Shown here: positions 1 to 56,198 of the stretch, one piece after another
Position numbering within the stretch: position 1 is the stretch's first letter
Layout: every line of letters begins with the position of its first letter
Assembly (NCBI GenBank): GCA_030533235.1
Contig: JAUNJN010000011.1
Span: forward strand, 1 to 56,198
DNA: 56,198 bases
Direction: 5' to 3'
Source: Eubacteriales bacterium
GTDB lineage: Bacteria > Bacillota > Clostridia > Lachnospirales > Lachnospiraceae
The notes under the pieces: generated by a model
What the model saw: the letters and a program-made list of their open reading frames with translations, nothing else
What the model was told of the DNA's origin: nothing
The model's database searches: none
Made by a program: the position numbers and the translations under genes

Positions 1-664
1 ATATATCCTCTTGTTTTAATTGTTCACAATTAAGCGGGATAACCGCAGCATTATAGGAATCTGATAATTCCTTTGCAAGATTTACAGTATCCGATGCCAT
101 CGGCTTTCTGGAATTAAGCAGTATTACAAACGGCTTCCCGATAGTTTTTAATTGCTCGACCGTTTTTTCCTCTGCTTCTATGTATGCCGCTCTCGGCAAA
201 TCTGTAATAGAACCATCACACGTTACGACAATGCCGACTGTTGAATGGTCATAAATTACCTTACGTGTTCCAAGCTCCGCAGCTTTTGTAAACGGTATTT
301 CCTTTTCATACCATGGTGTTTTTACAAGGCGTTCTTTACCGTCCTCTTCATGTCCCTCGGCACCATCTACCATATATCCAACACAATCAATCAACCTACA
401 GCGAAAGGACACGTCATCAAAATTCACCATTACAGCTTCCTTGGGAATAAATTTCGGTTCTGTTGTCATTATCGTTTTTCCGCCTGCCGATTGTGGGATT
501 TCATCCTTAGCTCTCATACGGCTTGGCTCATCTTTGATTTTTGGTAAAACCATCATTTCCATATACCTTTTTATAAAGGTTGATTTGCCTGTACGCACCG
601 GCCCAACAATACCCATATAAATTTCTCCGTTTGTTCTTGCTTGTATGTCCTTATATATATCCAT
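1..664 (-). CDS. spoIVA: Stage IV sporulation protein A (SpoIVA), N-terminal part, cut by window edge
   Basis: SpoIVA is the ATPase that polymerises on the forespore surface and forms the base of the spore coat. Only about 221 N-terminal residues are present; the rest lies beyond the left edge. The translation opens MDIYKDIQARTNGEIYMG and has the family's altered Walker A motif, GPVRTGKST, at residues 21-29, followed by KTIMTTEPKF, LIDCVGYMV and TPWYE blocks that match SpoIVA of Bacillus closely. The start at 664 has a GGGGG ribosome binding site 6 nt upstream. A candidate sigma-E promoter precedes it, as expected for a mother-cell gene. The order der, gpsA, spoIVA is also found in Bacillus. 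Confidence 0.95.
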   Translation of the reverse strand, partial: MDIYKDIQARTNGEIYMGIVGPVRTGKSTFIKRYMEMMVLPKIKDEPSRMRAKDEIPQSAGGKTIMTTEPKFIPKEAVMVNFDDVSFRCRLIDCVGYMVDGAEGHEEDGKERLVKTPWYEKEIPFTKAAELGTRKVIYDHSTVGIVVTCDGSITDLPRAAYIEAEEKTVEQLKTIGKPFVILLNSRKPMASDTVNLAKELSDSYNAAVIPLNCEQLKQEDI

Positions 665-691
665 AAAAATACCCCCATGTTTCCTATTACA

Positions 692-720
692 TGTATATGA
701 CAGAAAACCTGAGAGTATTC
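692..720 (-). promoter_or_regulatory. Candidate sigma-E promoter of spoIVA
   Basis: On the minus strand GAATACT (714-720) is separated by exactly 14 nt from CATATACA (692-699). The sigma-E consensus is roughly KMATATT, 14-15 nt, CATACAHT, so the -35 differs at one position and the -10 only partly fits. It overlaps the stop codon of the upstream SGNH gene and would start transcription about 20 nt before the spoIVA start codon. The match is by eye. Confidence 0.6.
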
Positions 721-1666
721 ATCGCTTATAATATATGTTGTTTTGAATATATTCAATCAATGGCTTACAGTAGTTTGAGTTGAAATGTATCCCATCTTGC
801 GATGCATCAGATGGTAAATATCCATCCGAATCCACAATTGCCGAAGACAAATTAAGATAAATTACATCACCACGATCCTTGCACATTTGAAGCAAATGAT
901 CATTAAACAGCTGCACACGCTCCATTGTATACACTGTACCGGAATCAGATTTCGCTTTTGTAACAGGTAAAATGCTGACAACATATACAATCGCATTCGT
1001 ATTCACACTGTAAATATGATCGATCAGTTTTGAAAAATCTTCAATAAATAAATCTATATTCGACCATCCAAGTTCATTGACACCGAACATTAAATAATAT
1101 GAATCATAAAACGAACGGGAAACCGCTTCATAGCATGTCATTTTTTCTGTTTCCCCGGGTAAAGTCACCCACGCCTTTGTTTCAAGCTTATCGACGGATA
1201 ACCCTTTATAGCAAATCGCATTCAATGATGAGATACCCGAATACAGCATTAATGCTTCCGTTCTGGAATCACCAATAAAAACAACGTTTTCGTAATAATC
1301 TTCCGATGCGGATAATCCGGTCGGATAATACTTTGAAAGGTCCGCCCAATTTGAACCATTTATAAATGGATCCATAGGTAGTTCGTCTTCCTGTTCATCA
1401 ACACTATCCTTCATATTATCTAATGCAAGCTGTATCGAATCATTATAGGAATACGCAAATATCCGACTGTTTCCAAACGTAAATTGTTTTTCGTAAGCGA
1501 TTGTTCGAGCCTTTTTGGGCATACAAAAATCTAATACTTTGACACACACGAAACAAAAAACGGCAATCACCACCAAACAGGAAACGATGTATATTATTCT
1601 TTTCTTTATCTTTCGCTTACGGTATAATGTCTGCATTTCCCCGCGTGTTATCATTCCGCGGCTCAT
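719..1666 (-). CDS. Membrane-anchored SGNH/GDSL-type hydrolase, 315 aa
   Basis: This is a probable esterase or deacylase of the SGNH fold, held at the outer face of the membrane by one N-terminal helix. A basic start (RKRKIKKR, residues 16-23) precedes a hydrophobic segment at about 24-47. The SGNH blocks are visible: block I FIGDSRTE with the nucleophile Ser near 134, the GVNE block at 195-198, and the Asp/His block DGIHF at 291-295. Residues 50-120 form a polar linker. Its ATG overlaps the gpsA stop by 4 nt (ATGA), so the two are translationally coupled. The substrate is unknown; cell-wall or exopolysaccharide acyl groups are a guess. Confidence 0.8.
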   Translation of the reverse strand: MSRGMITRGEMQTLYRKRKIKKRIIYIVSCLVVIAVFCFVCVKVLDFCMPKKARTIAYEKQFTFGNSRIFAYSYNDSIQLALDNMKDSVDEQEDELPMDPFINGSNWADLSKYYPTGLSASEDYYENVVFIGDSRTEALMLYSGISSLNAICYKGLSVDKLETKAWVTLPGETEKMTCYEAVSRSFYDSYYLMFGVNELGWSNIDLFIEDFSKLIDHIYSVNTNAIVYVVSILPVTKAKSDSGTVYTMERVQLFNDHLLQMCKDRGDVIYLNLSSAIVDSDGYLPSDASQDGIHFNSNYCKPLIEYIQNNIYYKR

Positions 1667-2676
1667 GATTCATCCCATGATAATGATTTTGATTCTACTG
1701 TTCGCATTCTTGTAAGCAACAGGTAGAGCGCATCTTTCGCAGGTAAATTTTCAAATAAAACTTTATTAACCATCTCAACAATCGGCATCTCTATTTGGTA
1801 TTTTTGACTCAGCATCAAAGCTGCTTTCGCAGAATATACCCCCTCAACAACCATCTGAACCTCATCCATAGCCTCCTTGTATGTCTTGCCTTGTCCCATA
1901 AGTACACCTGCGCGACGATTTCTACTATGGGTAGACGCACATGTTACGATTAAATCTCCTATTCCGGACAAACCGGCAAAGGTCTCCTGCTTCCCTCCCA
2001 TTGCAAGTCCAAGTCTCGTGATTTCTGAAATACCACGTGTAATTAATGCCGCTTTTGTATTATCTCCGCATCCAAGTCCATCTGCAATTCCTGCCGCTAA
2101 CGCAATTACATTTTTTAATGCACCGCCAAGCTCGATACCAAGCATGTCAGGACTCGTATATACACGAAAATACTCCGAAATAAATACATCCTGAATCATA
2201 AGTGCCGTCTTCTGATTATGCGCAGAACAAACTACCGTTGTAGGCATTCTCTTTCCGACTTCTTCCGCATGACTTGGACCGGACAAAACACCAACACAAA
2301 CGCCCGGTATTTCTTCCTCTATTACCTCTGTAAGTGTCATCAAGGTGCTTTCTTCAATTCCCTTCGAAACATTGACAACAATCTGATCTTTTGTAATATA
2401 TGGTGCAACCATTTTTGCCGTACTACGAATATACGGTGAAGGCACAACCATTACAATTAACGCTGCATCCTTACATGCAAGCCCCAGATCCGTAGTAAAA
2501 CATACGTTATCCGATATCTTTACACCGGAAAGCTTTGTCTTATGTTCACGATATGTATTTAACATTTCTATTTCGTCCGGATCAATGGACCAAACCGTTA
2601 CATCATGCCCGTTATCACTCAGTAATACTGTAAGCGCAATTCCCCAACTACCGGCACCCAAAATACCTATTTTCAT
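1663..2676 (-). CDS. gpsA: Glycerol-3-phosphate dehydrogenase [NAD(P)+]
   Basis: GpsA reduces dihydroxyacetone phosphate to sn-glycerol 3-phosphate, the backbone for phospholipids, in the cytoplasm. At 337 residues it has the normal family length. The N-terminus carries the dinucleotide-binding GAGSWG motif (residues 7-12), followed by VNVSKGIE, LSGPSHAEEV, the catalytic-lysine block ELGGALKNVIALAAG and the TRG...LSGIGDLIVTC substrate region. GGAGG lies 8 nt before the start codon. It sits just downstream of plsY, the acyltransferase that consumes its product, so the pair supplies phosphatidic acid precursors. Confidence 0.97.
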   Translation of the reverse strand: MKIGILGAGSWGIALTVLLSDNGHDVTVWSIDPDEIEMLNTYREHKTKLSGVKISDNVCFTTDLGLACKDAALIVMVVPSPYIRSTAKMVAPYITKDQIVVNVSKGIEESTLMTLTEVIEEEIPGVCVGVLSGPSHAEEVGKRMPTTVVCSAHNQKTALMIQDVFISEYFRVYTSPDMLGIELGGALKNVIALAAGIADGLGCGDNTKAALITRGISEITRLGLAMGGKQETFAGLSGIGDLIVTCASTHSRNRRAGVLMGQGKTYKEAMDEVQMVVEGVYSAKAALMLSQKYQIEMPIVEMVNKVLFENLPAKDALYLLLTRMRTVESKSLSWDES

Positions 2677-2699
2677 CTATTATACCTCCAAACAAACAT

Positions 2700-3380
2700 C
2701 TAATTTGTATGTGCTTCTGTTTTCTTTGCACCAAGCTTATTTTCTTCGTGATGCATTAAGCGAACAATATTTGCACGATGTCTGTAAATTGCCATCAATG
2801 CCATAATCCCAACGATAACAACACTTTCTATCATTCTTCTGTAAGATACATCTTCGGATAGAACAAAATCATACCGCCCGTTATATGCCAGTATTCCATA
2901 CTCAATTGCAAATATCGAAACAATGATCATGGAACCAAGTGATACATATCTTGTAATTGCCACAACTACAATAAATGCAATCAAACATGAGAAAATCATA
3001 ATCGGATCTAAAAAACCAAGTATAACGCCTGCGGTAGCAGCAATTCCCTTTCCGCCTCGAAAATGAAGATAAAACGGGAAGTTATGTCCGAGAACTGTGC
3101 CAAATCCTGTATATGCGATATACATATAGATGTTATTAGCATCAAACTGATTCATAATTAATCGAGCAACGACTACAGCAAAAAAGGCTTTTAAAAAATC
3201 GCCCAGAAAAACAATCAGACCCGCTTTTTTTCCTAACACGCGCAAAGCGTTTGTCGTTCCTGCATTTCCGCTTCCGTAATCACGAATATCTATTCCGTTC
3301 AATTTTCCGTATATATAAGATGTCTGTAATAACCCGAAGCAATAACCACCAAGCAGACATAATATTCTTGCTAAAATCAT
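2700..3380 (-). CDS. plsY: Acyl-phosphate:glycerol-3-phosphate acyltransferase
   Basis: PlsY is an integral membrane enzyme that acylates glycerol 3-phosphate using acyl-phosphate, the first step of phospholipid assembly in Firmicutes. Its 226 residues contain several hydrophobic helices and the three family loops: [36 protein letters not shown] (the glycine-rich phosphate loop), and a C-terminal [10 protein letters not shown] block. The ATG overlaps the der stop codon by 4 nt. The C-terminal tail after residue 205 is polar and a little longer than in many homologues. Confidence 0.96.
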
Positions 3381-4699
3381 TTTTCTTTCCTCTCACGTAT
3401 AATAAATTTCAGAGGTGTCCCTGCAAATCCAAAGGCTTCTCTGATTTTATTTTCAATATATCTCGTATAAGAGAAATGCATGAGTTCCTTGTCATTTACA
3501 AAAATAACAAATGTAGGCGGCTTAACAGCAACCTGTGTAATATAATACAGGCGCAATCGCTTACCCTTATCCGAAGGAGGTTGATTGAGTGCAACCGCCT
3601 CTGCCATAATCTCATTTAATACACCGGTAGCTATACGCAAAGAATGATTTTCGATAACAGCATCAATTGTTTCGAACAACTTTGGAAGCCGTTGTCCGGT
3701 CTGCGCAGATATAAACAACATCTGTGCGTACGGCATATAAGAAAGCTTCTGACGAATGTCCTGTGTAAACTTGTTCATCGTCTTGTCATCTTTTACAATC
3801 AAATCCCATTTATTGACTGCAATTATCATACCTTTTCCGCGTTCGTGTGCAATTCCGGCAATTTTTGTATCCTGCTCGGTAATTCCTTCAGCCGCATCAA
3901 TAACAAGCACTGCAACATTGCATCTTTCAACTGCCGAAACCGTACGAATAATACTATATCGCTCAATTTCTTCTTTAATTTTGTTTTTACGACGTAAGCC
4001 CGCTGTATCAATAAATACGTATTCTCTTCCGTTGCGTTTAATCGTAGTATCAACAGCGTCTCTTGTTGTACCTGCAATATCAGAAACAATAACTCGGTCT
4101 TCCCCCAGAAGCTTGTTTATTATGGAGGATTTTCCTACATTCGGCTTACCAATAATTGCAATACGCGGTCTGTCATCTTCAACCTCCGTTGTTGCATTCT
4201 CTCCAAAATACCTAACAACCTGATCAAGCATGTCACCGATTCCCAACATAGAGGCAGCAGAAACGGGCTGGGGATCTCCCAACCCAAGATTATAAAATTC
4301 ATAGACATCCGGCATAAACTTATCGAAATTGTCCACCTTATTAACAACCAAAACAATCGGCTTCCCACTGCGACGAAGCATATCTGCAACCTTACCGTCA
4401 GCATCAACAAGACCCTGTCTTACATCTGCAATAAACATAATAACATCTGCAGTTGTAATCGCAATCTCTGCCTGTTCACGCATACTTTTCAAAATAATAT
4501 CATTTGACTCAGGCTCAATACCACCTGTATCTACAATTGTAAAATTATAATTTAACCATGTAACATCCGCATAAATACGATCTCTTGTAACTCCCGGCGT
4601 ATCTTGCACGATAGATATCTTATCCCCGGCGAGTACATTAAAAAGAGTCGATTTACCAACATTAGGTCTGCCAACAATGGCCACAACCGGTCTACTCAT
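3377..4699 (-). CDS. der: Ribosome biogenesis GTPase Der (EngA)
   Basis: Der is an essential GTPase with two tandem G domains that acts in assembly of the 50S ribosomal subunit. The first G1 motif, GRPNVGKST, is close to the N-terminus and the second, GKPNVGKSS, is near residue 185. DTPG/DTAG, NKVD and NKWD motifs follow in the right order, and a C-terminal KH-like domain ends the protein. I start at 4699 ([10 protein letters not shown]), with GGAG 7 nt upstream, giving 440 residues. An ATG 18 nt earlier would add MKWRTK but lacks a site of its own. The start overlaps the upstream DUF512 gene by 8 nt, a conserved pairing in Clostridia. Confidence 0.97.
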
Positions 4700-6032
4700 C
4701 TTTGTTCTCCATTTCAATTATCCTATAAAACAATTCTTTCCCGCTTGATTGTACAATAATCACAGATACTTGTAAAGCCTTTTGCAAGTCGTCTACTGAC
4801 ATGTCATCCAAGAAAATATTCTCATCCGCTTTAAGAACATTGGAGGGAATAATCAGTGCATCACCCAAATTTTTACCTGCAAGCTGCGCTACAATATCCC
4901 TACCGGTTAAAAGTCCGGTAACTGTGATTTTCTCTCCGAAGAAATCGTTTCGAATTGGGAAAATTTGAAAATTAACTTTTGGTGCTGCTTTATTATAAAT
5001 ATCTGCAACCTGCATCATAACATCATATGCAAGCAAACCTGAAATTGTTGATATCGTTCTGCTTCCTTCAAAGAGAACATGATTGTTTGCTTCCAGATAT
5101 TCCTCTACCGCGCATGTTGCTTCGTCAATAAACAATCTCGTCATACCAACCCCGTTTTCAAGTTGCAAATAACCATCATAATTTTCCGCATCCGGTAAAG
5201 GAAGACCGGCATTTATGTACCATTCATCACTTGCATGTACAAAATGTATGCCAAAGCGTTCCATCGCCATATCCTGATACTTTGAAACCGTATGAATCAC
5301 ACGTATTGCATCTTCCTTCGTAAAGCTCTCCAATTTACATAATCCGTCCCTGTATTTTGACAACCCGACCGGAACGATTGACAAGCTTTCCATAGTCGGT
5401 GCATACGCAAGTAAATCTTCAATCGTTTTTTCAAGCTCCGCTCCGTCATTCATCCCTTTACACAATACAATCTGCGCATTCATCGGAATGTCGGCGGAAT
5501 ATAACATATCCATGTATTCGATTACATTTCCTGCAAAACGATTATTCAACATCTGACAACGTAATTTTTTATTTGTTGTATGCACAGATATATTGATTGG
5601 TGCCAGCTTGTAATCGATAATTCTCCTGATATCAGATTCCTTCATATTGGTTAGCGTTACATAATTTCCCTGAAGAAAAGACAGTCTGGTATCATCATCC
5701 TTAAAATAAATGGTTTCCCGCATGCCCGGAGGATTTTGATCAATAAAACAAAATACACACTTATTATAGCAGCTTCGATAACTATCCATCAGTGATTCAT
5801 CAAATTCAAAACCAAGATACTCATCATATTCCTTTTCAATTTCAAGCAACCATTCTTCACCGTCTGCAGTTTCAATCAAAACTTCAAGATATTCATCATT
5901 TATCAAATATTGATAATCAAAAATATCTTCGATTTCCTTATTATTAATTGCAAGTAAATAATCACCCGGAGAAATGCCTAGTTCTTCCGCGATACTTTCT
6001 TCTTCAATATTGATAATCTTATGTTTTTTCAT
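4692..6032 (-). CDS. DUF512 family protein: PDZ-like plus radical SAM domain, 446 aa
   Basis: This is a conserved clostridial protein of unknown reaction. The first ~70 residues resemble a PDZ domain ([19 protein letters not shown]). A radical SAM-like cluster motif CYNKCVFC, of the form CX3CX2C, follows near residue 90, with DQNPPGMRE and [18 protein letters not shown] blocks typical of the family, then the C-terminal DUF512 region. The chosen ATG at 6032 has AGGGTGG 6 nt upstream; a TTG 6 nt earlier is in frame but overlaps that site. The gene almost always precedes der in Clostridia, which hints at a link to ribosome assembly or RNA modification, but no function is established. Confidence 0.88.
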
Positions 6033-6047
6033 AAGCAACCACCCTAT

Positions 6048-6980
6048 CTATTTACGTAACATAATTACCGCACCAAGATTTCCACGCAGTCCCTTACTTG
6101 CACGATGCGAATAAAACACCGAAGGATTACAGCAAGTACATAAATCGGGAAGTGCAATATGGGATTCCAAAACTCCGGCATTCACCAAATTATAATAGCA
6201 TGCTTTATGTAAATCAAGCTGATATTTTTCATCGGACTTTTGATTGATGAGTTTCTTGTATTGTTCCGGACTATACGCATTCTGAAAAGCTTCTGCAACA
6301 TCAACGCCAACCTCATAGCAGGACTCGCAGATGGACGGACCAATTGCACATATAATATTATCCGGCATGCAACCGTATGTTTCCTGCATCGTTCTTATCA
6401 TCACTTCGGCAATGTTCTTTACAGTTCCTCTCCATCCGGAATGTGCCAGCCCTACAACCTTCTTAATCGGATCAAAAAAATAGATCGGAACACAATCTGC
6501 ATAAAATGTCATAAGTGGTAAATCATATACGTTTGTAACCAAGCCGTCAACCGCCACAAGTTTTTCCTTATCGGTTGTTCCACGCCCTGCGTCCTTTTCG
6601 GTAGCAACATATATGGTTGTTTCATGAACTTGATCCGAACAAACAAGCTTACTTGGATCAAACTGTGCGGCAATACCGTATCTTCGATAATTTTCCATGA
6701 CATTTGAAAGGTCATCCCCTCTTGAACTGCTTAAATTCATGCTTGACAGATGTTCCTTGCTTACGCCACCCTGTCTGGTTGAAAAACCGTGAATACACTC
6801 CTGATATCCGTCATATATATGATATTTCAAAATCGGAACAACTGCATGATCCACCTGATGATATTCAAAATATGTACTTCTGTTTTCTTTTGTATACCCG
6901 TTTATCAGAGGAAGTTTCGATTCATATGTTTTTAATAGTGCCCCGTCTATGGCATGCATTTCAAATTTTTTTATTTGCAT
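6048..6980 (-). CDS. pgeF: Multicopper polyphenol oxidase-family (laccase-domain) protein, PgeF/YlmD type
   Basis: The DUF152/PgeF family contains purine nucleosidase-like or peptidoglycan-editing enzymes with a Cys/His metal site. The family blocks are clear: FYADCVPIYFFD, GLAHSGWRGTVKNI, GPSICESCYEVG, and the C-terminal DLCTCCNPSVFYSHRASKGLRGNLGAVIML. The start at 6980 (MQIKKFEMH) has a GAGGG site 5 nt upstream and gives 310 residues. An earlier in-frame ATG at 7019 would overlap the preceding gene and lacks a site. Biochemistry of close homologues is debated (adenosine deamination or phosphorolysis, or cell-wall editing), so the name is a family call. Confidence 0.9.
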   Translation of the reverse strand: MQIKKFEMHAIDGALLKTYESKLPLINGYTKENRSTYFEYHQVDHAVVPILKYHIYDGYQECIHGFSTRQGGVSKEHLSSMNLSSSRGDDLSNVMENYRRYGIAAQFDPSKLVCSDQVHETTIYVATEKDAGRGTTDKEKLVAVDGLVTNVYDLPLMTFYADCVPIYFFDPIKKVVGLAHSGWRGTVKNIAEVMIRTMQETYGCMPDNIICAIGPSICESCYEVGVDVAEAFQNAYSPEQYKKLINQKSDEKYQLDLHKACYYNLVNAGVLESHIALPDLCTCCNPSVFYSHRASKGLRGNLGAVIMLRK

Positions 6981-6999
6981 TTTTTCCCTCATTCCATTG

Positions 7000-7356
7000 T
7001 TATTTATAATCAAAAGCATTTTTTATATGTGATATTTCATCTCCGAGTATTCCAATTACATCAAAACGTATCGGCGTTCCATCCACCGAAATCCCATGAC
7101 TTTGCATATAAGCGATTGCAGCACGACATATTTTTGTTTTTTTATTTTGTGTAATTGCCTCTAAAGGATGACCTGACATAAGATTCTTTCGATATTTCAC
7201 TTCGATAAATACCAGGAATTCATGATCGTATGCAATAATATCAATTTCTGCCTGTCGTACGCGATAATTTAACGCAACTATCCGATATCCGGCCTGCACA
7301 AGATAGTTTGCTGCATACTGTTCATACGCTCCACCAATTGCTCTGTTATTTTGCAT
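7000..7356 (-). CDS. YraN/UPF0102 family endonuclease-like protein, 118 aa
   Basis: This is a small protein of the UPF0102 family with a restriction-endonuclease-like fold. It has the family blocks GGAYEQYAANYLVQAGYRI, NYRVRQAEIDIIAYD and FIEVKYRKN; the E-x-D-x-I and E-V-K residues form the nuclease-type signature. GHPLEAITQNKK follows. Length is normal. It starts 1 nt after the ylqH stop, with GAGG 7 nt before the ATG. The role is unknown; Holliday-junction or recombination functions have been suggested from structure only. Confidence 0.92.
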   Translation of the reverse strand: MQNNRAIGGAYEQYAANYLVQAGYRIVALNYRVRQAEIDIIAYDHEFLVFIEVKYRKNLMSGHPLEAITQNKKTKICRAAIAYMQSHGISVDGTPIRFDVIGILGDEISHIKNAFDYK

Positions 7357-7357
7357 A

Positions 7358-7675
7358 TCAGTTCCTCATATCAAGCTTTGACTTAATCTTATCCATACTG
7401 TCCACATATACCAAAATCTCGGCAACAACCCCGTATAATTCCGGAGGAATACAGTCTCCGATATCCAGCTTTAACAAGGTATCCGCAAGATTCGTATCCT
7501 TATACAGCGGAACATCATTTCCCTTTGCGGTATCAATAATTCGTTCGGCAATTGCCCCCTTACCGGAAGCAACCACCTTTGGAGCTTCACTTCCGGGCTC
7601 ATAAAGCAATGCTACAGCTTTCCTTTTTTCTGTATTCTTTTGTTGATGATTTTGAACATGATTTCGTTCTGCCAT
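7358..7675 (-). CDS. FlhB C-terminal-domain homologue (YlqH type), 105 aa
   Basis: This small cytoplasmic protein corresponds only to the C-terminal domain of the flagellar export switch FlhB. The block KAVALLYEPGSEAPKVVASGKG followed by AIAERIIDTA and DIGDCIPPELYGVVAEILVYV matches that domain. The NPTH autocleavage motif and the membrane part of FlhB are missing. It has the same neighbours as ylqH of Bacillus (rbgA, rnhB, ylqG). AAGGAG lies 7 nt before the start. A role in substrate switching of an export system is possible, but no export gene is nearby. Confidence 0.85.
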   Translation of the reverse strand: MAERNHVQNHQQKNTEKRKAVALLYEPGSEAPKVVASGKGAIAERIIDTAKGNDVPLYKDTNLADTLLKLDIGDCIPPELYGVVAEILVYVDSMDKIKSKLDMRN

Positions 7676-7688
7676 TTAAATCTCCTTT

Positions 7689-9293
7689 TTACATTCGAAC
7701 ATCAAAGGAATAACGTTTAATACTTTTTTCCAAGTCCTGTCCAAGCATTTCATTTACTACCGGGTTCATAGTCTTCGTGTCAGACAACATACGGACAACA
7801 ACTTCATTTTGAAGTGAAAAACCGACTTGCTTAATCGCCGTTTCTAATTGATTCATATGCTCATCAAGCAGCTTTGCACTTGTTTCATCCTCAACATAAA
7901 ACTTTGTATGAACAATGTCCCCATGTAAGCTTACATGAACATCTGTCGGACCTAAATGCTCCATATCAAGATGCAAAAGCGCACTTACGGCTTCTTTCTT
8001 TTCATTGACATGCTTTTTATTCATATAAACAAATAATTCTGAATTAAAAGCATCTTCCCTAAGACGCATTGGCATTTGCGCATATGCATACATTTCGTTT
8101 AAATTTTGAATAAATTCCAAATGCTCCTTCATATTGCCGGCCTGTTCCCGTAGCTGTTCTCCGGCTTTTCCTCCCATCTCAGAAAATAAATCCATCAGCT
8201 TATTTGTTTTTTCATATAGCTTATTATAGAATTTATCAATTTCACTTGCATCCTGCAGGGTATCCTTATCCATGGACAGTTTTTGCTTTACTGCCTCATG
8301 AAACAACGACACATATGCATCTGATTGTAGTATTTTTGACAATTCTTCCCGTGGAAGTGTTACTGTATTATCATTTATCAACCCATGAATTTGCCTGAGC
8401 AAATCCACGGAATTTGGTGTTTTGGACGGCATAGAAGCATCATGCGTAATCATATCTTCCATCGCTTGGATCATTGTTTCTGCAATCTCACCGACTTTTG
8501 CACTTTGAAGATACTTAATCAACTCTGATTTTGTTAAATTCTCCTCGCCATTTACTGTATCCGAATCAAAAATCGAAATGATTTTATCCTGAAATTGCAT
8601 AATTTCTTCGACTGTACGTCCGTCTGAAACCATTTTGTTTGTCTCATAATCAAAAAAATCAAAGATGGATTGTTGCAATTTTTCAGTCGCATTGGTAAGC
8701 GAATGCGTTCCATCCACATACGAATGATATTGATTAATTGCTGCCGGATTAACCTTAATTTGAAGTTTATTAAGATGTACAATCGTATCAATCGGAGTAT
8801 CCGGATATTGGATGGATTGTTGCATGATTTGTTGCATAGTACTCTTATCAAGAGGCATATTATGCTTCATGAGCGACTCTGCAATTTGAAAATTCTTTGG
8901 GGATGGAGAAAAATGATTCATTTCAAGCGCTTTTTGAACTGTCTGATTGCTTGCTGAAGAAGCTTCCGACAAAAACGGCCGAATCACAACGTTTGATTGT
9001 TTGTTTTCTTTCACAACAAATGTAAAAGAATCTCCGATATTAAGATTCATGCTATCTTCCATATGGGCAAAGAGTACTTTATTGCCTTCCAGCATGATCT
9101 CAACATCAGATCCTGTTACATTAATTATTTGACCAACAAATACCTGTCCCTCCGAAACCGATAATATTGTCCGGTTTGCAGATAAAGATTGTGGATTATC
9201 TGATGCCTGGTTTAATACAGGTGCTGAGAAATCACCGCCGGAAAGTAAAGTTCCTGCTGTATTCACATGAAAATTCATATCGCCTATATTCAT
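7689..9293 (-). CDS. FliK-like protein (YlqG position), 534 aa
   Basis: I do not recognise a well-defined function. The N-terminal ~110 residues contain a short beta-rich segment (SVSEGQVFVGQIINVTGSDVEI), the middle is helical and Met/Gln-rich, and the C-terminal ~120 residues (LFVYMNKKHVNEKKEAVSALLHLDMEHLGPTDVHVSLHGD onward) resemble the hook-length-control C-terminal domain of FliK, which contacts FlhB. It directly precedes the FlhB-like ylqH gene, as ylqG does in Bacillus. That pairing supports the call more than the weak sequence likeness. It has no signal peptide. Confidence 0.7.
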   Translation of the reverse strand: MNIGDMNFHVNTAGTLLSGGDFSAPVLNQASDNPQSLSANRTILSVSEGQVFVGQIINVTGSDVEIMLEGNKVLFAHMEDSMNLNIGDSFTFVVKENKQSNVVIRPFLSEASSASNQTVQKALEMNHFSPSPKNFQIAESLMKHNMPLDKSTMQQIMQQSIQYPDTPIDTIVHLNKLQIKVNPAAINQYHSYVDGTHSLTNATEKLQQSIFDFFDYETNKMVSDGRTVEEIMQFQDKIISIFDSDTVNGEENLTKSELIKYLQSAKVGEIAETMIQAMEDMITHDASMPSKTPNSVDLLRQIHGLINDNTVTLPREELSKILQSDAYVSLFHEAVKQKLSMDKDTLQDASEIDKFYNKLYEKTNKLMDLFSEMGGKAGEQLREQAGNMKEHLEFIQNLNEMYAYAQMPMRLREDAFNSELFVYMNKKHVNEKKEAVSALLHLDMEHLGPTDVHVSLHGDIVHTKFYVEDETSAKLLDEHMNQLETAIKQVGFSLQNEVVVRMLSDTKTMNPVVNEMLGQDLEKSIKRYSFDVRM

Positions 9294-9305
9294 ACTATCA
9301 CCTGA

Positions 9306-10079
9306 TTATTTTTCTATAAAATTACTGATAAAACTCTTTCGATGAATCGGTGTCGGGCCATTCTTCTTTAATGCCTCAATGTGTTTTGCCGATCCATATC
9401 CCATATTGCTTGAAAAATCATATCCCGGATAAATTTCATCGTAGGATTTCATCATACGGTCTCTTGTGACCTTCGCAACAATAGATGCGGCAGCGATAGA
9501 CGCTGACAATGTATCACCCTTTACGATAGGCACTTGTTTAATTTCCACCTCCGGAATTCTGACTGCATCGTTTAACAGTAAATCTGGTGTAACCGAAAGA
9601 TTCGAAATAGCCATCCGCATTGCTTCATATGTTGCCTGCAAAATATTGATTTCATCAATTCGTTGTTCCGACACAATGCCGATTCCATAAGCAACAGCAC
9701 GTTCAATAATCTCTTCATAAAGCTGTTCTCGCTTTTTTGCAGATAATTGTTTTGAGTCATTTAAATATAAAATTGTATCGTCAGTTGGCAAAATTACTGC
9801 ACAGGCAACAACAGGACCTGCAAGCGGACCACGTCCGACTTCATCAATGCCGCAAATTGCCTGATGTCCGAGCGAGCGATATTTTTTTTCAAAGGAAAGC
9901 ATCTTTTCGGAACGTAAATATTCAGTCTCAAGCTGAACAAGCTTTTTTTTTGCTTGGTTTACGGTTGTCACAACGCCTGACCTCAAATCATTCGAATAAT
10001 CCAATATAAATTTTGAAATTCCATCATAATCTGTATCAGAAATACTCGACAACTGCGTTTTTATCTCCTGAATGTTCAT
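9306..10079 (-). CDS. rnhB: Ribonuclease HII
   Basis: RNase HII cuts RNA in RNA/DNA hybrids and removes misinserted ribonucleotides. The 257-residue protein has an ~75-residue N-terminal extension common in Firmicutes, then the catalytic CGIDEVGRGPLAGPVVACAV block supplying Asp and Glu, YLNDSKQLSAKKRE, the KGDTLSASIAAASIVAKVTRDR block with an active-site Asp, and the C-terminal GYGSAKH. It lies between lepB and ylqG in the conserved rbgA-rnhB-ylqG-ylqH order. Confidence 0.97.
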   Translation of the reverse strand: MNIQEIKTQLSSISDTDYDGISKFILDYSNDLRSGVVTTVNQAKKKLVQLETEYLRSEKMLSFEKKYRSLGHQAICGIDEVGRGPLAGPVVACAVILPTDDTILYLNDSKQLSAKKREQLYEEIIERAVAYGIGIVSEQRIDEINILQATYEAMRMAISNLSVTPDLLLNDAVRIPEVEIKQVPIVKGDTLSASIAAASIVAKVTRDRMMKSYDEIYPGYDFSSNMGYGSAKHIEALKKNGPTPIHRKSFISNFIEK

Positions 10080-10091
10080 ACTATGCCCTCA

Positions 10092-10781
10092 TTATTTTAC
10101 ACGACCAAAGCTGGAAAAAGGATAAATTCGAAATCTTGCCTTTCCGACGATATCATCTCTGGATACATTTCCGACATCAGACCATCTACTGTCCTGACTA
10201 TGATTTCGATTATCACCCAACACAAAATATTCATCCTCACCTAATAATATTGGTTGATTTGCCCGTCCCAAATTCGTCGGTAAAATCGGTTCTGCACCAT
10301 AGTTTTCAACCAACAGTTGCTCATTGATATAAATATTTCCCGCCTGATCAATACGAACTGTCTCTCCCGGAAGTCCAATAATACGTTTTACATAAGTTGT
10401 ATCGGCATCATAATTAAAAATAATAATATCAAATCGTTTTGGATCTCCAATCGTATATGCCAACTTATCAACCCATAAGCTGTCACCATCCTGTAATGTC
10501 GGGTTCATGGAATTTCCGTCAACACGAGACCGGCATCCAACAAAATGATTAATTAAGTAACACAATACAACAACAATGCCGATATAGATAATCAGACTTA
10601 ATAGTTCCTTTACAATATTGATATCTTCCGGCTTTTCGCTCTTTTTTTTCTTTTTATTTGAACGCTTTTTCTTTTTTCTTTGTGAATCCTCCTGCACAAG
10701 CTTATCTTCGGAATCAACTATTTCTTCAACGTTTTGTTCTTCATTCTTCATCTCTTTGATTGCTTCGGTTTCTTCCTTCAT
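10092..10781 (-). CDS. lepB: Signal peptidase I, copy with long charged N-terminus, 229 aa
   Basis: It cleaves Sec and Tat signal peptides at the outer membrane face. The first ~55 residues are highly charged (acidic, then a run of Lys/Arg), followed by one membrane helix at about 60-82. The catalytic serine block is DGNSMNPTLQDGD and the catalytic lysine block is YVKRIIGLPGETV; LGDNRNHSQDSR completes the S26 family pattern. The charged cytoplasmic tail is absent from the second copy at 11639-12229. AGGAGTG lies 5 nt before the ATG. Confidence 0.95.
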   Translation of the reverse strand: MKEETEAIKEMKNEEQNVEEIVDSEDKLVQEDSQRKKKKRSNKKKKKSEKPEDINIVKELLSLIIYIGIVVVLCYLINHFVGCRSRVDGNSMNPTLQDGDSLWVDKLAYTIGDPKRFDIIIFNYDADTTYVKRIIGLPGETVRIDQAGNIYINEQLLVENYGAEPILPTNLGRANQPILLGEDEYFVLGDNRNHSQDSRWSDVGNVSRDDIVGKARFRIYPFSSFGRVK

Positions 10782-10799
10782 ATAAACACTCCTATATAT

Positions 10800-11639
10800 T
10801 TAAGGTAGTTCTAATGTAATCCTTCCAAGTCGTCCGCTTCGAAAATCATCAAACAATATCGCAGATGCCTTATCCAGATCCGGCTCACTCCCCTTTTGCA
10901 TACAACATCGATTAATTGCAATATCACTCAGAATATCAAAATGATTTTTACTCTCATCTATATTATACCTGTCTGCCATTGCATTACAATAATTATTTTT
11001 GAGGTAGTTCACAAATGAATATGCAAGCTCGCGCTTTTCTATAATTGTATCATTGATGGAACCAATATATGCAAGCCTTATTCCAACCTCGCGATCTTCA
11101 AACTTCGGCCATAGGATTCCCGGTGTATCCAACAATTCCACGCCTTCTCCCAGCCGAATCCATTGCTTTCCTTTAGTTACACCCGGTTTATTTCCCACCT
11201 TGGCACATGCTTTTTTTGCATATGAATTAATAAATGTCGATTTACCAACATTCGGGATACCGACAACCATCCCACGAAGTGGTCGGTTAATTATTCCACG
11301 CTTTCGATCTCGCTCTATTTTCTGCTTACATGCAGCTTTGATTGTATCTGTAACAACCTTCATGCCTGCATTCTTTCTGGAATCCAGACATACAACAAAA
11401 TACCCCATTTCTTGGAAATAGCGTTCCCACAGTTTTGTCTTGCTTGGATCAGCCAAATCGCATTTATTGAGAAGAATCAATCGAAACTTCTGTCCGGCAA
11501 GCTGGTCAATATCCGGATTTTTGCTGCTAAGCGGTGCTCTCGCATCCAGCAGCTCAATCACAATATCTATTAACTTTATATCTTCCTGCATCATACGCTT
11601 TGCTTTTGTCATATGACCGGGATACCATTGAATATTCAT
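10800..11639 (-). CDS. rbgA: Ribosome biogenesis GTPase RbgA (YlqF)
   Basis: RbgA is a circularly permuted GTPase needed for late 50S subunit assembly. It opens MNIQWYPGHMTKAKR, a hallmark of the family, then shows the permuted motif order: LLNKCDLAD (G4) first, then GIPNVGKSTFIN (G1) near residue 128, and LLDTPGILWP (G3). A C-terminal ANTAR-like helical region follows. Length is 279 residues, as expected. Its ATG shares one base with the stop of the upstream signal peptidase gene (TAATG). Confidence 0.97.
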   Translation of the reverse strand: MNIQWYPGHMTKAKRMMQEDIKLIDIVIELLDARAPLSSKNPDIDQLAGQKFRLILLNKCDLADPSKTKLWERYFQEMGYFVVCLDSRKNAGMKVVTDTIKAACKQKIERDRKRGIINRPLRGMVVGIPNVGKSTFINSYAKKACAKVGNKPGVTKGKQWIRLGEGVELLDTPGILWPKFEDREVGIRLAYIGSINDTIIEKRELAYSFVNYLKNNYCNAMADRYNIDESKNHFDILSDIAINRCCMQKGSEPDLDKASAILFDDFRSGRLGRITLELP

Positions 11640-12229
11640 TACTTAACCTTTCCTTTATCCTTTCTCGGAGAAAGAATACGATCCACTCGCCCGAGAATTT
11701 CCGATTTACTAATATTACCAATATTTGTGTAACGGGAATCTTCGCTGTTATTCACATTATCACCTAAAATAAAATATTCGTTTTTTCCAAGAGATATCTC
11801 TGCGGATGCAATCCCTGAGTTGACAACCAGCTCCTGAAACGGCGGTTCCATCATTGCCTGTCCATTGATATATACAATGCCCTCGCGAATCTGTATTTTT
11901 TCATTTGGTAATCCAATCACACGCTTAATATCATAATACGAATCTGTACCAACTTTTTTATATGCGACAACATCAAACCGTTTAACATCCCCAATTTTAT
12001 ATGCCAGTTTATTCACATATACAACCTGCCCGTCTTCCAATGTTCCATGCATGGATGGTCCTACTACTGTGACTGTTTGAAAGCAAAATGCAATCAAAAC
12101 ATATCCGCAAATCCCTGCAATAAAAATCAAAACAAACCACCGAAAAACAGCTTGGAAAAACTTGTTTGTACTCAACTTAATTTTCTTAGGACGAAAGGAT
12201 AATCCTTTTTTTTCTTTTCGACCAGACAT
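11639..12229 (-). CDS. lepB: Signal peptidase I, short copy, 196 aa
   Basis: This is the second type I signal peptidase of the cluster. A basic N-terminus (SGRKEKKGLSFRPKKIK) precedes a membrane helix around residues 32-52. The Ser block is VGPSMHGTLEDGQ, the Lys block is YDIKRVIGLPNEKI and LGDNVNNSEDSR closes the fold. I choose the ATG at 12229 because AAAGGTAGG lies 9 nt upstream; an ATG and a TTG 6 and 9 nt earlier are too close to that site. It differs strongly from the other copy, so this is an old duplication with possible substrate specialisation. Confidence 0.93.
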   Translation of the reverse strand: MSGRKEKKGLSFRPKKIKLSTNKFFQAVFRWFVLIFIAGICGYVLIAFCFQTVTVVGPSMHGTLEDGQVVYVNKLAYKIGDVKRFDVVAYKKVGTDSYYDIKRVIGLPNEKIQIREGIVYINGQAMMEPPFQELVVNSGIASAEISLGKNEYFILGDNVNNSEDSRYTNIGNISKSEILGRVDRILSPRKDKGKVK

Positions 12230-12251
12230 AATCATCAACCTACCTTTTACT

Positions 12252-12281
12252 AAAAATGACTGGAGTAATAGCTCCAGTCAT
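12252..12281 (-). terminator. Perfect 10-bp hairpin terminator after rplS
   Basis: On the minus strand the arms ATGACTGGAG and CTCCAGTCAT (12256-12281) pair perfectly around a 6-nt loop and are followed by a short run of four U. It lies 16 nt after the rplS stop and before lepB, so it should end or attenuate the rplS transcript. The short U-run suggests partial read-through into the signal peptidase gene, which has no obvious promoter. Confidence 0.8.
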
Positions 12282-12297
12282 CCTAGCAATCGCAATC

Positions 12298-12648
12298 CTA
12301 TTTAACAAGTTCTTTAACTTTAGCCTTCTTACCAACTCTGTCACGTAAGTAGTTAAGTTTTGCTCTACGAACCTTACCTTTTCTAATTACTTCGATTTTC
12401 TCGATTGTCGGAGAATGAAGTGGCCAAGTTTTCTCAACACCTACACCGTTAGAAGTCTTTCGAACTGTAAATGTCTCTCTGCAGCTTCCGCCCTGTCTTT
12501 TTAAAACAGTTCCTTCAAAAGCCTGAACTCTCTCTCTGTTACCTTCTTTGATTTTAGCGTATACCTTAATAGTATCGCCAACATTAAAATCTGCAACCTC
12601 TTTCATCTGTGCAGCTTCAATGTTTTTGATGATTTCATTTGCGCTCAT
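12298..12648 (-). CDS. rplS: 50S ribosomal protein L19
   Basis: L19 sits at the 30S-50S interface. The 116 residues match the family along their full length: [39 protein letters not shown], and [11 protein letters not shown] near the end. AGGAGG lies 9 nt before the ATG. It has its own promoter and terminator in addition to any read-through from cheR. Confidence 0.98.
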
Positions 12649-12718
12649 CTATTGCGACCTCCTAAATATATTAGACGTTCTTATATCTTTGATACAGAGG
12701 ACCATCCACAACTTCAAC

Positions 12719-12747
12719 ATGATACCATACATAAATATGAAAATCAA
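12719..12747 (-). promoter_or_regulatory. Sigma-A type promoter of rplS
   Basis: On the minus strand TTGATT (12742-12747), a 17-nt spacer and TATCAT (12719-12724) form a near-consensus promoter. It lies just beyond the cheR stop and would give a leader of about 63 nt before rplS. Small hairpins can be drawn in the leader. L19 leaders are a known regulatory RNA class in Firmicutes, but I cannot confirm a match. Confidence 0.75.
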
Positions 12748-12754
12748 TACATAC

Positions 12755-13534
12755 TTAATCTTTTTTGTAAAAAAAAGTTGCGAATGATTCAAAACCATAT
12801 TCCTTGGGTTTTAATATTTGTTCCGTACTTCCAATAAACAAAATCCCTTGTCTGTCAAGACTTTGTTCAAATTGTTTATAGATTTGTATCTTTGCCTCAT
12901 CCGTAAAATAAATCACAACATTCCGACAAACAATCAAATTGAGTCCGTTATAATACGGATCTGCCAATAAATTATGTTTTTTGAAAGAAATACATTTTTT
13001 TATTTTATCATCAATAATATATCGATTTTCATCATACGCGGTAAACCATTTTTGCAAAAACTCCTTCGGCAAATCAACAAGACTTTTCGAGGAATATATT
13101 CCCTGCCTTGCAAACCTGAGAACATCATCATCAATATCTGTAGCAATAATATGTATGTTCTCAAGAGGGATATACTTTGCACAAATCATGGCAAGTGTAT
13201 ATGGTTCGTCACCGGTTGAACACGCCGCGCTCCAAATTGAAACTTTATTATGGAATTGTTTACACAAATAAGGTAATATATCACTTTCAAAAATTTTCCA
13301 TTGTGTAGGATTCCTATAAAATTGTGAAACATTGATCGTCAGATATGAAACAAAGGTACGAAGTAGATTTTCGTCCTGCTTCATACCTTTGTAAAAACTA
13401 TCAAATCCGTCATATCCTTTACGGACAATCAGCGATTCAATTCTTCTTTTCATCTGGCGTTCCTTATACAAGTTCAAGTCAATCCCGGTTAATTTTAAAA
13501 CATCGGACTTGAATGAATCGTAATCGTATGCCAT
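12755..13534 (-). CDS. cheR: CheR-type chemoreceptor glutamate methyltransferase, 259 aa
   Basis: CheR transfers a methyl group from SAM to glutamates of chemoreceptors. The N-terminal helical domain (about 1-75) ends in FVSYLTINVSQFYRNP, and the SAM-binding domain shows WSAACSTGDEPYTLAM, IIATDIDDDVLRFARQGIY, NLIVCRNVVIYF and ILFIGSTEQ. Length is near normal. The ATG at 13534 has GAGGAG 8 nt upstream, lying inside the end of the ispH-S1 gene; a TTG 3 nt earlier is an unneeded alternative. No other chemotaxis gene is nearby, so it is an orphan in a translation-related neighbourhood. Confidence 0.9.
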   Translation of the reverse strand: MAYDYDSFKSDVLKLTGIDLNLYKERQMKRRIESLIVRKGYDGFDSFYKGMKQDENLLRTFVSYLTINVSQFYRNPTQWKIFESDILPYLCKQFHNKVSIWSAACSTGDEPYTLAMICAKYIPLENIHIIATDIDDDVLRFARQGIYSSKSLVDLPKEFLQKWFTAYDENRYIIDDKIKKCISFKKHNLLADPYYNGLNLIVCRNVVIYFTDEAKIQIYKQFEQSLDRQGILFIGSTEQILKPKEYGFESFATFFYKKD

Positions 13535-13539
13535 CAATA

Positions 13540-15525
13540 TTACTCCTCTGCAGCGTCTCCTGTTTCTTCTGCAACTTCTTTTGTCTGCTCTTCATCTTTA
13601 AGCATAGCTTTAATGCTTAGACTGATTTTCTTTTCTTCCTGCTTGAAATCTACAACAACTGCAGTAATTTCCTGACCAATCTTGAATACATCTTCAGGCT
13701 TCTCAACATGTGCGTTTGAAATCTGTGAAACATGAAGTAATGCATCCACACCAGGCTCGAGCTCAACAAATGCTCCAAATGCTGTCATACGAGCAACCTT
13801 ACCTGTAACCTCTGTACCGATTGCATACTTCTTTTCAGCCAATGTCCATGGATTATTCTCATCAAACTTTAAGCTGAGTGCAATCTTATCGCCATTGATT
13901 TCCTTGATAAATGTTTTAACTGTATCACCGACCTTAAGAATACTCTTCGGATCATCAATTCTTCCCCATGACATCTCTGAAATGTGAAGTAATCCATCTG
14001 CACCACCAAGGTCAATAAATGCTCCAAAAGATGTAACATTCTTAACAACACCTTCTACAACATCACCAACAGCAATCTTCTCAAAGAGTTCCTTTGCCTG
14101 TTCAGCCTTCTTCGCAACAATCAGTTTTTTACGGTTACCAATAATTCTTCTCTTTTTCGGATTGAACTCGGTAAGAACAAACTCAATCTCCTGATCCATA
14201 AATTTGTCAAGATTCTTCTCATATGTATCAGAAACAAGACTTGCAGGAATAAATACCTTGCACTCCTCAACTGTAACACTAAGACCACCCTCAAGCACCT
14301 GTGAAACCTTTGCCTTAAGAATTGTCTCATTCTCAAATGCTTCCTCAAGCATTGCATATGACTTTTCTGCAGCAACTCTCTTGTAAGAAAGAAGAACCTG
14401 ACCCTCACCATCGTTTGTCTTAATAACCTTGACAGTAATCGGATCTCCGATATTTACAACTGTTGTCAAATCAACCGGTGTATTTGAATACTCATTTCTT
14501 GTAATAATACCGTCTGCCTTGTACTGAATGTCAACGATAATCTCATCCGGCTTTACACCGATAATCTTACCGGTTACTACACTACCAGGTTTAATCTTGC
14601 TTTCATTCTCCTCAGATTGCTTCAATAATTCTTCAAAACTTAATTCTGCCATACTGTTTTGAACCTCCTTAATAATATAATTCGGGGTAGACGCCCCAGC
14701 TGTAATACCTACCCTCAAAGCGGATTCAAAAACAGTTAAATCCAAGTCAACGAGTGTCTGAATATAGTGCGTATTTTTACATACTTCACTACTTATCTCA
14801 TACAGCTTTTGTGTATTAGAACTATGTTTACCACCAATTACAATCATAGCATCTACAGAAGCTGCCAATTCGCGTGCCTCCGCCTGCCGTTCCCCGGTTG
14901 CATTGCAAATGGTATTATAAACACAAACATTATAATATTTTTTTACATAAAATTCAACTATTTGTTGAAATTTTATGCTATTAAATGTCGTCTGCGATAC
15001 AATCACAATTTCTTTTCCCGATAAATCCTTTATTTGCTGTGCAGCTGAAACACTGTCAACCACAATCGGCTCGTTCATACACCAACCGACAATACCTTGA
15101 ACCTCAGGATGCGAAGGATTACCAATAATGATAATTGTTTTACCGGCTTTGCTTTCCTCCTCAACAATTTTATGTATTTTTTTAACAAACGGGCATGTTG
15201 CATCAATCACATTTACAGCGGCATCTACAAGCCTTTGATATACAGTTTTTCCAACACCATGCGACCGAATAACAACGTGATGCTTCAATGTTTCTCCGGT
15301 ATCACTCACAGGTGCAAATGTCGTTTCATCCGGTCTGTAATCATCAATTAGATAAACCCCTTTATTTTTCAAGTCCATAATCACTTCTTCATTATGAATA
15401 ATAGGACCATACGTATATACTCTTGTATGCTTATCTGCGTGGTTTACCTGTTCATATACGGTCTCAACAGCTCGTTTAACACCAAAACAAAAGCCTGCGG
15501 TCTTGGCAAGAATTACCTTTCTCAT
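13540..15525 (-). CDS. ispH: IspH - ribosomal S1-like fusion (HMBPP reductase with four S1 domains), 661 aa
   Basis: The N-terminal ~285 residues are IspH, the 4Fe-4S enzyme making IPP and DMAPP in the last step of the MEP pathway. The three cluster cysteines are Cys13 (AGFCFGVKRAV), Cys111 (DATCPFVKKIH) and Cys207 (ICNATGERQ). From about residue 313 there are four S1 RNA-binding domains; GDVVEGVVKNVTSFGAFIDLGGADGLLH and GKVARMTAFGAFVELEPGVDALLH mark the last two. The acidic C-terminus is typical. This fusion is common in Clostridia, where it may stand in for S1. A strong ribosome binding site lies inside the gene ahead of Met292 (see separate entry). Confidence 0.95.
   Translation of the reverse strand: MRKVILAKTAGFCFGVKRAVETVYEQVNHADKHTRVYTYGPIIHNEEVIMDLKNKGVYLIDDYRPDETTFAPVSDTGETLKHHVVIRSHGVGKTVYQRLVDAAVNVIDATCPFVKKIHKIVEEESKAGKTIIIIGNPSHPEVQGIVGWCMNEPIVVDSVSAAQQIKDLSGKEIVIVSQTTFNSIKFQQIVEFYVKKYYNVCVYNTICNATGERQAEARELAASVDAMIVIGGKHSSNTQKLYEISSEVCKNTHYIQTLVDLDLTVFESALRVGITAGASTPNYIIKEVQNSMAELSFEELLKQSEENESKIKPGSVVTGKIIGVKPDEIIVDIQYKADGIITRNEYSNTPVDLTTVVNIGDPITVKVIKTNDGEGQVLLSYKRVAAEKSYAMLEEAFENETILKAKVSQVLEGGLSVTVEECKVFIPASLVSDTYEKNLDKFMDQEIEFVLTEFNPKKRRIIGNRKKLIVAKKAEQAKELFEKIAVGDVVEGVVKNVTSFGAFIDLGGADGLLHISEMSWGRIDDPKSILKVGDTVKTFIKEINGDKIALSLKFDENNPWTLAEKKYAIGTEVTGKVARMTAFGAFVELEPGVDALLHVSQISNAHVEKPEDVFKIGQEITAVVVDFKQEEKKISLSIKAMLKDEEQTKEVAEETGDAAEE
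14650..14670 (-). promoter_or_regulatory. Internal ribosome binding site and start codon inside ispH-S1
   Basis: On the minus strand AAGGAGG (14664-14670) lies 11 nt before an in-frame ATG (14650-14652) that encodes Met292, at the junction between the IspH and S1 parts. Translation from here would give a stand-alone S1-like protein of about 370 residues starting MAELSFEELL. The site encodes KEV in the fusion, so it could be chance, but its strength and exact place at the domain boundary argue for a second product. Confidence 0.55.
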
Positions 15526-15537
15526 AATAAATTACAC

Positions 15538-16191
15538 CTAACCAATCACCTTTTCACATATAGCAGCAACAACCTCATCGATTGTCATATTCGAAGAATC
15601 GAGCAAAACAGCATCCTCCGCCTGCTTTAACGGAGCAATTTCACGATTCATATCCTGATAGTCGCGTTGTTTAATATCTTCTTTTATCTGTTCAAGATTT
15701 GCATCCTGCCCCTTTTCAACAAGCTCCTTATATCTACGCATTGCTCTCGTATCAACGGAAGCTGTAAGGTATATTTTTAATTCAGCATTCGGTAATACAT
15801 GTGTACCAATATCTCTACCATCCATAATACAATCATTTTGTGCAGCAATATCTCTCTGCAAAGATAACAATTTATCCCGAACAGCCTTTTTTGCTGCGAA
15901 GACCGAAGCCATATTTCCGACCTTCTCCATACGAATCTTTACAGATACGTCTTCATTGTTTAAGTATACATGCTGTGTATCATCTTCGTATGCAATACGA
16001 ATTGATATTTTATTACAGGCAGACGCGATATTTGTGTCATCGTCCTGTGATATTCCGTTTTCAATCATATAAAGTGCAATTGAACGATACATAGCTCCTG
16101 TATCAACGTAAATGTAACCAAGTTTCTTTGCCACAAGTTTTGCGATAGTACTTTTTCCTGCTCCTGCAGGTCCATCAATTGCTATATTCAT
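15538..16191 (-). CDS. cmk: Cytidylate kinase
   Basis: Cmk phosphorylates CMP and dCMP to the diphosphates. It has the P-loop GPAGAGKSTIAKLVAKKL near the N-terminus, YVDTGAMYRSIAL, the DGRDIGTHVLPNAELKIYLTAS block and RDYQDMNREIAPLKQAEDA. The ATG at 16191 has AAAGGAGC 6 nt upstream, giving 217 residues; a TTG 3 nt earlier is less likely. The order flavoprotein, cmk, ispH-S1 is common in Clostridia. Confidence 0.97.
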   Translation of the reverse strand: MNIAIDGPAGAGKSTIAKLVAKKLGYIYVDTGAMYRSIALYMIENGISQDDDTNIASACNKISIRIAYEDDTQHVYLNNEDVSVKIRMEKVGNMASVFAAKKAVRDKLLSLQRDIAAQNDCIMDGRDIGTHVLPNAELKIYLTASVDTRAMRRYKELVEKGQDANLEQIKEDIKQRDYQDMNREIAPLKQAEDAVLLDSSNMTIDEVVAAICEKVIG

Positions 16192-16224
16192 CAAATAGCT
16201 CCTTTCTCAATTCTAATAAATTAA

Positions 16225-17526
16225 TTACTTTTCGATGCAAACACATCGTGCTGTACTCCATGCAATCTGTAAGTTGAATCCACCTGTCAATGCATCAACA
16301 TCAAGTACTTCTCCGATATAATACAAACCTTTTACCCGTTTTACTTCCATCGTCTGCGGATTCACTTCCTTTACACTTAATCCACCTTGTGTAATGATTG
16401 CCTCCGGATAATCTCGAAAGTCTGTAATATGAATTGTAAATTCCGTCAATGCATCAATCAACCTGACACGTTCAGCTTTGTTTATTTCATGAACCTTTTT
16501 ATATGGATCAATCGAAGCAGCCTCTATCACATATTCAATCATACGTTTCGGAAGCAATTCATCCAGTGCATTCCTAATATCTTTATTTTGATTTTTTGAA
16601 AAATCACGAAGCACTCTTAAATCTAATTGTTCTCTTGTAAGAGCCGGTTTCATATTTATTACCAATCGCAAATCATCTTTTATATATTTGTAAACATACG
16701 AAGATGCAGACAAAACAATCGGGCCACTAACACCAAAATGAGTAAATAACAATTCTCCATGATCTTTATACAACAGCTTATCTTTGTTTTTTACTTTCGC
16801 AATAAAGCTTATCCGAACATTCTTTAATGTAAGTCCCATCAACTCCTTACACAAGCCTTCCCTTGCACACATTGGAACAAGTGCCGGATGCAAGTCGGCA
16901 ACCCTTAACCCTAACTCTTTTGCCCACCTAAAACCATCTCCTGTGGAACCGGTTTGCGGGTAAGATAATCCGCCGGTTGCTACAATAATTCTCGTGCATT
17001 TCATTGTCTTTTTACTACCGTCTTTTGTTCGATATAAAACTCCTGATATACACTTTTCATACTTGTTCTTCGAAATACTTTCACTTTCTAATTGATTTTC
17101 AGAATCATATTCATCATATAACAATTCTGTAACTTCTGTCTGCAGGAATATATTAACACCCAGTTGTCTCATACGATTTTCAAGCGTACGAAGTACATCC
17201 GAAGAATGATCAGATATCGGAAAAACACGATTTCCGCGTTCTGTCTTTGTAGGAAGTCCGTTTGCTTCAAACCATTCTATCGTTTGCCTTGCATCAAACC
17301 CATAAAACGAACTATACATGAACTTATCATTTGTAACAACATTTTTTAATAGTTCATCGACCTGACAATTATTTGTCAGATTGCATCGTCCTTTTCCTGT
17401 AATAAATAGTTTTTTTCCAAGTTTATCATTTTTTTCAATCAATGTCGGCTTATACCCTTGTTCCGCAAGAGAAATTGCTGCCATCATTCCGGCCGCACCT
17501 CCACCAATTATGATTACCTGCTCCAT
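16225..17526 (-). CDS. HI0933/YhiN-family FAD-dependent oxidoreductase, 433 aa
   Basis: This is a flavoprotein of unknown substrate. It starts with the FAD-binding Rossmann motif VIIIGGGAAGMMAAISL, followed by KNDKLGKKLFITGKGRCNLTNN, a signature of the HI0933 family, then ATGGLSYPQTGSTGDGFRWAKELG and a C-terminal GLYYIGEVLDVDALTGGFNLQIAWSTA block that closes the FAD site. Length is normal. A GGTGAGGG site precedes the ATG. It is the first gene of the run ending with cheR. Confidence 0.93.
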   Translation of the reverse strand: MEQVIIIGGGAAGMMAAISLAEQGYKPTLIEKNDKLGKKLFITGKGRCNLTNNCQVDELLKNVVTNDKFMYSSFYGFDARQTIEWFEANGLPTKTERGNRVFPISDHSSDVLRTLENRMRQLGVNIFLQTEVTELLYDEYDSENQLESESISKNKYEKCISGVLYRTKDGSKKTMKCTRIIVATGGLSYPQTGSTGDGFRWAKELGLRVADLHPALVPMCAREGLCKELMGLTLKNVRISFIAKVKNKDKLLYKDHGELLFTHFGVSGPIVLSASSYVYKYIKDDLRLVINMKPALTREQLDLRVLRDFSKNQNKDIRNALDELLPKRMIEYVIEAASIDPYKKVHEINKAERVRLIDALTEFTIHITDFRDYPEAIITQGGLSVKEVNPQTMEVKRVKGLYYIGEVLDVDALTGGFNLQIAWSTARCVCIEK

Positions 17527-17557
17527 AAAACCCTCACCATCATATATAATAAGAATA

Positions 17558-17592
17558 GATAAGGGGCTATCATAAAAGATAAGCCCCTTATC
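17558..17592 (-). terminator. Strong hairpin terminator after the decarboxylase cluster
   Basis: On the minus strand GATAAGGGGC-T-TATC pairs with GATA-GCCCCTTATC around a 6-nt loop, a very stable stem with one bulge, followed by a U-rich stretch. It lies about 20 nt after the oadA-like stop codon and separates the sodium-pump cluster from the HI0933-family gene. Confidence 0.88.
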
Positions 17593-17611
17593 AAATATAT
17601 ACTATCCAATA

Positions 17612-19030
17612 TTAAACCGGATATGTCTTGCTTGCAGAATCAGCAAGTGTTGTGTCAACACCTGTCTTCTGTGCGTCTCTATACTTGAAAAATTCTGTTG
17701 CTACCTGCGGGAACAACGCATAAGAAAGAACATCTTCATCCTGCTGTTTATACTGAGCCATTTCCTTTTCGAAACGTTCTAATGACGGCTCTAAATCATC
17801 TGCCGGACGATATGTGATTGGCTCCTTCATTCCAAGACTGTCAAGTGCCTTCTTCTGAATCTCTTCATTTACAGGAAGTGTTGTCTTACCATACTTACCA
17901 ACGAGAAGATCCTTTGACTCTTTTGTTAATGTCTTATAACGCTCACCCATAACAACATTTAATACAGCCTGTGTACCAACAATCTGTGAAGATGGTGTTA
18001 CAAGAGGAATCTCACCAAAGTCCTTACGAACACGTGGAATTTCCTCAAGCACCTCATTGTACTTATCTTCTGCCTTCATTTCTTTAAGCTGAGAAACCAT
18101 GTTTGAAAGCATACCACCCGGTACCTGATATAACAATGTCTTGATATTTACACCCATTACCTTTGGACTAAGAAGACCTGACTCTAACCATTCCTCACGA
18201 AGCGGACGGAAGTAATCTGCAATCTCAGCAAGAAGATTCTGGTCAAATCCAGGATCGTAATCTGTACCTTCAAATGCTTTTGCCATAACCTCAGTAGCAG
18301 GCTGGGATGTACCCATTGCAAGCGGAGACATCGCTGTATCGATAATATCACATCCAGCCTCCACAGCCTTCATGTAGGTCATGGATGCCACACCTGATGT
18401 ATAATGTGTATGAAGCTGAATCGGAAGCTTTGTTCCTGCCTTAAGTGCCTGAACAAGCTCTGTTGCAGCATTTGGAACGAGCAAACCGGCCATATCCTTA
18501 ATACAGATAGAATCAGCACCCATTTCCTCGATGTTCTTTGCAATATTCTTCCAATAATCCATTGTGTATGCTTCACCCAATGTATAAGAAAGAGCAACCT
18601 GCGCATGGCCCTTTTCCTTGTTTGCAGCCTTTACAGCTGCCTCAAGGTTACGAATATCATTTAAGCAGTCAAAAATACGGATAATATCAATACCATTTGC
18701 AATTGACTTCTGTACAAAATACTCTACAACATCATCTGAATACGGACTGTACCCAAGAATATTCTGACCTCTGAAAAGCATCTGAAGCTTTGTATTTTTG
18801 AAACCGTCACGAAGCTTACGAAGTCTCTCCCATGGATCCTCCTTTAAGAAACGTAAACATGAATCAAAAGTAGCACCACCCCAACACTCCACAGAATGGT
18901 AACCAACTTTATCCATTTTATCAATAATTGGAAGCATCTGCTCTGTTGTCATACGTGTAGCAATCAAAGACTGATGTGCATCACGCAATACAGTTTCGGT
19001 GATTTTTACCGGTTTTTTTACATCTGACAT
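17612..19030 (-). CDS. oadA: Oxaloacetate decarboxylase alpha / transcarboxylase 5S-type carboxyltransferase, 472 aa
   Basis: This is a biotin-dependent carboxyltransferase of the pyruvate carboxylase type, moving CO2 between oxaloacetate/pyruvate and carboxybiotin. It has the TIM-barrel signature ITETVLRDAHQSLIATRM with the metal-binding Asp, ECWGGATFDSCLRFL, the carboxylated-lysine block SICIKDMAGLL and the metal-binding LHTHYTSG. It stops after the conserved C-terminal region without a biotinyl domain; classical OadA is about 590 residues with one. The separate carrier at 20225-20593 supplies biotin. The length matches the 5S subunit of propionibacterial transcarboxylase. AGGAGG precedes the ATG. 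Confidence 0.93.
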   Translation of the reverse strand: MSDVKKPVKITETVLRDAHQSLIATRMTTEQMLPIIDKMDKVGYHSVECWGGATFDSCLRFLKEDPWERLRKLRDGFKNTKLQMLFRGQNILGYSPYSDDVVEYFVQKSIANGIDIIRIFDCLNDIRNLEAAVKAANKEKGHAQVALSYTLGEAYTMDYWKNIAKNIEEMGADSICIKDMAGLLVPNAATELVQALKAGTKLPIQLHTHYTSGVASMTYMKAVEAGCDIIDTAMSPLAMGTSQPATEVMAKAFEGTDYDPGFDQNLLAEIADYFRPLREEWLESGLLSPKVMGVNIKTLLYQVPGGMLSNMVSQLKEMKAEDKYNEVLEEIPRVRKDFGEIPLVTPSSQIVGTQAVLNVVMGERYKTLTKESKDLLVGKYGKTTLPVNEEIQKKALDSLGMKEPITYRPADDLEPSLERFEKEMAQYKQQDEDVLSYALFPQVATEFFKYRDAQKTGVDTTLADSASKTYPV

Positions 19031-19057
19031 ATTTATTTCCTCCTATTAAATATCCAA

Positions 19058-20185
19058 CTACACACCAAAGATTGCAAGGAATGTACCTGCTGCAACCGCT
19101 GTACCGATTACACCGGCTACGTTAGGTCCCATTGCATTCATAAGAAGGAAGTTTGTAGGATCTGCCTCCGCTCCAACCTTCTGGGATACTCTTGCTGCCA
19201 TCGGAACCGCAGATACACCTGCTGAACCGATGAGTGGATTAACCTTACCCTTTGTTGCCTTACACATAATCTTACCAAACAATACACCCATAGCTGTACC
19301 GAATGCAAACGCAATCAAACCAAGTGCAACAATTTTAAGTGTACTAAGCTTAAGGAACGCCTCCGCACTTGTTGTAGCACCTACTGATGTACCAAGTAAA
19401 ATAACTACGATATACATAAGAGCATTGGAAGCTGTTTCTGTAAGCTGCTTAACAACGCCACACTCTCTAAAGAGGTTACCAAGCATCAACATACCAACAA
19501 GTGGTGCTGTTGTCGGAAGAATCAATACTACAACAAGGGTAACAATGATTGGAAATAAAATCTTCTCAAGCTTTGTTACAGGACGAAGCTGTCCCATCTT
19601 AATTTTACGTTCCTTCTCTGTTGTAAGAAGCTTCATAATCGGTGGTTGAATAACCGGAACAAGTGCCATATAAGAATATGCTGCTACGGCAATCGGTCCC
19701 ATTAATGTTCCACCCATTCCAAGCTTACCGGCAAGGAATATAGATGTAGGACCATCTGCACCACCAATAATTGAAATAGCGGCTGCTTCTTTTCCGTTGA
19801 ATCCCATTACAAACGCAAGGAAATATGCTGCATAAATACCAAACTGTGCTGCCGCACCTAATATAAAACTCTTTGGATTTGCAATCAGAGGTCCAAAGTC
19901 TGTCATCGCACCAACTCCGAGGAAAATCAAAGATGGTAAGATACTCCACTCATCAAGCAAATAGAAAAAGTGTAACAATCCGCCCTCAGCGATAATGTCC
20001 GGAAACATATTAACCAGGAACATACCGAATGAGATTGGAACTAAAAGCAATGGCTCAAAACCTTTTACAATAGCAAGATACATGAAAAAGCATGCAACAA
20101 GAATCATGATGTAATGCTTCCACGTAAGTGTTGCAAATCCGGTTTGAAGCGCTAAATTCTTTAAAACGTCTCCAAAACTACTCAT
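19058..20185 (-). CDS. oadB: Sodium-translocating decarboxylase beta subunit, 375 aa
   Basis: This integral membrane subunit decarboxylates carboxybiotin and couples this to Na+ export. The protein is a succession of hydrophobic helices with the family blocks [35 protein letters not shown] (the Asp needed for Na+ transport), [17 protein letters not shown] and [16 protein letters not shown]. It ends with the [22 protein letters not shown]-like region (here [18 protein letters not shown]). Length is normal. AGGAGG lies 10 nt before the ATG. Confidence 0.96.
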
Positions 20186-20224
20186 TTTGTCGTTACCTCC
20201 TGTTTAATGGTACAAATCATCAAA

Positions 20225-20593
20225 TTAGTTCATTGTTGCAAGTGTATCTCCGGCCTCTACAGAATCTCCGGCAGAAACGTTAATGCTTGCAATTGTACCA
20301 TCAGAAGGTGCAACAACTTCGTTTTCCATCTTCATAGCCTCAAGAAGAAGGATTACATCACCCTTCTTTACAGAAGCGCCAACACTAGCCTTAACACTTA
20401 AGATTTTTCCAGGCATTGGTGCAGGAACAACCGTGCCGCCTGCTGCTCCTGATGCTGCAGGTGCCGGTGCCGATGGTGCCGGTGCCGCTGCAACCGGTGC
20501 TGCTACTGGTGCTGCAGAAGCTGTGCCAGCTCCAAGTTCCTCTACTGCTACGTCATATGCTGTACCATTAACGGTAATTCTATAATTCTTCAT
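20225..20593 (-). CDS. Biotinyl carrier protein (decarboxylase gamma / 1.3S type), 122 aa
   Basis: It carries biotin between carboxyltransferase and pump. The N-terminus KNYRITVNGTAYDVAVEEL is followed by a flexible Ala/Pro linker (about 24-55) and the biotinyl domain with the attachment motif EAMKMENEV, biotin on Lys88. The C-terminal VSAGDSVEAGDTLATMN is typical. It matches the 1.3S subunit of transcarboxylase and the gamma chain of Na+-dependent methylmalonyl-CoA decarboxylase. The gene lies between the two membrane components. Confidence 0.96.
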   Translation of the reverse strand: MKNYRITVNGTAYDVAVEELGAGTASAAPVAAPVAAAPAPSAPAPAASGAAGGTVVPAPMPGKILSVKASVGASVKKGDVILLLEAMKMENEVVAPSDGTIASINVSAGDSVEAGDTLATMN

Positions 20594-20642
20594 AGTAAAT
20601 ATCCTCCTATATTATCAATCCTGTTTTGATTGAACATCTAAT

Positions 20643-21587
20643 TTATCGAACTCTGCGGATAGAACGAACAACAAGCTTATCCTTGCTCACTGCCTGACAT
20701 CCTGCATCTCCTGCCGCCGCATAAACTGCAGCAGTAATAACTGCAACCAATTCCTTATCATCCATAAGGTTGTCATCTTTAGAAGCAACCGTCTGTGACG
20801 TTTTACCCTCCGACTGCGGCTTTGCTTCCGGAAGTTTTGCCTTCTTTGCAAACAATGCCGGTAAGAACTTAAACATTGAAATGATAAAGGAAATAAAAAT
20901 CAATACAATAAATACAGTTCCCATACCAAGTATTGTATTCATTGCTGCCTGCTTTAAAAGCTCGCCATTGCTATAAACAGCAGTAACTACCATTTCCTCC
21001 GGTGTATATGGAAAAATTCCGTTTTGCATAAGCATTTCGCGCAGTCCAAGTGCCTCATCAAGATTTGCAGCACCTGTCTCAGCTAAAATCTGCTCCGGTG
21101 TATATCCCATACTCATATAGTAGTTCAGATAATACTGCATGGCCTTATCCAGCTCCATGAAATAATCTGCATTTTCAACATATTTCACGGAAATCTCTAC
21201 ATCACGATTCTCAGCTTTATTTATGATTGTAACCATAACAGAATCCGCACTGTTGGTAATATCTGCCTGTACAACATCAACAGTAAACATTCCTGATACA
21301 ATCAAATCGTTATATTTGCTGTAATCTTCAAATGCTCCAACCTGATCGGTCTCTCTTGCCTGTGTAATACCCTTTATTGCAGATTGCTCAAAGGCTGTTC
21401 CGCTTGACAAATAATATGGGGCAATATCGTCTGATACATTGGAATAATTCATAAAATATTCCATTGTACTAAGTACAATATCCGCATCATTATAATCAAA
21501 TGGTTTGTCAGCCTCTTTGCCGCATCCGGCCAAAGAAAGCATCATCAACATTGCTGAGAGCACGATTAATATCTTTTTAATCTTCAT
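20643..21587 (-). CDS. OadG-like membrane subunit fused to a lipoprotein-like extracellular domain, 314 aa
   Basis: The C-terminal third is OadG-like: a membrane helix near 213-240 (GMGTVFIVLIFISFIISMFKF), a Pro/Lys linker, then the KELVAVITAAVYAAAGD block that ends decarboxylase delta/gamma subunits. The N-terminal ~200 residues are not in classical OadG (~80-120 residues). They begin with a lipoprotein signal (lipobox LAGC, Cys22) and form a soluble domain predicted outside the cell. This layout recurs in Lachnospiraceae but the role of the outer domain is unknown. The helix would stabilise the beta subunit complex. Confidence 0.82.
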   Translation of the reverse strand: MKIKKILIVLSAMLMMLSLAGCGKEADKPFDYNDADIVLSTMEYFMNYSNVSDDIAPYYLSSGTAFEQSAIKGITQARETDQVGAFEDYSKYNDLIVSGMFTVDVVQADITNSADSVMVTIINKAENRDVEISVKYVENADYFMELDKAMQYYLNYYMSMGYTPEQILAETGAANLDEALGLREMLMQNGIFPYTPEEMVVTAVYSNGELLKQAAMNTILGMGTVFIVLIFISFIISMFKFLPALFAKKAKLPEAKPQSEGKTSQTVASKDDNLMDDKELVAVITAAVYAAAGDAGCQAVSKDKLVVRSIRRVR

Positions 21588-21604
21588 CGTCTCTTCCTCT
21601 CTTC

Positions 21605-23029
21605 TTAAACTGCTCCATGCTTCTTGTATGGTCTGTCCTCTGTCTTTGTACTGAGCATATCGAAAGCAGCAATCACACGTTTTCTTGTTGCGTCAGGCTC
21701 AATAATATCATCGATATAACCTCTTCTTGCAGCAGCCAAAGCGCTTGACTGAAGTTCTGTGTATTCTTTCTTATAAGATGCTATTGCTGCAACCTTATCG
21801 TCAGCCTCGGCGATTTCCTTGTCATACATAATCTTAACTGCCATCTCCGGATCCATGGTTCCGATCTTAGCTGTCGGCCATGCATATACCATATCAGCAC
21901 CGATAGCCTTTGAGCACATAACTGTGTAAGCTGTACCAAATGCATCTCCCATTACAACAGTTACCTTTGGAACCGTTGCTTCTGCATATGCATAGGTAAG
22001 CTTAGCAGCAGCATCGGCAATCATACGTTCATTACTTACTGTAGCAACAAATCCTGTAATATTTACAAGTGTGAGTACCGGAATGTTGAATGCGTCACAG
22101 AAACGAACAAAATCAGCAGCTACATATGCTGCATTTGTCGAAAGCTTGTCCCCTCCATCAGCAGCCTGGTTACCGACACAACCAATTGTAGCACCATTTA
22201 ACTTCATAAATCCAAGAATGATATCTTTAGAGAAATCCTTCTTCATCTCAACAAATACATTGTTATCCGCGATATTCTGGAATACAGCTCTTGCATCCTT
22301 CACAAAACCATCCAAATTTGGAATTACACGATTAAGGTCATCTGTACACTCAATCAAATCTTCCTCTGTATTGCAGGAAGGAAGCATACCGATTAATGCG
22401 CGAATCTGTGTGAGGACAGCCATATCATCCTCCAAAACAGCATCAATCAAAGATGTATTTGAGCTTAAGTAATCTGCAGACGCAGTATTAAGCTTTGATG
22501 TATTATTTCCATCTAATGCATTTGGGCTGTTAACAAACAACTTTGCATTGTCAGCTGTCATAAATGTAAAATCAGTCAGAGTCGGAATCAATGCACAGCC
22601 GCCGCCACAAGTACCAAAGATACCTGTAATCTGAGGAATTACTCCTGATGCAAGTGTCTGCTTCAAATAAACCTCACCAAATGCATTTAATGCGTCCGTC
22701 GCCTCCTGTAATCTCATTCCTGCACAATCAACAAGACCAATAACCGGCGCACCAACCTTCATTGCCATGTCATAAATCTTTGCAATTTTCTTTGCATGCA
22801 TCTCACCGATTGCACCGCCAAGAACAGAAACATCCTGACTATAAACATAAACGATTTTGTCTCCGATTACACCATATCCGGTAATAACACCGTCTTTTGG
22901 AGTATCATTGTTTTGCATGTTAAAGTCTGTGCTTCTTGCAGTCACATAAGCACCAACCTCAACAAAGCTTGCGTCATCAAGCAAAGCATTAATTCTATCG
23001 CTTGCTGACAAACTAAGTTTGTTACCCAT
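21605..23029 (-). CDS. MmdA/12S-type acyl-CoA carboxyltransferase, 474 aa
   Basis: This carboxyltransferase has two crotonase-like halves and in this family acts on methylmalonyl-CoA/propionyl-CoA or related acyl-CoA. Visible blocks are YVYSQDVSVLGGAIGEMHAKKI, VGLVDCAGMRLQEA, GTCGGGCALIPTLTDF and the second-half VGNQAADGG, LVNITGFVAT, KVTVVMGDAFGTAY and WPTAKIGTMDPEMAV. It is slightly shorter than typical MmdA (about 510). It is the first gene after the promoter of the cluster, with GGAGG 8 nt before the ATG. The exact acyl-CoA cannot be read from the sequence. Confidence 0.88.
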   Translation of the reverse strand: MGNKLSLSASDRINALLDDASFVEVGAYVTARSTDFNMQNNDTPKDGVITGYGVIGDKIVYVYSQDVSVLGGAIGEMHAKKIAKIYDMAMKVGAPVIGLVDCAGMRLQEATDALNAFGEVYLKQTLASGVIPQITGIFGTCGGGCALIPTLTDFTFMTADNAKLFVNSPNALDGNNTSKLNTASADYLSSNTSLIDAVLEDDMAVLTQIRALIGMLPSCNTEEDLIECTDDLNRVIPNLDGFVKDARAVFQNIADNNVFVEMKKDFSKDIILGFMKLNGATIGCVGNQAADGGDKLSTNAAYVAADFVRFCDAFNIPVLTLVNITGFVATVSNERMIADAAAKLTYAYAEATVPKVTVVMGDAFGTAYTVMCSKAIGADMVYAWPTAKIGTMDPEMAVKIMYDKEIAEADDKVAAIASYKKEYTELQSSALAAARRGYIDDIIEPDATRKRVIAAFDMLSTKTEDRPYKKHGAV

Positions 23030-23097
23030 GGTATGTCCTCCATATTCATTTATTTTAGGTCTTGACTGAAATCAAAACCAATTTCATCCGATTGTAT

Positions 23098-23126
23098 ATT
23101 ATAGACTTTTTATTCTTTGAAATCAA
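23098..23126 (-). promoter_or_regulatory. Sigma-A type promoter of the carboxyltransferase/sodium pump cluster
   Basis: On the minus strand TTGATT (23121-23126), a 17-nt spacer and a perfect TATAAT (23098-23103) lie about 70 nt before the first start codon. Together with the pgsA terminator just upstream and the strong terminator at 17558-17592, this defines a five-gene transcription unit. Confidence 0.85.
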
Positions 23127-23160
23127 GTCAATAATTGATATATTCTTGTATTTATTTTAC

Positions 23161-23196
23161 AAAAAAACAAGCATCCCGATTGCATAATCAGGATGC
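23161..23196 (-). terminator. Hairpin terminator after pgsA
   Basis: On the minus strand arms GCATCC and GGATGC enclose a second 4-bp stem after one mismatch (23171-23196), and a run of seven U follows after TTG. It ends the tepA to pgsA transcript. Confidence 0.88.
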
Positions 23197-23208
23197 CTGA
23201 ATATATTA

Positions 23209-23760
23209 CTATTTTTGTTCCTTTAATACATCTTTATTCTTATACAAATAATCAATTAATGATATGACTGTAAGAGCAAGTGCAGCATAAATCAGGATAT
23301 TTTCAATAATCGGAATCGCTTCACTTGAAAACTCTGCACCGAAATCACAGATTAATACAATCGTCATAATCATCTGTACGACAGTTTTTATTTTCCCCCA
23401 CCAGCCTGCTGCAATCACGACACCGTTATCCGATGCAACAAGTCGGAAACCGCTAATAATAAATTCGCGTGCGATAATCACAATTACAACCCAGCACGGA
23501 ATACGTTCAAGTGAAATCAATGCAACAATTGCAGAACAAACAAGCAACTTATCCGCAAGAGGATCCATAAATTTTCCAAAATTTGTAATCAGATTGTACT
23601 TTCTGGCAATTTTCCCGTCTAACATATCGGTCAAACTTGCTAACACAAACAATGCAACTGCAATCCATTTTCCGGCTGCAATCGTTTCTGATAACAGAAA
23701 GAAAAGAAAAAACGGAATCATTATTACTCGTAAAATTGTAAGTTTATTCGGTAAATTCAT
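23209..23760 (-). CDS. pgsA: CDP-diacylglycerol--glycerol-3-phosphate 3-phosphatidyltransferase
   Basis: PgsA makes phosphatidylglycerophosphate from CDP-diacylglycerol, the committed step to phosphatidylglycerol and cardiolipin. The CDP-alcohol phosphotransferase motif is seen as SLTDMLDGKIARKYNLITNFGKFMDPLADK (D-x2-DG-x2-AR-x8-G-x3-D-x3-D). Several membrane helices follow. The ATG at 23760 has AGGAGTG 7 nt upstream and gives 183 residues; a TTG directly before it is less likely. It overlaps the end of rimO by 17 nt. Confidence 0.96.
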   Translation of the reverse strand: MNLPNKLTILRVIMIPFFLFFLLSETIAAGKWIAVALFVLASLTDMLDGKIARKYNLITNFGKFMDPLADKLLVCSAIVALISLERIPCWVVIVIIAREFIISGFRLVASDNGVVIAAGWWGKIKTVVQMIMTIVLICDFGAEFSSEAIPIIENILIYAALALTVISLIDYLYKNKDVLKEQK

Positions 23761-25078
23761 CAACTATCACTCCTATCAAATCATATGGTCCGGCTTCTGT
23801 TATTTTTACATCTACATAACAACCTGACATCAACTCATAATCACAATGCACAAACACAAGTCCGTCCACATTCGGCGCATCTTTATAGCTTCGTCCGACA
23901 TACACATCCTCTGATGGGTCATAACCTTCAATGACAACCTGTATAACCGTACCAATCAAAGCAATGTTTTTATCTAGTGAAATTTCCTGCTGCAACTCCA
24001 TAATTTCCTGTTGCCAACGTTTTGCTGTAGCTTCTTCTACCTGATTCGGATATTGAGCTGCAGGTGTTCCGTCTTCTCTTGAATAGGTAAACACACCCAA
24101 TCGGTCAAACTCTACTTCGTCTATAAACTCTAAAACTTTTTTATGCTGTTCTTCTGTCTCACCGGGAAAACCGGTAATAAAAGTTGTTCGAATGGCGATA
24201 TCAGGAACTGCTTTTCTTAACCTTGCTATAATATCCAAAATAGACGCCTTATCTGTCCGGCGACCCATACACTTTAATATTTCATCCTCACAATGCTGTA
24301 ACGGCATATCAATATAATGCGCAAGCTTTGGTTCACAGGCAAACATCTGTATCATTTCATCTGTTATCTCTTCCGGATAACAATATAGCAGTCGAATCAT
24401 CCGAATTCCATCAATTTTTGCAAGTTCATGAACAAGCTTCGGCAATGCTTTTTCACCGTACAAATCAATCCCATAACCGGTTGTTTCCTGTGCAACAAGA
24501 ACAAGCTCCGTAATACCCATAAAAGCCATATAACCAGCCTGTGCAATAAGATTTTCCATCGGAACACTTCGGAACCGGCCACGTATATGAGGAATAATGC
24601 AATATGTACAATACTTATTACAACCCTCAGCAATTTTAAGATACCCCATAAATGTTCCGGATGTGATTACCTTTTTTTCAAAGCTTGTCGCAAGTCTGTC
24701 AATACTGTCGTAAACACATACCCGTTCATTGTTTGAAAGAGCCTCAAGTACCGATACAATTTTATCAAAACTTGTTGTACCGATACATGCATCCACTTCC
24801 GGGATCTCTTCGAATATCTTTTCTTTATAACGTTCTGCAAGGCAACCTGTAACAATTAAATACTTTAGCCTTCCTGATTTGAGCTGTGCCATCTCCAAAA
24901 TGGTCTGAATACTTTCTTCCATCGCATCCTGAATAAAGCTGCATGTATTTATTATGACTGCGTCTGCCTGCTCCTCATCGTTTGTAATACTATAGTTTGC
25001 TTCCTGTAACAGTCCGAGCATCGTCTCACTATCACACAAATTTTTATCGCAACCGAGAGATACCATCAATATATTCAT
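23744..25078 (-). CDS. rimO: Ribosomal protein S12 methylthiotransferase RimO
   Basis: RimO is a radical SAM enzyme that adds a methylthio group to an Asp of ribosomal protein S12. It has the N-terminal MTTase domain (VSLGCDKNLCDSE, with further Cys in INTCSFI and VTGCLAERY), the radical SAM motif GCNKYCTYCIIPHIRG, and a C-terminal TRAM domain (QVVIEGYDPSEDVYVGRSYKDAPNVDG). 444 residues is the family length. It sits 3 nt from folD and overlaps pgsA. Confidence 0.96.
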   Translation of the reverse strand: MNILMVSLGCDKNLCDSETMLGLLQEANYSITNDEEQADAVIINTCSFIQDAMEESIQTILEMAQLKSGRLKYLIVTGCLAERYKEKIFEEIPEVDACIGTTSFDKIVSVLEALSNNERVCVYDSIDRLATSFEKKVITSGTFMGYLKIAEGCNKYCTYCIIPHIRGRFRSVPMENLIAQAGYMAFMGITELVLVAQETTGYGIDLYGEKALPKLVHELAKIDGIRMIRLLYCYPEEITDEMIQMFACEPKLAHYIDMPLQHCEDEILKCMGRRTDKASILDIIARLRKAVPDIAIRTTFITGFPGETEEQHKKVLEFIDEVEFDRLGVFTYSREDGTPAAQYPNQVEEATAKRWQQEIMELQQEISLDKNIALIGTVIQVVIEGYDPSEDVYVGRSYKDAPNVDGLVFVHCDYELMSGCYVDVKITEAGPYDLIGVIVDEFTE

Positions 25079-25081
25079 ATA

Positions 25082-25915
25082 TTACTCCGTCATACCTGCT
25101 TCCACGCAGTTATTCATCAACATAGCAATTGTCATCGGACCAACGCCACCGGGAACCGGTGTAATCGCTCCTGCAACCGGTTCTACAGACGCAAAATCAA
25201 CATCTCCGCATAATTTATTATTTTCATCTCTGTGAATACCGACATCAATAACCGTTGCTCCGGGTTTTACATATGATGCATCAATCATACGAGGACGTCC
25301 AACTGCAACTACAAGAATATCCGCACGTTTACATACCTCTTTTAAATCTTTTGTTTTCGAATGACAGATTGTTACTGTACCATTTTCGCGTAACAAAAGC
25401 ATTGACATCGGTTTACCGACTATATTGCTTCTTCCGACAACAACACACTCTTTCCCTGCAATATCAATATTTGAACGTTTAAGTAATTGAATTACACCGG
25501 CAGGAGTACAGGAAACAAAACCCTTTTGTCCAATACTGAGTGCCCCTACACTTGCAGGATGAAAACCATCCACATCCTTATTCGGAGAAATTGCCTGAAT
25601 AATGCAATCCTCATTGATATGCTTTGGAACAGGTAGTTGCACAAGAATACCGTGAACATTGTCGTCCTCATTTAATTTATCAATGATATCAAGCAATTCT
25701 TCCTGTGTTGTCTCTTCCGGAAGCTCATATGCCAAAGACTTTATACCTATATATTCACACGCCTTCTTTTTATTTCCGACATAAACCGTAGATGCCGGAT
25801 CACATCCAACCTGAATAACCGCGAGGCAAATTACTTTATTGTATGCAGAAACCTTCTCTTTTAATTCATCCTTGATTTGTTTCGAAATCACTTTACCATC
25901 AATCAAATATGCCAT
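25082..25915 (-). CDS. folD: Bifunctional methylene-THF dehydrogenase / methenyl-THF cyclohydrolase
   Basis: FolD interconverts 5,10-methylene-, methenyl- and 10-formyl-tetrahydrofolate. The family blocks are VQVGCDPASTVYVGNKKKAC (with the catalytic Lys), ILVQLPVPKHI, CTPAGVIQLL, VVVGRSNIVGKPMSMLLL (NADP site) and PGGVGPMTIAMLM. Length of 277 is normal. GGAGG lies 7 nt before the ATG. It follows fhs, so the two steps from formate to methylene-THF are co-transcribed. Confidence 0.97.
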   Translation of the reverse strand: MAYLIDGKVISKQIKDELKEKVSAYNKVICLAVIQVGCDPASTVYVGNKKKACEYIGIKSLAYELPEETTQEELLDIIDKLNEDDNVHGILVQLPVPKHINEDCIIQAISPNKDVDGFHPASVGALSIGQKGFVSCTPAGVIQLLKRSNIDIAGKECVVVGRSNIVGKPMSMLLLRENGTVTICHSKTKDLKEVCKRADILVVAVGRPRMIDASYVKPGATVIDVGIHRDENNKLCGDVDFASVEPVAGAITPVPGGVGPMTIAMLMNNCVEAGMTE

Positions 25916-25933
25916 ATGTAATCCTCCGTTTCA

Positions 25934-27604
25934 TTAGAATAAACCAACTGTAATACCATTGTCATCTACATAAATTTTTTCTGCGGCCGGCTGCTTTGGT
26001 AATCCCGGCATTGTCATAATTGCACCTGTGATTGCAACAACAAATCCTGCACCGGCACTTACATATACCTCTCGAATATGAATCGTAAATCCGGTTGGCC
26101 TTCCAAGCTTTGTTGCATCATCCGACAAAGAATACTGATTTTTCGCCATACATACGCACATATCCGAAAATCCCATATCTTCAATTTTTGTAATCGCCCG
26201 CTCCGCCTCTGTACTATATGCAACATCCGAAGCACCATAAATCTTTGTTGCTATTGTATGAATCTTTTCTTTTATGGATAAGGAACTATCATATAATACC
26301 TTAAAGTCGCTCTTTTTTGTCTCCAAAGTACGAAGTACTGCATTCGCAAGCTCGACGCCGCCTTCTCCGCCTTTTTCCCACACTTCGGATACAGCAAAAT
26401 CACAGCCATGTTCTTCACAAAATTGTTTCACAAAGGTAAGTTCAGCATCTGTATCTGTAACAAACTTGTTTAGGGTTACCACAACAGGGACACCGTAAAG
26501 CTTTAAATTTTCAATATGCTTTTCCAGATTAACGATACCTGATTTTAATGCATCCAAATTTTCATCTGACAAATCTGTCTTTTTTACGCCACCATTATAT
26601 TTAAGTGCACGAATCGTTGCAACTAAAACAACCGCATCCGGTTTAAGTCCTGCCATACGACACTTAATATCAAAGAATTTTTCAGCACCTAAATCTGCAC
26701 CAAATCCGGCCTCCGTAATTACATAATCTGCAATCTTAAGTGCTGTTTTTGTTGCTCTGACTGAATTGCAGCCGTGCGCGATATTGGCAAATGGTCCGCC
26801 ATGAACAATTGCCGGTGTATGCTCCAATGTCTGAATTAAGTTTGGCATCAATGCATCCTTTAAGAGTGCTGTCATAGCACCAACCGCATTTAGCTGTCCG
26901 GCCGTTACCGGTTGATTATCATACGTATACGCAACAATTATTTTTGAAAGACGCTCCTTCAAATCATTGATATCTTTTGCAAGACAAAGAATCGCCATGA
27001 TTTCAGATGCAACCGTAATTACAAATCCGTCCTGACGTACAACGCCATCCGCTTTTTTTCCCATTCCGATAATAATATTTCGAAGTGCACGATCATTCAT
27101 ATCAAGGCAACGCTTAAATACAATACGTTTCGGGTCAATCATCAAAGCATTCCCCTGATGAATATGATTATCCATCATTGCTGCCAGCAAGTTATTTGCA
27201 GATGTAATTGCGTGAAAATCCCCCGTAAAATGAAGATTTAAATCCTCCATCGGTACAACCTGTGAATATCCGCCACCGGCAGCACCACCCTTTACACCAA
27301 AACAAGGACCAAGAGATGGTTCGCGAAGTGCAATTACAGCCTTTTTACCAAGACGTCCCATTGCCTGTCCGAGCCCAACAGTTACAGTTGTTTTTCCTTC
27401 ACCTGCAGGAGTTGGATTAATTGCTGTAACAAGAATCAATTTTCCATCCGGATTATCCTTTACACGCTCAATATATTCATCAGAAATTTTAGCCTTATAT
27501 CTTCCATATAACAAAAGGTCATCCTCTGTCATATCAAGCTTAGCAGCAACCTCCTTAATATGATAAAGTTCTGCCTGCTGTGCAATTTCAATATCTGTTA
27601 ACAT
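25934..27604 (-). CDS. fhs: Formate--tetrahydrofolate ligase
   Basis: It makes 10-formyl-THF from formate, THF and ATP, feeding purine and one-carbon metabolism. The ATP-binding signature [17 protein letters not shown] is at about residues 65-81, followed by [28 protein letters not shown] and [11 protein letters not shown], all diagnostic. 556 residues is the usual length. A formate-fermenting Clostridium-type metabolism fits, but no other Wood-Ljungdahl gene is in view, so an acetogenic role cannot be inferred. Confidence 0.97.
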
Positions 27605-27645
27605 ACCTTGTATCCTTTCTTAAATGAACTATTAATAAACATATT

Positions 27646-30231
27646 CTACAAGTTTTCTTCCACATAGTTTTCAAATTCTTCCATTGACATAAGAACCTTT
27701 CTCGGTTTTGTACCTTCTTCCGGACCGACAACTCCGGCATCCGACAGCTGATCCATGATTCTTGCCGCACGGTTAAATCCGATTTTGTATACTCTCTGCA
27801 ACATTCCAATTGACGCTTTATCTTTTCCGATAATAAATTTTCCTGCATCAACAAAATAATCATCGTATTCCGATTCAGGAGCCGATTTTGCACCACTGCT
27901 GTTTCCCACAACCTTGCTACTGTCAAGTTCCTCAATTACACGATTGTCATAGGTTCCTTCCCCGTTTTGCTTTTTGAGAAAATCTACAACACCTGCGATT
28001 TCATCATCTGAAAGAAATGCACCCTGTACACGAACAGGTTTTGGATATCCGGTTGGATAAAACAACATATCACCTTTACCCAAAAGCTTTTCTGCACCAT
28101 TCATATCAAGGATTGTTCTTGAATCTACACCGGAGGATACCGTCATAGCAATACGCGACGGAACATTTGCTTTTATTAAGCCTGTAATTACATCTACCGA
28201 CGGACGTTGCGTCGCAATAACAAGATGAATACCGGCTGCTCTTGCAAGTTGCGAAAGACGAACAATCGCATCTTCAACCTCACCATGTGCGACCATCATA
28301 AGATCTGCAAGCTCATCTACAATAATGATGATTTGAGGAAGCTTCTTAAGCTCTTCATTTCCTTCCTCACAGCCTGTAACCTGCTTAACCTTTTCATTAT
28401 ATCCTTGTAGATTGCGTACATTATATTGTGCAAACAACTGATAACGATTAGTCATCTCAAGCACTGCCCAATTAAGTGCACCCGCGGCCTTTTTCGGATC
28501 GGTAACAACCGGAATCAACATATGCGGTATACCATTATAGATACTAAGCTCAACCTGCTTTGGATCAACCATAATAAGCTTTACATCATTCGGATTTGCT
28601 TTATAAATAATACTCATAATCAGTGTATTAATACACACAGATTTACCGGATCCGGTTGCACCGGCAACAAGTAAATGCGGCATTTTTGCTATATCTGCTA
28701 CAATCACCTGTCCACTAATATCTTTTCCAACCGCAAACGCAATATTGGAAGGATATTTCTGAAATGTATCGGATTCCAACAGATCTCTAAAATATACAGC
28801 TTGACTTTCTTTATTCGGAACCTCAATTCCGATAGCAGCCTTCCCCGGAATCGGTGCTTCGATACGGATGTCCGCAGCTGCAAGATTCAGTTTAATATCA
28901 TCTGCAAGATTCACAATCTTACTTACCTTAACACCCTGCTCCGGTTGAAGCTCATAACGCGTAACGGAAGGTCCGCAGCTATAATTTGTAATTGAAACAT
29001 TTACACCAAAATTCTCCAAGGTGCGTTTTAACTTCATCGCAGTCTCTCGAACACTTGCATCACCGCTCGACTGTTTTGTCTTTGCTGTTTTGAGTAAGGA
29101 TAATGGCGGAAAAATATATTCTTTTGGAATCACATCACCACTTTCCTCATCTGTGACTTCAAACGTCTTTTCCGGCTTTGTTGCAACAGAAACATCCTGC
29201 TTCGACAACATATCCGCAATCTCATCACGTTCAGCAATCATTTCACTTGTTGATTCTTTTGTTTTTTTATGCTTGCGTTTTGGCTCTGCAACAGGTATTT
29301 CTTCGAATTCTTCCGAAGCAACTTCCGGAAATGACATATCCGCAAATGCTGTATCCGAAGTATTATCAAATATACCATCCTCAAAAATATCTGCATGAGG
29401 AAGTGGTTTTAGTTCGTGAACTTCTTCACTTGCTACTTTTTGATTTTTTGACTTTCTTTTTTCCTTTTTATTTGTGCCACCCGATTCTAATACGCGAATA
29501 TTATCAAGCATATTCTTATTCTGTTTACTATGTTCTTCAGAATAATTTGCAGTTTCCTTATACGCCTGCTCTTTCTCTTCCCGGGAATAATTCATCTTGT
29601 GTTTTACCATCCCGATCAACGAAACATCAACAACAATAATAACACCGATAATTGTCAACAAAACCGTAACAATAATACATCCAATAAATCCAATTAGTTT
29701 ATGCAACAAAACCAGAATTCCGCCTAAAATCACACCTCCGCCACGTTTATGATTCGCGCCATTTTGATATAAGCTTTTTATGGTCATTGCATCTACACCG
29801 TTTACAAGCTGACAAATAAATGCTATCACAAGCAGAAAAATACCAACACATAACACACGTTTTACAATCGGTTTTTGAGCTCCGTTTGATAGCAAAAATG
29901 CTGCTGATAAAAACAAATATACCGGCAACAAATATGCAATACTTCCGGTTAATCCAAAAAGAATCTTAGAAATGAAATTACCTACAACTCCACACCATCC
30001 AAACGAACTACACAACAAAAATACACAAACGGCAAGATAAACAAATACTAATATCTCATTTCGTCTTGGATTCGACATACTTTCCTTTTGTTGCATTTGT
30101 TTACTTTGACCGGAGTGTGTACTGTTTTTTACATCATGTCCGGTTTGATTCGACCGACTTGATGCGTGATTATATGTACGATTGGAAGATGTGTTTGGTT
30201 TCATTCCCCGGGATTGATTTGTAGTCGCCAT
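27646..30231 (-). CDS. ftsK: DNA translocase FtsK/SpoIIIE family, 861 aa
   Basis: This is a septum-located ATPase that pumps chromosomal DNA during division or sporulation. The N-terminal ~55 residues are polar, then about four membrane helices lie at 55-210, a charged linker to about 370, and the motor with Walker A VAGATGSGKSVCINTL, Walker B IIIIVDELADLMM and ATQRPSVDVITG. A winged-helix gamma domain near the C-terminus (KASIGMLQRVYKIGFNRAARIMDQL) reads KOPS/SRS-like sites. The ATG at 30231 has GAGGGG about 10 nt upstream; an ATG 18 nt earlier overlaps that site. FtsK and SpoIIIE roles cannot be told apart here. Confidence 0.95.
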   Translation of the reverse strand: MATTNQSRGMKPNTSSNRTYNHASSRSNQTGHDVKNSTHSGQSKQMQQKESMSNPRRNEILVFVYLAVCVFLLCSSFGWCGVVGNFISKILFGLTGSIAYLLPVYLFLSAAFLLSNGAQKPIVKRVLCVGIFLLVIAFICQLVNGVDAMTIKSLYQNGANHKRGGGVILGGILVLLHKLIGFIGCIIVTVLLTIIGVIIVVDVSLIGMVKHKMNYSREEKEQAYKETANYSEEHSKQNKNMLDNIRVLESGGTNKKEKRKSKNQKVASEEVHELKPLPHADIFEDGIFDNTSDTAFADMSFPEVASEEFEEIPVAEPKRKHKKTKESTSEMIAERDEIADMLSKQDVSVATKPEKTFEVTDEESGDVIPKEYIFPPLSLLKTAKTKQSSGDASVRETAMKLKRTLENFGVNVSITNYSCGPSVTRYELQPEQGVKVSKIVNLADDIKLNLAAADIRIEAPIPGKAAIGIEVPNKESQAVYFRDLLESDTFQKYPSNIAFAVGKDISGQVIVADIAKMPHLLVAGATGSGKSVCINTLIMSIIYKANPNDVKLIMVDPKQVELSIYNGIPHMLIPVVTDPKKAAGALNWAVLEMTNRYQLFAQYNVRNLQGYNEKVKQVTGCEEGNEELKKLPQIIIIVDELADLMMVAHGEVEDAIVRLSQLARAAGIHLVIATQRPSVDVITGLIKANVPSRIAMTVSSGVDSRTILDMNGAEKLLGKGDMLFYPTGYPKPVRVQGAFLSDDEIAGVVDFLKKQNGEGTYDNRVIEELDSSKVVGNSSGAKSAPESEYDDYFVDAGKFIIGKDKASIGMLQRVYKIGFNRAARIMDQLSDAGVVGPEEGTKPRKVLMSMEEFENYVEENL

Positions 30232-30261
30232 AATAATATGTCCCCTCATTTATTGCTTACA

Positions 30262-30291
30262 ATATGTACAGGCAAAAATGCCTGTACATAT
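30262..30291. repeat. Perfect 13-bp inverted repeat between tepA and ftsK
   Basis: Arms ATATGTACAGGCA and TGCCTGTACATAT flank a 4-nt loop. As RNA it forms a 13-bp perfect hairpin 8 nt after the tepA stop and 30 nt before the ftsK start. There is no U-run on the minus strand, so it is not a classic terminator. It may be an mRNA processing or stability element, or a binding site for a dimeric regulator. Confidence 0.8.
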
Positions 30292-30298
30292 CATTTGA

Positions 30299-31057
30299 TT
30301 AAAAATCATTCTCTGATATTTTACTATTTTTTTTCGAATTTATCAAGTCATAGAGACAATCTAATGCACGATGAACGCCACCTACCCTGTCAATAATCCC
30401 GCGTTCAACAGCCTGTCGACCGACCAGAACTGATCCAATATCTTTTGTTAATTCCTTTGTGTTAAACATTATTTCACGAAGTTCTTCTTCTCTGACAGCA
30501 CAATGTGAAGCTGTAAAATCAATAATTCTATCCTGCATACGTTCAATATATTCATAGTTTTGCCGTACTCCAAGAACAGTACCATTCATCCGAATCGGAT
30601 GTACAACCATAGTTGCAGACGGAACGATAAATGTTACATCCCCCGAAACAGCAAGCGGCACACCAATTGAATGCCCACCGCCAAGAACAAGCGTTACCTT
30701 TGGTTTACTGATTGAAGCAATCATCTCTGCTATGGCAAGACCCGCCTCAACATCTCCCCCCACCGTATTTAGCAAAACTAAAAGTCCATCAATTTCGTCA
30801 TTATCTTCTACAACTGCAAGCTGTGGTAATATATGCTCATATTTACTTGTTTTAGCCTGTGCACCCAGGCATTCATGTCCCTCGATTTCACCAATAATAT
30901 TCAACAAATGAATTCTATGATGAAATCGATTATTCATAAGTTTGATTTGGCCGTAATCCGTAATTAATTTCCCCATTGTGTCTTCACTTTCCAGACGATT
31001 TTTCACCTGTTCTCCCATATGTTCCGTTCGACTGGTAGCTGATTCATTTTTTTCCAT
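30299..31057 (-). CDS. tepA: ClpP-family protease TepA (translocation-enhancing protein type), 252 aa
   Basis: This is a ClpP-like serine protease of the TepA/YmfB group. The catalytic serine lies in LVLGGGHSIGVPLAVSGD and the histidine in SATMVVHPIRMNG; LNTVGGDVEAGLAIAEMI is the preceding strand-turn. ClpP assembly and a bacterial sporulation or secretion role are known for relatives. The ATG at 31057 has GGAGGTG 6 nt upstream; an ATG 45 nt earlier lacks one. It precedes ftsK, the same neighbour that tepA has in Bacillus (spoIIIE). No clear promoter was found in the 76 bases before it. Confidence 0.9.
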   Translation of the reverse strand: MEKNESATSRTEHMGEQVKNRLESEDTMGKLITDYGQIKLMNNRFHHRIHLLNIIGEIEGHECLGAQAKTSKYEHILPQLAVVEDNDEIDGLLVLLNTVGGDVEAGLAIAEMIASISKPKVTLVLGGGHSIGVPLAVSGDVTFIVPSATMVVHPIRMNGTVLGVRQNYEYIERMQDRIIDFTASHCAVREEELREIMFNTKELTKDIGSVLVGRQAVERGIIDRVGGVHRALDCLYDLINSKKNSKISENDF

Positions 31058-31133
31058 AATAAACACCTCCATTATTCTTTGTTTATTATGAGAAAATCGC
31101 AAAGTATCTATGCATTTTTGTTTTTTATTTGAA

Positions 31134-31167
31134 TAAAAAAAGACCTGCCTATCTCAAGACAGATCTT
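31134..31167 (-). terminator. Hairpin terminator after the lipoprotein gene
   Basis: On the minus strand AAGATCTGTC pairs with GGCAGGTCTT (10 bp with two G-U pairs, loop of 8) and is followed by seven U. It closes the pnp/GH94/lipoprotein group and separates it from tepA. Confidence 0.9.
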
Positions 31168-31195
31168 TTAACCTTACCTTCCTGTATATACATAT

Positions 31196-31876
31196 TTAAA
31201 ATGTTAATGTATTTACAGCAGCCAGATAGTCAGCAACATGATCTCCATATCCAAAAAACTCAATATAAACCATCATGTTACCTTCAATCACTGCAAGCGC
31301 TCGACCGCAATTCTCATCACCGGCCGAATCAAGATTCCATTCAACACATTCATGATTATTATACATAACTTCTTCATGTGTAATTTCATCTCCGTACACA
31401 GCTTTAATTTGCGGATCAAAAACTGTTTCATAATCCTGTTCCGTATATACGGTATTATTTGAATCGACGCATATTACAAACACACTTTCTGATTCTTCAT
31501 TCATAAAGCACGCAGCATCAATGGAAGAATTCTCCGGACTATACACATACCCGTCCGGAACAACGACAGAAACACCTTTAAACTTGACCATTCCGTCATC
31601 AGAAACAGCAACTTCCTCCGATGTATCATCACTTTGCGAATCATCCGTTTGTGAATCATCCACCGGTGAAACAACTTCCGTTGCTTCTTCTGTTGGTATA
31701 GTTGCTTCCGTTGTCGTAATGCTTTCCTCGCTTGCATCAGTTTTTGTTGATGAAGTAATCTCCTCGGTAGAATTTTGCACCGTTGTCCCATCCTCTTGCT
31801 TTTTGCCGCAGGCAACCACGAAAACAAACACACAACAACAAGCTGCAACAACAATTTGCTTCAAAAAATGCTTCAT
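31196..31876 (-). CDS. Lipoprotein of unknown function, 226 aa
   Basis: A signal peptide of the lipoprotein type ends at the lipobox VVAC, with Cys23 as the lipidated residue; three further cysteines at 13-15 lie in the hydrophobic stretch. A Thr/Ser/Glu/Asp-rich linker spans about 26-85 and keeps the folded part away from the membrane. The C-terminal ~135 residues (FKGVSVVVPDGYVYSPENSS onward) look like a compact alpha/beta domain. I choose the ATG at 31876, with GGAG 9 nt upstream; that site overlaps an ATG 15 nt earlier. It lies 23 nt after the GH94 gene. I recognise no specific family. Confidence 0.8.
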   Translation of the reverse strand: MKHFLKQIVVAACCCVFVFVVACGKKQEDGTTVQNSTEEITSSTKTDASEESITTTEATIPTEEATEVVSPVDDSQTDDSQSDDTSEEVAVSDDGMVKFKGVSVVVPDGYVYSPENSSIDAACFMNEESESVFVICVDSNNTVYTEQDYETVFDPQIKAVYGDEITHEEVMYNNHECVEWNLDSAGDENCGRALAVIEGNMMVYIEFFGYGDHVADYLAAVNTLTF

Positions 31877-31899
31877 TTTTAATTTCTCCATAGAAATAA

Positions 31900-34302
31900 T
31901 TACATTGTCATTATAATTTCATTTGTATCCTTCAACATTTCTTCTGTAACATAATTATCATTTAAAGGACATCCGTTTAATGTAATACTCTTGAAACCGC
32001 TTTCAACTCCATCCGGATTATTTACAACAATGTGCAAATGCTTGCCCCGGAAATCCTTATCAATTTCAAAAGATTTCCAATCGCTTGGGATGGCCGGTGC
32101 AATACGAAGTCCTTCATAATCAGGACGCATACCGAGAATACCCTCTACACATCCAACCATAACCGTAGATGCTGTACCTGTTAACCAGTGTACATGTGAA
32201 CGTCCTTCAAACGGGCTTTCGCTACTTTCTGTAAACTGTCCATGGCAATATGGCTCTAGCTTACGAATCTCTGCCTTATCATTCATAGATGCAGGTGAGC
32301 TTTCATTGAAATACTCAAATGCACGATTACCATGTCCCATTAATGCCTCAGCAAGAATAATCCATCCTTGTGGCTGTGAGAATATACCACCATTTTCCTT
32401 TGTTGCCGGATTAAAGAGCAACATTAATGCACCCTCAAAAGCATGATCCACGTAAGATGGTGCCATAAGTCTTACACCATAAGGTGTATTAAGCTCACGA
32501 TGAACCGACTCAAGTGCCTTTTCTGCCTGATCCTTCGAAGCAAGACCACTAATCACGGCCCACGACTGAGGATTTAACCACATATTTGCTTCCGGATCAT
32601 TTTTAGAACCAATGATCATACCATCTTCTTTATATCCACGGATGTAACGATCATCTTCCCAACACTTAGACTGGATAGTATCACCCATCTCCTTTTGGAT
32701 TTTATCAAGATATGCAAGATATTCTGTATCATTTTTACGTACAGCCCATTCCCGAATCATAGACATCGCATAATAAAGCTGCATAGCAACGAAGGTTGAC
32801 TCTCCCTGCTTTCCAAGTCTTAAACAATCATTCCAGTCAGCATGAAGTCCTGCCGGCATATTATTATTACCAAGACGATTCATAGAAAAATCAATCGCAC
32901 GCTTCAAATGATCATATACCGTACCTTCTCCGCCGTTCGCATAAAGAATCACCTCATCCATAAAATCAATATTACCTGTCTCAGCAATATATTTACGAAT
33001 AGTAGGGAATAGCCACAATGCATCATCTGCACGATATGCAGGGTGTCCGGTCATCTTAACCCATTCCGGATCATCCGGTGTACCTGAATTTCCTGGAACA
33101 AAATCAAATACTACAAGCGGAAGTCCACCACCATTATCAACCTGTGCAGATAACATAAAACGAATCTTCTCAACAGCCATTTCCGGTGCAAGGTGAATAA
33201 CACCCTGAATATCCTGAACGGTATCACGATAACCGTATCCGTTACGAAGACCACAATATGAGAATGATGCAGCTCTTGACCAAATAAATGTCATAAAGCA
33301 TTGATATGCATTCCATGTGTTAATCATTGCATTGAATGACTCACTCGGTGTATGAACCTGCAAATGAGAAAGCTTTGAATGCCAATAGTTTTTAAGCTCT
33401 GCAAGTTCCTCAGCAGCCTTTGCTGCTACATCAGCATAAGATGCCATAACTGCTTCTGTCTCTTCATCGCTCTTCATACCAAGAACAAATGCAAATTCCT
33501 TGCTTTCGCCCGGTGCAAGTGTAAGCTTTGTCTCAAGCGCACCACATGCATTTGAATTGTAATTTAATGCATTTCCGCAATCTCCGCGCTCTACGGATAT
33601 CGGACTTGCATATGAATGATATCTGCCAAGAAATGCTTCCTTATCACCTGCATAGCTTTCTATCTTTGCTCCCGCTAGGCCAAAAAATCTTGTAAATGCA
33701 ACGCTTCCGTTAATAGCAGCACCCTTGTTTACATTTTCATTAATTACCTGCTTAATACGATTCCCCATAAAGTATGTTCTTGTAATAAACAATGTATACT
33801 GCAGATTTACCTGATCCTGCTCATAGTTATTGTCATTTGTAAACTCACAATATCCAAATACAGAAAGCTCTCTTTCCTTATCTGAATTATTTGTTATCTT
33901 TACCTTCCATACTTCATGTGTCTTATCAAGCGGAACATAATATAAGACCTCAGAATCTATTCCGGAATAGGAAGCCTTCATATTGGTATAGCCTGTACCA
34001 TGGTGACATTCACTCTTATATACAGACAAATCCTTTCCAACCGGCTGCCATGATGCAGACCAAAAATCAGAAGTCTGATTATCTCTAATATAAATATAAC
34101 GACCCGGCTGATCAAAGTTATTAAATACATAACGTAAAATACGACCGTTTGCTCCTGACTTTACAAAACTGTATCCCCCTGCGTTATTTGAAATAATTGC
34201 GCCATACTCCGGAGAACCAAGATAATTTGCCCATGGTGCCGGTGTATCTGGTCTGTCAATGACATATTCCTTTGCAGTTTCATCAAAATATCCAAATCTC
34301 AT
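31900..34302 (-). CDS. GH94 cellobiose/cellodextrin phosphorylase, 800 aa
   Basis: GH94 phosphorylases split cellobiose (or cellodextrins) with phosphate to glucose 1-phosphate and glucose in the cytoplasm. The protein opens MRFGYFDETAKEYVIDRPDTP as in cellobiose phosphorylases and has no signal peptide. The (alpha/alpha)6 barrel region has GYRDTVQDIQG, the catalytic-acid block HADWNDCLRLG (Asp near residue 489), and the C-terminal HVHWLTGTASTVMVG phosphate-binding region. Length fits cellobiose phosphorylase (about 810) rather than the longer cellodextrin or cyclic-glucan enzymes. AAGGAGG lies 7 nt before the ATG. No transporter or regulator is adjacent; it follows pnp. Confidence 0.92.
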   Translation of the reverse strand: MRFGYFDETAKEYVIDRPDTPAPWANYLGSPEYGAIISNNAGGYSFVKSGANGRILRYVFNNFDQPGRYIYIRDNQTSDFWSASWQPVGKDLSVYKSECHHGTGYTNMKASYSGIDSEVLYYVPLDKTHEVWKVKITNNSDKERELSVFGYCEFTNDNNYEQDQVNLQYTLFITRTYFMGNRIKQVINENVNKGAAINGSVAFTRFFGLAGAKIESYAGDKEAFLGRYHSYASPISVERGDCGNALNYNSNACGALETKLTLAPGESKEFAFVLGMKSDEETEAVMASYADVAAKAAEELAELKNYWHSKLSHLQVHTPSESFNAMINTWNAYQCFMTFIWSRAASFSYCGLRNGYGYRDTVQDIQGVIHLAPEMAVEKIRFMLSAQVDNGGGLPLVVFDFVPGNSGTPDDPEWVKMTGHPAYRADDALWLFPTIRKYIAETGNIDFMDEVILYANGGEGTVYDHLKRAIDFSMNRLGNNNMPAGLHADWNDCLRLGKQGESTFVAMQLYYAMSMIREWAVRKNDTEYLAYLDKIQKEMGDTIQSKCWEDDRYIRGYKEDGMIIGSKNDPEANMWLNPQSWAVISGLASKDQAEKALESVHRELNTPYGVRLMAPSYVDHAFEGALMLLFNPATKENGGIFSQPQGWIILAEALMGHGNRAFEYFNESSPASMNDKAEIRKLEPYCHGQFTESSESPFEGRSHVHWLTGTASTVMVGCVEGILGMRPDYEGLRIAPAIPSDWKSFEIDKDFRGKHLHIVVNNPDGVESGFKSITLNGCPLNDNYVTEEMLKDTNEIIMTM

Positions 34303-34327
34303 CGATCATCCTCCTTTTTATAAGATA

Positions 34328-34357
34328 ATACATGATGCCCATATGAACATCATGTAT
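34328..34357 (-). terminator. Hairpin after pnp, probable weak terminator
   Basis: Arms ATACATGATG and CATCATGTAT (10 bp, loop of 10) lie 14 nt after the pnp stop. The following minus-strand bases are only mildly U-rich, so read-through into the GH94 gene is likely. No good promoter is visible in the 69-base gap. Confidence 0.55.
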
Positions 34358-34371
34358 GATATCATTATCTT

Positions 34372-36456
34372 TTATTCAACATCCTTTAATGAAAGGCTAA
34401 TCTTGCCCATACGATCGATATCAAGTACCTTAACAGTTACTTCATCACCGATATTTACGACATCCTCAACCTTCTCAACTCTGTGATCAGCAAGCTTTGA
34501 TATATGAATCAAGCCATCCTTATTCGGCGAAAGCTCCACAAATGCTCCGAAGTTCATGATACGAACAACTTTACCTTCATAAATCTGACCAACCTCAATT
34601 GGATCAACAATTGAGCGGATAATTTTAAGTGCCTTATCCATACCGGCCTGCTCAACACCACAAATTGAAACTCTACCGTCATCATCAATATCTATCTTGA
34701 CACCGGTTTCTTCGATAATGCTGTTGATTGTTTTGCCTCTCTGACCGATAATTTCACCAATCTTCTCCGGATCAACCGTTGTCTGAATAATCTTTGGTGC
34801 TAACTCTCCAACACTTGCTCGTGGTTCGGAGATTGCAGGCTTCATACATGTATCCATGATGAAAAGTCTTGCCTCGCGACATCTTGCAATTGCACCTTCC
34901 ACAATCGGTCTTGTCAAACCATGGATCTTAATATCCATCTGGATTGCCGTAATACCCTCTGTTGTACCCGTAACCTTAAAATCCATATCACCAAAGAAAT
35001 CTTCAAGTCCCTGAATATCTGTAAGTAATACATAATCATCATCTGTATCACCTGTTACAAGTCCGCAAGAAATACCGGCAACCATCTTCTTAATTGGTAC
35101 ACCTGCAGCCATAAGTGCCATACATGATGAACATGTTGATGCCATAGAAGTAGAACCATTTGACTCAAATGTCTCTGATACGGAACGGATTGCATATGGG
35201 AATTCCTCCTCTGTCGGAAGTACCGGTAATAATGCCCTCTCTGCAAGTGCTCCGTGACCGATTTCACGACGTCCCGGTCCTCTGGATGGCTTTGTTTCTC
35301 CTACAGAGTAAGAAGGAAAGTTATAGTGATGCATGTATCTCTTTGATACAGCATTCTCATCCAAACCGTCTAATTTCTGTGCTTCTGAAAGTGGTGCCAA
35401 TGTTACAACGTTACAAATCTGTGTTTGTCCTCTTGTAAACATTGCAGAACCATGTACTCTCGGAATAATATCAACCTCAGCAGCAAGCGGTCTGATCTGT
35501 GTAATCTGTCTTCCGTCCGGTCTCTTATGATCTTTTAATATCATCTTACGAACCGTCTTCTTCTGATACTGATAAACAGCCTCATCCAAAACAGCAAGCC
35601 ACTCTTCATTATCGGCAAATGCTTCCTCTAACTTATCTTTAATCTGACGAATGTTTTCCTCACGCACCTGCTTCTCATCTGTAAATACAGCTTCTTCCAT
35701 CTGCTCCGGTGTAACAATCGCCTTAATTGCAGCAAATAACTCCTCCGGAACCGCGCAGCTTGTATATTCGTGTTTTGGCTTTCCGCACTCAGCAACAATC
35801 TGGTCAATAAATGCGATTACCTTCTGATTCAACTCATGAGCTGCATAAATCGCTTCAATCATTTTTGCTTCAGGTACTTCGTTTGCACCTGCCTCAATCA
35901 TAATAACCTTATCTCTTGTTGACGCAACCGTAAGTTTTAAGTCTGATACAAGATTCTGTGCGGAATTCGGGTTAAAAACGAGTTCCCCGTTAATAAGTCC
36001 AACCTGTGTTGTTGCGCAAGGACCATCAAACGGAATGTCAGATATTGCCGTTGCAATTGCAGATCCAAGCATCGCTGTAAGCTCCGGTGAACACTCCGGA
36101 TCAACAGACATAACCATATTGTTTAATGTTACATCATTTCTGTAATCCTTCGGGAACAACGGTCTCATCGGACGGTCAATAACTCTGGATGTAAGGATGG
36201 CATTCTCACTTGCCTTACCTTCTCTTTTGTTAAATCCTCCCGGAATCTTACCTACAGAATAAAGCTTCTCCTCATATTCAACAGAAAGCGGGAAGAAATC
36301 AATTCCTTCTCTTGGTTTCTCTGATGCAGTTGCTGTTGAAAGTACAACCGTATCACCATAGTGCATAAGTGCAGCACCGTTTGCCTGCTTAGCAACTCTT
36401 CCAACATCTACGCGAAGCGTTCTGCCGGCAAGCTCCATCTCAAACTTCTTGTACAT
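34372..36456 (-). CDS. pnp: Polynucleotide phosphorylase
   Basis: PNPase degrades RNA phosphorolytically from the 3' end. Two RNase PH domains are present (N-terminal FEMELAGRTLRVDVGRVAKQANGA; second with KRPDGRQITQIRPL and GSTSMASTCSSCMALMAAGV), then a KH domain (PEKIGEIIGQRGKTINSI) and an S1 domain (GQIYEGKVVRIMNFGAFVELSPNKDGLIHISKLA). 694 residues is the family length. It has its own promoter and a structured leader. Confidence 0.98.
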   Translation of the reverse strand: MYKKFEMELAGRTLRVDVGRVAKQANGAALMHYGDTVVLSTATASEKPREGIDFFPLSVEYEEKLYSVGKIPGGFNKREGKASENAILTSRVIDRPMRPLFPKDYRNDVTLNNMVMSVDPECSPELTAMLGSAIATAISDIPFDGPCATTQVGLINGELVFNPNSAQNLVSDLKLTVASTRDKVIMIEAGANEVPEAKMIEAIYAAHELNQKVIAFIDQIVAECGKPKHEYTSCAVPEELFAAIKAIVTPEQMEEAVFTDEKQVREENIRQIKDKLEEAFADNEEWLAVLDEAVYQYQKKTVRKMILKDHKRPDGRQITQIRPLAAEVDIIPRVHGSAMFTRGQTQICNVVTLAPLSEAQKLDGLDENAVSKRYMHHYNFPSYSVGETKPSRGPGRREIGHGALAERALLPVLPTEEEFPYAIRSVSETFESNGSTSMASTCSSCMALMAAGVPIKKMVAGISCGLVTGDTDDDYVLLTDIQGLEDFFGDMDFKVTGTTEGITAIQMDIKIHGLTRPIVEGAIARCREARLFIMDTCMKPAISEPRASVGELAPKIIQTTVDPEKIGEIIGQRGKTINSIIEETGVKIDIDDDGRVSICGVEQAGMDKALKIIRSIVDPIEVGQIYEGKVVRIMNFGAFVELSPNKDGLIHISKLADHRVEKVEDVVNIGDEVTVKVLDIDRMGKISLSLKDVE

Positions 36457-36495
36457 AATAAATGTTCTCCTTGATTAATATTTTGGATTAAGACT

Positions 36496-36549
36496 CCGAA
36501 ACGACTGAAAAAAGCTTTTTGCACAAAAAACGCTTTTCAGTAGTCTCGG
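36496..36549 (-). promoter_or_regulatory. Long imperfect hairpin in the pnp leader
   Basis: On the minus strand CCGAGACTACTGAAAAGC (36532-36549) can pair with GCTTTTTTCAGTCGTTTCGG (36496-36515) around a 16-nt loop. It starts about 18 nt after the predicted transcription start and lies about 40 nt before the pnp start codon. A double-stranded leader that is cut by RNase III controls pnp in E. coli; a similar use here is inference. Confidence 0.6.
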
Positions 36550-36573
36550 TTATATCTTAATACAATCTCTAAA

Positions 36574-36602
36574 ATTATAACATTTATCCTTTCCTTTTTC
36601 AA
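36574..36602 (-). promoter_or_regulatory. Sigma-A type promoter of pnp
   Basis: TTGAAA (36597-36602), a 17-nt spacer and a perfect TATAAT (36574-36579) on the minus strand, about 118 nt before the pnp start codon. Confidence 0.85.
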
Positions 36603-36663
36603 GAGGTTATCTATGTGATACACGCGGAACGTTTTTTCTTTATGGAACACACTTTCCTATGCA

Positions 36664-36693
36664 ATAAAAAAACCACGGGAATAATCCCGTGGT
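36664..36693 (-). terminator. Strong terminator after the major pilin gene
   Basis: On the minus strand ACCACGGGA and TCCCGTGGT form a 9-bp GC-rich stem with a 4-nt loop, followed by seven U. It ends the pilin transcript 18 nt after its stop codon. Confidence 0.93.
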
Positions 36694-36711
36694 TCTAACA
36701 GTCATTGAATA

Positions 36712-37209
36712 TTATTTTGATTTTTTCAAATTAATCTCTGTACCCGTAAGTTCACCATATTCTGCTGCTGTTGCATCCCAGGATGCCTTGCCGGTTGATG
36801 CATCATATACATAATAAATTGCATCAGCTGCAGTTCCTTCAGAATACATTACACCATATACGGTATATGCAGCATGATTGTCTGCGGTTGCTGTAGCTGT
36901 TGTACCGCCAACCTTGATCTTTGCAATTGTACACTTTGGAACATCTGCTGTTGTAAGACAAGAAGCGTCTGCTGATGCGGATGCGGCAATGTAAGACGGT
37001 GCCTTATCTTTTGCATAAGCACTGGACAAATCAGCCTGTGCCGCCGTAAGTACACTCTTTCCATTTAAAACAACCTGCTGTCCCTTTGCCTTGTCAATAT
37101 AGCCAAGTAAAGCAGGAACCAAAATAGCTGCTAAAATAGCAAGAATAACAATAACAACAATTAACTCAACCAATGTAAAACCTTTGTTTTCTTTCATCTT
37201 CTTTTTCAT
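36712..37209 (-). CDS. pilA: Type IV major pilin (prepilin), 165 aa
   Basis: This is the presumed main building block of the pilus. A short basic leader (MKKKMKENKG) precedes the cleavage site Gly10/Phe11 and the pilin helix FTLVELIVVIVILAILAAI with the conserved Glu at mature position 5. The rest is rich in Ala, Thr and Ser with two Cys (in SCLTTADVPKCTI) that could form a disulphide, and tandem tyrosine-containing strands near the end. GGAGG lies 8 nt before the ATG. It has its own promoter and terminator, so it can be expressed at higher levels than the machinery genes. Confidence 0.9.
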   Translation of the reverse strand: MKKKMKENKGFTLVELIVVIVILAILAAILVPALLGYIDKAKGQQVVLNGKSVLTAAQADLSSAYAKDKAPSYIAASASADASCLTTADVPKCTIAKIKVGGTTATATADNHAAYTVYGVMYSEGTAADAIYYVYDASTGKASWDATAAEYGELTGTEINLKKSK

Positions 37210-37248
37210 TGTTTTATCCTCCTTGTATCACGTTCATAAATATATAAA

Positions 37249-37277
37249 ATTATACCAAATATCTACATTTCTCGCAA
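37249..37277 (-). promoter_or_regulatory. Sigma-A type promoter of the major pilin gene
   Basis: TTGCGA (37272-37277), a 17-nt spacer and a perfect TATAAT (37249-37254) on the minus strand, between the pilT stop codon and the pilin start. Confidence 0.85.
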
Positions 37278-37296
37278 GTCCTTTTCATTAGCCAGA

Positions 37297-38349
37297 TTAG
37301 AAATATTGCTCCAATTCTGCTCTGTCGTTTGTATACTTTACAGCCATTTCTCTTGTGATCATACCGGAGCGCACAAGTCGAACGAGATCCATATTTAATG
37401 TATGCATACCAACCGATGCACCCTGTTGCATAAGAGATGCCAGCTGATGACATTTATTCTCACGAATCTGGTTACCGACTGCATCCGTTCCAAGTAGTAT
37501 TTCCGTTGCGGCAACTCTACCGGTTCCATGACTGTTTGGAATTAAACATTGGGTTATTACACCATTTAATACACTTGATAGCTGTGTACGAATCTGATTT
37601 TGAATTCCTGCAGGACATGCATCAATAATACGATCTATCGTCTGTGCTGCACTTGTTGTATGAAGTGTTGACATGACAAGATGTCCGGTTTCAGCTGCAG
37701 TAAGCGCAGCTGAAATTGTTTCATAATCTCGCATTTCTCCAACAAGTATTATATCCGGGTCTTCACGAAGTGCACTTCGAAGTGCGGATGCAAAATTGAT
37801 TACGTCACGTCCGACCTCACGCTGATGAATCAGTGCTGCTTTTTTGTCATACATATACTCAACCGGATCTTCGATCGTAATAATATGATCTTCTCTTGTC
37901 TCGTTAATATAGTCAATCATCGACGCAAGTGTGGTGGACTTGCCGGAACCGGTAGGTCCCGTCACGAGAATCAGTCCTCTTGGCATATCCGCAAGCTGTG
38001 TAAGAACTCTCGGCAGACCAAGCATCTCAAGAGACGGAATCGAAGAATTGAGCAGACGTATAGTGGCTGCCATTTTTCCGTCCTGCTTAAATACATTCAC
38101 ACGCTGACGATTGCCGTCCGGAGTTCGAATTGCAAAATCAGCATCAATGCCTTCCTCAAGCTTTTCTCTTTGCAAATCTGTCAAAAGTTCTGCAAGCATG
38201 GCAATTGTCTCTCCATCTGAAAACTGGTTTGGTGCCGGCCTTAATTTGCCATTAATTCGATACATCAGCGGCATTCCGACTGTAATGTGAATGTCTGAGC
38301 ACTGCATCCTGCGTGCTTCCATAATCACCTGATCAATAAACATATGCAT
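37297..38349 (-). CDS. pilT: Type IV pilus retraction ATPase PilT, 350 aa
   Basis: PilT is the hexameric cytoplasmic ATPase that disassembles pili and powers twitching. It has the N-terminal PAS-like domain (MQCSDIHITVGMPLMYRINGKL), Walker A GPTGSGKSTTLASM, the Asp box ITIEDPVEYMYDKK, Walker B PDIILVGEMRDYETI and the His box GHLVMSTLHTTSAAQTIDRII. Length matches PilT rather than PilB. It is the last gene of the main pil operon. Its presence shows that the pili can retract, unlike in competence pseudopilus systems. Confidence 0.96.
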   Translation of the reverse strand: MHMFIDQVIMEARRMQCSDIHITVGMPLMYRINGKLRPAPNQFSDGETIAMLAELLTDLQREKLEEGIDADFAIRTPDGNRQRVNVFKQDGKMAATIRLLNSSIPSLEMLGLPRVLTQLADMPRGLILVTGPTGSGKSTTLASMIDYINETREDHIITIEDPVEYMYDKKAALIHQREVGRDVINFASALRSALREDPDIILVGEMRDYETISAALTAAETGHLVMSTLHTTSAAQTIDRIIDACPAGIQNQIRTQLSSVLNGVITQCLIPNSHGTGRVAATEILLGTDAVGNQIRENKCHQLASLMQQGASVGMHTLNMDLVRLVRSGMITREMAVKYTNDRAELEQYF

Positions 38350-38355
38350 CCTCCT

Positions 38356-40041
38356 TTATTCGTAATAAGACACGCGTAGCAACTCATCCACGGTTGTTGT
38401 GCCATCCGCAACCAAATCAAGTGCACTCTTCTTTAATGTACTCATTTCCTGCTCAGAAATCGCATAATCCTTAATTTCCTCGACCGAAGAACCTCTCGTA
38501 ATCATTTCGCGCACTTTTCGGTCAATTGTAAGAATCTCATGAATCGAAATACGACCCTTATATCCGGTATTATTACATTGACGACATCCCTTGGCATGCT
38601 TTACCTGAGCAAATCTTACTCCCGCTATTGCCTCTTCTTCCTCTGTCATCGGACCCCATTCTCCGCAAAACGGGCAAACCTTACGTACAAGTCGCTGCGC
38701 AATAATTCCAACCAATGAGCTTGCAATCATATATGGTTCCACACCCATATCCACAAGTCGGACAACCGATGATGCAGCATCATTTGTATGCAAGGTAGAC
38801 AATACCAGATGTCCGGTAATCGCCGCACGCACAGAAATGCCGGCAGTCTCGGCATCACGCGTTTCTCCAACCATGATGATATCCGGATCCTGTCGAAGCA
38901 GTGCACGAAGTCCGATTTCAAACGTAAGTCCCGCTGTATTGTTTACCTGCATCTGATTTAGATTAGCAACATTTTTTTCAACCGGATCCTCAATGGTTGA
39001 TATATTAACACTACGTTTCGCCAAATCTTCAAGCAACATATATAATGTTGTGGATTTACCGGATCCGGTCGGCCCTGTTACATAAATGATTCCATTTGGT
39101 GATTGAAGCATTTTTTTCACAAGATTATAATTACGTTCCGTCATACCATATGTAGACAAATGATCTATATTTCCTGCGGATGCAAGCAAACGCAAAACTG
39201 CCTTTTCGCCAAACACGGTAGGAATTACCGACACACGCACATTCAAATTGACACCCTCAATATTAATTCGAAAATGTCCGTCCTGCGGAATTCGACGCTC
39301 CGCAATATCAAGATCTCCCAATATCTTAATTCGTGCGATCAGTGAATTATGAATATTTTTTTGCAATGTCATAAAATCTGTAATGACACCATCCATACGC
39401 ATACGTACACTTGTTTTTTTCTCAAATGGTTCAATATGAATATCCGAAACATTGGAATTGTATGCACGAACCAAAATACTGTTAAACAGGTTGATAATCG
39501 GTGTATCGTCATCGCCTTCTTCCACACTAATTTCGACAACATCATTAATCTCCGCCGTATTATCAGATGCTTTTTTTGCTGCCTGTCGTGCAGATACCTC
39601 AGAATAATAGTAATGAATGGAATTTTCCAACGGTACCTTTTCACACAAAGAAATGTGCAAATCCATACCTACAACCTGCCTGATGTCCTCAATTCCATAG
39701 AAATTCAAAGGATCGTCAACTACAATATAATATACATTATCCTCTATCCTATAGCCGATCATATTGTATTTTTCTGCAAGAATTTTTGGTATCATCTCAA
39801 CCGCGTTGATATCGACCGACAAATCCGAAATATTAACAACATCATATCCCAGACGATGTCCGAGCGCCTCAAGCACTTGTTTTTCTGTAATAAATCCGAG
39901 CGCAATCAAAGCACCACCAAGCCGGACCCCTTTATTTTCCTTCTGGTAGGCAACCGCCTGATTAATTTGTTCTTCATTGATATATCCAAGTTCCTGCAGA
40001 ACATCACCAATACGTATATTTTTATTGTTTCTCATTTCCAT
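38356..40041 (-). CDS. pilB: Type IV pilus assembly ATPase PilB, 561 aa
   Basis: This is the extension ATPase of the pilus. An N-terminal GspE-type domain (IGDVLQELGYINEEQINQAVAYQKEN, residues 8-140) is followed by the motor with GPTGSGKSTTLYMLLEDL, STIEDPVEKNVANLNQMQ, PDIIMVGETRDAETAGI and LSTLHTNDAASSVVRLVD. A four-cysteine zinc site (CPFCGEW and CRQCNNTGYKGR) near residues 470-505 is typical of PilB/GspE and absent in PilT. It starts 5 nt after the PilO-like gene. Confidence 0.96.
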   Translation of the reverse strand: MEMRNNKNIRIGDVLQELGYINEEQINQAVAYQKENKGVRLGGALIALGFITEKQVLEALGHRLGYDVVNISDLSVDINAVEMIPKILAEKYNMIGYRIEDNVYYIVVDDPLNFYGIEDIRQVVGMDLHISLCEKVPLENSIHYYYSEVSARQAAKKASDNTAEINDVVEISVEEGDDDTPIINLFNSILVRAYNSNVSDIHIEPFEKKTSVRMRMDGVITDFMTLQKNIHNSLIARIKILGDLDIAERRIPQDGHFRINIEGVNLNVRVSVIPTVFGEKAVLRLLASAGNIDHLSTYGMTERNYNLVKKMLQSPNGIIYVTGPTGSGKSTTLYMLLEDLAKRSVNISTIEDPVEKNVANLNQMQVNNTAGLTFEIGLRALLRQDPDIIMVGETRDAETAGISVRAAITGHLVLSTLHTNDAASSVVRLVDMGVEPYMIASSLVGIIAQRLVRKVCPFCGEWGPMTEEEEAIAGVRFAQVKHAKGCRQCNNTGYKGRISIHEILTIDRKVREMITRGSSVEEIKDYAISEQEMSTLKKSALDLVADGTTTVDELLRVSYYE

Positions 40042-40046
40042 AGGCC

Positions 40047-40784
40047 TTATTCCTCATACATATAGATTTCAAGTGACAAATTTAACACTTTAGATGTTAC
40101 AATTGTATATTCTTCATTCGACGCATCAATTTCAACATTGCGATCATCTGACCACCGGAAATTGCATATACGAATCTGGCTATTATCAGATAAATCGTTA
40201 ATAAGCTGTTTTAAATCCGCCTCATTACCGCCGAGACGAAGCGTAATGGTTGCTGAATATATCCCCGTATTACCTGTCGATTCTTCCAAAAACAAAGAGC
40301 CGGACAGTCCGCTTCCTGTCGATTCTTCTCCTTCGGATTCAGTATCCTCCATATCGATAAATGCCCCGGATGTCTCCTCATTTATTACCTCCTCCAAGGC
40401 TTTGTATGAATACTGGTACGGTTCTAACGAAGCTTCATCATTTGGCGAATCGATTGTAAGATCATATGCCTGTAATGAATAATTAAGCGCCATAGCCGTG
40501 AAATACTTATCAATTTCATCATTGGTCATTCTCGGAAAATATTTTTCCCGCGCTTTTGATATATCCTCCTCCATCTTTGTATGTTCAGCTTCAAGCATTG
40601 GCAGCATGCCAATTTTCATCTCATTTAATTCCTGATCATCCTTTTGCGCAACAATCTCATTTGATATCTTCTTCATATCCTTTAATACAGGATAAATTCC
40701 CCAATACCCGATACATACAACAATTACAAAGATAGAAAGCATGACAAGTAATTTTTTGTCCTTTTCGGTCATTTCCATTTTCAT
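40047..40784 (-). CDS. pilO: PilO-like pilus alignment protein, 245 aa
   Basis: This is a single-pass membrane protein with the layout of PilO: short cytoplasmic start, helix at about 12-33 (LLVMLSIFVIVVCIGYWGIYPV), coiled-coil segment at 34-85, and a soluble domain. An acidic, Gly/Ser-rich insert (EDTESEGEESTGSGLSGS) interrupts the soluble domain. It would pair with the PilN-like part of the upstream fusion to link PilC/PilB with the wall-spanning part. The ATG at 40784 has AGGAGG 7 nt upstream. The call rests on topology and gene order more than on sequence identity. Confidence 0.72.
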   Translation of the reverse strand: MKMEMTEKDKKLLVMLSIFVIVVCIGYWGIYPVLKDMKKISNEIVAQKDDQELNEMKIGMLPMLEAEHTKMEEDISKAREKYFPRMTNDEIDKYFTAMALNYSLQAYDLTIDSPNDEASLEPYQYSYKALEEVINEETSGAFIDMEDTESEGEESTGSGLSGSLFLEESTGNTGIYSATITLRLGGNEADLKQLINDLSDNSQIRICNFRWSDDRNVEIDASNEEYTIVTSKVLNLSLEIYMYEE

Positions 40785-40795
40785 CTGCAATCCTC

Positions 40796-42250
40796 CTATC
40801 TGCCAGCCGATTCCGCAAGCGTACATATCACATGAATATCCCACATATTTTCATTTTCAATAAAAGAATAACCGGTATAATCTACATTGCTGAAAATATC
40901 CTCCATGCATAAGGATTTAATAAATAAATTAATATTATCTACCGTATCCGACTTTACAACCATAGATATCACACCAATATCCGCATCAAATGATTCATAC
41001 GTAACCTCTGCATATAATGCCGCACACTTATCTATCACTTTCGTTACATTATCATTACATACCGGATATGTATAAATATTATCTTCAATATCATTGATTG
41101 CATTATACTGACTTTGCAAATATGTATTCTGCTCTATCAAAACATTGTATCTTGCAACCTGCATCTGAATAACCGGATCTTCATTATATTCCTTTATCTC
41201 ATTCAATGATTTCCTTTTCATATTACGTGCGGTCAGACTGACGGCAAGAAGCATCAACATAACAGCCAATGTTGACAAAATAAGTATCGGATACTTTCCT
41301 ATCCCTTTCTTAGTTGCACTGCGGCTGACGCTTTGCCAATAACGCAAAAGCAAATTCTGAGATTTTCCGTTTCCTTCTATCACAAGACCGCTTGTAGCAT
41401 GCAAATGATATTGAATGTCAATATTCGGTGCACATATGGAAGAAGCGTCAAACAACACAATCGATGTTTGAATGCCTTGCTGTATTATCGCACTTTGATA
41501 CATGGAAAGCTTGTATGGTTCGATACCGGCCAGCACAACCGCCTCCAATGGAAAGTCAATCTGATGTGCCTGCATAAATTGTCTCACATTACTAACTGAG
41601 CGTGCGATATCAAACGCATAATCCTCCGTTCCCTGTTCATGGAAGCATCTTGCACTATTAAAATAATAAAAAGTTCCATCTACCCAGAGCAACGTTGTAA
41701 TTGTCATTTTTTCAGCAATCTGAAGTACAAACGTTTTGTATGTTTTTCCGATTGTCATTTCGGTCAGACGAATCAGGCTGCTTTCTCCTGAATAAATCGC
41801 CTTGATTTTTACTCCGATCTGGGCAAAAATATCCACATATTCTTTGATAAAATCAGGATAGATACCGTCAACATAAAGCTTGCGCAGCTTTCCGTTCATT
41901 CCGATATTTTTGTATCCATAGATAAATGTCTCATCTCGTCGAAGCTCAGAAAACTCCCGATCCACAAATTCAAGCGTTTTCTTTTCATTCATCACAGGTA
42001 TCTCAATGTTTTTTCCAAGAAACTTGGTACTGTTAATCACAATCGTTACATCTTTACGTTCCAGATGGTTTTGAAACCAGAAATCTTTCATAAAGCTGAT
42101 AAACGACTCCTGATCCATAACCATTCCGTTAATTATACTTCCTTCCGGTGCTTCTCCGAAATATGTATCCGTAACCGATATTTTATTTTGTCCCGGCTTA
42201 CCGACAACTACACGTATCTGCTGATTGGCTAAATATAATACTGTACTCAC
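40796..42250 (-). CDS. PilM-PilN fusion-like pilus protein, 484 aa
   Basis: The N-terminal ~310 residues have the pattern of the actin-like PilM (STVLYLANQQIRVVVGK, then SINGMV-type and YGYKNIG segments), the cytoplasmic platform protein. A membrane helix follows at about 315-337 (YPILILSTLAVMLMLLAVSL), then a coiled-coil stretch and a small alpha/beta domain like PilN. In most species these are two genes; PilM binds the N-terminus of PilN, so a fusion is plausible. I start at the GTG at 42250, with GGGGGG 7 nt upstream; the longer reading would overlap pilC. Sequence likeness to PilM is weak, so the family call is from order and layout. Confidence 0.68.
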   Translation of the reverse strand: MSTVLYLANQQIRVVVGKPGQNKISVTDTYFGEAPEGSIINGMVMDQESFISFMKDFWFQNHLERKDVTIVINSTKFLGKNIEIPVMNEKKTLEFVDREFSELRRDETFIYGYKNIGMNGKLRKLYVDGIYPDFIKEYVDIFAQIGVKIKAIYSGESSLIRLTEMTIGKTYKTFVLQIAEKMTITTLLWVDGTFYYFNSARCFHEQGTEDYAFDIARSVSNVRQFMQAHQIDFPLEAVVLAGIEPYKLSMYQSAIIQQGIQTSIVLFDASSICAPNIDIQYHLHATSGLVIEGNGKSQNLLLRYWQSVSRSATKKGIGKYPILILSTLAVMLMLLAVSLTARNMKRKSLNEIKEYNEDPVIQMQVARYNVLIEQNTYLQSQYNAINDIEDNIYTYPVCNDNVTKVIDKCAALYAEVTYESFDADIGVISMVVKSDTVDNINLFIKSLCMEDIFSNVDYTGYSFIENENMWDIHVICTLAESAGR

Positions 42251-42266
42251 GTTTGTTCCCCCCTCG

Positions 42267-43469
42267 CTATTGATATGAAGTTGACATTGACTGATACGAA
42301 CCATAAATCGGCTGAATTACCGAGATAATTATAAATCCGACAATCACAGCCATCACAACAATCATTGCAGGTTCCAGATAAGAAACCAATTTATTTAATG
42401 CCATTTCAGAATCATATTCCATCTGATTTGCTATCGATACAAGCATGGAGTCAAGTGCTCCCGTCTCTTCACCGACCATAACAGAGGAAGAAAGCTTCTT
42501 TGTAAATCCGTCCACGCGATCAAGCGAAACACTTAACATTTCACCGGCTCTGACTTCAGCAATCACTTGTTCAAACTGTTTTTCGATATATCTGTTTCCG
42601 ATTGTATTTTTTGCAATCTGTAAACAATTAATGATTGAAATTCCTGCTGAATACAAGCTTGACATCGTTCTGGCAAACCGTGCAGTATAAATGACCTTAC
42701 GAAGCTTACCAATCACGGGCAGTTTTAATTCAAGCTTGTCTTTTCCATATCGAACAGACGGTATTGAAAAAAGAAGTTTAAATACAACATACGCTATAAT
42801 GGCAAACAAAATAATCAAATACCATTTCTTTTTTACAAAATTACTTATATTAAGTAACGCAGTTGTTGATTTCGGCAATGTATCCATCTGCGAAAACAGA
42901 CTTTGAAATTGTGGAATCACATAACCCATTATTATTGCAACAACAACGACAATCAAAACACATAAAATCTTCGGGTATGTCATGGAGCTTTTTATTTTTT
43001 GTGTCAGCTTATATTCTTTATTGTAATATTCTGCCATTTGTAATGCAATCTGATCCATATTACCACTCGACTCTGCACTTTTTATCATATTGATAAACAA
43101 AGGCGGAAACGCGTCTCCCTGTGCGGATATAGCATCGGAAAAGGCCATCCCCGAACGCACGAGCTTTAATATTGCGGCATATATTTCTCTTTCCTTCGGC
43201 TTAATTGATTCATCCTCCGAGATAATTCGCAGAGCCTTTACCAAAGTGACTCCTGCTCCAAGCAACTCACCGACATTTCTTGAAAATTCTGATATCATGT
43301 TGGATTTCAGTCGCTTGGAATTTTGCTTCTCTTCTTTTGCTTTCGCGGATATAAGAAATAGATTATTTGCTTTAATTTTTTCGTGTAAATCCATCTCATC
43401 CTGTGCAGAAATTGTATCAATCACAGTTTTTCCGTTTACATCCTTCGCCTTATAACGATAATTAATCAC
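42267..43469 (-). CDS. pilC: Type IV pilus platform protein PilC (GspF family), 400 aa
   Basis: PilC is the inner membrane platform turned by PilB and PilT. It has the two GspF repeats, seen as LLGAGVTLVKALRIISED and LYSAGISIINCLQIAKNT, and three membrane helices near 165-190, 215-235 and 370-395. The N-terminus INYRYKAKDVNGKTV is typical. It starts with GTG, with AAGGAGG 7 nt upstream. It sits between pilD and the PilM-PilN gene. Confidence 0.95.
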   Translation of the reverse strand: MINYRYKAKDVNGKTVIDTISAQDEMDLHEKIKANNLFLISAKAKEEKQNSKRLKSNMISEFSRNVGELLGAGVTLVKALRIISEDESIKPKEREIYAAILKLVRSGMAFSDAISAQGDAFPPLFINMIKSAESSGNMDQIALQMAEYYNKEYKLTQKIKSSMTYPKILCVLIVVVVAIIMGYVIPQFQSLFSQMDTLPKSTTALLNISNFVKKKWYLIILFAIIAYVVFKLLFSIPSVRYGKDKLELKLPVIGKLRKVIYTARFARTMSSLYSAGISIINCLQIAKNTIGNRYIEKQFEQVIAEVRAGEMLSVSLDRVDGFTKKLSSSVMVGEETGALDSMLVSIANQMEYDSEMALNKLVSYLEPAMIVVMAVIVGFIIISVIQPIYGSYQSMSTSYQ

Positions 43470-43493
43470 GGCTTTTCCTCCTTTGCAACATAA

Positions 43494-44276
43494 TTAATGT
43501 ATACGAATGCTATGAATATAATCAATGTAACGTTGCACAAGCTGTGCACCAAAATTCATTATGAGAGCAATATAGATTCCTGCACTTAAAAACGGACCGA
43601 ATGCAAATTGATCCTTACGTCCTTTTTTCTTTGTCACAAGACATATTACTGCGTAAATACTTCCCGAAACAATTCCAATCAAGCAAGCGGCAACATTCCC
43701 CTTCCATCCGAGCAAAAAACCGGATGCAAACATTAATTTGACATCTCCGCCTCCAAAACCGTTAAACAGAGCCAATATCAGCATTGGTACACTAACAACA
43801 AACAAACCAATAATACGCTCTTTCAATCCGGGACCATCCAATATGAAATATGAAACAATACCTAAACATAACAATGCATAATTAAACTGAGGCGGGATTT
43901 CCTGTGTATCAATATCAATAAATGTAATAAGTGCCAAATCGCATGCAACAATAAATACAAAAAGCGACTCTATACTGACTCCATAGAAAAAAACATCCAG
44001 ACAGGCAATTGTACCTCCTAACAATTCGACCAAAAGCGGACGAATCTGCATTTTTTTTCCACAATATCTGCATCGATTTTGGAAAAGCATTCGGGAAATA
44101 ATAGGAAATACATCCACCCACTTCTGCTCATGTCCACAAAATTTGCAATTGGATCTGCGCGTAAAAATTTTCTGTTTATTCGGTAAGCGTTCAATCACAT
44201 AATTCAAATATGAAAACACTACAATTCCCATCAAAAATACAATCAAATATATCATTACGTTTAAAAAAATCACCAT
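43494..44276 (-). CDS. pilD: Prepilin peptidase PilD (A24 family), 260 aa
   Basis: This membrane aspartic protease cuts prepilins after the Gly of the type III signal and methylates the new N-terminus. It has the four-Cys zinc loop (CKFCGHEQ and CRYCGKKM) and both catalytic Asp blocks, FIDIDTQEIPP and GFGGGDVKLMFASG. The zinc loop indicates the bifunctional form. About eight membrane helices are visible. GGAGAG precedes the ATG. It serves the major pilin and the four prepilins of this locus. Confidence 0.96.
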   Translation of the reverse strand: MVIFLNVMIYLIVFLMGIVVFSYLNYVIERLPNKQKIFTRRSNCKFCGHEQKWVDVFPIISRMLFQNRCRYCGKKMQIRPLLVELLGGTIACLDVFFYGVSIESLFVFIVACDLALITFIDIDTQEIPPQFNYALLCLGIVSYFILDGPGLKERIIGLFVVSVPMLILALFNGFGGGDVKLMFASGFLLGWKGNVAACLIGIVSGSIYAVICLVTKKKGRKDQFAFGPFLSAGIYIALIMNFGAQLVQRYIDYIHSIRIH

Positions 44277-44278
44277 TA

Positions 44279-44719
44279 TTACTCTCCGTTATATGTTTTT
44301 ATGTGTAAAATATAGTTTATTTTGTATGAATCACCGGTTTGAGCATTGTATTCATAAATTACCTGAAATCCATTTCTTTCATATATAAATCCTAATATTT
44401 TGCGTGATTTTTTGTCATATGAAGTTAATGTGATATAGCAATCATCCATTTCAAGATACTCACAAATATCCTGCTGTATGCCTTCCCTCATGCCATCCTT
44501 ACGAGTACTGTCAAAAATAGTATTGTTATCCGCATATGCATAGATATCATACATTTCAAGTGCGAGTTTTACATTCTTTGCTTCTCGAAAAGCAAATCTT
44601 AATTCTGTTTTGAATCTTGCATACATCATTACAGGAACACTCAGTAACAAAACAAATACAACAAGAAGAAAGATTTTAAATTTGTTAGATTTGAAAAAGC
44701 TTTGCAATGCACTTCTCAT
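44279..44719 (-). CDS. Membrane protein of unknown function in the pil operon, 146 aa
   Basis: A basic start (MRSALQSFFKSNKFK) is followed by one membrane helix at 16-35 and a soluble part of about 110 residues. It has no type III pilin signal, so it should not be a pilin. The soluble part has two pairs of short strands (DDCYITLTSYDKKSRKILGF, FQVIYEYNAQTGDSYKI) suggesting a small alpha/beta domain. The ATG at 44719 has AGGAGAGGG 4 nt upstream; an ATG 21 nt earlier overlaps the previous gene. Placed between the minor pilins and pilD, it could be an accessory to minor-pilin assembly. I recognise no family. Confidence 0.7.
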   Translation of the reverse strand: MRSALQSFFKSNKFKIFLLVVFVLLLSVPVMMYARFKTELRFAFREAKNVKLALEMYDIYAYADNNTIFDSTRKDGMREGIQQDICEYLEMDDCYITLTSYDKKSRKILGFIYERNGFQVIYEYNAQTGDSYKINYILHIKTYNGE

Positions 44720-44732
44720 AATACCCTCTCCT

Positions 44733-45380
44733 CTATTCATTGTTAACTGTGATTTTATTCATGTCAGCATCCGAAAAATTATAGCATTCAATATATTCAA
44801 CATTTGTGTATGTTCCGTATTTCTCACTCGATAATGTACAAGTCATTTTAATTATATTTGGATTGTAATCTCCCAAAACCTGTTCAAACTTTAATTTCTC
44901 TATGCGATATCCCATATAAGCTTTTGTATCAAACATCCAGTCTTCTGCCGGTATTTCATGACCATCCGTTGCATCATTCACAGCATAATAGTGCATCATA
45001 AAATATCCGTCTCTTGCTTCAATATATACTTGTGTGCCGGTATGATTATAAAATTCTATTCGTCCGTTCTCATTTCCTGCCGAATCCTTACCGATTATTA
45101 CCGCATACATAAGAACATCCTCTGTTCCATTGGAATTCTTACGGATTAGATTTGTTGTCATTGCCCCTTCGATCTCACCCTTGATTTTCGTTGCAATAAT
45201 ATCCGAAACCTGTATCGTGTTTGTAATGCTCTTTGCACTATAATATACACTTATTACATTTGAAATAACCTTTGTTGCCGCAACCATAAACAAGCTGATT
45301 AATGTAAATGTTGTAATCAACTCAACAAGCGTTGTGCCCCGGTTTTTTATTCTGTTTTCGCTTGCTTTTGTATGTTTCAT
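44733..45380 (-). CDS. Minor prepilin, PilW/GspJ-like, 215 aa
   Basis: A type III signal is clear: cleavage after Gly15 (KNRG/TTLVELITTFTLI) with the conserved Glu at mature position 5 and a hydrophobic helix of about 22 residues. The soluble part has a disordered loop and several beta-strands. Size and position third in the minor-pilin row resemble GspJ or PilW, which sit in the initiating tip complex. GAGG lies 8 nt before the ATG and only 2 nt separate it from the preceding gene. Confidence 0.85.
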   Translation of the reverse strand: MKHTKASENRIKNRGTTLVELITTFTLISLFMVAATKVISNVISVYYSAKSITNTIQVSDIIATKIKGEIEGAMTTNLIRKNSNGTEDVLMYAVIIGKDSAGNENGRIEFYNHTGTQVYIEARDGYFMMHYYAVNDATDGHEIPAEDWMFDTKAYMGYRIEKLKFEQVLGDYNPNIIKMTCTLSSEKYGTYTNVEYIECYNFSDADMNKITVNNE

Positions 45381-45382
45381 AA

Positions 45383-45778
45383 TTATTCCTCATATCGAAA
45401 ACGTATTTGGTGTAAATCTGCATCCACGCACTCATAATAATCAATCACAGCATGTTTCATCATTAGATTCGTCGCTTTAATATTGCGGTCAGCATCTTCC
45501 TTCACACAAAGCTTAATTGATACTCCATCAATCTTTGTAAATCCCTCTTTCTGGTTTGTATTGTCTGTAGCAAGAACTTTTTTTGTGTACATTTGCTCAT
45601 TCAATATGTGTATTTCATTATCTAAATCCTTGCTTTTTTTTACCATCTCATTTGACATTCCTACAATATGAACCATACATTCGACAATTACCAAAACAAG
45701 TATTGTAAAGCCTACCAATACCTCAACCATTGTAGACCCTTGATTTTTACTTTTTTGTTTCGTGTAAATTAAATTCAT
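45383..45778 (-). CDS. Minor prepilin, PilV/GspI-like, 131 aa
   Basis: The type III signal has cleavage after Gly14 (KNQG/STMVEVLVGFTILVL) and Glu at mature position 5, with a hydrophobic helix to about residue 36. At about 117 mature residues it is the smallest of the prepilins, as GspI/PilV usually is. AAGGTG lies 6 nt before the ATG. Confidence 0.85.
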   Translation of the reverse strand: MNLIYTKQKSKNQGSTMVEVLVGFTILVLVIVECMVHIVGMSNEMVKKSKDLDNEIHILNEQMYTKKVLATDNTNQKEGFTKIDGVSIKLCVKEDADRNIKATNLMMKHAVIDYYECVDADLHQIRFRYEE

Positions 45779-45787
45779 AGAATCACC

Positions 45788-46465
45788 TTAATCTCGTTCC
45801 TGAAAATTCCATTTCCAATGCTCATCTTCATCAATTGAATATCCCGAAGGATTAACGATTTCCAGTGCTTGCGACGTATCTATCTCACCGGAAAGTGTTG
45901 TTGACGGATAATTACTTACACTTAACGTAAAGTAGTTTCGCATAATTGCACTTTGGTCATCTTTCGTAACATGAACCTCAACACAAAGCAATGTTTCTTC
46001 CTTCATCAACAAAACATCTTCATTTTTCCAATATACACACAGTGTAATATCACTTGTCTGCGCCTCGTACCTCGACGAATCTCCACCTGATAAATCGAGA
46101 GTAAACTCTCGATAGCTCAACTTATTTTGCTCCTCTGAGTATTCTGCTTTGTATCCCGGCCAGTTTTCTTGAAATAAATTATACCGAAGGTAAAACCATA
46201 ATGAATTTTCTCCATTTGATACACGTTCCAAAGCTAGCTTTTCCTCCTCATAAGATGCAAAGTTTAGTTTGGTAAGCTCCTGTTCAAGTTCAATACTTAA
46301 CGATTTTGCTAATTCCTTACATTGTCTGCTTGTAACCTTACGCACCGCAGAAGCATATAATGAATAACATACAAGCAATAATGATAAGCAAAAGGCAACA
46401 ACTACAACTGACACAATAATTGCAATCAACATTGCTGAGCCTTTATTATGTTTTGACTTTTGCAT
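45788..46465 (-). CDS. Minor prepilin, PilX/GspK-like, 225 aa
   Basis: The type III signal has cleavage after Gly9 (KHNKG/SAMLIAIIVSVVVVAF), but mature position 5 is Ile rather than Glu. GspK, which caps the tip of type II secretion pseudopili, also lacks that Glu. The helix is followed by a beta-rich domain of about 180 residues. AAGGAGGGG lies right before the ATG. It lies between the giant prepilin and the PilV-like gene, so the four probably form one tip complex. Confidence 0.8.
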   Translation of the reverse strand: MQKSKHNKGSAMLIAIIVSVVVVAFCLSLLLVCYSLYASAVRKVTSRQCKELAKSLSIELEQELTKLNFASYEEEKLALERVSNGENSLWFYLRYNLFQENWPGYKAEYSEEQNKLSYREFTLDLSGGDSSRYEAQTSDITLCVYWKNEDVLLMKEETLLCVEVHVTKDDQSAIMRNYFTLSVSNYPSTTLSGEIDTSQALEIVNPSGYSIDEDEHWKWNFQERD

Positions 46466-46483
46466 TGTTCCCCTCCTTACCTA

Positions 46484-49400
46484 TCATAAATCAACCAAAC
46501 TACCAACTCCGTCTAAAGTAAGTTCATAATAGTCTGTCCACTCGCCTAAGCCAAATTGATCAACTGTTGCAAAACGAACTGTCACCGTTTGTTTCGGTTC
46601 TGTGATAAAATATTCTTTTGCATCAATTGTAAATGAACCGTGCATAAGTGCATCAACTGCATCGTAATCCATACAAATTGACTTATATTCTGTCCACTTC
46701 ATATTGTTATTTTCATCAAATACAATCATCTGTACCATAATCAAATCTGAATTTGATGTCAGATTATATGTAATATTCATTGTATCAAAATCATTTGTCT
46801 CAACTGTTGCAGATACTTTTGGCATTTCTGTCAGAACCGCATCATAAGAATCATCAATGGTAAATACATCTTCAATATACATATTATCATAGTATGAAAT
46901 ATAGCATCCAATCGGTGAATTGACATATGCAGCTTCATCAACATCTACACATGCCTGCACCGTAACCTTTCCAAAAAATTCGTTCGACTCATAAGGAAGG
47001 ACAAGTAAAAATCCATCCTCCGTTTTGCGAATACTTGCACATTTGCTAAAACAAACTGTCTGCACGAACGAAGATTGCTCTTCTGTTTCATAGTCAGTCT
47101 CTGAAGCATCAACTGTAATTTGAGTTTCAAGTTCTCTTGTGAAAGGTAAATCCACAATGTCATTTTCACTGTCAAATGTTCCTAAATATTTCCAGAAATC
47201 ATATGTATCTCCAAACACACCTGTAATTCTTCCAGAATCAAAACCTATGTAATAAACATCAAAAACTGTATTGTATCCTTCCAACCGTTTTACGATTGAA
47301 ATTTTTCTAACACAATCATTCATTATGTGCAAATTATAAGTATCCGCATAATCGCATTCCTTTAAAATAATTGCCCGCTGTCTAATTTTCTTGATGCAAT
47401 CGTCAGTCTCATACAAAGACCAATTGCTTCCATCATAGTATTCATCAATTGTATCCAAACATTGCTTGTCTACAAATGCCGGCATGTCAACAATCACTTG
47501 CGGAATCTGAATCCATAAATAATTAACGGTTTTACCATTTGCATCTTCATCAGACCATGCTGAATTCAAATATTTATCGCCAGTTCTTCTCACGGCGATT
47601 TTAAACCATTTTCCTGCATAATCAGATAATTTTACGTTATTTCCTAACACGCAAGTTGCATAATCCAACGTGTTACCATCCATAACAAGTGGTGTATTCT
47701 TACTTGCAATCGTAATTCTTGCACCAGAATTCCAATATGTTAATTCGTCGCTCGGATTCGAATCTCCCGGATTTGCAACATTTGTTTGCTCACCCTCACA
47801 GAAATCAAAAATTGCAACTGCAAGTTCATAGTTTCCATCGCAAGACTCCATGAAGTTATCTGATACAGAAAGAGTAATTCCCTCTTGATTAAGTTCAGTT
47901 TCGGAGATAGGCTCATTGGAATCAACATCAAAATGAATTGCTGTTGCAGCTATCGCCTCCAAGCGTTGCGGTACAGTAAGAACATATTCCGCCCCCGGTC
48001 TGCTGTCACGATAAACCTCCTGACCATATTTGGCAATTGCTTTCACGGCAAATTTTAATTCGTGCTCTCCTTCGAACCGCGATAAATCAATAATTTCTGT
48101 ATGATTATCCTGTGAATCGTCAATCGCATTAGGATATATGTTCTTCTCATAACAGATATCATACGAAACAGAACCATCCAACAGGCTTACCGGCTTACTT
48201 ACAACAATCTTATAGTAAGCAACTGCCTGTTTTTCACTAGCTACCTGTATTGGAGAAAAACTGACGGCATATACTAAAGAATCTTTATTTGTCGTGCCAT
48301 TATCATATTCAGAAAGCCGAACACCATCAACCGGGACAGAACTTAAGCTGACCTTGGATTGAAATTCTTTTTCACCGGAATTAGCCAAGATATGTATATT
48401 GGCCTCCTTATCGTATCTACCCTGTCTTGTAACAATCAGCTTAAGCTTTGCATAATCCCAAACATCCGAAACATCTTCAAAACTGACCGTATTATTTGAA
48501 ACATTTGTCTGTTCACCGAGCAAATCGAACGAACCATCCGTATTGATTCCAAGCAGTTTCGTATCATAAACGGCATTTTCATAGTTCTTATCAATATCCC
48601 AGCTAAATGTGTAAATCAAATTCCCCGATGTTGAAACCTCGTAAAAATCTGAAATTTCAGGCATTTCCTGCATTGGGATTTTATACGAAGTACTCATAAC
48701 ACTCTGCATATTTGTTTCAATATAATTTGAGACTGCCTGATAGGATGCACAAGCAAATACGGTTGCTCCCTCACGATTAAATGCTACAATTCCGTCTCCT
48801 TTTCCTTCAGCAGCGAAAAGTTCTCCATAGTTTTTGCAACGAAGAACCTTCATATCATTTATCGCACAAATTCCGCCTGCATAGCCGGAACCTTTTGACG
48901 TTACCGTACCATAGTTTACACAATCTGCCACTCGTCCTTCTGTTGAATCAACCTTTTGATTATATCCGACGATACCTCCGACATTTCCTTCTTCGGCAGT
49001 TACTGTTGTACGATTTACAAAAAATCCGATTTTGGAATCATCATTGTGAACAGTATTTTTGCCAACAATACCGCCGACTGTATCATGTCCACTGACAGAT
49101 CCGGTTACTGTAATTTTATAGTCATCCTCTGCCGAAGCTGTCACAATCACACCATCATTAATTCCGGCAACACCACCTACATTATCTCCTGTAGAAGAAA
49201 TATGAATATCACCAATATTATGCACAAGCAAAATAATACCTGACTCCCCATTATAGGCGGCTACTCCGCCTGCTGCACCTGCACATACAACAGATATATT
49301 ATTAACAGACGGATTCTGAATATATCCATAATTTTCAGCCACAAGTGCACCTGCCATTTCCTGTCCGGTTACCGATACACCATCAGCCATACAATTTTTT

Positions 49401-52400
49401 ATCATCGCATGCTTTTGGTTGATTCCGCAAAGTCCGGCAGCATAATTCTTCGCATCTGAGTAAATCACGGAAGCCGAACAATTTAAAAGATACCCATTAT
49501 TTATTTCGCAAATTGAACCACTGTAATTTCCCTTTGATGCAATAATTGATAATAAATCCGCTGAACAGTTTTCCAGCACAGTCCTAAATCCAACAGTGCC
49601 AATAATTCCACCGGCATATGAATAAAAACTGTTATTTGCATCCGCAATATCCTGATTGGCAAATATAGGTGTGTTATTCGTCGTATTCTTGATATAGAGC
49701 CGGCTTTCTTCGTTACAAAATCCAACGATACCTCCGACACAGATATTACCCTCGATTTTTTTTAGTCTGTTTACCTGATTTGCTGATGTTTGTCCGTTTA
49801 TTACAAAAGCAACATCCGAAACATTAAGATTGCTTGTAAGTCCTGCTATCGAATCAATCGTATCAACAACGTTATACTGTGCAGTTAGAGAACCGCTATT
49901 ACCCGTAATCGCATTCACAATCTGCTTTGAAAGATCATTTACATAACCATATTCCGTACCCGTATCCGAATTATCAATCAACAGATTGTAGCCGATAAAT
50001 CCTCCTACAAATGCATTACCACTGACAATTTCTTCTGTGTTATTTGCACTGTAGCTTGTATTGATTGCATATTTTCTTTCAAAAGCCGGCACATCAACCG
50101 GAGGCTCATTCGGCTTGGAAGATGCAGCTTCATAGTATTCATATTTATGAATGGTTCCAAGCTGTAGATTTTCTACATCCGACGGGTTATCACCGATAAT
50201 CTGGAACTGACCGGTAATTGTTGCCCCCGGCAAAATCGTATTATTATATATAAACTGCGGAACAATTATTAATTTCCCGTTTTTATGTTCATAGCGAATC
50301 CAACCACTGTATACTTCAAAATCACGACCGTTTACATCGATTTCAAAGCCCCAGCCTTCAATCGTTTTATCGGAAGTATTCGTAATAGAATAATTATATC
50401 CGGCGATATATTTTCCGGTCTCATTTTGCCATACACCGTATGGTGTAAGTGATACCGTAAAATCACGATTCGTTTGAATTGTCAAAGTTCGGGCTTTTAC
50501 CGCACGTAAAATATTATCCACATAAAGACGAGCCTCTGAATTTGTAAACTTAAAATAATCAATACTTGATTTTGTATAAATTGAAAAATCAAGACTGCCT
50601 CCCGGCAAATAATCATTTTCATTCATCGGAATAATAATCAATTTGTTATTACTGATCAGGAAGGTATGATTTACTGCCTGGCACAAACGAACTTCCACCC
50701 CATCCGGAATATCAATCTCAATTCTCCAATCCGAAACAGATGCGCCGTTTTTTGGCACTGCTGATATCGAATATTGAGAAATGATATCGACTCCGTTTCC
50801 ATCCATATAAGCATTCGTTCTGTCAAAAGACAATGTAAAATCATTCGTTGGTGTCTCTGTCGGATTATCCGGTATGATAGGCGCAGGCGTATCCGTCACT
50901 TCGTCATCTGTTACTTCCGGTATTGTAGGTGCAGAATATACAGGAATATCTGTTGTACTTGCCGTATATCCCGATGTATTGATAATATTTCCGCCCAGTA
51001 TACCACCAACAAAATATCCGCCGGATACACTGCTTGGACTTGCCTCGATTGTCTTTGCCGAACCATCACCGGACTGTAAAAGATCAAGCGATGCGTTAAA
51101 TCCTACATATCCGCCTACAAAGCACCCATGCTCTGTCCCTCGGACAAAACCACCATCCGCTACGTAATCTTCAATAACCGCCTGCTCGTCATTGTATCCG
51201 ACAATTCCGCCTACATAAGATGTACCGGAAATATTGCTCGAAATATAAATCTTTCGTTCATCAGCGGATGCTGTTTCGATGATTTGTGTCTTATCCATTG
51301 TATCACGAAGTGTATTACCGATAATTCCGTTGTTATATCCGGCAATACCGCCTACATAATCCCCTGAAAAACTCTGTTTTAATTTCATCGGCAGCTGACT
51401 GCTGTCAATATTACTGTCACAGTTATAAATCCAGCCTGTATTATATCCGGAAACACCGCCTGTATAACAATCCACAGCAAAAACAAAGCCCTTGTTCTCC
51501 CAATTACGTATTTCCGAATTATAATGAACATCACGTTTCGGGGTAGCAACCGTTTCCAGAGCTTCAATTTCATCCTGTTCTTCTTCTAAATCAGCATTAC
51601 AACCTGCAATACCCCCTACATATTTTACGCCAATAACATTTGCTGTGTTTACGGATTTTTCATTTTCCGAGCTTCCGTCAACCGGTCCAAGGTTGCAGCC
51701 TGTAATACCACCGACAAAGGAATGACCAAATACATAGCCGACATCGCCATCTTCACTCTTTGTAGAGCAATTCTTAATTTTGCCATAATAGTTGTATCCG
51801 ACTATACCACCAACATAAACACCGTTTAAGTGCTCATCAAATAATGTGTTTATATCTGCCGCATCATATTTCGGAGTACTCACGCAATCAACTATTTGAA
51901 GTAAATTTGTATTCTTCGAGCCATCATCTGCTTCATATAAATTTGCCGCATAACCAATAATTCCACCTATGAATCCGCTCTTTAAAGCGTCAACATTGTT
52001 AGTGCCGATTTTGTCACGTGCATAAACTGCACCTGTATTCTTACAATCCTTTATTGTTACGGAAACAAATCGATCACTTGGAATTCGAACCTCACCAATA
52101 ATGCCACCAACATATTTAATTCCGGTTACTTCTGCTTCGTTTTTTAAGTTTAAGAGTTCAACAGACGGCACTGCATAACCACCTGAATACGCGTCATTTA
52201 GTACTTGTAAATATCCGACAATGCCACCTACGTGTTCCTTACCAATAACAGAACTTTCCTTATCTTTTTCATCACTTGTACTCAACACTTCAAGATTAAA
52301 TAACACTCCTGCATCCGGGGCAAATGTGCAGACGTTTACACCGCAAAATGCACCAACCTTATCACTGTTACTATATACTTTTGTTTGATCCAGTGTTATG

Positions 52401-54172
52401 TCGTGCATTATTCCATAATTTGTACAAATTAGCCCTACTGGCTTTTGTCCTTCATCTGCACCTTCATAAAGGAAAGCAGCCGCATTGTTTACTTCTGAAA
52501 TATTCAACCCTGTAATTGTATACGAGTCACCATCAAACTCATCGTTTGCACCAAGCTGCTTAATTGAAACAAACTGGTTTTCATATCCTTCAGGTACAGT
52601 AACACCTGCCTTCTTTGTATCAAAATAATAACCATTGTTTACAAACTCGCTCCAATTAATATCATTCGTCAACTGATATAGAATAGATGTATTTGCATTT
52701 TTGGAATACGTTGACCAGTATTTTGCAATTTTCGTTTCAGAAAAATCAGCCACATATCTAATATTATTCAGATGTCTTGCATTGGCAATCGCAAGCTTTG
52801 CAACATATCCTGAATCATCGGCATTTAATGACACTTCTGCAAAATATGCTGACTCTGTGTTACTTTGCTTAATAGCAGAGGCCTTAAATGCCAACCCATA
52901 AGCTTTTACCTCACAATAGATGTTATCAACATCAAGGCCAAATCTGTGGAAGCTGTATGTAGACATAAATTTGGAAGCCGCAGAACTTAATTCAATCGAG
53001 TTCTCTTGCACGCCATCAGTCAACATAATATCCATCGCATTACCATAAAGATTTGTATTTGCCTGAAAATCCGCTGCATCAAGTAAGATTTCAATTTTAT
53101 CTGAACTATTTACCCATGCTAAAATTGACATTTCTCCTAAATTGTGTGAAACAATGCTGTCACTCGCAGCCTCATATCGATTACGAGTAACCACACACTT
53201 TTGGGCCTCTTTGTTTGCCTCATTTTTTAGTTTCGATCCATCCAAAGTGAAGGAAAGAAAATCCTTATCCGGCTCATCCGCATCTCGAATTATAACATCG
53301 TAACTGAGCGATGAAAGAGCACCATTTGCATTGCTAACACCAAATGACAAATATAACGTCTGTTCGTTATGAAGCTCCAATTCTGAAATTGAAATCGATT
53401 TCTGTCCTCCCTTTATTGACTTTGAAAGCGTATCAACGCCATAATAACCTGTCATACGAAGCTTACGTGCAGCTTCCTGTCGGTCAAGAATACTGATATT
53501 ACCTCTGTCGCTATCGCTTTCTGTGTAAACAAATCGTGAATATTCAGTTGTTCCATCCGTTGCAAATTTGTCTGTGAAAAGGACAGAAAAGACCTGACCG
53601 TCCTCAAGCGAAAACTCGATACAGATTGTCTCATTTAAGAGGCTCTGATCATAAATATAAGAATCAAGCAATTCAAACACAAACGGAGCAGTCTCACTAT
53701 TTGTGTCTGCCCCCTGTAAATATCTGCTATAATCACCCTTATCTGCGCGCACACAGACAAGGGATCCTTTATTTTCGGACATCCAAATATAATGCTTATC
53801 TGTCGCTGCCATTTGATCAATATCCTGCGTAAGCAACAATCCATCTTCTGCTGTAATTTTTTCTACAGGTACTTTGGATGCCCCGGCTTCCGAAACACGT
53901 TCACTAAAATCCTGAAGGGTGCCATTTGCATTATATTCTGATAACTGATTTTGTGCAGACAAAAACATCGTCTCAGCATACTCATTGACACGATTAAAAT
54001 CCGACCAATCCGTCCATGACAAAAGTCCTGAAACAGAAATTGTCAGCATAATGCTAAGAACGACCAACGTCACAAGCAGCTCTACCAACGTAAATCCCTT
54101 GTTTGACCCTGCATAATGTTTCTTAGATGTTATATGTAAATTATTATCGAAAGCTTTATTTTGATTGTTCAT
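46484..54172 (-). CDS. Giant prepilin-like adhesin with GLUG repeats and CBM2-like domains, 2562 aa
   Basis: The N-terminus is that of a type IV prepilin: a 26-residue leader ending NKG, then FTLVELLVTLVVLSIMLTI with Glu at mature position 5. A pilin-type region follows to about 130. Residues ~640-1060 hold about 11 GLUG-like repeats (YVGGIVGYN pattern), spaced 30-55 residues apart. After a Thr/Pro/Asp linker (~1075-1105) come two domains of about 110 residues (~1106-1220, ~1222-1345) resembling CBM2; the second has ITNTSDKTIEGWGFEIDV, an SGW turn and a TILPGATITGQF end. About 12 more repeats span ~1390-1795, then beta-rich, Fn3-like modules to the end. I prefer the ATG at 54172 (GAGG 9 nt upstream) over one 15 nt earlier. 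It likely replaces PilY1-like tip adhesins; substrate binding is inference. Confidence 0.82.
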   Translation of the reverse strand: MNNQNKAFDNNLHITSKKHYAGSNKGFTLVELLVTLVVLSIMLTISVSGLLSWTDWSDFNRVNEYAETMFLSAQNQLSEYNANGTLQDFSERVSEAGASKVPVEKITAEDGLLLTQDIDQMAATDKHYIWMSENKGSLVCVRADKGDYSRYLQGADTNSETAPFVFELLDSYIYDQSLLNETICIEFSLEDGQVFSVLFTDKFATDGTTEYSRFVYTESDSDRGNISILDRQEAARKLRMTGYYGVDTLSKSIKGGQKSISISELELHNEQTLYLSFGVSNANGALSSLSYDVIIRDADEPDKDFLSFTLDGSKLKNEANKEAQKCVVTRNRYEAASDSIVSHNLGEMSILAWVNSSDKIEILLDAADFQANTNLYGNAMDIMLTDGVQENSIELSSAASKFMSTYSFHRFGLDVDNIYCEVKAYGLAFKASAIKQSNTESAYFAEVSLNADDSGYVAKLAIANARHLNNIRYVADFSETKIAKYWSTYSKNANTSILYQLTNDINWSEFVNNGYYFDTKKAGVTVPEGYENQFVSIKQLGANDEFDGDSYTITGLNISEVNNAAAFLYEGADEGQKPVGLICTNYGIMHDITLDQTKVYSNSDKVGAFCGVNVCTFAPDAGVLFNLEVLSTSDEKDKESSVIGKEHVGGIVGYLQVLNDAYSGGYAVPSVELLNLKNEAEVTGIKYVGGIIGEVRIPSDRFVSVTIKDCKNTGAVYARDKIGTNNVDALKSGFIGGIIGYAANLYEADDGSKNTNLLQIVDCVSTPKYDAADINTLFDEHLNGVYVGGIVGYNYYGKIKNCSTKSEDGDVGYVFGHSFVGGITGCNLGPVDGSSENEKSVNTANVIGVKYVGGIAGCNADLEEEQDEIEALETVATPKRDVHYNSEIRNWENKGFVFAVDCYTGGVSGYNTGWIYNCDSNIDSSQLPMKLKQSFSGDYVGGIAGYNNGIIGNTLRDTMDKTQIIETASADERKIYISSNISGTSYVGGIVGYNDEQAVIEDYVADGGFVRGTEHGCFVGGYVGFNASLDLLQSGDGSAKTIEASPSSVSGGYFVGGILGGNIINTSGYTASTTDIPVYSAPTIPEVTDDEVTDTPAPIIPDNPTETPTNDFTLSFDRTNAYMDGNGVDIISQYSISAVPKNGASVSDWRIEIDIPDGVEVRLCQAVNHTFLISNNKLIIIPMNENDYLPGGSLDFSIYTKSSIDYFKFTNSEARLYVDNILRAVKARTLTIQTNRDFTVSLTPYGVWQNETGKYIAGYNYSITNTSDKTIEGWGFEIDVNGRDFEVYSGWIRYEHKNGKLIIVPQFIYNNTILPGATITGQFQIIGDNPSDVENLQLGTIHKYEYYEAASSKPNEPPVDVPAFERKYAINTSYSANNTEEIVSGNAFVGGFIGYNLLIDNSDTGTEYGYVNDLSKQIVNAITGNSGSLTAQYNVVDTIDSIAGLTSNLNVSDVAFVINGQTSANQVNRLKKIEGNICVGGIVGFCNEESRLYIKNTTNNTPIFANQDIADANNSFYSYAGGIIGTVGFRTVLENCSADLLSIIASKGNYSGSICEINNGYLLNCSASVIYSDAKNYAAGLCGINQKHAMIKNCMADGVSVTGQEMAGALVAENYGYIQNPSVNNISVVCAGAAGGVAAYNGESGIILLVHNIGDIHISSTGDNVGGVAGINDGVIVTASAEDDYKITVTGSVSGHDTVGGIVGKNTVHNDDSKIGFFVNRTTVTAEEGNVGGIVGYNQKVDSTEGRVADCVNYGTVTSKGSGYAGGICAINDMKVLRCKNYGELFAAEGKGDGIVAFNREGATVFACASYQAVSNYIETNMQSVMSTSYKIPMQEMPEISDFYEVSTSGNLIYTFSWDIDKNYENAVYDTKLLGINTDGSFDLLGEQTNVSNNTVSFEDVSDVWDYAKLKLIVTRQGRYDKEANIHILANSGEKEFQSKVSLSSVPVDGVRLSEYDNGTTNKDSLVYAVSFSPIQVASEKQAVAYYKIVVSKPVSLLDGSVSYDICYEKNIYPNAIDDSQDNHTEIIDLSRFEGEHELKFAVKAIAKYGQEVYRDSRPGAEYVLTVPQRLEAIAATAIHFDVDSNEPISETELNQEGITLSVSDNFMESCDGNYELAVAIFDFCEGEQTNVANPGDSNPSDELTYWNSGARITIASKNTPLVMDGNTLDYATCVLGNNVKLSDYAGKWFKIAVRRTGDKYLNSAWSDEDANGKTVNYLWIQIPQVIVDMPAFVDKQCLDTIDEYYDGSNWSLYETDDCIKKIRQRAIILKECDYADTYNLHIMNDCVRKISIVKRLEGYNTVFDVYYIGFDSGRITGVFGDTYDFWKYLGTFDSENDIVDLPFTRELETQITVDASETDYETEEQSSFVQTVCFSKCASIRKTEDGFLLVLPYESNEFFGKVTVQACVDVDEAAYVNSPIGCYISYYDNMYIEDVFTIDDSYDAVLTEMPKVSATVETNDFDTMNITYNLTSNSDLIMVQMIVFDENNNMKWTEYKSICMDYDAVDALMHGSFTIDAKEYFITEPKQTVTVRFATVDQFGLGEWTDYYELTLDGVGSLVDL

Positions 54173-54217
54173 ACCAGCATTCCTCATGTCACTAAATTAC
54201 ACAAAATCTAACACCTT

Positions 54218-54246
54218 ATTATACAATTTTTACGACCAAAAATCAA
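54218..54246 (-). promoter_or_regulatory. Sigma-A type promoter of the pil operon
   Basis: TTGATT (54241-54246), a 17-nt spacer and a perfect TATAAT (54218-54223) on the minus strand. The -35 directly abuts the aroE-aroK stop codon. It would drive the giant prepilin gene and the nine genes after it, down to pilT. Confidence 0.85.
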
Positions 54247-55647
54247 TTATTTCGACATAATTTCAAGCGCAATTTGTGCAGGTGTTTTACCTGATACATC
54301 CACGTTGATGTCACCTGCCAGAGCATAGTACGGATCACGCACGGCAAGCATCTTACAAATCTTTGCATAAGGGTCCTCGCAGTCAAGTAACGGTCTGCTT
54401 GTATCTCCCTTTAATCTGTCATATATTATATCGGCGCTTGCCTGCAAATAATAGACGGTTCCAAGCTCTTTCAATAAACTTCTGTTTTCCGCACGAAGAG
54501 GCAACCCTCCACCTGTACTTATTACATAATTTCCTTGTTTCTCTGCAAGTCGTTTTATGAAATCCGTTTCTAAATTACGAAAATATTCTTCCCCATGCTC
54601 TGCAAATATTTGTGATATCTTCATCCCATTTTCTTCTTCAATTGCCGCATCAGTATCTAAAAATTCATATCCGTATCGTTTTGCTATTTCTTTTCCTACG
54701 GTCGTTTTTCCCGTTCCCATGTATCCGATTAAAATAATTTTTTGTCCATACAATCGCTCACAAAGCTTGCGATATACAATCTTTGCCTGTTCTTCCGATA
54801 CAGACACATGATTCCATAGCTCATACGCCATAATCCCCTGATATAACAGCATTTTCAGACCATGAAAGCATTGTATTCCCATAGATTTCAACACTTTCAG
54901 AAATGGTGTCTCGGAAGGGTTATATATCAAATCCACACCGCAAGATGCCATACTATAAAAGCTTGTATCGGTAATCAACGGAAGACCGTCTTCCGGTTTT
55001 AAACCAACCGACGTACATTGCAACATCAAATAAGAATCCCTCGGTATTTCCCGATAAGCATCAGCAGCTATCGGTATCACTTTATCACAGTCAAAAATTG
55101 TGTTCATATCTTTGGCAAGCATATCTGCTTTTTTTAATGTACGATTAACAATATACACCTTCTCCGCACCATATTTCAGACACATGAACAATACGGCACG
55201 CGCCGCCCCGCCTGCCCCAAGCATAATAACCTTGGATCCTTTTATCTGCACGCCTTCACTAAAAACAGCACGGGCAAGTCCCGGCATATCCGTATTGTAT
55301 CCTATAAACCCACCTTGCGAGCGGACAAGCGTATTCACAGCACCTATCGCTTTGGCATCCGAATCCACCTCCACAAGATAATCCATCACGTCCTGTTTAT
55401 ACGGAACCGTTATATTAAGTCCAAGCATCCCCGTATCATATGCAGCCTTCACACATAATGATAAATCTTCGCTCGATACTTCAAACGGCAGATATTTTTC
55501 ATCCAAACCAAATATTTCACTCAAGGTATCATGAATCACCGGCGACAATGTATGTTTAATCGGATTACCAAAAATACCGATATAATTTTTCGCTTTTACA
55601 TTTTTATATTCCTTTAATAAACAATTTGAAAGGATTACATTTTCCAT
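54247..55647 (-). CDS. Fused shikimate dehydrogenase / shikimate kinase, 466 aa
   Basis: Two shikimate-pathway enzymes in one chain. Residues ~20-290 are AroE (IGIFGNPIKHTLSPVIHDT, NITVPYKQDV, VIMLGAGGAARAVLF), which reduces 3-dehydroshikimate with NADPH. Residues ~300-466 are AroK, with P-loop ILIGYMGTGKTTVG, FLDTDAAIEE, YFRNLETDFI and the STGGGLPLR block. The product of the first half is the substrate of the second, so channelling is possible. A Pro-containing linker joins them without an internal start. GGATGAGGTG precedes the ATG. No other aromatic-pathway gene lies nearby. Confidence 0.95.
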   Translation of the reverse strand: MENVILSNCLLKEYKNVKAKNYIGIFGNPIKHTLSPVIHDTLSEIFGLDEKYLPFEVSSEDLSLCVKAAYDTGMLGLNITVPYKQDVMDYLVEVDSDAKAIGAVNTLVRSQGGFIGYNTDMPGLARAVFSEGVQIKGSKVIMLGAGGAARAVLFMCLKYGAEKVYIVNRTLKKADMLAKDMNTIFDCDKVIPIAADAYREIPRDSYLMLQCTSVGLKPEDGLPLITDTSFYSMASCGVDLIYNPSETPFLKVLKSMGIQCFHGLKMLLYQGIMAYELWNHVSVSEEQAKIVYRKLCERLYGQKIILIGYMGTGKTTVGKEIAKRYGYEFLDTDAAIEEENGMKISQIFAEHGEEYFRNLETDFIKRLAEKQGNYVISTGGGLPLRAENRSLLKELGTVYYLQASADIIYDRLKGDTSRPLLDCEDPYAKICKMLAVRDPYYALAGDINVDVSGKTPAQIALEIMSK

Positions 55648-55661
55648 AATAACACCTCATC

Positions 55662-55703
55662 CTTAAGAAATAAGAGCTGTTTCACATAAAAGTAAAACAG
55701 CTC
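55662..55703 (-). terminator. Hairpin terminator after rpsO
   Basis: Minus-strand arms GAGCTGTTT and AAACAGCTC (9 bp, loop of 12) followed by a U-rich TTATTTCTT. No promoter is visible between it and aroE-aroK, so some read-through into that gene is expected. Confidence 0.8.
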
Positions 55704-55720
55704 CTGAACATTCGTGTGAT

Positions 55721-55987
55721 TTACTTTCTAAGGCCAAGCTTCTCAATCAACTCTCTGTAACGATTGATATCCTTATCCTTTAAATATGCAAGAAGATTTC
55801 TTCTCTGACCAACCATCTTAAGAAGACCTCTTCTTGAGTGGTGATCCTTTGGATGAGCCTTAAAATGCTCATTTAAATCGTTAATTCTTGCAGTAAGAAG
55901 TGCAACCTGTACCTCCGGTGAACCTGTATCACCCTCACATCTTGCATACTTCTCCATGATTTCTTTCTTCATCTCAGTAGTAATCAT
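55721..55987 (-). CDS. rpsO: 30S ribosomal protein S15
   Basis: S15 binds 16S rRNA early in 30S assembly. The 88 residues match the family end to end: [67 protein letters not shown] lies 7 nt before the ATG. It has its own promoter and a structured leader. Confidence 0.98.
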
Positions 55988-56018
55988 GTCATATCCTCCT
56001 AAAATAAATGTTGTCCTA

Positions 56019-56057
56019 TTACTGGGTAAAGGTCGGAGTGATCCATTTACTAAGTAA
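56019..56057 (-). promoter_or_regulatory. Candidate structured leader of rpsO
   Basis: On the minus strand TTACTTAGTAAA (56046-56057) can pair with TTTACCCAGTAA (56019-56030), with internal mismatches, enclosing a 15-nt GGATCACTCCGACC-type loop region. It sits between the predicted start of transcription and the ribosome binding site. S15 represses its own mRNA in several bacteria through leaders of differing structure; a match to any known class is not established here. Confidence 0.45.
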
Positions 56058-56067
56058 CGGCTTGATT

Positions 56068-56096
56068 ATATTATCATATTCAAGTTATGTTGTAAA
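56068..56096 (-). promoter_or_regulatory. Sigma-A type promoter of rpsO
   Basis: TTTACA (56091-56096), a 17-nt spacer and TAATAT (56068-56073) on the minus strand, about 75 nt before the leader's ribosome binding site. Confidence 0.7.
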
Positions 56097-56166
56097 CCCT
56101 AAAAATATGACTTTTCATCTATAAAAAAAATATGTATAATATACGGTAGTTTGACAGTTGAATAAT

Positions 56167-56197
56167 AAAAAAATCCTTGCAGGCCTTGTAAAGCCTG
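56167..56197 (-). terminator. Partial terminator hairpin at the right edge
   Basis: On the minus strand CAGGC pairs with GCCTG (56180-56197), followed by CAAGGA and seven U (56167-56173). The CAAGGA could extend the stem with sequence beyond the window. It would end the gene upstream of rpsO, which is outside the view. Confidence 0.6.
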
Positions 56198-56198
56198 T

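Follow-up and report, generated by a model that had tools for sequence, protein, structure and literature searches.

A 2,562-residue modular prepilin with GLUG repeats and an inserted CBM2-like tandem at the head of a type IV pilus operon from Lachnospiraceae

The DNA analysed here (the window: 56,198 nucleotides, contig JAUNJN010000011.1 of assembly GCA_030533235.1, from a Lachnospiraceae bacterium of the gut) contains a type IV pilus operon on the minus strand, whose first gene, a giant, lies downstream of an aroE-aroK fusion and rpsO. The features of the operon, in the direction of transcription, are:

54218..54246 (-): promoter-like TTGATT-17-TATAAT before the giant gene, a consensus match (89 such sites in the region, 67 expected)
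46484..54172 (-): giant modular prepilin, 2,562 aa; mature part 2,536 aa, 277 kDa, pI 4.4
45788..46465 (-): minor prepilin without Glu+5, GspK/PilX-like by that feature
45383..45778 (-): minor prepilin, ComGE/GspI-like, below cut-off
44733..45380 (-): minor prepilin, J-like by its place in the operon
44279..44740 (-): small conserved protein, ~150 aa, one apparent transmembrane stretch
43494..44276 (-): prepilin peptidase PilD (Pfam A24)
42267..43469 (-): platform protein PilC/GspF
40796..42304 (-): PilM-like protein, weak match (E 0.007)
40047..40844 (-): PilN/O-like by place, without a significant Pfam family
38356..40041 (-): extension ATPase PilB with an MshEN, c-di-GMP-binding domain
37297..38349 (-): retraction ATPase PilT
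36712..37209 (-): PilA, likely the major pilin
36669..36696 (-): terminator-like hairpin after pilA, 12 pairs and a T tail, a consensus match

This same-strand order bears out the earlier note in placing the giant gene first, followed by three small prepilin-like genes; none of the three reaches the Pfam N_methyl cut-off, so that we call them minor prepilins from the motif as read by eye and from weak matches. In 23 of 27 chosen loci, whose N-termini were likewise read by eye, the giant is immediately followed by a prepilin-like gene devoid of Glu+5; at L058 such a gene comes second, behind a fragment, and L077, L079 and L166 differ. Absence of Glu+5 marks GspK/PilX-type subunits, and for this reason the giant may occupy the position of the H-type subunit. 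Since PilB exhibits an MshE-type c-di-GMP-binding domain, the pilus may be controlled by c-di-GMP; MshEN is present too in the PilBs found beside stand-alone pilins. The product of 44279-44740 matched no Pfam family, and genes of similar size occupy this place between the minor pilins and PilD in many relatives. A GH94 phosphorylase gene (31900-34302) close to the pilus operon fits a cello-oligosaccharide life, if only circumstantially. The window's own genome also has a second type IV filament cluster (L168, G000:C23, 2554-8883); it includes two prepilins, of 576 and 336 aa, and a gene of 989 aa that gave no Pfam matches.

The giant gene occupies a single, stop-free open frame of 2,567 codons (46484-54187, minus strand); initiation at 54172, which yields 2,562 residues, has the better ribosome-binding motif by eye, a well-spaced GAGGA 5' of the start. 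GC content per kilobase is 0.35-0.41 across this gene and 0.32-0.38 across the downstream pilus genes, and the mature protein contains 41 cysteines among its 2,536 residues. Its modules are as follows:

54095..54172 (-): 26-aa leader ending in NKG, cleavage before FTLVE (class III signal), from Pfam and NCBIfam matches and alignments
53432..54094 (-): pilin module, ~220 aa, ending at GYYGVD, where the stand-alone homologues L073, L075 and L087 end; long alpha1 helix predicted
52403..53431 (-): middle region, weakly Ig-like beta-sandwich and linker
50963..52369 (-): GLUG block 1, predicted beta-helix
50048..50962 (-): inserted cassette, P/T-rich linkers and two CBM2-like domains, from insert-free joints in 10 of 16 genus giants and a pS mosaic
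50549..50851 (-): CBM2-like domain d1, diverged (27% identity to d2, E 2e-5), without a Pfam match
50162..50467 (-): CBM2-like domain d2, above the CBM_2 cut-off
48773..50047 (-): GLUG block 2, from repeat patterns
46487..48772 (-): C-terminal region, of which 46487-48673 is without a Pfam match

The prepilin signal scores 27.6 bits with Pfam N_methyl (cut-off 21.2) and 26.3 with NCBIfam IV_pilin_GFxxxE (cut-off 16.3), and Gly-1, the hydrophobic stretch and Glu+5 are all present. An AF2 model predicts a long alpha1 helix at residues 10-64 followed by a beta domain, as in type IV pilins; no pilin fold is found among the VIA-align matches listed, which barely cover the pilin module. Searching PDB sequences with the whole giant gave no matches, and searching with the N-terminal profile gave eight, all of them pilins and each aligned at its N-terminus. 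With a pilin module, a module boundary and domains that are not pilus-specific (GLUG, CBM_2), the protein is a modular pilin in the sense of Raynaud et al. (2021). The gene had been read as joining a complete pilin signal to a body of about 2,500 residues, with the adhesin as part of the pilin itself: both readings stand, as the uninterrupted gene encodes a genuine prepilin with a grafted, adhesin-like body. We conclude that 46484-54172 (minus strand) encodes a real and conserved giant modular minor pilin, over ten times larger than pilins usually are.

What had been described as a central linker between the GLUG blocks does include linker sequence, but also contains two CBM2-like domains that had been missed. 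Domain d2 matches the CBM2 fold and scores 26.7 bits with CBM_2 when analysed alone, 26.2 in the genome search and 23.7 within the whole protein, against a cut-off of 24; d1 lacks a Pfam match, has Tyr at the first Trp position and no aromatic residue at the second. With d1-d2 as query, 20 of 37 genus genomes gave matches, and 17 of the 21 matches lie in frames of 523-605 aa. From these matches, together with the separately found L055, 14 domains were scored, and alignment A4 combines d2 with 13 enzyme domains (14 rows; L144 excluded). All 13 enzyme proteins, including L130 from the window's own genome, match GH5 cellulase and CBM_2 above cut-offs, and W17, N34, W43, W60 and N79 are invariant over the 14 rows: d2 hence has its tryptophans W17, W43 and W60 in common with the CBM2s of the genus GH5 cellulases. 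W17 and W60, which we take to be the binding-face tryptophans of CBM2, are aligned by the A4 profile with tryptophans of 3ndy. The similarity of the A4 profile to the 3ndy CBM2 (E 1.6e-10) was dropped as evidence for d2, since its signal stems mostly from the 13 enzyme rows. As d2 keeps both Trp positions and d1 has neither, the sequence makes a role in sugar binding likely for d2 but leaves it doubtful for d1.

The joint that carries this insert was in view in 16 giants of the genus by BLAST coordinates: six (window, G002, G027, G025, G006 and G035) exhibit an insert, and ten (G004, G008, G014, G016, G020, G022, G023, G024, G026 and G032) have none. The window and G002 carry CBM2-like tandems that are 90% identical, whilst the G027 insert comprises one domain of 18.4 bits with CBM_2, below the cut-off. 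In case of G025, G006 and G035 the kinship to CBM2 is weak, with E values of 0.08-0.9 from a profile without their sequences, and a Pfam scan of the G006 insert gave no match. In the comparison of the window with G002, pS is 0.235 in the insert (95% CI 0.166-0.306) and 0.481 in the GLUG flanks (0.438-0.527; 0/2,000 permutations). The sliding pS of this pair is mostly 0.6-0.75 before codon ~880, falls to 0.17-0.38 for windows starting at 921-1481 and reaches 0.65-0.69 at 1521-1601, with further dips at 1641 (0.36), 1761 (0.28) and 2441 (0.31). The pattern is as expected for a recombination tract around the insert, although shared constraint may also produce it. The three pairs among G006, G025 and G035 show a higher pS in the insert (0.64-0.70 vs 0.36-0.40), a value that misalignment at ~40% identity may inflate, and for this reason we base the case for exchange on the window/G002 pair.

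The G006 insert is 42% identical to that of G025 and 39% to that of G035, compared to 74-91% in other parts of these proteins, and the third pair is similar. An insert that is the most variable part of three close relatives, and missing from ten assessable genomes of the genus, would also suit an assembled pilus whose ligand is not a plant polysaccharide but host mucin glycans, other bacteria or phage, the change of cassette then reflecting escape from phage or immunity or a change of partner; chitin-binding modules are indeed found among the structural matches to the CBM2 fold. The invariant tryptophans common to d2 and the CBM2s of the genus GH5 cellulases argue against such ligands, and we consider this explanation rather unlikely when set beside binding of plant fibre.

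A further question is whether the giant enters a filament, as its pilin signal could serve as a membrane anchor only, leaving a surface adhesin that never joins a filament or forms just a short stub. The size of the giant and the Gram-positive wall would favour this, as would the fact that its assembly is so far a prediction. However, Glu+5 is retained throughout: Gly, Phe and Glu+5 are invariant in 15 of 15 sequences of the N-terminal alignment, as are Gly and Glu+5 in 14 of 14 sequences of a second one. Stand-alone pilin homologues exist, and the giant co-occurs with the machinery of its pilus. Of 37 genus genomes, 18 contain the cognate PilC (>=58% identity), and giant and PilC are found together in 17 (Fisher's p 1.9e-7, or 1.2e-8 if G029 is added to these, the related genomes not being independent). 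The giant is seen without PilC in G002 and G007, where contigs end nearby; PilC without a giant was counted in G029, where a giant's C-terminal end lies beside the minor pilins at locus L060. An anchored adhesin thus appears improbable to us, and we favour a subunit of the pilus.

The body of the giant is dominated by GLUG repeats: PF07581 matches five stretches at 26.3 bits (cut-off 20.5), and a strict GLUG-like pattern yields 21 matches, whereas 500 residue shuffles gave 0.17 on average and never more than 3. A looser pattern, used without a shuffle control, gives 12 + 11 occurrences in two blocks, the same count of about 23 that had been reported. Pfam's Glug model detects 1 of 19 distant family members. 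With a 1,051-aa model, the Foldseek matches listed are mostly weak and antibody-like (E >= 0.12); VIA-align, applied to the Foldseek candidates, gave beta-helix matches with IgA1 protease structures as the most similar. An identity as PilY1/PilC, adhesins with a C-terminal beta-propeller domain, was rejected, as Pfam found no such domain in the giant at E <= 1. Homologues of ~4,300 aa exhibit ~1,700 extra residues ahead of the C-terminal region, and residues 1620-3330 of one of them (L043) were scanned and carry no Pfam domain. GLUG beta-helices occur in IgA1 proteases (M26), and we take IPR011493 to be the GLUG entry. A pilus-borne protease of this type would agree with the closest beta-helix matches and with the naming of the IPR011493 architecture as M26 peptidase in the survey text of PMC8179133, but neither the HExxH zinc motif nor a Pfam peptidase domain was found in the giant, making this very improbable.

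Relatives of the giant were found in 19 of 61 genomes searched, all from the same genus. An N-terminal profile (A1; 15 sequences, 602 positions) matches 19 of 37 genus genomes at E <= 1e-10, and 15 of these 37, the window's own included, cover it almost entirely and free of stops, these being the same 15 that supplied the sequences of A1. Applied to 392 genomes (173 genera) of the order, the profile matched 12 genomes, from 9 genera, at E <= 1e-20; several of these matches are confined to the pilin part, and that of G293 contains a stop. Among 61 listed loci from named genomes, at least 14 (L061-L072, L074, L076), mostly Lachnospiraceae, match over ~390-592 of 596 residues; judged by length, L061, L062 and L065 are identical to the contigs of G035, G008 and G018. 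A culturable commensal, Eubacterium sp. MSJ-21, is among the carriers of such a giant. Frames of ~1,170-4,300 aa that bear GLUG repeats are present in other Lachnospiraceae and in the order. The search for homologues that join a pilin N-terminus and GLUG repeats beside pilus genes, as the earlier note had proposed, was hence successful in both genus and order, and its check for a frameshift or assembly join revealed none: as the fusion recurs in other genomes, including the single-contig genome G006 and named Lachnospiraceae contigs, an artefact fusing a pilin to a surface protein is a negligible prospect.

On contig L058 (1-7020) the G016 giant is split into frames of 1,455 and 739 aa. Upstream of the GLUG giant at L051, L052, L064, L071, L072, L074 and L161 lie genes for another family of giant prepilins, 1,136-2,082 aa long and bearing BspA-type leucine-rich repeats (DUF285), with N_methyl and DUF285 matched by Pfam in 7 of 7 tested; at L063 an 858-aa neighbour has a List_Bact_rpt repeat instead of DUF285.

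The view that adhesins at pilus tips are elsewhere proteins distinct from the pilins had to be given up, as modular pilins with grafted adhesins are published (PMC8179133, PMC9934059): the principle is known from PilB (vWA) and PilC (lectin) of Streptococcus sanguinis. As described there, these proteins likewise combine a small pilin module with a grafted adhesin in a monoderm, and PilC, with an Ig-like domain before its lectin module, was modelled in a tip complex; PilC is of 52.8 kDa compared to 277 kDa for the giant, and neither protein is described in these texts with a GLUG beta-helix or CBM2. The 2021 survey reports more than 1,200 modular pilin proteins in 264 architectures, the most extreme in domain number that its text names being of 860 residues (PMC8179133). 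It lists an IPR012902-IPR011493 architecture that is probably of the same kind as the giant, though set apart by its description, at the one point where it is named, as a predicted M26 peptidase; the survey text consulted gives it neither a size nor an operon or cassette. According to the same source, ComZ of Thermus thermophilus is also a minor pilin with a large beta-solenoid, but its solenoid sits within the pilin beta-sheet and is believed to bind DNA, whereas that of the giant is grafted after the pilin module. The tip adhesin PilY1/PilC is likewise a very large adhesin presented by minor pilins (PMC8179133, PMC9934059) and, unlike the giant, is not itself a pilin. Type IV pili of the gut Gram-positives Ruminococcus albus and R. 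flavefaciens are tied to cellulose adhesion, the pilin reported for R. flavefaciens being of 14 kDa with no binding domain named in the relevant part of PMC3672088. HycP of Clostridium cellulolyticum is, like the giant, a repeat protein of about this mass (250 kDa) with a CBM, but its modules are CBM3 and hyaline repeats and the account in PMC3723904 states no link to pilins in the portion concerned. The open-access literature matches listed include no description of GLUG-bearing giant pilins, and as far as searched the size, the CBM2 cassette and the conserved operon place are new. Because the criteria of a finder for Gram-positive pilins include a length below 350 aa (PMC3244431, as given there) and the Glug model has the low detection rate noted above, common tools would miss giant pilins.

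Taken as a whole, we consider it fairly probable that the giant is a minor pilin cut by PilD whose grafted GLUG/CBM2 adhesin grips plant fibre and whose binding module is an exchangeable cassette. PilD would cleave the leader, and the ~220-aa pilin module would join the type IV pilus via the neighbouring minor pilins; the remaining ~2,300 residues would form the adhesin, composed of an Ig-like neck, a long GLUG beta-helix as stalk and the inserted tandem CBM2-like module. Domain d2 would most likely bind cellulose or another insoluble beta-glycan, such that extension of the pilus and retraction driven by PilT could fix the cell to plant fibre and draw the fibre in. The sequences of one genome pair suggest that the binding module swaps between lineages as a cassette, by which the same carrier could present differing specificities. 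The giant probably presents its putative glycan-binding adhesin at the pilus tip; that it sits exclusively there, or once per fibre, we infer only, and the authors of the modular pilin work also allow a position within the filament body (PMC8179133, PMC9934059). A wider proposal, in which giant tip pilins of up to ~4,300 aa, built on one carrier, are obligatory in Lachnospiraceae pili of this operon, with cassettes swapped by recombination at a fixed joint of the GLUG stalk and that of the window's species being the cellulose-binding determinant of its pilus, is offered tentatively, as we doubt that it holds in full.

With a CBM2-like domain in which the tryptophans of the genus's own cellulase CBM2s are conserved, the giant pilin is a directly testable candidate for the adhesion of gut Gram-positive pili to cellulose, and it raises the cell-biological question of how a pilus machine would seat a 277-kDa subunit in a thick-walled cell. 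If the wider proposal is true, the cassette would supply a component that explanations of fibre attachment by gut type IV pili have so far lacked.
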